A stretch of 25,731 nucleotides of DNA from positions 1 through 25,731 of IMG/VR virus record IMGVR_UViG_3300037247_000049, one strand, 5' to 3'. Below the pieces are notes generated by a model. The model saw nothing but the letters and a program-made list of their open reading frames with translations. It ran no database searches and was not told the origin of the DNA. The position numbers and the translations under genes are program-made. How positions within the stretch are numbered: the stretch's first letter is position 1; the number at the start of each line of letters is the position of its first letter. This DNA is from a virus. Shown here in pieces: positions 1 through 25,731 of the stretch.

Positions 1-3000
1 AGCTCCTGTAGCATCTCTAGGCCGTCCCGGTAGCCCAAGGACTGTGCAGCGACATCGACGTCTACGCCGCCTTTGCGGCGGTACAGGCCGTGTGCTCCGG
101 TGTGTGGCAGGGTTTTCAGCAGATCGGTGTCACCCAGGAGGACGTCGAGCACCGATTGACGGTCCAGTTTGATCGGACTCCTGCCGGTTGTATCGCCATT
201 CGGCATGCGGTTGCGTTGCAGTATCGACAGTGCGATGTAGACACGCTCAGCCTCAGCCTCAGCACGGACCAAGGCCTCCTCCTTTTTGCTCTCGTCTTTC
301 CACCACTGCAGCTGATCCCGACGCATCGCAGCCATCAGCTTCGAGGACTGTTTGGCGACCTCATCGTTGTGCGCGCGAATGATCGACTGCTTGTAAACCG
401 CGAACTCCTCCTCGGATATGCCCATTTGCTCGGCTGACGTATAGAGCGGCGCGTAATCCATGTTGGCCTCGGCCAGCGCGATCTCCTCGTCAGTCGCCAG
501 CATGCGGTCCATGACCTGACGGATATCGTTGGGTAGTTCGATGTCACGGACGCCTGCAATCTTGCGGTACACATCGAGCATCCATGTGCGGAACGAGTTG
601 AACGCATCCTGCAGCCCAATGCTCGGGGCCTTGCCCTCCATCGCATATTTCTCGAATGACTGGGCCCACTTCTCGTGGTGCTTGGTTTCGATGTCCTCGA
701 GGCTATCGACACCGAGGTATTTCAACACGGTTGCGGTGTCCTTGAGGATCTGTTCACTGGCATCCGGCCGGCTGGCCAGACGTTTCAGGAGCTCGAGGTA
801 TAGATGCCCCGCCTCGTGAATGAACGTCGACAGGTCTGCCGCTTCGAACAGCTTGATGATGACCCTGCCCTCGGCGTCGAACGTGAGCACGCCCTTGCGG
901 CCCTGAAACAAATCAGTGTCAGTGCCGGCGTCAGGATTGACAGCGCCGCGCGGTGCTACAACGCCGCCGTCTCTATCGCCTTGACGAACTCTGGCATCGT
1001 CGAGCTCTGTTCCAGTATCCTGAGCGCCTCGTCCAGCTTCGGGATCAGTTCCGGCTCGCTTTTGATCTCCTCCGCGTTGCCCCTCAGCGTCTCGAGTACG
1101 GCTGACATCGTCTCGAGACTCGGTGCCAAGTTCTGTGAGAGAGTGACCAATAGTTTCGAGAGCCCCTCCTTCGAGGGCTTCGCTGATGTAGCCATAAATT
1201 TCTCCTCCTTCATGCAGTGTGCCCTGCAGGTCGCGCAGGACGCCATCAATAAAATCAGTGTTCTCAAACGCCGTGCCGAATGCGTCCTGTAGCGCAAAGA
1301 TATAACTGATGCCGTGATTGAACTCCGCGAAATGCGCGATCTCGTGGATCATCGTCGTCATCAGGGACGCCGCAATGATCTTGTCACGACCGGGGCCCGG
1401 CGGCATGTTCCGCTGGATGTGTACGGCTTTGACCTCCTGCCCAGGATTGACGAACATCATCTGCGCCGGGACTTTCGTGTGTACGCCGTAGTAACGCTTG
1501 CCCAAAACGCTGACGCCTACGCCTACTTTGTCGAGGCCACCGTAATTGTCGATGCTACCGTTGACCGCTATCAGGTTGCGCAGTCGCAGGAACGCATTTC
1601 CAACACCGTGGAAATACTTGTTGACCGCTTGCTCACCGAACTTTTCGTAGAGCACCTCGGTCAGGTCCCTGCCGGCAAGAGTCTGCCAGACAGTACCGTC
1701 GAGCTCGCTTTCGGTTATGAACGACTGATTGCTGTGAATCAGCGGCACATCGTTGGTCACAAGGTCCTGATCCACCTTGGCTGCCGAGATATCAAAGCGC
1801 ACATTGGCGAACTCATCGGGAGTCATCGCCGGCTGCTCTATGTCGTTGATGTAGAGCACACCCTCACGAACCTGTACCGTGTCGCCGGCATTCCCCTCGA
1901 GCCCTGCGCGCCGATCCGCCTCGTCGATCTTTGGTGTAATGTCGATTGTCTCTGAGAGCTCGAACTTGCCATTGCTTTCAGTGACCGTGCGCAAGACGCC
2001 ATAGCCCTTAGACGACTGCATTGCTTTGTCAGCGTTGTGACGAATCACCATCATCAGCAGGATCGGGTCGAGATCAGACCTCGCATGCTCCCTGAGCCCC
2101 TGCCGATTAAACTCGAACGGGTACTGCCCACTCTCCGGCAGCACTGACGGATGCAGGTCAATGATGAAATTGCGGTCGATCAGGCTCGCCATGGGATCCA
2201 TTGGGTTTTCAGTCAGGCGTATCTCGAACTGCTTGAGGCCCTCAACCGAAATGACTGTGTTGGATTTGTAGCGGAAACGAGTCTCCTTGGCGACATAGAT
2301 ATCGGCCGAGCCCCATTCGAACTGCACCCGCCCCAGGCTGAAAAACTTATCCTGCTCGAACCCCTGACCAGAGTTGTCGGAAAACGCCCGATGGTCGCGC
2401 GTCACGGTGATTTTCGGATGGAGAATCTGATCCTGTGTGACGTCGACAATGTCCTTGTACTCGATGTCTGAGACTGGCTCGACCTTGCCGGTTTTTACAT
2501 CGACGTACTCGTCAGCGATCGTGATTGTAATTTTAGTGCCGCTTGGCTGATCGGTCTGCTCGCGTTTCACTTGGATCTTGTTGGTGTCAGGGTCGCGCAC
2601 GTTGAGCATGATCTGCTCACCCGTGACCTCCAAGGTTGTTTTGATACCGTCGCGGACGGTCTCGAGTTTCAGGCTCTTGTTGCCGAATAGGAACAGCATC
2701 TTAGCCAGCCCGAAGCCGCCTGAGTTGACCTTACCCTCCTTGCGTGTGCCGGCCTGCTTGAGGAACGCATTGACTACGATCTCGGACGTCATGCCGATGC
2801 CGTCATCAGTGATCGTCACCGTGCGCTTGTCAGTCGACACCGTGACGTCGATGTTGCCGTCCTCCTGACCTCGCTCGATCGCCGTGCGCGCGGCGTCGAA
2901 AGCGTTTTGGAATAGCTCCTTGATGCTGACCGCACCCATCTTGCCCATGTCGCCGTACATCGACGGACCGAACATCTCGAACATACGGGCCTGATCGACG

Positions 3001-3668
3001 CCTACCGAGGCCTCGATCGTCTCGAGCGTTTCCTTGTTGTCCTGGAAGAACTGGCGATTGCCGGCATCAGAGACCATCTCGTTGATCTGCAGATTGAGCT
3101 CACGCCAGCGTGGCACCATGGCATTGAGAGCCTTGCGGTTTTCGATCTTTCTGCCCTTGTGGTCCCACCAGCTTTGGAGCACTTCCTTTGGGCTCTTGCC
3201 CTGAAAACCATTCCAGCCCTCAGCGAGACGCTGGCGCGTATTCTCATCGAACATGACCTGACCGATCCGCATTAGGATCTCGTCTTGCTGCATGTTCTCG
3301 AGTGGATCGTAGAGCTCCTTGCCCTGTGCCAGTAGCAGATCGAATAGCTCGGACTCCCAACTCATAATCTTGTAGAGATTATTTAGGTCGCCCATCTCAG
3401 TTTCGATCGCAGTGCGATCGCTGATCAGCTTCCTCAGTCGAGCGTCCACGAAATCACGTATGTCAGCGACAGCATCCTTGGGCACGCTGATTGCGGCACC
3501 GGCCTCTCGGGCTCGGTCAGCAATGCTGATGATGTCGATGCTGCTCTCGATCAGTAGCCTGCGCACGGCCTGCTCGTCGTTCAAACCCTCAGCGAGATAC
3601 GTTGTCAGACGCGCCTCGTCTGCCTGCGAGACAACCCCTAGTTTCTTGATGCAGTCCTTTAGCGCCAC
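1..3668 (-). CDS. Giant polyvalent phage protein: GHKL (Hsp90-like) ATPase plus two zincin motifs, C-terminus outside window
   Basis: The frame is open from a GTG at 3668 to the window edge (1222 codons, no stop); the 3' end is missing. The GTG overlaps the upstream TAG (TAGTG) and has AAGGA nine bases before it. Residues 1-240 are helical and unrecognised. Residues about 245-420 carry the GHKL ATPase motifs: N box ELFQNAFDA (E251, N255), DDGIGM (288-293) and the glycine-rich lid GGFGLAK (317-323). A metalloprotease motif HEIAHFAEFNH follows at 775-785 (HExxH plus a third His), then a polar Gly/Arg/Asp-rich linker (about 845-910), then a second motif HEAGH at 951-955 with a possible third ligand E1006 in SFEKY. 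The region after HEAGH resembles the metallopeptidase part of the large polyvalent proteins that phages and conjugative elements deliver into cells. Inferred role: an injected or virion-associated ATP-dependent protein-remodelling or protein-cutting factor. The motifs are seen; the function is inferred. Confidence 0.85.
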   Translation of the reverse strand, partial: MALKDCIKKLGVVSQADEARLTTYLAEGLNDEQAVRRLLIESSIDIISIADRAREAGAAISVPKDAVADIRDFVDARLRKLISDRTAIETEMGDLNNLYKIMSWESELFDLLLAQGKELYDPLENMQQDEILMRIGQVMFDENTRQRLAEGWNGFQGKSPKEVLQSWWDHKGRKIENRKALNAMVPRWRELNLQINEMVSDAGNRQFFQDNKETLETIEASVGVDQARMFEMFGPSMYGDMGKMGAVSIKELFQNAFDAARTAIERGQEDGNIDVTVSTDKRTVTITDDGIGMTSEIVVNAFLKQAGTRKEGKVNSGGFGLAKMLFLFGNKSLKLETVRDGIKTTLEVTGEQIMLNVRDPDTNKIQVKREQTDQPSGTKITITIADEYVDVKTGKVEPVSDIEYKDIVDVTQDQILHPKITVTRDHRAFSDNSGQGFEQDKFFSLGRVQFEWGSADIYVAKETRFRYKSNTVISVEGLKQFEIRLTENPMDPMASLIDRNFIIDLHPSVLPESGQYPFEFNRQGLREHARSDLDPILLMMVIRHNADKAMQSSKGYGVLRTVTESNGKFELSETIDITPKIDEADRRAGLEGNAGDTVQVREGVLYINDIEQPAMTPDEFANVRFDISAAKVDQDLVTNDVPLIHSNQSFITESELDGTVWQTLAGRDLTEVLYEKFGEQAVNKYFHGVGNAFLRLRNLIAVNGSIDNYGGLDKVGVGVSVLGKRYYGVHTKVPAQMMFVNPGQEVKAVHIQRNMPPGPGRDKIIAASLMTTMIHEIAHFAEFNHGISYIFALQDAFGTAFENTDFIDGVLRDLQGTLHEGGEIYGYISEALEGGALETIGHSLTELGTESRDDVSRTRDAEGQRGGDQKRAGTDPEAGRGAQDTGTELDDARVRQGDRDGGVVAPRGAVNPDAGTDTDLFQGRKGVLTFDAEGRVIIKLFEAADLSTFIHEAGHLYLELLKRLASRPDASEQILKDTATVLKYLGVDSLEDIETKHHEKWAQSFEKYAMEGKAPSIGLQDAFNSFRTWMLDVYRKIAGVRDIELPNDIRQVMDRMLATDEEIALAEANMDYAPLYTSAEQMGISEEEFAVYKQSIIRAHNDEVAKQSSKLMAAMRRDQLQWWKDESKKEEALVRAEAEAERVYIALSILQRNRMPNGDTTGRSPIKLDRQSVLDVLLGDTDLLKTLPHTGAHGLYRRKGGVDVDVAAQSLGYRDGLEMLQE
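956..1195 (-). CDS. Candidate overprinted gene nested in the linker of the giant protein (79 aa)
   Basis: A complete 79-residue frame, starting MATSAKPSKE and ending FVKAIETAAL, lies in the +1 frame inside the giant protein gene. Its ATG has a near-perfect ribosome site, GGAGGAG, six bases upstream. The product looks like a real soluble helical protein, rich in Leu, Glu and Lys, with no signal peptide or membrane segment. The host frame over the same bases gives a low-complexity Gly/Arg/Asp/Thr-rich linker, and its third codon positions are unusually A/T-rich there (my hand count is about 35 G/C in 90 codons), unlike the rest of that gene. This suggests that selection acts on the nested frame. 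An alternative is a pair of compensating frameshifts that would place this helix in the giant protein, but the strong ribosome site argues for separate translation. I recognise no family. Confidence 0.5.
   Translation of the reverse strand: MATSAKPSKEGLSKLLVTLSQNLAPSLETMSAVLETLRGNAEEIKSEPELIPKLDEALRILEQSSTMPEFVKAIETAAL
1202..1208 (-). promoter_or_regulatory. Strong internal ribosome binding site for the nested frame
   Basis: GGAGGAG on the minus strand lies in the coding sequence of the giant protein, with the spacer AAATTT before the ATG at 1195. It is one of the best Shine-Dalgarno matches in the window and is positioned to serve only the nested +1 frame. Confidence 0.5.
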
Positions 3669-3892
3669 TACTCTCGGTCCTTCATTGTCAAAAATGCCCT
3701 GATGACCAACATCAGGAGCTCGTCCTCGGCTTCGATCCAGCGTGCCATCTCATCATAGCGTCTGGTTCCCGGCGGGAATGTAGGATCCGGCGTGAACGGC
3801 GGAACGATCGGCGGGATGATAATGCCACGACCGTAATGACTCGACAGGTAATGACTCGGACCGTAGTGCGAGCTCAGGTAATGCGAGCTCAC
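3668..3892 (-). CDS. Small structural protein with four SHY pentapeptide repeats
   Basis: This 74-residue protein starts at a GTG that overlaps the stop of the preceding tail gene (GTGA), and its own TAG overlaps the GTG of the giant protein, so it is probably translationally coupled on both sides. Residues 3-22 are four pentapeptides, SHYLS-SHYGP-SHYLS-SHYGR. A proline-rich stretch follows (about 24-43), then a helix ending in MKDRE. Short proteins with repeated aromatic units of this general kind are common beside phage tail genes, but I cannot give it a tested function. A His/Tyr array could bind metal or form a short fibrous element, which is speculation. No membrane segment or signal peptide is evident. 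Confidence 0.75.
   Translation of the reverse strand: MSSHYLSSHYGPSHYLSSHYGRGIIIPPIVPPFTPDPTFPPGTRRYDEMARWIEAEDELLMLVIRAFLTMKDRE
3827..3886 (-). repeat. Four tandem 15-bp units (two 30-bp copies) coding SHYxx repeats
   Basis: The units read Ser-His-Tyr-Leu-Ser, Ser-His-Tyr-Gly-Pro, Ser-His-Tyr-Leu-Ser and Ser-His-Tyr-Gly-Arg. Alternation of the Leu-Ser and Gly-x forms shows duplication of a 30-bp double unit. The DNA copies share the CATTACCTG and TACGG cores but differ at synonymous serine codons (TCG or AGT), so the duplication is not recent. Confidence 0.75.
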
Positions 3893-5160
3893 GATGGGTC
3901 AACCGCGGATATGCTGCGACCGCCGTTCGCTGCGTCGTCGCCAGTAATGCGATTGATGAGTCCGTCAGCTGACTTAATGACATAGCTGCCGTCGATCAGC
4001 TGCACGATGATGCCAGCCGCAGCCGCGCGCATCAGCTTTGTCTGGTCTCCGAAGGTCTCGCCGTTCTCCATGACCCTTGCGAATATCAGCTCGCTGAATT
4101 TGGCGTTGGTATTCACCACTGATCCGGTCGAGTTGTCCGTGAGTTGAAAGCCACCAGTGAGCACGATATTGCCGCCCGTACAGGAGGCATTGATCGTCAC
4201 AGCGCCTTGCGCCATGTGGATGTGAACCACATCGCCGGCCTCGATGTTGTCGAGAATGACACCGCCGCTGACGTCAGCCAGACCAACCACACTGGGCGCA
4301 TCTGAGACGCCGAGATCCAGCGTCCACGGCAACCCGGGTATCAGCACGGCCACTGAGGTCATAATACTGAATGAGCCAGCGCGTACCAGATAGACGCCAG
4401 CCATGGCCACACGCTGCGCGAGCAGTTCACCGCTAACGCTCTGCACACCAGCGTCCTGCACAAGCAACTGGCCGAGATGGATGCCGGTTATCGTGACGCC
4501 GCTGACTGAGGTTTTGTCGACGTCCTGACCGTTGAGGTCGACAACTGGGAACCCCAGACCGCGGATCGTGAAATTCTTGAGGTTGCGATCGAACGTGGCG
4601 TCGGTCAGCGTCACCATGGTTGTCAGGTTTGCTGGCCCCTCGGCGTAATCCACCGCGTCAGACCACACGTTGAACGGTGCCTGCTGGTATCCGAAATTAC
4701 CGTTGGTCGGGAATGTCTCGTCGACCCAGATCTCGCGGAGCGTCTGTCCGTGGATATCGTCGACCTTCTGGCCGATGTCGTCGGTGAGTCCAGAGATGCC
4801 AGTGACCAATGGCTGCAGGCCAAGATGCAGGACCGTGCGCCCGGGCGTTTCGTTAATGATTGGCAGCGTTAGATCGCTCGGGATCAGGTTGCCATCCCAA
4901 AAGACGTTCTGGCTTTCGTCGGTCGAGATGATCCGCCAGCCGATGTCATTGAGTAGAAAGTAATACTGGCCAGCCAAGGTGACGGTCGTGATGACCTCAC
5001 CGCCTGACGTGGCGAACGGGAACGGGTACTTGCGATTGTTGGCGTTGAGATGCCATTGCTTCGCATCGTCGTAGACCTGCTCGGCCGTCTGATTGAGCAC
5101 ACTGGCAGTCGGCGCGTCCAGCGTGATGATTAGGTTGTCACCGTCGAATTGGGCAGCCAT
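3889..5160 (-). CDS. Virion appendage / tail fibre-like protein (423 aa)
   Basis: The ATG at 5160 overlaps the preceding TGA (TGATG). The N-terminal 100 residues match a theme I know from phage tail proteins: a helix of the type AEQVYDDAKQWHLNANNRKY, then a beta-rich stretch with YYFLLNDIGWRI and a WDGNL turn. Residues about 180-345 alternate short hydrophobic strands, which fits a beta-helix or stacked beta domain (for example SGVTITGIHLGQLLVQDAGV). The C-terminus has ADGLINRITGDDAANGG. Its place among fibre genes, and its lack of enzyme motifs, signal peptide and membrane segments, support a structural or receptor-binding role on the particle. Exact position in the virion is not known. Confidence 0.7.
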   Translation of the reverse strand: MAAQFDGDNLIITLDAPTASVLNQTAEQVYDDAKQWHLNANNRKYPFPFATSGGEVITTVTLAGQYYFLLNDIGWRIISTDESQNVFWDGNLIPSDLTLPIINETPGRTVLHLGLQPLVTGISGLTDDIGQKVDDIHGQTLREIWVDETFPTNGNFGYQQAPFNVWSDAVDYAEGPANLTTMVTLTDATFDRNLKNFTIRGLGFPVVDLNGQDVDKTSVSGVTITGIHLGQLLVQDAGVQSVSGELLAQRVAMAGVYLVRAGSFSIMTSVAVLIPGLPWTLDLGVSDAPSVVGLADVSGGVILDNIEAGDVVHIHMAQGAVTINASCTGGNIVLTGGFQLTDNSTGSVVNTNAKFSELIFARVMENGETFGDQTKLMRAAAAGIIVQLIDGSYVIKSADGLINRITGDDAANGGRSISAVDPS

Positions 5161-6794
5161 CAGTCCACCCTGTCGAAATTGCGGTCAACTTGCTGATTGA
5201 CCTGCACGTTCTGCGAGGCAGCAAAGCTGACGTTGATGACGAAGATCTCGAGAAACCCAGGGTTGACAATCTTGTAGTCGAGCGCCTGCGACGCACCTGC
5301 ACTGGCCACGAAGCTGGCCCCTGAATTCTCGACGCCGTCGATCTCGATATTGGTGCCAGTCTCAAACAGCCTCACCTCGCTGTTGGCCTGTAGCGGCGTG
5401 AACGTCAGTGAGATCGCCGCCACATCGTCAGAGGTTGCGCTGGCGCCGTTGCGGAATGACGGCTGAGTGCCACCGCCTGAGCGGTTGAACGTGCGAGCCG
5501 CCGCCGCATTGTTGAAAATCATGGCATCGTTCGAGCCTGAGCTCGGCGTGTTGTTGTCGCCCGGCGTGCCACCGTAGTTGGCGTCGAAGATGTTGCCGAT
5601 ATTGGCCTGTGAGCTCGGGCCACCGCTGAGTATCTCGATACCATGGCCATCGCTGAATATGAATGACGAGTTAGCGATGTCTCCGATGTCATCGGTGTCG
5701 CAAAAGGCCACGCCATCAGCAGTGTTGGCGCCAACCACGGTGATGCGAACCGCTTTGGCGTTCGAGAAATGTGCCTTGTCGCAGTCGAGGAAAACCACCG
5801 TGGCCAGATCGCAGGGAGCCTGAGCAAGGTCGAATATCTCTCCGCCGCTGAATTGACAGCCATAGAAGCCGGCCGAGTCGATGTCGGCATCGGCGTCGAA
5901 GTCCATGAACCAGCGCGGGCCGCCAGTCGTGATGACGAAGCCCTGGGCGCCGGTCGCATCATTGCCGCTGCCGCTCTTGACGCCGAAAGTGACGTCCATC
6001 TGGCCGGCGCCTGCGACACCGTCAAAGCCATAGAAGCCATCGACGACATCAGCGATCTCGAAGCCGAGGATGATATTGGTGTCCTCAAACTCGTCGACGG
6101 TGCCATCGTCAGCGCCAAATCGGATGTGAGCGTTACAGGTCAGGGTGCCGTTATCGAGCTCGTCCAGCATCCCCCAAGGAGAGTCGGTGCCCGTGTTGAG
6201 AACAACATCGAGGACGTCAGCCATGTTCCACGCAACCGATGAATTCTGCCCCTCGATACGGAGGCCGGGAGTGCCGACCGCTACGTGCCAAGAGGCATCC
6301 ACAAAGAAATTCGGATCAGAGCCCGGCGCCGAGGCCGTTGTCGTGACAGCGATGCCGACAAACTGCACGGCGCTGACCAGTGGTGGGGTGCCGCCGGTGT
6401 TGTCCGAGGCCGCCTTTGCCACGCTGGCATCGACCACAAACATCTTGAAGCCGCCGCCGTAGGTATCAGATCCGGCGACGTTGATCTCAAAAAAGTCTGT
6501 CTGAGTGGTGCCGCTGAATCGCATCGTGAGGCCCTGATTGGCCTTGAGGTCAAGCAGCGCAGCGGCCGACATATTGACCCAGAAGTAGAAAACGGTATCA
6601 GTGAAATCCTGCGCGGATCCAAAGTCCCACTGAATAGCGTTCGTCGATTTGCTCGAGCGACCCTCAATGGAGCCGGTGCCTACAATGAAATTGGTCGTGC
6701 TGGCGGTCGCGCCCATGGTGCCGCCGCTGTCATCGACCCACGATCCCTGCGCATTGGCGTTGCTGATTAACGTGCGGCCATCAATTACCGACAC
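5160..6794 (-). CDS. Virion structural protein, beta-rich, probable receptor-binding appendage (544 aa)
   Basis: The start is a GTG at 6794 with AGGA eight bases upstream. The protein is rich in Gly, Ala, Ser, Asp and short beta strands. Residues about 20-200 look like a lectin-type or laminin-type beta-sandwich (IQWDFGSAQDFTDTVFYFWV). The middle has the ladder-like strands of a beta-helix (SSFIFSDGHGIEILSGG). The last 90 residues form a domain I recognise from other phages, with an opening like ISLTFTPLQANSEVRLFETG, then IEIDGVENSG and a final FDRVD. No catalytic motif was found. Its stop overlaps the next start, and both neighbours in the cluster are fibre-like except for the SPOUT-like gene just upstream. 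Confidence 0.7.
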   Translation of the reverse strand: MSVIDGRTLISNANAQGSWVDDSGGTMGATASTTNFIVGTGSIEGRSSKSTNAIQWDFGSAQDFTDTVFYFWVNMSAAALLDLKANQGLTMRFSGTTQTDFFEINVAGSDTYGGGFKMFVVDASVAKAASDNTGGTPPLVSAVQFVGIAVTTTASAPGSDPNFFVDASWHVAVGTPGLRIEGQNSSVAWNMADVLDVVLNTGTDSPWGMLDELDNGTLTCNAHIRFGADDGTVDEFEDTNIILGFEIADVVDGFYGFDGVAGAGQMDVTFGVKSGSGNDATGAQGFVITTGGPRWFMDFDADADIDSAGFYGCQFSGGEIFDLAQAPCDLATVVFLDCDKAHFSNAKAVRITVVGANTADGVAFCDTDDIGDIANSSFIFSDGHGIEILSGGPSSQANIGNIFDANYGGTPGDNNTPSSGSNDAMIFNNAAAARTFNRSGGGTQPSFRNGASATSDDVAAISLTFTPLQANSEVRLFETGTNIEIDGVENSGASFVASAGASQALDYKIVNPGFLEIFVINVSFAASQNVQVNQQVDRNFDRVD

Positions 6795-6809
6795 GACGCC
6801 ATTCCTGTG

Positions 6810-7277
6810 TTAGCTGTTCTCTGTGAGACCACGGAGCCACCTATCCTGCATCACCACGGTAGCTGCCATAATTGCCCACATTCCCCATCTTGCATTTGCC
6901 GCCATGGGTAACTGGACCCAGTCGGCGCCCGGAACCACAAGGCCCTCGAGTCCACCGCCATCAGGTCCAAGGCAATAGATAACATCGTCATCAGTGGGGT
7001 GCGTGTATTCTGACAGCATCGTCGGCTCGACCGGGCCTTGCCGTTCAATCATCACGTATTTGTCGTCAGGGTGAGCCGCCCTGAGCTCGTCCCATGTTGC
7101 ATAGGTGATGGCGGGATGTTCCTGATCCTGGTTCGGATAGAAGCATTCCCGCCCGGTGCGGTTGATGACAAGCATGCGGTCCACGCCGAAGCAGCGGCAG
7201 ACAGATAGCCACTCCTCCGTCCTGATTTCCTTACCGCAAGGGTGTCGACCCTCTACAAAAAACGCGAGTGAGATCAT
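6810..7277 (-). CDS. SPOUT/SpoU-like RNA methyltransferase-like protein (155 aa)
   Basis: The start overlaps the fibre stop (TAATG). The sequence follows the order of the three SpoU/TrmH motifs of knotted SAM-dependent RNA 2'-O-methyltransferases. A motif-1-like part (residues 8-39) has WLSVCRCFGVDRMLVIN, where family members have N..R.A..FGVD.V. A motif-2-like part (102-125) has CLGPDGGGLEGL followed by VQLPM, compared with the usual G-E-x-G-L and IPM. A motif-3-like helix (127-147) has ANARWGMWAIMAATVVMQDR, compared with the usual SLNVSVAAGI. The Asn-x-Gly and motif-2 Glu positions are altered and the Ser-Leu-Asn triplet is missing, so activity is uncertain. The length matches a bare catalytic domain of the small single-domain members. 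Known family role: methylation of tRNA or rRNA. Its setting between fibre genes is unusual. Homology is by eye only. Confidence 0.5.
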   Translation of the reverse strand: MISLAFFVEGRHPCGKEIRTEEWLSVCRCFGVDRMLVINRTGRECFYPNQDQEHPAITYATWDELRAAHPDDKYVMIERQGPVEPTMLSEYTHPTDDDVIYCLGPDGGGLEGLVVPGADWVQLPMAANARWGMWAIMAATVVMQDRWLRGLTENS

Positions 7278-10237
7278 TACAGGACCACATTGCGTTCTTG
7301 CTGGCTCTGCAGTGGAACGGTCAGCGGCGTCTGAGACACGATCTGCAGTACCGCCGATTCAGTGTACTGAGCGGTTACTCGTCCGAGCGCCTTGGCCTTT
7401 ACGTTCACCGTTTCCGAGATGGTCCTGCCACCCTGGACGTTGTCATCAAAGCCGAAGTTGTTGGAGTAATCGGCATCCGCCTCGACACTGAATAGCTCGG
7501 TGAGAATGACCTGAGAACCTGCCCCTTGCGTTGTCAGCACCGGCTCAAACTGGTTCTGCTCAATGGTGAGTACGCCAGCCGCGGCCGTGAGAAGTTTGAC
7601 GATAAGGCCTGCGTTAGCGCCTGCGCCTGCACCCTCGATACGGATTCGATCGCCTATGGAGAAGATGCCGAAGCCGGAGCCAGAGTCGCTGATTGTGTCA
7701 GGAGCCGTGAAGCTGATGGTCGTGTCGTCGATCAGGTTCGTGGTGTTGATGATAAGCGCGCTCGGAGTGTCGAACGGATGCTCGTCGATCGGAATGATGG
7801 CCGAGGCTACCGTGGTAATCATGGCTGCATTGTCGTAGCGCACCACGATCCACGAGGACGTCGAGGATTCAGTCACTACCTGATAGATGCCATTGGCTGC
7901 GAGCTCGGTTGTCAGGAAGCCTGAGAGCCGGACGTAAGCACCATCGCCCTCGTCGAGCGCCGGCAAGTTAGCACCGGCTGAGGTAAACGTGCCGCCAGCG
8001 TTGACCACCAGATCTGCCGGCAGGGTACGGATGGTGCGATCGAAAAAGAGATCGCCCTCGGCCACGAGGTCATTTATCAGGATGTCATTGAAATCGAGCG
8101 TGACCGCAATCGTTTCCTTGTTCGATCGCAGCACACCCAGGTTGTCCCAGAACTGCACATCGTTGGCATCGCCGGCAGCGATGTTATCGAAGTACATGCC
8201 AGAGCCGCCGCCGTCAGGATTCGTCGGGAACGACAGACCGCCATCAACAGATCCGAACTCGAGCGTGGCACCGTTGAATCTGAGCAGGCCGTCGATCGTG
8301 CGACCGATTGCCGTATCGGCATCGGCGTCGATATCGGTCAGTTTGCGCAGCTGGCGCTGTGTGAATTCGTAGATCTCGTTTTTCGAACCAGCGTTGCCCT
8401 CACCGATAATTCCGAAGTTTCTCACACCGCCAACCAGTGTCGCTGCTCCTCTAGCTTGCGGCGTGGAATGGAACGTCAGCGTCATGCCGGTGTACGGGCC
8501 TGAGCCGTCGATCGTCACATCGGTATTGGTGATATTGGCATCCTCGACCGTACCGAGGCCGAAAATGAATGCGCGGTTTGATAGCTGTGTGGCCAGCGCG
8601 TTACCGAGGCCCTGCTGTGCGAACGTCTTACCGAGCGCGTCATCATCGCGAGGCCTGAGTTTCAGGCTGAATGCGAATCGGTTGTCCAGCGTGAGGTTCA
8701 TTGTGGTGTCGGCCGCGTTATTGGTCAGGTCAGCCGCGCCAATTACCAGATCGCCGTCCACACCGCCAACGATAGCGGTGATGATGTGAGTGCCATCATT
8801 GCCTACATCCTCGGACGAGTCGGCCGTCACGCGACCGCCAACCTTGTAGCCGTCAGCAACGAAGTCGCCACCATCGGTACGACTAATCGTGTCATTCGTT
8901 GCGATAACGAAGCCAGTAGTCGGGATGAGTCGCGTGACCGTGGCGTCGAGCACCTTAATGGCCTCGTCCACAATGCCGGCGAACTCCATGTCAACCGTGT
9001 CATCGACCGTTGTGTCAGTACCAAACTGGAAGTAACCGAGGTCGCGATCAGCGTCCTCCACCGTGGCATTCGATCGGATCGCGGCATACTCAGCCGTGAC
9101 CAGACCAGTCGCGTCAATCTCCTGCCAGCCCATATTGCGAGTCAGCTTGCGAGTGCGTATACCGAACTCCGCATTGTCGACGAAAATCCATCCTGAGTTG
9201 TTGCCAGAGGCGTCCTGACCCACCAGATACTTACCGGCGTCAGAGTCAATGTTGAACATCGGGAACGCGGCATTGGCGATCAGGAAATTGTCGTCTTTCC
9301 AGTCGATCATTGACCGTGAATAGAGCGGTTGCCCCAAGGTGCCAGTGTCGTCCACCAGTGGATCGGTCTGGATATCCAGAGCCTCGGCCGCAGCGTCTAC
9401 AGGCGTGAGGCCATCAGAGACCATCTCGACCTGCCAGTTGCCGCTGATCGTAGTGATTCCGCGGACCACGTAGTAGCCGTTGTTGGCGGCGGTCGCGTGA
9501 TTTATGACGAGGAACTTCTGGCCGATTTTGACGGCCGGGAGGGCAACGGTAGCAGAGTCAATATCCACCAGCGGTGCTGCAGCATTCAGCCATTGAGCGT
9601 CAGCCACGGCAAGGGTCACGATTCCAGGTTGCTCGAGGATGTAAAAGCCAAGCGCGGCCGTGTCATAGAAAATCGACTTAATCTCGGAATAGACGTCGAC
9701 CGCCTCGGATGCCTGATTCGCCGGGTCTGCCCCGGTGAGTTTCTGGCAATTAAAGCCATCAGCGACGGCGCTCAGTACCTCGTAGCCACCATCGTTGTCG
9801 GTGTCGGTCGAGTTTCTCAGGTGGAAGCGTGAGCCCACCTCGAGAGATGTCGGCAGGTTGCCGCCAACAGAGGTGATGTCAACAGTCTCGCCGGAAGCGT
9901 TGGCGAATACGGCATCAGAGACAGCACTGTCGAGGCTTGCCAGGATGTCGCAATCCTCAGCGCCATCGTCAACCGGATCCGCGCCCGAGACCTTGCGCAC
10001 ATCCACTGTGCCAGCGGCCGGAGCGGCGTCATCAACCTGATACAGACCGTTGTTGACGGTGAATGGGCTGTTGCGGATCTCGAAAAATTCCTTGTCGACC
10101 ATGACCGGAATGTTCGAGCCTGCACTGGTAATCGTGACGGCATCGCCAGCCTGAGCAGTGAATACGAGGTCCGATACGTTCTGAATGTTGCCCTGACTGA
10201 GCGCGTGTGGATCGGTTACTACTGTTGGAAATGGCAT
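7277..10237 (-). CDS. Large repeat-containing tail fibre / appendage protein (986 aa)
   Basis: The ATG at 10237 has GAGG eight bases upstream. The protein is acidic, beta-rich and built partly of degenerate modules of about 75 residues: copies near 28-100, 111-184, 216-291, 440-516, 741-815 and 840-912. Each has a strand like DAVTITSAGSNIP, a hydrophobic strand with G..F.IRN or GDRIRIEGA, a turn such as NNGLYQV, DGGYEV, NNGYYVV or ANGIYQV, then a strand and a D/A-rich end. The region 310-440 has W and G turns (SGWIFVDNAEF), and 625-700 may be a trimer or chaperone-type segment. These features fit a long fibre or side appendage that binds the host surface. No hydrolase motif is evident. It is the largest member of the appendage cluster. 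Confidence 0.75.
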   Translation of the reverse strand: MPFPTVVTDPHALSQGNIQNVSDLVFTAQAGDAVTITSAGSNIPVMVDKEFFEIRNSPFTVNNGLYQVDDAAPAAGTVDVRKVSGADPVDDGAEDCDILASLDSAVSDAVFANASGETVDITSVGGNLPTSLEVGSRFHLRNSTDTDNDGGYEVLSAVADGFNCQKLTGADPANQASEAVDVYSEIKSIFYDTAALGFYILEQPGIVTLAVADAQWLNAAAPLVDIDSATVALPAVKIGQKFLVINHATAANNGYYVVRGITTISGNWQVEMVSDGLTPVDAAAEALDIQTDPLVDDTGTLGQPLYSRSMIDWKDDNFLIANAAFPMFNIDSDAGKYLVGQDASGNNSGWIFVDNAEFGIRTRKLTRNMGWQEIDATGLVTAEYAAIRSNATVEDADRDLGYFQFGTDTTVDDTVDMEFAGIVDEAIKVLDATVTRLIPTTGFVIATNDTISRTDGGDFVADGYKVGGRVTADSSEDVGNDGTHIITAIVGGVDGDLVIGAADLTNNAADTTMNLTLDNRFAFSLKLRPRDDDALGKTFAQQGLGNALATQLSNRAFIFGLGTVEDANITNTDVTIDGSGPYTGMTLTFHSTPQARGAATLVGGVRNFGIIGEGNAGSKNEIYEFTQRQLRKLTDIDADADTAIGRTIDGLLRFNGATLEFGSVDGGLSFPTNPDGGGSGMYFDNIAAGDANDVQFWDNLGVLRSNKETIAVTLDFNDILINDLVAEGDLFFDRTIRTLPADLVVNAGGTFTSAGANLPALDEGDGAYVRLSGFLTTELAANGIYQVVTESSTSSWIVVRYDNAAMITTVASAIIPIDEHPFDTPSALIINTTNLIDDTTISFTAPDTISDSGSGFGIFSIGDRIRIEGAGAGANAGLIVKLLTAAAGVLTIEQNQFEPVLTTQGAGSQVILTELFSVEADADYSNNFGFDDNVQGGRTISETVNVKAKALGRVTAQYTESAVLQIVSQTPLTVPLQSQQERNVVL

Positions 10238-10252
10238 ATCCTTTGCCTCTGT

Positions 10253-10657
10253 TTAATGTCGTGTTGGGATGATGGCCCGGGCTTCTATTTTTACAGCTGG
10301 CGACAGCCCGGGGCCGCTCCGCAATATATTGAAATCGTAGTCGATCGGCTCGTGGTTACGCTCGGCGCGTATCTCCTCGAGCAGTTCGCGAATAGGGTTG
10401 AGGTCAACAGGTACGGGAGCAGGCCCTTGGCCTTGCTTCCTGATGACGGCTTGCAGTGTGGCGAGGATCTCGAGATTGGTCTGGTTGCGTGCAATGTCCG
10501 CGCGAATGCGCTCAGATTCACTGCTAACCATGCTTTTCATAGCTTCGATAAGTTCACCGAAACGCTCGATTGAGAGCACCTCGGGATCGAATTCGAACTC
10601 AGCACCCGAAGATTTCGACTTATTGAGCTCGTCAAGAGTTATAGTCTTTTCAGGCAT
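10253..10657 (-). CDS. Hypothetical protein with a central coiled coil (134 aa)
   Basis: The start overlaps the last eight bases of the large ejection protein gene. Residues 1-30 are charged and polar. Residues about 28-110 are predicted helical, with heptad-like spacing (FGELIEAMKSMVSSESERIR, then NQTNLEILATLQAVIRKQG), broken by a proline-rich turn (GPAPVPVDLNP) and followed by a second helix (IRELLEEIRAERN). It has no signal peptide, membrane segment or known motif. A connector, chaperone or fibre-assembly role is plausible because it sits between the ejection proteins and the largest fibre. I do not recognise the family. Confidence 0.65.
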   Translation of the reverse strand: MPEKTITLDELNKSKSSGAEFEFDPEVLSIERFGELIEAMKSMVSSESERIRADIARNQTNLEILATLQAVIRKQGQGPAPVPVDLNPIRELLEEIRAERNHEPIDYDFNILRSGPGLSPAVKIEARAIIPTRH

Positions 10658-13364
10658 TTACGCAATCCAGAAGCCTTTTTAAGAGGTTTTTACGCTTAAC
10701 GGAGCGGCGAAATTCGGTCTCGACTTTGATCGTCCTCGTGGCACGTTTCCCGGTCTCCTGGATGAGAACCCTATCAGAAATTGTCAAATCGCCAAAGTCC
10801 TGCGTCTCGTCAACTATCGGCAGCATAGCCGCTGCGCGTCCGAGCGTGGCGTCTACATTCGACTTGCCGCGAAAAGGAGTTGAGTCGGCAAATAGCGTCT
10901 CGGTCACACCGATCTGCTGCAGCACCAACTCCGTCAGGCTACGCAAATCCTTGGAATCTATCTGCGCCAGCGTGACGCGCTCAGTTAGAGCATTGCGTAT
11001 CTCGGCATTGGTCATCGTATCAAGGTCGATGCTGGCCTCCTCGAGGATGTCTGAGAGCTCGTCCAGGGTGACACTGAGATCCCGCATACTGGTATCTCCG
11101 GAATCGCGAGTACCCTGCACAGGCCTGCCGGCGGTCTCCTCCCTGATGGCCTCGACGAGCAGGTTCTCGTCGGCGGCTACGATATAACCGGCCTCAGCTG
11201 CAATTTCAGCGATGTGTGATAGCTCCTTGCCCTCGGTTTTCCAGCGATTTAGCTTGGCCTTACTGACGCCGAGCTCTTGTGCGCTGATCTCAAAGTCCAT
11301 TGCCACGAGCTCAGAGTCGCCCACGTTTATACCGCCAGAGGCAACGATGAAGTCCATCAGAGATGGGCCAAACATATCGCGCTGGCTCGGGAAATCGTTG
11401 TTGCGCAGGCGATTGAGTAGCGGGTCAATTGTCAGGTTGATGTCCTCGCCGCGCGTATGAGCCGCCTCGGTTGTGCGCTTCACGCCACCAAAAACCTGCT
11501 CGAACAGTTCCTTTGGATCCAGACCCTCGTTCTTAGCCATGACGCCAATGCCGCGTAAAAGCTGACCAAGCTGGCCGGCAGAGACCTCGTCATAACCAGT
11601 GGTCATCAGCTGGCCCTGAATGTCCTGCACGATCTGCTCGATATCGGCGTCCTCCTCAGTGGTGCGGATTTGTGCCGCTCCGGACTCGAGTATTGACATA
11701 ACCTCGTCCCGGTTTTTTACATATTCCTGAGCCTCGTTGTAGGTGAATGCGTCCTCGTGCGGCCGTAGATTCGGCAACATCTGATTGAACACCTCCTGCT
11801 TGGCGGCGATCTTTTTGGCGAATTCGATTATCGGGATCTGCACATCACCATCACCCATGCGGGCGAGCTCGAGGTTCTCGACGCCGAGCTCCTGCGCAAG
11901 GACATCCGGATCAATGCCCTGTGCCAGTGAATACTCTACGAAGGCCTGCACCGGCATACCTATTTCCTTGAGCTCACCGCCCTCGGAGACCATCTCTACA
12001 AAGCGTTTCATATGGTCTGGTAGGGATTTAGGCAGATCAGCTTTCTGCACGCCCTCAGCCATATCGCGCAGCACCGTGGAGAAGTTCTCAGCGTTGCGGG
12101 CTCGCCGGCCATCCATGAATAGTCGCTGTCCAGGTCCGGCACCGGCGATCAGGAACGTAGCCTTGAGCGTTTCGACGGCGACATCGACGATACGAGAGCT
12201 AATCTCTGCCCCTGTAAGGTCCTCCGCCACGCCGGGATGCTGGCCTTTGAGTATCTCGCCCATCGTGATCAGGGAGGCCTCCTGCAGGATCTCAGTGACT
12301 ATTTCGCCGGTAACGCCAGCGCCGTAGTCAAATGCCGCGCGGCCAGCAACCTGCCGGAACGACTCTCTGCCGAGGAGTTGCTTCACGATCTCAGCACTTC
12401 CCTTGCCAGTCAGCTGCCGCACACCGGGCAGCTTGTCGAAAAATACCTGACCGAGCGTTGCCTCGAGTAAGCCGCTGACGCTACCTGAGATCTCGGCAGC
12501 CCATGCAGCATCCTGCTCATTGAATCCCATGTCGCGATATTCGAGATACGCCTCGCCACGGCCGAGCTCGGCGCCGATTTCGTAGCCGCCGGTCACGGAT
12601 CCGACCGCGAACCCAATACCGAAGCCACCAATCGCACCGCCGGCAGTGCCGATAGCTGTTCCGCCGCCAGGGAGAATGACTGTGCCACCAATTGACCCGT
12701 AGTAACCGCCCATTGCAGCGCCAGTGAAGCCGAATTGCAGGCCACGCTCGAGACGCTTCTGACTGGATACGATCATATTGGCAGATTGCTTTGTCAGCCA
12801 GACAATCGGACTAGACCATTCAGCACCGAAGTCGTGAGAGACCTGATACTTTCGAAGCTCTGCCAGTTTTTCCTCATCGCCGGGCTGCTCGCCGTCGCGC
12901 TGCTGGCGGGCACCAATCATCAGCATCTTGTTCTGTGCCCAAGATGAATTCCACGAATTGCTGATCGGATCTGTGGTTCGCATGATGTCGCGGCCGTGTG
13001 AAAAGAGCCGTTCACCTATCGTGGTTGTGTCGAGCTCTCGATAGGCGCGTTCAAATTGCGTCAGCCACTCCTCGTCGTGCTTGAGAACGGCGAGATCCAT
13101 GGGGCTGTTAGAGGCGAATTCACGCCATGCCGGCGCCTCATCCTTGTACTTGTTTGGGTCAAACTCGCGCTGCCGTACCATCTCGGAGATGTTGTCGAAA
13201 TCGGACTCGAGCAGCTGCTCTGGCAGGCCAGTGATGCCACGCAGCTTTAGGATCTCTTTTGAGCGATTGTAGTCGGCGTTTATCTGGTCTCCGACACGGA
13301 GACGTATTTCCTCACGCTGCTCGCGACGCGCTCGGTCGGTCACTGATTCCCATGCCTGCGGCAT
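10650..13364 (-). CDS. Large internal virion (ejection) protein, gp16-like position, glycine-zipper membrane segment (904 aa)
   Basis: I place the start at the ATG at 13364, which overlaps the preceding stop (TAATG); the 15 codons further upstream would lie inside that gene. Residues about 210-265 are a Gly/Ala-rich hydrophobic stretch with GxxxG spacing (GGYYGSIGG, GTAIGTAGGAIGGFGIGF) followed by a conserved-looking E..AYLEYRDMGF segment. This is a pattern I know from large podovirus internal proteins thought to form the DNA-ejection channel. Further on are a VQIPIIEFAKKIA element and a helix-turn-helix-like stretch (ELGVSKAKLNRWKTEGKEL). The C-terminus ends with VLIQETGKRATRTIKV and a basic helix closing in LLDCVNA, an ending I also know from phage polyvalent proteins. 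No lytic transglycosylase motif is visible. Inferred role: crosses the host envelope during genome delivery. Confidence 0.75.
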   Translation of the reverse strand: MPQAWESVTDRARREQREEIRLRVGDQINADYNRSKEILKLRGITGLPEQLLESDFDNISEMVRQREFDPNKYKDEAPAWREFASNSPMDLAVLKHDEEWLTQFERAYRELDTTTIGERLFSHGRDIMRTTDPISNSWNSSWAQNKMLMIGARQQRDGEQPGDEEKLAELRKYQVSHDFGAEWSSPIVWLTKQSANMIVSSQKRLERGLQFGFTGAAMGGYYGSIGGTVILPGGGTAIGTAGGAIGGFGIGFAVGSVTGGYEIGAELGRGEAYLEYRDMGFNEQDAAWAAEISGSVSGLLEATLGQVFFDKLPGVRQLTGKGSAEIVKQLLGRESFRQVAGRAAFDYGAGVTGEIVTEILQEASLITMGEILKGQHPGVAEDLTGAEISSRIVDVAVETLKATFLIAGAGPGQRLFMDGRRARNAENFSTVLRDMAEGVQKADLPKSLPDHMKRFVEMVSEGGELKEIGMPVQAFVEYSLAQGIDPDVLAQELGVENLELARMGDGDVQIPIIEFAKKIAAKQEVFNQMLPNLRPHEDAFTYNEAQEYVKNRDEVMSILESGAAQIRTTEEDADIEQIVQDIQGQLMTTGYDEVSAGQLGQLLRGIGVMAKNEGLDPKELFEQVFGGVKRTTEAAHTRGEDINLTIDPLLNRLRNNDFPSQRDMFGPSLMDFIVASGGINVGDSELVAMDFEISAQELGVSKAKLNRWKTEGKELSHIAEIAAEAGYIVAADENLLVEAIREETAGRPVQGTRDSGDTSMRDLSVTLDELSDILEEASIDLDTMTNAEIRNALTERVTLAQIDSKDLRSLTELVLQQIGVTETLFADSTPFRGKSNVDATLGRAAAMLPIVDETQDFGDLTISDRVLIQETGKRATRTIKVETEFRRSVKRKNLLKRLLDCVNA

Positions 13365-15349
13365 TAGACGCCATCCTCGCCTCTGATGCGCCGGCGCGCG
13401 TATTCCCAACCAGTCTCCTCGGGCAGAGCATTCAGGTAGAAATAGGCCTCCTCGAGCGTCTTGTCGCTGACCCCATCGGGATCAGACGAATAGGAGCGTA
13501 GCGCCTCCTCCCACGTTTTATTTCCTTCACTACCAGGACGCGGGACTGTGCTGATATCGTCCCGCCACTGGTCGATCGGAATGTAAGCCTCGAGTGCTTC
13601 TGGCTCGAACTCGATATTCCTCGCCGCCACAACCTTGCCGCTGGCATCCCTGAGTGCGTCAAAGCGCACGATCTCAGCCTCGATGGTCCGACGATCGCCA
13701 ATCTCACCCCAGAGGCCCTCTCGTATAAAGACTTCACGGCGCAGTATTTCGGAGGTGATGGTTTCAATATCAACCGCAAATATCTCGCCAGTGCCGCCCT
13801 CGGCAGCGCGTCGCACCGATTCCTCTGTGATGGCCTTATTGACAGCCGCGTCAATGCGCTGGTATCGCTTGGCCTGTACGCTGGTCGAGCTCGGCGGATA
13901 GGCCCGCGGGAATAATTTGTTCTCACCGACCAGCATATTCTGCAGAACCTCGTCCTGAGAATCTCCGCGCCAGATCTTGAGAGTGCCGGGCGCCTCCGCA
14001 GACTTTTTGAGTGCGTTGGCCTCGGCCATCCAGCTGTCGCGTGTGGCCCGTGTGATGCGTGACTTGTAGGTCGCTGAGTCCATGAATTGCAGCTGCTCGA
14101 TCTTCTGTTTGGCTGAGTACATGCGCCACTCGTGCTCGAAATCGGAGTCGTCAGACAGCGCAAACTCGTGGCCCTCAGAACGGCCCTTGGCATAGGCCTC
14201 GAGGCGCACCTTGCTGTCCGGCGACAGTTCCGTCCATATCGGCATAGTGCGCAAATCACCGAGCGTCGGCGTTTCGCCTGCAGCCACTTGCTCGTCGATC
14301 CAGTTGGTGACATCTCTGGCCTGCTCAGCGTCAGCCTGTGCGGCACGATTCGAGTCACGATTGTTACGCATGCCGAGCTCCGTTTGCAGTAGCTTCTTGA
14401 GCTCGCCGTACTCAGGATCCTTTGGATCCAGCATTGCGTAAGCGGCCTTATCGCGAGCGTTGAGATCATCGGACGTTGTACCCGGGAAGTCCGCGGTCAC
14501 GGCGTCGATAATCCCGTAGACCGCCTCATACTGAGTCGCGTTCTTGTGCTCCTCCTTGCCCTTTTCCAGCATGTCCTCGAGAACGCTGGCATGCAGGAAA
14601 TCAGCAATCGAGCCGGAGCCCTTTTCGTTAGCTATGTCATCGCGAGTGATGGCACCACGCGCCTCGCGGTGCGCCAGCGAGAGCTCGATCTCAGCGATCA
14701 TGTCTGCCTTGTCCATTTTCTCGAGCGAGTTGACCGCAGTCTTGACGACAAAGGCTTGGATTAGAGTTTCTCCCTCCTGCTTGGTAAACCACGCCGTCTC
14801 ACCCTCGGTTGCCGCATTCACGGTCTCGAGCGCCTGCAGCATCAATGCGTTTTGATTTTCAGGGCCCTCTAACTGGATCGCCTCGGCTGCGACATCGAGA
14901 GACAGTTCAATATCTGCACGGCCTTGGTCGATCTCCATGCCGCGGGCCAGGTTGCCGGCTGCGACGCGGCCCTTCTCACGGATCAGGTCGGACTCAGAGC
15001 CCAGTAGTGCGCTGTCCGTGCCCGACAGCTTGGCGCCGTAGCGCCCCATGATCTCGTCACGGCCAGTGTTGAAGCCGGTCGAATAGTCCTCGTCGAACGC
15101 ATCAAAATCGGTGCGATCCTTGAGCCCCTCGCGCTGCGCAAGGTCCAGCGCCATGATCTCGTTTTTGGCCAGCGCATAGTGCAGTCGGCTGTCTTTTTGC
15201 TTTTTCTCGCCGTAGAGCTTCGCGAACGTGCCGGCAGCCTGTGCCACCGACTCAGCAATCTCGACACCATCAGGGCGCACTTGGTCGATGCGACCTGATC
15301 GCAGCGATGGTCGCGCACCGAAGGCCATTACGTCAGGCAGCTTAGGCAT
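13364..15349 (-). CDS. Internal virion protein, gp15-like (661 aa)
   Basis: The ATG at 15349 overlaps the previous stop (TAATG). Apart from a short N-terminal strand region (MPKLPDVMAFGARPSLRSGR), the protein is almost wholly alpha-helical and highly charged, with many Ala/Glu/Lys/Asp heptads. Examples are KLYGEKKQKDSRLHYALAKN near residues 44-63 and DRTDFDAFDEDYSTGF shortly after. It has no signal peptide, membrane segment or enzyme motif. The size, composition and position just before the glycine-zipper protein match the middle internal core protein of T7-type phages, which is ejected with the DNA and helps form the trans-envelope tube. The assignment rests on context and composition more than on sequence identity. 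Confidence 0.75.
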   Translation of the reverse strand: MPKLPDVMAFGARPSLRSGRIDQVRPDGVEIAESVAQAAGTFAKLYGEKKQKDSRLHYALAKNEIMALDLAQREGLKDRTDFDAFDEDYSTGFNTGRDEIMGRYGAKLSGTDSALLGSESDLIREKGRVAAGNLARGMEIDQGRADIELSLDVAAEAIQLEGPENQNALMLQALETVNAATEGETAWFTKQEGETLIQAFVVKTAVNSLEKMDKADMIAEIELSLAHREARGAITRDDIANEKGSGSIADFLHASVLEDMLEKGKEEHKNATQYEAVYGIIDAVTADFPGTTSDDLNARDKAAYAMLDPKDPEYGELKKLLQTELGMRNNRDSNRAAQADAEQARDVTNWIDEQVAAGETPTLGDLRTMPIWTELSPDSKVRLEAYAKGRSEGHEFALSDDSDFEHEWRMYSAKQKIEQLQFMDSATYKSRITRATRDSWMAEANALKKSAEAPGTLKIWRGDSQDEVLQNMLVGENKLFPRAYPPSSTSVQAKRYQRIDAAVNKAITEESVRRAAEGGTGEIFAVDIETITSEILRREVFIREGLWGEIGDRRTIEAEIVRFDALRDASGKVVAARNIEFEPEALEAYIPIDQWRDDISTVPRPGSEGNKTWEEALRSYSSDPDGVSDKTLEEAYFYLNALPEETGWEYARRRIRGEDGV

Positions 15350-15810
15350 TACAGTGAGCTCTCCGCTTCCAGTCGCAGCGATGCGGTGTCATGGTCAGCA
15401 CCACCGCCAGTCGGCCGAATCCTGAGCGTGCCAACAAAAATATCACTCCCTGAGCCGGTCACTTTGACCTGAAAAACCGGCGCGGTAGAGCCCAGGATCC
15501 ATGTGTTCTGAGGATCGCCGGGAAATGACGTATCAAGATCATCGCCAGAGATCTTGTCGGCCCTGAAATCAAAGTCGTTCCTGTTCAGGCTCATAAGACC
15601 GTTATCCCACCGGCCGATGGCACCCTGATTGCCGGCGTTTATAAGGGCGTCGATGGAGCCATCAGCGACGATGTCAACGGCTGCCAGCGCGTCAATCGGG
15701 TTGACCGTCAAATCCACCACGCTATACGGATCGCCAGTAAACCGAGGATCGCCAGACGGCGCTACGCCGGCATCCGATAGCTTACATGCGCCGCCGAGCA
15801 GCGGGCTCAC
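15349..15810 (-). CDS. Hypothetical virion protein, fibre companion (153 aa)
   Basis: The start is a GTG that overlaps the fibre stop (GTGA). The protein is beta-rich with Gly, Asp and Thr; ALAAVDIVADGSIDALINAG and TAPVFQVKVTGSGSD look like strands of a small sandwich or jelly-roll. There are few Lys residues and only one Cys. No signal peptide, membrane helix or catalytic motif is seen. Coupling to the fibre gene suggests a fibre partner, a tip domain made separately, or a minor structural protein. I do not recognise a named family. Confidence 0.65.
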   Translation of the reverse strand: MSPLLGGACKLSDAGVAPSGDPRFTGDPYSVVDLTVNPIDALAAVDIVADGSIDALINAGNQGAIGRWDNGLMSLNRNDFDFRADKISGDDLDTSFPGDPQNTWILGSTAPVFQVKVTGSGSDIFVGTLRIRPTGGGADHDTASLRLEAESSL

Positions 15811-17264
15811 GAGAAGTTCTCAGCAAACGTACCGAGATAGGTCGTGCCGCCGAGGCGCGTCCGCAGATGAATCAGATACGTGGCGTTTGTGGTCGTCAGG
15901 TCAGGAGCCGTGCCACCGGGCCACTTCACCGAGGCTGGCCATGCGATCGTGCGCGCCGGTGAATCCTGCAGGATCTCCATTTCAATCTGCCCAAGTAGAC
16001 CAGTGGCGGGCGGATTGGAAATCGTCATGGTTGTGACGTTCTCGGTCAGCGTGAGGAAATGGCTGTTGCCGTCCTCGAAATCAATATCCAGGACGCCAGC
16101 GGCCGAGCCAGCAGAGACGTGCTCGATCGCATAATCGTCGAGCACTGGGCGCGAGAACAGGTGGTCGCTATGGTCCCATGCACCTACATCGTAGTTGACG
16201 ACAGACGAGGCGCCAGAGGAGTTCCAATCCCATTCGTTATTGGATGTGACGCCTTTGTTTTCCAGCGAGATGTAGCCACTGCCTGCCGGGTTATAGAACC
16301 TGATCTCTGGCCCATCGTTAATGGCGAATAGGGTGCCTTTATCGGCAAATGCCAGTCTCAGTCCGTCGCTGCCGCCAATGCCGGCTGCAGTCCACTCGAG
16401 GATCGCGTCAGTTGATGTGCCGAACTGTATCTCCTCGTCATCCAGCAGCACCAACGGTGCGGCAAATGTTGGAGAAGCGTTGAGCACGGTATCGGCGCCG
16501 AAGTTGTCGGTAAACATCGGCGTGACCGTGGCATCATCCCTGACCCAGAACTGGCCAGTGTTGACGAGGTCCGTAAGCGCGGCCGAAATCCCCTCGATGT
16601 AAAAAACTCCGCCCTGAATAATGCTCAGGTCCGAGCCACCAAATACGACAATGTTAGCGTTTCCAGAATCGGCAATGAGCTCGATAGCGCCCATTTGCGT
16701 ACTGATCCGCTTGTTTACTCCGGTGCCGGGGCCAAGCTGCATGTTGTCCGAGATGCTGGTGTAGTCGACAAGGACGCTCCGAGCAGCGATGTGGACGAGT
16801 GGATTTTCGATCCATCCGCCAGAGTTGTCTGCCGTGAGTGAAGCGTTCTGCACTGTCGAGATCGGCAAACTGACGCCACCACCTACGGCCGGATCGTAGT
16901 AAACAGAAAAATTCAGCGCGTCAGTGCCGGGCTCGAGCACGTTGGCATTGCCTGCCAGGATCCAGTAAACGAACGTGGCATCCGATACCCGGTATGCCGG
17001 GACCACGGTGCCGCCCACAATATCGCGGTTGCCATCCATGTCGCCGGCACGATTCCATGCGGAGGTCTCGACCGTGTAGATGCCGTTTTCGAGCGGATCG
17101 GCCTGATCTTTTACCAGAACACGATCGCCCACGACGAGCACGCGGCTGTTGACCGTCTGCGGGGCTGAGAGCGTGATTGGCAGATCGGTTGCGACCTCTA
17201 CCGGGGCCTTGATTGCAAGCCCCGAAACGAACGAGTCGACGCGGAAATTCTGAGTGGCGCTCAT
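15807..17264 (-). CDS. Tail fibre protein (485 aa)
   Basis: The ATG overlaps the previous stop (ATGA). The N-terminal 120 residues carry a signature seen in many phage fibres: a strand pair around VGDRVLVKDQADPLENGIYT, then SAWNRAGDMDGNRDI and VVPAYRVSD. The middle is beta-rich with Asp/Gly turns and probably trimeric. The last 100 residues form a sandwich domain I recognise from phage fibre ends, with LTLTENVTTMTISNPPATG, then ARTIAWPASVKWPGGTAPDL and a closing GGTTYLGTF. Role: host recognition at the short tail. The gene lies between the gp14-like and gp15-like internal protein genes, not after them as in T7. Confidence 0.85.
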   Translation of the reverse strand: MSATQNFRVDSFVSGLAIKAPVEVATDLPITLSAPQTVNSRVLVVGDRVLVKDQADPLENGIYTVETSAWNRAGDMDGNRDIVGGTVVPAYRVSDATFVYWILAGNANVLEPGTDALNFSVYYDPAVGGGVSLPISTVQNASLTADNSGGWIENPLVHIAARSVLVDYTSISDNMQLGPGTGVNKRISTQMGAIELIADSGNANIVVFGGSDLSIIQGGVFYIEGISAALTDLVNTGQFWVRDDATVTPMFTDNFGADTVLNASPTFAAPLVLLDDEEIQFGTSTDAILEWTAAGIGGSDGLRLAFADKGTLFAINDGPEIRFYNPAGSGYISLENKGVTSNNEWDWNSSGASSVVNYDVGAWDHSDHLFSRPVLDDYAIEHVSAGSAAGVLDIDFEDGNSHFLTLTENVTTMTISNPPATGLLGQIEMEILQDSPARTIAWPASVKWPGGTAPDLTTTNATYLIHLRTRLGGTTYLGTFAENFS

Positions 17265-17752
17265 GTCATGCTACTCGAGCTCGCTGTGGCTTTCGACGCC
17301 GTTGGCGCTGACACCGTAGAGCTACCACCGAAGGATCCGCCAGCTGAGCTATAGGTTGAAAACGCGCTCGCAACCGTATTGATAACGCCCATGATCAGAG
17401 CATCGTCAGCCGCCTGTTCCTCAGCCTCAGCCTGATGAATCAGACCCTCGGCGTCATTCTGGCCCTGCCACAGCACCGACATAACGCGGTATTCGCCCTC
17501 GGCATTGAGATCTGCGAGCAGCTTGACCATGCCGGCATCGGTGCCTGCACCAGACGCGGCAGCGACGGCTACCGCTCGAGAGTGAATGAATGCTTGCTTG
17601 CGCCGTTCCTCGGACATCTCACGAGTAGTTGCGCCCATGCGACGATTCTTGGCTTGACGGTACGCTTCGGCTTGGGCCTCGTGGCCCTTCATTTGTTTAT
17701 AGGCCTTGATGGCCTGAGCGCCTCCGCTGACAATTGCCGCTACAACAGCCAT
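17261..17752 (-). CDS. Internal virion protein, gp14-like (163 aa)
   Basis: I favour the ATG at 17752, with GGAG ten bases upstream, over a GTG three codons earlier that lies too close to the ribosome site. It starts with a short hydrophobic helix (MAVVAAIVSGGAQAIKAY), then Ala/Gln/Glu/Arg-rich helices (AEAYRQAKNRRMGATTREMS), a small-residue segment (SRAVAVAAASGAGTDAGM) and a Ser/Ala/Thr-rich tail. This layout is typical of the smallest internal core protein of podoviruses, the T7 gp14 analogue, which enters the outer membrane during ejection. It overlaps the GNAT-like gene by 13 bases and the fibre gene by four. Confidence 0.75.
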   Translation of the reverse strand: MAVVAAIVSGGAQAIKAYKQMKGHEAQAEAYRQAKNRRMGATTREMSEERRKQAFIHSRAVAVAAASGAGTDAGMVKLLADLNAEGEYRVMSVLWQGQNDAEGLIHQAEAEEQAADDALIMGVINTVASAFSTYSSAGGSFGGSSTVSAPTASKATASSSSMT

Positions 17753-18168
17753 CCGTACCACGCTCCGTGTAGGTGTGTGAAACCAAGTCGATGCAAGAGC
17801 CTACATGACTCAGCATCGTCCGCGATCGACAGTACAGGCCCTCGATACTGCCCGACATATTTCATGGCATCCTTGATCGCTCGCAGTATCGTAATTGATT
17901 TAAGGTGCGGCTGCAGCTTCGGCTTAAATTCTGAGAAAAACACGCCCCACTCAGGATGTCTGGCGACGCCTATCACGCCAACAACCTCATCGTCCACGAG
18001 CGCGACGTTGGCGCGCATCGAGTAACGATATGGCTCACCGTAAAATTCAACAATGTCATCTGCCGTCGCCCTGCGCCAGCCTAACGCCGGCGCGATTTCT
18101 CGACCGACTGAAATACTGCTATCGCAGCCAGGACCGTGCATGGCTTCGGGCTCTCCGCTTGTAAGCAT
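17740..18168 (-). CDS. GNAT acetyltransferase-like phage protein, gp13-like position (142 aa)
   Basis: The region after residue 28 reads like the start of many small GNAT proteins (LGWRRATADDIVEFYG), with a central strand pair VALVDDEVVGVIGVAR and a helix in the acetyl-CoA region (LKSITILRAIKDAMKYV). It ends in the GNAT-type closing pattern AESCRLLHRLGFTHL. The classical Q/R-x-x-G-x-G/A loop is not clear, so catalysis is uncertain. T7-type phages place a related fold at the gp13 position beside the internal core proteins, and this gene sits there. The start is unclear. The ATG at 18168 has GGAGG 13 bases upstream; an ATG at 18141 and a GTG at 18189 are alternatives. The first choice overlaps the tail tubular B gene by 88 bases, an unusually long overlap. 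Confidence 0.7.
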   Translation of the reverse strand: MLTSGEPEAMHGPGCDSSISVGREIAPALGWRRATADDIVEFYGEPYRYSMRANVALVDDEVVGVIGVARHPEWGVFFSEFKPKLQPHLKSITILRAIKDAMKYVGQYRGPVLSIADDAESCRLLHRLGFTHLHGAWYGWLL

Positions 18169-20882
18169 ATTCTTGAATCTTCCTCCCACTCGCCGCCGAA
18201 CGGAAAGTCCTCCTCGTGATACTCGTCCCAGATAAATCCATCAGCAATGACCTGACCTTTCTCGACCTGCGGTAGATCGTAGAGCTCATCGCTGTCGAAA
18301 CTTGGCCCATATTTCAGGCCAAGATGATGCAAATTCTCAGCTATAAACCCGAGCTTATTGACGCGCTTGTACTCGAGCAGGCCAATGCCCTGCAGCGACG
18401 CGAGCTTAGTCGATTTGAACTGAGCCTGATACTGCAGGCCGACAATTACATTGGAGAACGGTGAGCCATCGAACTGCGACAGGTCGACCTCGCCCGGTGT
18501 TCCGAATTCAGAGACCGTAGCATCGCCCACGTAATTACCGTCTGCCCAGACCGTGACGGTGTGACCAGTGAGATGATCGACGCCGGTCAGGGTGTCGATC
18601 GGCACGCCGTCATACTGGAACCACGCATCGCTCATGTAGTTGTTGAGGCCACCAATAGCCTCGGATTCCAGCGACCACTTGAGCAGATACCGCTCCTCAC
18701 CGTCGACGCCGTCGAAGGCCTTGACCGTGTAGTAAACCTGATCCTCGACCACCCCGGGCAGTACCGCTACATCCTCGACCTCCCAGTTCCCCGGGCCGCC
18801 GAGCTCGACGTCCACCCATGCCATAACATTCTCGGCACGATCGTAGATCAGGACGCCGACAGTGCCGTCAGTGCGCACGCAATGGATCCGCACATCAGGT
18901 TTCATTTGCACCGCTATCTGAGTGATGCCGACGACATTGAAGTCGGGCGCGAAGATTGACAGGTCGACGGATTTGAAGTCCTGAATATCTATGTCGTACA
19001 CGATCTCATAAATCCGCTGGCGGGTGCGATCGACGAAAACACCGCGGGAGTTGGTCGTTTTGATGTTGAAATTGAACGGCGTCAGCGGCTCCTCGAAATT
19101 CGTCGAGCGTGCGCTCAGCGGGTTGTTGCCGTCCATGCGCTGCGCTGCGATGTTGGCTGAATTCTCGCTCGTACCCATCATCATCCGCGCCATGGAGATC
19201 ATCCAGTTGATGACGCGAATTGCGCCGGATCCGATCGTTCTCGAGATCGGACCGGAGTCGCCCTCGACGTTGTCGTCGTGGGATTCGAAATCGTCAGACA
19301 CCGACATCCAGACGCGATCATTACCGCCCCATCCGAGACGGCCCTCGTGCAGCACAATGGCATTAGGATAGATGCGCCTTGCTGACCACTCCCCCTCCCA
19401 CCAGTCCTTGCTCGCGTCGATTGAACCAAATGATTTGAGAATCGCCACGCGGGCAACGGTCGGGCTGACGGTCTGAAACACGCGGGCAATGCCCTGGATA
19501 GAGCCGCCAGTGTAGTTGAGCGTCATCGTCATCGAGCCGGAGGTGTAGTCAACATCCTTGGCTGTCAGTCGGTAAAAGATGATCTGATCGTCCTGACCGT
19601 CATCGAAATTGGTCGAGACCGGCGCGTTGTACGTGGTGCCCTGATCATTCCATGGGCCGTTCTCATCAAAGGCGAACTGCAAGGTGGCGATAGCAACGAA
19701 AGTGCCCTCGATAATGACGCCAAATGTACGCGCGCTCTCCTTGCCGACCACACGGATCGGATCGGTAGAGACGTCAGTGCCGCTGGCGCCGATGTTGTTG
19801 GTGACTACCTGACCGGCCGAGGCGACGCGGAATATAGCGCCGGGACCGAACACACCGCCCTGATGCTCTGTTTTGAAAAGCGACGTACTGGAAGGCGTGG
19901 CGGTCAGCGTGGCAAATCCCGTGGATCCACCACCGCCAACATCGTAATCGCCGGAGATCTTATTGACGGCCAATGCGACCGAGCTCACGTTCTGAGTGCG
20001 GAAAGGACCGTCCGATACGGTGTGCTCAACAATCGACCATGAGCGGCCGCCGAAACGGCGCTCGATGACCTTTTGCGACAAGCCATCAACGGCGCAGTAG
20101 ATCCGGTCGCCGGACTGGTCCCATCGCACAGCGCGGATCTGTTCCTCGGTCGACCAGCCAGTCGTTAGATTAACGATGCCAGTCGAGATGTTGCAGCTGT
20201 TTACTACAGCGTTGAAATCGCCGTCATGCGATAGCTCGACGGTAAAATCACCGAGCGGCGTGATGGCGAGCTCATGGACGCCGTCTGCCAGGATGGTGTC
20301 GGAAATGAGGTCGTCGCCCTGCACCGTGGAGCCGACACGTAAGCGTACCGGGCCACGATCGACAGCGATCTGCAGTCCGTGCTCGACGCTCTGGTCAGGG
20401 CCCGCCACCGTAATCGTCTGATACGTGCGAGCGGATCCCTCACCAGAACCCCGAAGATGTAGCGCGTTATTGAGAATGAACGAGTCGCAATTGGCGTCAT
20501 CGTCAATCGTCCAGCTGGTCGGTGGGCTGGTGTCGTTGGCGTCGACGAAATTAGGATTGGCGATCGTAGAGGCAACCGATGGCCGCGTCAGGAGCACATC
20601 GTCAATGCGGATGCGCAGGTAAGAGCCGACACCGAATTCCAGTAGCGCCGTGTCGTCCTCCTCGAAAATGAACGGCATCTGCCGGACCAGATTCAGGTCC
20701 TCGTTCATGGAGTCTATGAACTGCAAGCCCGGCCGCAGCATCATGGATCCGAGCACCCTGGGTATAAAGTTACGCTGCAGCGCAGCGGAGAAACTGTACC
20801 GCTCGATGTCCAGCCGAGCCAAGCCGATCGAGGACAGAACGCCCCGATTAAAGGCGAGAATCTTGTGGTCTTGGTCGGTCAT
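18081..20882 (-). CDS. Tail tubular protein B / tail nozzle (gp12-like, 933 aa)
   Basis: The ATG overlaps the previous stop (TAATG). The N-terminus has the pattern known for this family: FNRGVLSSIGLARLDIERYS, then ALQRNFIPRVLGSMMLRPG, FIDS and LVRQMPFIFEEDDTALLEF. These are the residues that begin podovirus nozzle proteins. The long middle region is beta-rich, with propeller-like repeats around WDQSGDRIYCAVDG and VWMSVSDDFESH. The C-terminal part, with VGLQYQAQFKSTKLA and KYGPSFDSDELYDLP, is also typical. It forms the tube end through which DNA leaves. Length is somewhat above that of T7 gp12 (about 790 residues). It follows tail tubular A with one small gene between. Confidence 0.88.
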   Translation of the reverse strand: MTDQDHKILAFNRGVLSSIGLARLDIERYSFSAALQRNFIPRVLGSMMLRPGLQFIDSMNEDLNLVRQMPFIFEEDDTALLEFGVGSYLRIRIDDVLLTRPSVASTIANPNFVDANDTSPPTSWTIDDDANCDSFILNNALHLRGSGEGSARTYQTITVAGPDQSVEHGLQIAVDRGPVRLRVGSTVQGDDLISDTILADGVHELAITPLGDFTVELSHDGDFNAVVNSCNISTGIVNLTTGWSTEEQIRAVRWDQSGDRIYCAVDGLSQKVIERRFGGRSWSIVEHTVSDGPFRTQNVSSVALAVNKISGDYDVGGGGSTGFATLTATPSSTSLFKTEHQGGVFGPGAIFRVASAGQVVTNNIGASGTDVSTDPIRVVGKESARTFGVIIEGTFVAIATLQFAFDENGPWNDQGTTYNAPVSTNFDDGQDDQIIFYRLTAKDVDYTSGSMTMTLNYTGGSIQGIARVFQTVSPTVARVAILKSFGSIDASKDWWEGEWSARRIYPNAIVLHEGRLGWGGNDRVWMSVSDDFESHDDNVEGDSGPISRTIGSGAIRVINWMISMARMMMGTSENSANIAAQRMDGNNPLSARSTNFEEPLTPFNFNIKTTNSRGVFVDRTRQRIYEIVYDIDIQDFKSVDLSIFAPDFNVVGITQIAVQMKPDVRIHCVRTDGTVGVLIYDRAENVMAWVDVELGGPGNWEVEDVAVLPGVVEDQVYYTVKAFDGVDGEERYLLKWSLESEAIGGLNNYMSDAWFQYDGVPIDTLTGVDHLTGHTVTVWADGNYVGDATVSEFGTPGEVDLSQFDGSPFSNVIVGLQYQAQFKSTKLASLQGIGLLEYKRVNKLGFIAENLHHLGLKYGPSFDSDELYDLPQVEKGQVIADGFIWDEYHEEDFPFGGEWEEDSRICLQAESPKPCTVLAAIAVFQSVEKSRRR

Positions 20883-21109
20883 TAGGTCGCGGTAATTGGT
20901 GCGACCGCGTTTGCTGCTGTAGCTCCGGCTACACGTTGTTCCTCTTTCGTGACGCGGCCAATCAGCATGTCGACAAGATACTGTCGTACTTCCTCGGCGG
21001 TCGCACCACGCGGGTTGTCATCTTGGTCGACCAGACTGAGCAGAGAGCCCATGGCTGCCTGCACTCGTGGCACTTCTGGATCTGGCACTGTGATTATCAA
21101 TTGAGCCAT
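20882..21109 (-). CDS. Small conserved-type phage protein (75 aa)
   Basis: The ATG has GGGGA a few bases upstream. The protein begins with a strand (MAQLIITVPDPEVPRVQAAM), then has helices with EEVRQYLVDMLIGRVTKEEQ and an Ala/Thr-rich end. Small proteins of this build (a Val-Pro strand, then two helices) are common near tubular genes in podoviruses, but I know no proven role. It sits between tail tubular A and B and overlaps B by one base, so it may be an assembly or neck-zone helper. No DNA-binding or enzyme motif is clear. Confidence 0.7.
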   Translation of the reverse strand: MAQLIITVPDPEVPRVQAAMGSLLSLVDQDDNPRGATAEEVRQYLVDMLIGRVTKEEQRVAGATAANAVAPITAT

Positions 21110-21118
21110 GTTTTTCCC

Positions 21119-21763
21119 CTATCCTATTAGTTGACTACGATTGCCGCGCTCGACATTACCCCTGCGGAAGCCTTGCCGGGACTGAGCCCATCCGCCTTTC
21201 GGTGCGAACTTCGCCGGCGACTCCATGGCGTCAGTGCTCTTGGCCTCGAGCAGCGTGGCTTTCCATAGGCCGCGCAGCTTCTTGTCCGAGATGTCGATGC
21301 CGGCGATTTTCGGCGCCACTTTCCACGCCAGATAATGCTCCGTCATCTCGACAAAATTCGGCGGCCACAGGCTGAGATCATTACCCCACTGCGAGTCGTT
21401 CGAAACATAGCCCGCGTAGATGACCTCGGTGTCCGTGAACCACCAGCTTGCCTCGTCGGAGTAGCGGGTGATTGGCACATCGAAATACTGGTCATGGCAG
21501 ACGTACATCGTGCGAATAAAGTCGCTCGGCTTATCGAATGCGAACTGGTAGCCGAATGACGGCGTCGTTGATGGCGATGCGCTCAGTTCTACCGATCGCT
21601 TCGCAAAATTCCACTGGCCCATGTGCAGGACCCGGTCAATAAAATCGTTGTTGAAGATGTCATCCAGCTTATAGCGAGGCTCACGATTCTCCGTGAGGGT
21701 CGCCAGCTTGCGCTCACCCAGGATCGTCAGGGCTCCGTTGTAAATACTCAGCTTGTCTGGCAT
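21119..21763 (-). CDS. Tail tubular protein A / head-tail adaptor (gp11-like, 214 aa)
   Basis: The start has a strong AGGAGG five bases upstream. The N-terminus LSIYNGALTILGERKLATL, then REPRYKLDDIFNNDFIDRVL and MGQWNFAKRSVEL, is the signature of podovirus gatekeeper/adaptor proteins related to T7 gp11. WPPNFVEMTEHYLAWKVAP near residues 134-152 is the conserved helix. The length is close to that of T7 gp11 (196 residues). Role: it forms a ring between portal and nozzle, stabilising packaged DNA. The C-terminus is basic (RQGFRRGNVERGNRS). Confidence 0.88.
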   Translation of the reverse strand: MPDKLSIYNGALTILGERKLATLTENREPRYKLDDIFNNDFIDRVLHMGQWNFAKRSVELSASPSTTPSFGYQFAFDKPSDFIRTMYVCHDQYFDVPITRYSDEASWWFTDTEVIYAGYVSNDSQWGNDLSLWPPNFVEMTEHYLAWKVAPKIAGIDISDKKLRGLWKATLLEAKSTDAMESPAKFAPKGGWAQSRQGFRRGNVERGNRSQLIG

Positions 21764-21779
21764 TGGATCCTCCTAAGCC

Positions 21780-21795
21780 GGCGCATCCCTGCGCC
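21780..21795 (-). promoter_or_regulatory. Small GC hairpin in the leader of tail tubular A
   Basis: On the minus strand GGCGCA and TGCGCC form a perfect six-base stem with a GGGA loop, ending 10 bases before the AGGAGG of the tubular A gene. There is no T tract, so it is not an intrinsic terminator. It may affect mRNA stability or initiation. Chance cannot be excluded. Confidence 0.35.
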
Positions 21796-21815
21796 TGATG
21801 ACCGTCCTTGCTCGA

Positions 21816-22343
21816 CTACCGTTTGAGAGCCTGAGCGTGATTGGTAGCGTATTGACCTGCCAACGCTTCCGTCGCAAAGCCCTTTTTCAGGATTTCGCCG
21901 TTGAATACAACACGGAATTTGTGTGTTAGACCGGCCCACTCGACTTTGTACTTCTGCGGCAGTTCCGACTGAATGAACGCGGGGCCGCCGTAGTCGAGGA
22001 AAAAACGCTCTCTGACCAGGGCCCAATTGTTGCCGCGGTCGATAATGCGCACGTTCATCTCCCATGCCAAGTCGTCTGGTGTTACTTCGACGATGTCACC
22101 ACGGCCGAGATGCCGAGCAATATGCTCCCAGAATTCGGTCTCGAGCACGCACTTTGGATCAGTGCCTTGCTTGCAATTGACTACGAATTCATTGCGCTTC
22201 TCACCAGCGACACCGAAGCGGTTTAGACCGACCGGCTTGACTGAATCAGGAACTTCGATCTTGTCTGTGTCCTGCGCGGGAGACTCACCAACGCTCTCGT
22301 CCTCGAGCTCGTCGATATTTTCTGCTGTCGATGATTCTGACAT
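21816..22343 (-). CDS. Hypothetical structural-region protein (175 aa)
   Basis: The ATG at 22343 has GGAG six bases upstream, directly after the terminator. The first 35 residues are acidic and disordered (SSTAENIDELEDESVGESPA). Then comes a compact domain with LNRFGVAGEKRNEFVVNCKQ, a Cys pair about 13 residues apart (C57 and C65 by count, approximate) and EMNVRIIDRGNNWALVRERF. The last 45 residues are a separate small domain (YKVEWAGLTHKFRVVFNGEI, then TEALAGQYATNHAQALKR). It lies between the capsid block and tail tubular A, where head-completion or capsid-accessory proteins often sit, but no homologue is recognised. Confidence 0.65.
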   Translation of the reverse strand: MSESSTAENIDELEDESVGESPAQDTDKIEVPDSVKPVGLNRFGVAGEKRNEFVVNCKQGTDPKCVLETEFWEHIARHLGRGDIVEVTPDDLAWEMNVRIIDRGNNWALVRERFFLDYGGPAFIQSELPQKYKVEWAGLTHKFRVVFNGEILKKGFATEALAGQYATNHAQALKR

Positions 22344-22353
22344 TTAGTTCTCC

Positions 22354-22392
22354 AAAAACAAAAAGGGAGCCGCCCCAAATGGAACGGCCCCC
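22354..22392 (-). terminator. Strong intrinsic terminator after the capsid/decoration genes
   Basis: On the minus strand, a 12-base-pair stem (GGGGGCCGTTCC with GGGGCGGCTCCC, allowing three G-U pairs) with an ATTT loop is followed directly by TTTTTGTTTTT. The stem is GC-rich and the U tract is long, so this is a textbook Rho-independent terminator. It lies about 40 bases after the decoration gene stop and just before the ribosome site of the next gene. Some read-through is needed for tail genes, as at T-phi of T7. Confidence 0.88.
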
Positions 22393-22430
22393 GGATTGTC
22401 GCGCAGTTGATGCTCTTACGCCAGTTTCCC

Positions 22431-22712
22431 TTACGGGTTGCTGAGCAAGATTATCCCAACGAGGCCGGCGGCGTCGACTGTGTCGACAGTACCCCATGCC
22501 GCATCGACGGCGGTTTCAATAAAGCAGATCACATCGCCAACCTTGACCCCTTTCTCGTTACCGTCAGTGATGTAGTCGTCAGCCACCATCACGGCAAGGA
22601 CTGCATCTCCGGTTTCCCGGTAGACCCAGATTGCCGCACTTTCAGAGGTGAGGTCGTCACCACCTCCGACGCGAGGGACTGCGACGTTCAAGCTGTTTGT
22701 TGAATAACTCAT
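22431..22712 (-). CDS. Putative capsid decoration / cement protein (93 aa)
   Basis: The ATG has GGGGAGG upstream. The protein is beta-rich and acidic, with strands such as NSLNVAVPRVG, AAIWVYRETGDAVLAVMVAD, VKVGDVICFIET and AGLVGIILLSN. Its size, position directly after the major capsid gene and co-transcription with it before the terminator fit a small decoration or cement protein, such as BPP-1 has beside its capsid gene. BPP-1 cement protein is longer, and I cannot show homology. A fibre-like or minor head protein is the alternative. Confidence 0.6.
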   Translation of the reverse strand: MSYSTNSLNVAVPRVGGGDDLTSESAAIWVYRETGDAVLAVMVADDYITDGNEKGVKVGDVICFIETAVDAAWGTVDTVDAAGLVGIILLSNP

Positions 22713-22727
22713 CTCAAATCCTCCCCG

Positions 22728-23588
22728 TTATGCCGCTACTAGAGCAGAACCATCATGTGCGACGATAACGACGCCAGAGTTCTGTAGCAACTGTGAGCCC
22801 ATGTAGATACTGCAACGTGCCCAGGAATAATCCTGTTCCTCGTCGTAGCCTACCCTCATTTCCAGATCATCAGCATTGTAGGCATGGCCTATCGCTGACT
22901 TGTGGAACATATACGTCTCCTCGGTCGCTGACCCAGGACCGCCGCCGCCGTTGAGATTCGGATGAACACACCAGTTCATGCCGAGCCAACGGTAAGACTG
23001 CGGACGGTCACGCCACGCCGGATCGGCCGCGTCAAACGGTCCATTCTGCGTGTAGTCCCGACTCGAAAAGTCGTTTTCGCCCATCATGTAAGCCTCAGTG
23101 GCCGGCGTGATGACGAAGCTGATCCAGCCATCCCACGGTACATCGTTGTTGCCGAGTACCGTTTTGGCGCGAAGTACGCGCAGCGTGCTCGAGACCACTG
23201 CAGCACCGATGTTGACCGTGCTGGTAGCGAGCTCGCCAAAGACGTCCTGATCAATCTTTCGATTGATGACGCCCATGCACGTTGCTTGCATAATTGCGCG
23301 CTGATTGCCTTGGGAGGCGAAGATGTTGAAATCGGTTTTGCGCACGAGATCGTGCCACTCGATTAGGGTTGCAACCGGCTGGTTCAGGTTGTCGCCACGA
23401 GCAGGAATGAGACCGTTGACGCCGCGCGTCTTAGCCTCGGCTCCACCCGAGTCGGCAACTAGGAACGTCGCCTGATTGCCCTTAATCACTGTTTCCGTGG
23501 TTGTAAACTCACGAACCAGCGATACCAGTTGCTCGAATCCATGGATGAATTCTTGCCTGTACTGGATTTGAAATGCTGTTTCTGGCAT
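22728..23588 (-). CDS. Major capsid protein (286 aa)
   Basis: I place the start at the ATG at 23588, with GGAGG eight bases upstream; a codon five residues earlier lies on top of the ribosome site. The protein begins MPETAFQIQYRQEFIHGFEQ, typical of HK97-fold capsid proteins of this short type. It contains the expected central region (WDGWISFVITPATEAYMMG), the loop with SSRDYTQNGPFDAADPAW, RWLGMNWCVHPNL and the conserved end SAIGHAYNADDLEMRVGY followed by GSQLLQNSGVVIV. The family looks like that of podovirus and marine-type capsid proteins. No N-terminal delta domain is evident and a separate scaffold exists. It is the first gene after the putative promoter. Confidence 0.9.
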   Translation of the reverse strand: MPETAFQIQYRQEFIHGFEQLVSLVREFTTTETVIKGNQATFLVADSGGAEAKTRGVNGLIPARGDNLNQPVATLIEWHDLVRKTDFNIFASQGNQRAIMQATCMGVINRKIDQDVFGELATSTVNIGAAVVSSTLRVLRAKTVLGNNDVPWDGWISFVITPATEAYMMGENDFSSRDYTQNGPFDAADPAWRDRPQSYRWLGMNWCVHPNLNGGGGPGSATEETYMFHKSAIGHAYNADDLEMRVGYDEEQDYSWARCSIYMGSQLLQNSGVVIVAHDGSALVAA

Positions 23589-23606
23589 TTGCCAATCCTC
23601 CAATAA

Positions 23607-23625
23607 GAATAAAGTCCGTTTATTC
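23607..23625 (-). promoter_or_regulatory. A/T hairpin just upstream of the capsid ribosome site
   Basis: The minus strand has GAATAAA and TTTATTC, a perfect seven-base inverted repeat around a five-base loop (CGGAC). It ends five bases before the GGAGG of the capsid gene. It is probably an mRNA leader element, possibly a 5' stabiliser or processing site, not a terminator, because no T run follows. Confidence 0.5.
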
Positions 23626-23751
23626 CACTTGTCGGGTTAGCCTGCTGATGACTCGGTGCGGGTTGGCCTTGCGGGGCCGCACGTCTGCCGGCAGGGGCCG
23701 GTAGGTCGCCGGGGCTCGATAGAGGTTGGCCGGCTGGTTGTGGTAGCGCCG

Positions 23752-23780
23752 AATCTAAGGTACTTCGCGGCTCGCGTCAA
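23752..23780 (-). promoter_or_regulatory. Sigma70-like promoter before the capsid gene
   Basis: On the minus strand TTGACG (five of six to the -35 consensus; 23780-23775) is followed after exactly 17 bases by TAGATT (four of six to the -10 consensus; 23757-23752). The region is downstream of the small-gene run and gives a leader of about 150 bases before the capsid start. Together with the terminator after the decoration gene it frames a capsid transcription unit. It overlaps the stop of the 43-residue peptide gene. Activity is not proven, and one such match can arise by chance. Confidence 0.5.
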
Positions 23781-23908
23781 TAGCTGGCCGGAGATTTCAC
23801 CGTGTAATCGCGCGCGTGGCTGGTGGCTTTTTTGAATTTGCGCTTTTTCTTTTTCGCTTTTTTCGGCTTCGAACCACGATAGGTCGTCATGTTTGCGGTC
23901 TCAGCCAT
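23777..23908 (-). CDS. Tiny lysine-rich basic protein (43 aa)
   Basis: The ATG lies in the last eight bases of the preceding gene, which ends CATGGCTGA. The product starts MAETANMTTYRGS, has a run of basic residues at 14-27 (KPKKAKKKKRKFKK) and ends SHARDYTVKSPASY. It is strongly positive, soluble and without a membrane segment. The composition suggests nucleic-acid binding, such as DNA condensation or neutralisation inside the capsid, or a nuclear-type basic tail by chance. It has no strong ribosome site of its own, so coupling to the gene above is likely. The conserved-looking frame and tight overlap support it as real. Confidence 0.6.
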   Translation of the reverse strand: MAETANMTTYRGSKPKKAKKKKRKFKKATSHARDYTVKSPASY

Positions 23909-24098
23909 GATACGAGCCTCCCATTTTGTCGGGGCCCATAACAGGGCCGCGGCTGTTGCCTACATTCTTGCCCTTGCCAGCATCAAATTCGTTTGGCGTC
24001 TCGCCGCCATGTGGCCTGATTGCGATATTGCCGAGGACGATCCCCTCGGGATGATGCGGTGTTTGTAGTGGTTTCGGTATCGGTGTCGATTCTGGCAT
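23901..24098 (-). CDS. Small hypothetical protein (65 aa)
   Basis: The ATG has AGGAG six bases upstream. The protein is Pro, Gly, Asn and His-rich (MPESTPIPKPLQTPHHPEGI, then GNIAIRPHGGETPNEFDAGK, ending GPDKMGGSYHG) and is likely disordered. No motif is recognised. It sits between the scaffold and capsid genes, with two other tiny genes, an arrangement unlike T7, where the scaffold gene is directly followed by the capsid gene. A head-assembly accessory role is possible. Confidence 0.6.
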   Translation of the reverse strand: MPESTPIPKPLQTPHHPEGIVLGNIAIRPHGGETPNEFDAGKGKNVGNSRGPVMGPDKMGGSYHG

Positions 24099-24107
24099 GC
24101 TGCTCTC

Positions 24108-24320
24108 CTATGCTAACGGCGATCTGACATCGCCGCCAAGTCTACGATTGCGTCCGCGCGGGCCCGGCGGTCTGCGCCGCGTGCCGCCACCGCCACCCGG
24201 CGCGTCAGGACCAACGTCGCCAGATGGGGGGTTGTCGCGATGGGTAATGCCAGTGGCCTGCCTGCCGGCTGAGCCTTTCGCTATTGCCGAGCCGATGGAC
24301 TTACGAAATAGCTTGGACAT
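24108..24320 (-). CDS. Small basic hypothetical protein (70 aa)
   Basis: The ATG has AAGGA about seven bases upstream. A short basic amphipathic start (MSKLFRKSIGSAIAKGSAGR) is followed by a Gly/Pro/Arg-rich disordered tail (PGGGGGTRRRPPGPRGRNRR). Net charge is strongly positive. It is not recognised. The pattern suggests RNA or DNA contact or an internal head protein. It lies directly after the scaffold gene. Confidence 0.6.
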   Translation of the reverse strand: MSKLFRKSIGSAIAKGSAGRQATGITHRDNPPSGDVGPDAPGGGGGTRRRPPGPRGRNRRLGGDVRSPLA

Positions 24321-24329
24321 TGCAATTCC

Positions 24330-25274
24330 TTATGCTGCGTCTTTGGTTTTCTCTGACTTGGATCTTAACTCATATAGCTCGCGAAGTTCTTTTTGCATCG
24401 GCTCGTTCTTGAAATACTTGGTGCGGTGCTCCTTTTGATATTTCTCGATCTCCTCAATGCGGTCGTGCAGGCCTTGAAGCGCCTCAGTATCCTGCGCGAT
24501 CAGCGGCGCGACATCGTTGACCGCTCGCGCCAGATTTGCCCATCCCTTGAGCACGTTGACATCGTTCATAAAGCCGCGGCCATCCTGGTAGCGACCATTG
24601 AGCAGCTGCTCGGTAGCCGCCTCGCCCATATAGGTCGACAGCACGCTTTTAACGAGATTCATATTGGTGCGGTAATCCTTGCCCCACCCATCCTTGTCAT
24701 CCCGCAGCGCGTCGGTCGTTTCGCGTGATTGCTCGGCATCGAGCTCGACAATGGCGTCCTGCTGCGATTCCTCGAAATCGTTGAGCCAGCCGATCGCGGC
24801 GTTAGTAAACTTCCGATCTGCGTTGACCTTGTGCGCCGCACCCATGAAATCCAGAATCAGATCCTTGTCATCCTCGCCCACGATCAGACCGTCTGGCAGG
24901 TCCTCGAGATATCCAGCCGCTTCCAGCGGAATGTTGTTCTGCTCGCGATAATCCTTGATCGCCGCCTCGTCAGCATCCTCAGCGAGCTCCGGCCGCAGCT
25001 GGCCTGAGCGGATCTTTTGCTGCGCTTCACGAAAAGCGACGCCGAATGCACCCTGGTCTGCAAAGCGGGTCAGCGTCGACTTGAACTTGTCGTCGTCGCC
25101 GGCGATACCGTCACGCCAGTCAGCATTCTTGGTGGTGTTGTAGTCCTCGTAGAAAGCGTCGAACGACTCGAATTTGCCAAGCTGCTCCTGCCGGCCCTCG
25201 TCGTCGCCTGCAAAATCGTCGAACCAATGAGCGGTTATGGCGTTGCCTTGGTCATCTGTTATCTGGTCTGGCAT
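24330..25274 (-). CDS. Capsid scaffolding protein (314 aa)
   Basis: The ATG at 25274 has GAGG nine bases upstream; an ATG three codons earlier would leave no ribosome site. The protein is acidic and almost fully helical, with D/E/Q-rich stretches (AQQKIRSG-type segments and DFEESQQDAIVELDAEQSRE). It ends in a charged, coiled tail (HDRIEEIEKYQKEHRTKYFK, then LYELRSKSEKTKDAA), where scaffolds normally bind the coat. Position between the portal block and the capsid gene, length close to T7 gp9 (about 307 residues) and composition all agree. It overlaps the Bbp19-like gene by 23 bases. Confidence 0.8.
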   Translation of the reverse strand: MPDQITDDQGNAITAHWFDDFAGDDEGRQEQLGKFESFDAFYEDYNTTKNADWRDGIAGDDDKFKSTLTRFADQGAFGVAFREAQQKIRSGQLRPELAEDADEAAIKDYREQNNIPLEAAGYLEDLPDGLIVGEDDKDLILDFMGAAHKVNADRKFTNAAIGWLNDFEESQQDAIVELDAEQSRETTDALRDDKDGWGKDYRTNMNLVKSVLSTYMGEAATEQLLNGRYQDGRGFMNDVNVLKGWANLARAVNDVAPLIAQDTEALQGLHDRIEEIEKYQKEHRTKYFKNEPMQKELRELYELRSKSEKTKDAA

Positions 25275-25596
25275 TAGGGTCATCCTCTATTTTTCGTGTG
25301 GCGATCTTATCAGGATCGGTGCGCGTAGGCGCGTCGAATAGCATCCACCTCAGCGTAGTGCCGGCGTGGCGCCGACCCTCTGCAAAGGCGGTGAGATATT
25401 GGTCTCCGGGGCGGAAACTGGTGTCGTGCGTGCCAAAGGCTCGCATCATGTAGTCCAGCGCCATGCGCTGCTGCCGGGCATTCGCCTCACCACTGAAACA
25501 AGCACGAACTGCCTGTGCCTCAGCTTCGGTGTAATGCGGTCTGGCGAGTGGATCCGCTATTGGGATGCACTCTTGGATGGTCTTTTTCAGTGACAA
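25252..25596 (-). CDS. Bbp19-like phage protein (114 aa)
   Basis: The gene follows the portal with a TTG start at 25596 (next to the portal TAA); no ATG is available in the first 40 codons. The characteristic end is DQYLTAFAEGRRHAGTTLRW, matching the motif (an acidic Asp-x-x-TAF-x-EGRR-x-x-G) known from Bordetella phage BPP-1 protein Bbp19 and its relatives, preceded by helices such as YTEAEAQAVRACFSGEANAR and MALDYMMRAFGTHDTSF. Function is not known to me; the gene sits between portal and scaffold in this group. The non-ATG start may limit expression or be coupled to the portal. Confidence 0.75.
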   Translation of the reverse strand: MSLKKTIQECIPIADPLARPHYTEAEAQAVRACFSGEANARQQRMALDYMMRAFGTHDTSFRPGDQYLTAFAEGRRHAGTTLRWMLFDAPTRTDPDKIATRKIEDDPNARPDNR

Positions 25597-25731
25597 TTAC
25601 GCGGCTGCCCTTGATTTTTCGGCTTGCGCAAATTCCCTTTCGGCGGCACCTTGATCTCGTGCGAGAGCGGCCTGTTCCTCGGCCGCGGCTTGTTCTGCAT
25701 TCTGCTGAATGATCTGTTTTGCAATACGTTC
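25597..25731 (-). CDS. C-terminal end of upstream protein, probable portal (partial)
   Basis: Only the last 44 residues are in the window; the gene continues beyond 25731. They form an Ala/Gln/Glu-rich helix (ERIAKQIIQQNAEQ, then AALARDQGAAEREFAQ) ending in KSRAAA. A long Gln/Ala-rich coiled tail and the place before the Bbp19-like and scaffold genes fit the portal protein of podoviruses. The call is from context. Confidence 0.6.
   Translation of the reverse strand, partial: ERIAKQIIQQNAEQAAAEEQAALARDQGAAEREFAQAEKSRAAA

Follow-up and report, generated by a model that had tools for sequence, protein, structure and literature searches.

MutL, MORC/paraMORC, GyrB/ParE and VcSduA (a Shedu protein with a GHKL domain) each combine a GHKL domain, an S5-like domain with a conserved basic residue, and a C-terminal effector. 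An S5-like transducer with an Arg likewise follows the ATPase in GyrB, MutL, MORC and Hsp90, whilst the effector slot is variously filled, by a nuclease in MutL and VcSduA, by Toprim in gyrase and by the C-terminal domain in Hsp90; the paper on MORC/paraMORC mentions neither protease nor peptidase. In phages, RIIA comprises a GHKL domain and a variable C-terminal domain (PMC7824862). The polyvalent proteins (Iyer 2017) are long single chains that combine multiple enzymatic domains of unrelated kinds in a virion or conjugation setting, and auto-processing has been proposed for their zincins (PMC5512222). Among them are the Bbp10-type proteins (phrog_9880; e.g. BPP-1 Bbp10 and Cobetia phage Carin1 gp32), which contain LPD22 and a CLCA_X zincin, the seed of the latter being Bbp10 700-1000 (PMC3650047).

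Here we describe a predicted cassette of ~630 amino acids, separate from the Bbp10-type protein that contains it, in which a GHKL ATPase and an S5-like transducer are followed by a Wss1/SPRTN-like metalloprotease (residues ~226-850 of the frame P0001), in contrast to the nuclease or Toprim of MutL, MORC, GyrB and VcSduA.

A split Bbp10-type protein in a virion gene region

The sequence analysed (the window) is a 25,731-base virus fragment, IMG/VR record IMGVR_UViG_3300037247_000049. P0001 lies on the minus strand and reads without a stop for 1222 codons from a GTG at 3668 to base 3, where it runs off the end of the record, so that its 3' end is missing; in cassette-bearing relatives this gene encodes ~2450-2600 amino acids. 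The features of the window are as follows.

3..3668, minus: P0001, half-gene for the C-terminal part of a Bbp10-type giant virion protein, at least 1222 aa
2994..3668, minus: N-terminal domain of this half-gene, residues 1-225, common to relatives L014-L018 and L097/L146
2379..2993, minus: predicted GHKL (Hsp90/gyrase-type) ATPase domain, residues 226-430 (PF13589/PF02518 and model fold)
2904..2918, minus: N box, E251...N255, kept in 91/91 copies
2790..2807, minus: G1 box DDGIGM, residues 288-293 (D288, G292 and M293 in 91/91, G290 in 89/91)
2700..2720, minus: lid/G2 GGFGLAK, residues 317-323 (G317, G320 and K323 in 92/92, G318 in 87/92)
1707..2378, minus: predicted S5-like transducer/middle domain (residues 431-654), whose YPFxxNR holds the invariant Arg522
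1128..1706, minus: predicted Wss1/WLM-like metalloprotease domain, residues 655-847 (A4 profile, Pfam in relatives, model)
1314..1346, minus: HEIAHFAEFNH, residues 775-785, HExxHxxxxxH zinc site (H775, E776, H779 and H785 in 92/92)
912..1127, minus: Gly/Asp-rich low-complexity linker, residues 848-919, lacking in the empty-site relative L018
483..911, minus: backbone zincin (CLCA_X/Bbp10 type), residues 920-1062, with HEAGH (951-955) at 804-818
3889..10657, minus: P0002-P0006, which separate the two half-genes (fibre-like or unknown); gene order kept in L097
10650..13409, minus: P0007, half-gene for the N-terminal part of this giant protein, matching phrog_9880 36-723
17261..17761, minus: internal virion protein (phrog_418)
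18081..20882, minus: tail protein (phrog_376)
22728..23603, minus: major head protein (phrog_3437)

P0001 and P0007 make up a split variant of the Bbp10-type family, whose usual form is a single polypeptide, and the same division into two genes is found in L014-L016, L018, L097 and L146. The virion gene order is that of Bbp10-type phages, with P0001 in a gene cassette alongside capsid, tail and internal virion proteins, which bears out the virion setting of the original prediction. The polyvalent-protein architecture is present, and from this precedent and the gene context the giant protein is probably packaged and injected with the phage DNA.

Residues 920-1222 match Carin1 gp32 over the zincin and the region that follows it (29-44% identity). 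The HEAGH domain possesses the HExxH, the downstream Glu and the homology to Bbp10 700-1000 by which CLCA_X is recognised, and both His, the Glu between them and the downstream Glu are invariant in 12 phages (alignment A1). This zincin is a conserved backbone part of Bbp10-type (phrog_9880) giant virion proteins that is already known as CLCA_X. Unlike the window, none of the 11 named-phage Bbp10-type homologues examined carries a GHKL-S5-protease cassette, and in the corresponding region they have other domains (e.g. ART or PBECR) or nothing recognised.

The ATPase half is predicted to resemble Hsp90 and GyrB

The GHKL superfamily signature is complete in P0001, comprising the N box (E..N), G1 (DxGxG), G2 (GxxG) and the lid lysine. 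Pfam matched PF13589 (E 1.8e-7, 31.7 bits against a 25-bit gathering cut-off) and PF02518 (E 3e-7); PF13589 was also found in 38/38 relatives, with Hsp90 as the nearest GHKL family in every one of the 38, and PADLOC returned weak matches at the GHKL level only. In an AF2 model (pLDDT 81.7, pTM 0.69), model residues 1-399 align to the N and middle domains of Hsp90, GyrB and TopoVI-B over ~285 residues (Z 18-19.6), and Foldseek matched the Hsp90 N+M fold at E 5e-12. The modelled fold is that of the superfamily, i.e. a Bergerat fold and an S5-like transducer with a basic residue (R522, kept in 92/92 copies). The predicted structure thus strongly supports the Hsp90/GyrB-like part. Because the hhalign alignment to the HtpG profile covered the N domain alone, the Hsp90 catalytic Arg was not located, and we infer rather than observe that R522 is its equivalent.

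These data bear out the original prediction of a GHKL ATPase of Hsp90-type fold. All of its motifs (E251/N255, DDGIGM, GGFGLAK, HEIAHFAEFNH and HEAGH) lie where it placed them, and the catalytic Asp, Asn and His/Glu are kept in 91-92 of the 92 cassette copies, conservation that is far above chance expectation. Its two-part reading of ATPase plus zincins was right as to the fusion but overlooked a third domain between them, the S5-like transducer with its invariant Arg.

Hsp90, HtpG and TRAP1 are the nearest sequence match of the GHKL domain and share the N+M fold (Z ~19); the cassette differs from them in having a zincin where the C-terminal dimerisation domain usually sits. We did not assign it to the Hsp90 family, as the N-M-C arrangement is absent: M is followed by a domain that is nearest to Wss1 and in which HExxHxxxxxH is invariant.

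The cassette protease and the backbone zincin are distinct

Pfam detected neither zincin in the single P0001 sequence, and weak matches among the 38 relatives were to YgjP (24) and WLM (14), with none for P0001 itself. Wss1p matched the A4 sequence profile (E 0.0025), and in structural comparison of the protease model (pLDDT 87.7) the top rows were Wss1 (5xbn, Z 8.0; 5jig, Z 7.7) followed by SPRTN (Z 5.7), the Z of 8.0 extending over 105 residues at 2.7 A and ~10% identity. Since the Foldseek E-values were weak (best 1.6), the likeness to Wss1 rests on the Z of 8.0, the motif and the profile E of ~0.003, and we regard a Wss1-like fold as moderately supported by the predicted structure. We rejected a metzincin, which has the same His spacing, as position 8 lacks Gly here and Wss1/SPRTN rank first.

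The cassette protease has the HExxHxxxxxH motif and, with moderate support, a predicted fold in common with the Wss1/SPRTN/YgjP-WLM minigluzincins. It differs from them in being joined to a GHKL ATPase, and we recognised in it none of the known elements for binding ubiquitin, SUMO or DNA. A generic polyvalent MPTase gives way to Wss1/WLM/SPRTN as nearest relatives of the HEIAHFAEFNH domain. Homologue conservation supports both of the zincins proposed, but not a common nature, one belonging to the Bbp10-type backbone and the other to a transplantable cassette; we rejected duplication of a single domain because of their differing motifs, neighbours and distribution.

Distribution of the cassette

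The GHKL-zincin fusion that had been proposed recurs in 92 distinct copies in IMG/VR (uncultured phages), on which ground we rejected a sequencing or assembly artefact. The order GHKL-S5-protease is constant wherever the contig is complete, and a search seeded with the protease alone returned, on complete contigs, only GHKL-S5-protease fusions; the three parts are obligately linked. The close relative L018 provides an empty site, in which residues 1-226 and 920-1221 adjoin, and other cargo occupies the same position in L014 and in L016, the latter with RadC/JAB. The giant proteins that carry the cassette have a number of unrelated backbones, including several C-terminal backbones. The module tree has 14 label changes (minimum 5); with backbone clusters built by single linkage and long branches in the FastTree tree, the number of transfers is approximate.

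Two contig scans of one-per-species bacterial genomes gave no relative, though they used short conserved peptide patterns and distant cellular relatives may remain. Scans of viral contigs with P0001 or its GHKL part as a single sequence gave almost no match, the patterns being too specific. By tblastn, plasmids and cultured phages yielded generic GHKL proteins and RIIA but no cassette, and the protease region alone had no match in cultured phages. No homologue of known function with the whole cassette was found, and no description of the GHKL-S5-protease block was found in the literature searched.

Possible functions

The reading we favour, with a probability of roughly 0.55, is that the cassette is an ATP-gated clamp controlling a protease, carried as interchangeable polyvalent-protein cargo and delivered with the DNA to act on a host protein. 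The giant protein would be packaged and leave the virion together with the DNA. Once inside the host, its GHKL-S5 part would dimerise upon binding ATP, and the ATP-bound dimer would close as a clamp on protein or DNA and present the bound protein to the protease. We infer ATP hydrolysis, the dimer clamp and proteolysis from related GHKL and Wss1 proteins. The target is speculative: a host protein encountered soon after entry, which could plausibly be sitting on the DNA as it comes in. The original prediction of an injected, ATP-driven unfolding and cutting machine, perhaps aimed at host defence, is supported in its architecture and virion setting and is a proposal as regards its action. The linkage of the parts, their two conserved active sites, the unrelated giant backbones and the apparent absence from cells suggest a dedicated viral tool. 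A GHKL-S5 unit wired to a metalloprotease would widen a class of machine known for nucleases, topoisomerases and chaperones, bringing ATP-driven proteolysis into the range of cargo known from polyvalent proteins and offering a route to the substrates of the giant proteins; the cassette is moreover compact enough for expression and assay.

A narrower version, which we put forward tentatively and at well below even odds, is a phage-injected, Spartan-like protease, in which the GHKL-S5 clamp would capture proteins bound to the phage DNA as it enters (restriction, nucleoid or other defence proteins) for cutting by the Wss1-type protease. If true, this would be a viral protease counterpart of MutL and GHKL-Shedu.

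Giant proteins must traverse a narrow tail, which favours a rather unlikely but credible alternative, self-processing in cis, whereby the Hsp90-like part would keep or render the giant protein partly unfolded for passage through portal and tail. The protease would then release individual effectors from the polyprotein, either ahead of packaging or once ejection has taken place. The second zincin (HEAGH) on the same chain and the auto-processing proposed for polyvalent-protein zincins (PMC5512222) are in keeping with this. However, the backbone has its own conserved zincin and L018 and BPP-1 manage without the cassette, which is therefore unneeded for backbone processing, and the cassette occurs on unrelated backbones. 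The late-gene position adjoining head and tail genes would suit an assembly factor, i.e. a chaperone or maturation protease acting during morphogenesis in the producing cell rather than as an injected effector, but we consider this improbable, as patchy presence within one backbone clade, with RadC/JAB or nothing at the site, better fits accessory cargo. Least probable is that a counter-defence protein resembling RIIA has been fused into a virion protein, with the protease reduced to a binding or zinc-structural domain: RIIA is also a phage protein with GHKL (and, by fold, transducer) that is tied to counter-defence, has a variable C-terminal domain (PMC7824862) and supplies the nearest GHKL proteins of cultured phages, but it is encoded by its own gene with an unrelated C-terminal domain and no zincin match seen, its tblastn matches, which led us to reject the cassette GHKL domain as RIIA, reach only ~27% identity in the GHKL part alone, and a catalytic Glu and three His invariant in 92/92 copies are unexpected in a dead protease.

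Reading frame and predicted structure of the cassette

The C-terminal half-gene of the giant virion protein in the window, P0001, begins at a GTG codon preceded by an AAGGA-like ribosome site:

3668 (GTG) to 3, minus strand: P0001 frame, stop-free up to the record end

As the frame is still open at the end of this 25,731-base virus fragment, part of the protein is missing; in close relatives the corresponding gene encodes ~2,450-2,600 residues. The original prediction had proposed here a fusion of a GHKL ATPase with two zincin motifs, and translation of the frame places every one of its motifs at the predicted residues. The GHKL domain is matched by Pfam over the curated cut-off, and its Hsp90-type fold is upheld by an AlphaFold2 model that draws on 38 relatives and covers residues 226-870 (mean pLDDT 81.7, pTM 0.69), the first ~400 residues of which align with the ATPase and transducer of GyrB, Hsp90, TRAP1 and TopoVI-B (Z 18-19.6 over ~285 residues; Foldseek E 5e-12). 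By sequence the Hsp90 family is nearest in 38/38 relatives.

The protease domain, modelled separately (pLDDT 87.7), comprises a helix, three strands and the HExxH helix. In structural alignment it comes closest to the Wss1 proteins of two yeasts (Z 8.0 and 7.7), with SPRTN, YbeY and minigluzincins next; Wss1p also ranks first with a sequence profile (E 0.0025), and the WLM and YgjP-like Pfam models match weakly in part of the relatives. Since the Foldseek E for Wss1 is poor (1.6), we assign the modelled domain to a Wss1-like subfamily as probable only.

Conservation and occurrence

P0001 residues ~226-850 (GHKL ATPase, S5-like transducer and protease) behave as one unit, hereafter the cassette. 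It is present in two of the first 80 backbone relatives; in IMG/VR, a three-copy profile matched 48 loci, a profile of 38 copies at least 87, and a third scan with the protease motif as sole pattern yielded 97. The GHKL-S5-protease order holds in every mapped open frame uncut by contig ends, all seven exceptions being so cut. These copies provide 92 distinct sequences (81 clusters at 90% identity), amongst which K250, E251, N255, D258, D288, G292 and M293 are kept in 91/91, and K310, G317, G320, K323 and R522, together with H775, E776, H779 and H785 of the protease site, in 92/92. Loss of catalytic residues in homologues had been named beforehand as counting against the prediction; conservation across this set shows the reverse. 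In the copies at L293 and L294 the G1 box reads DDATGM, not DxGxGM.

The cassette is real and strongly conserved and, as far as our searches show, without earlier description: its parts taken singly are all of known types, as is the carrier, a polyvalent protein, the three-part combination being new. Two pattern-based scans of 84,980 bacterial and archaeal genomes, one per species, found no relatives, and 72,556 plasmids and 50,697 phage records gave GHKL-level matches only. A viral structure library contained one full-length match, the unnamed UniProt A0A516L4L2 (31% identity, E 1e-47).

Relatives sharing the backbone differ at the cassette site:

L018, 9320-13828: empty-site relative, N-terminal domain then backbone zincin directly, without cargo
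L016, 7409-8500: RadC/JAB-like alternative cargo (2qlc match, E 8e-8)

In L018, whose backbone is also split, the counterparts of P0001 1-226 and 920-1221 adjoin; L014, like L016, carries different cargo. L014 and L016 have a common 'FVEE(I/V)QSD' stretch, which visual inspection also shows in Microcystis phage Mel-JY33. The cassette also occurs in giant proteins whose C-terminal parts lie outside the Bbp10 cluster, with DarB/PLxRFG-type, LPD5/MetMV-type and other backbones, and backbone labels on the cassette tree require 14 changes against a minimum of 5, a count that long branches render approximate. One such copy (L107) has nearby upstream genes with matches to a virion structural protein and to a DNA ejection protein. 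In the giant protein at L121 6038-15739 the cassette is accompanied by a DNA-binding FtsK gamma domain (E 6e-12).

Proposed activity

In MutL, gyrase and MORC the GHKL-S5 unit is thought to be an ATP-driven clamp controlling an effector farther along the chain. Modelling suggests a similar clamp over the downstream effector of VcSduA, a GHKL-Shedu protein (PMC12137116), and an S5 basic residue was pointed out by Iyer et al. 2008 (PMC2292703). The order of parts in the phage cassette is identical to that in these systems, with the difference that its effector is a metalloprotease. Wss1 and SPRTN act on DNA-bound proteins (PMC4559962, PMC5127644). In view of these parallels and of the virion setting, the cassette is most simply read as what would be an injected, ATP-gated protease. 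We give a probability of about 0.75 to the cassette having both ATPase and protease activity; its delivery into the cell is favoured less strongly, and action against DNA-bound or defence proteins appears a speculative, rather unlikely role.

The Bbp10-type backbone

P0001 residues 923-1221 correspond to phrog_9880 944-1257 (E 1e-78), and P0007, the upstream gene (10650-13409), matches the N-terminal part of that family (E 5e-30). BPP-1 (Bbp10), Carin1 (gp32) and nine more phages encode a single giant protein of 1,974-4,012 aa in a virion gene cassette; in the window (3-13409, minus strand) it is two genes, P0007 and P0001, separated by five others that are fibre-like or unknown, a split common to L014-L016, L018, L097 and L146. 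The HEAGH of P0001 is the backbone's conserved zincin, its HExxH and downstream Glu being invariant in the 12 phages aligned; the Bbp10 zincin region was one of the sequences from which the CLCA_X family of metalloproteases was seeded in 2013 (PMC3650047). Because other members bear LPD22, PBECR and ART-PolyVal domains, Bbp10-type proteins are polyvalent proteins as defined by Iyer et al. 2017 (PMC5512222), a paper that mentions neither GHKL nor Hsp90 in its main text.

Another extra zincin-like motif within a Bbp10-type protein, a different HExxH (HEVLH) at residue 926, lies upstream of the backbone zincin in Xanthomonas phage SAC (L008 6710-13735). Where relatives have a transglycosylase/lysozyme ejection protein, the window encodes a 661-aa protein (13364-15349, minus strand) for which a family search gave no significant match and which has a 24% homologue in L018. 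Some annotations in phage records PQ492659.1 (L010), NC_005357.1 (L004) and MK942064.1 (L006) are questionable, namely the names 'crystallin' or 'lysis' on Bbp10-type proteins and the listing of Limnohabitans phage DC33 as Inoviridae despite its Bbp10-type giant-protein gene.
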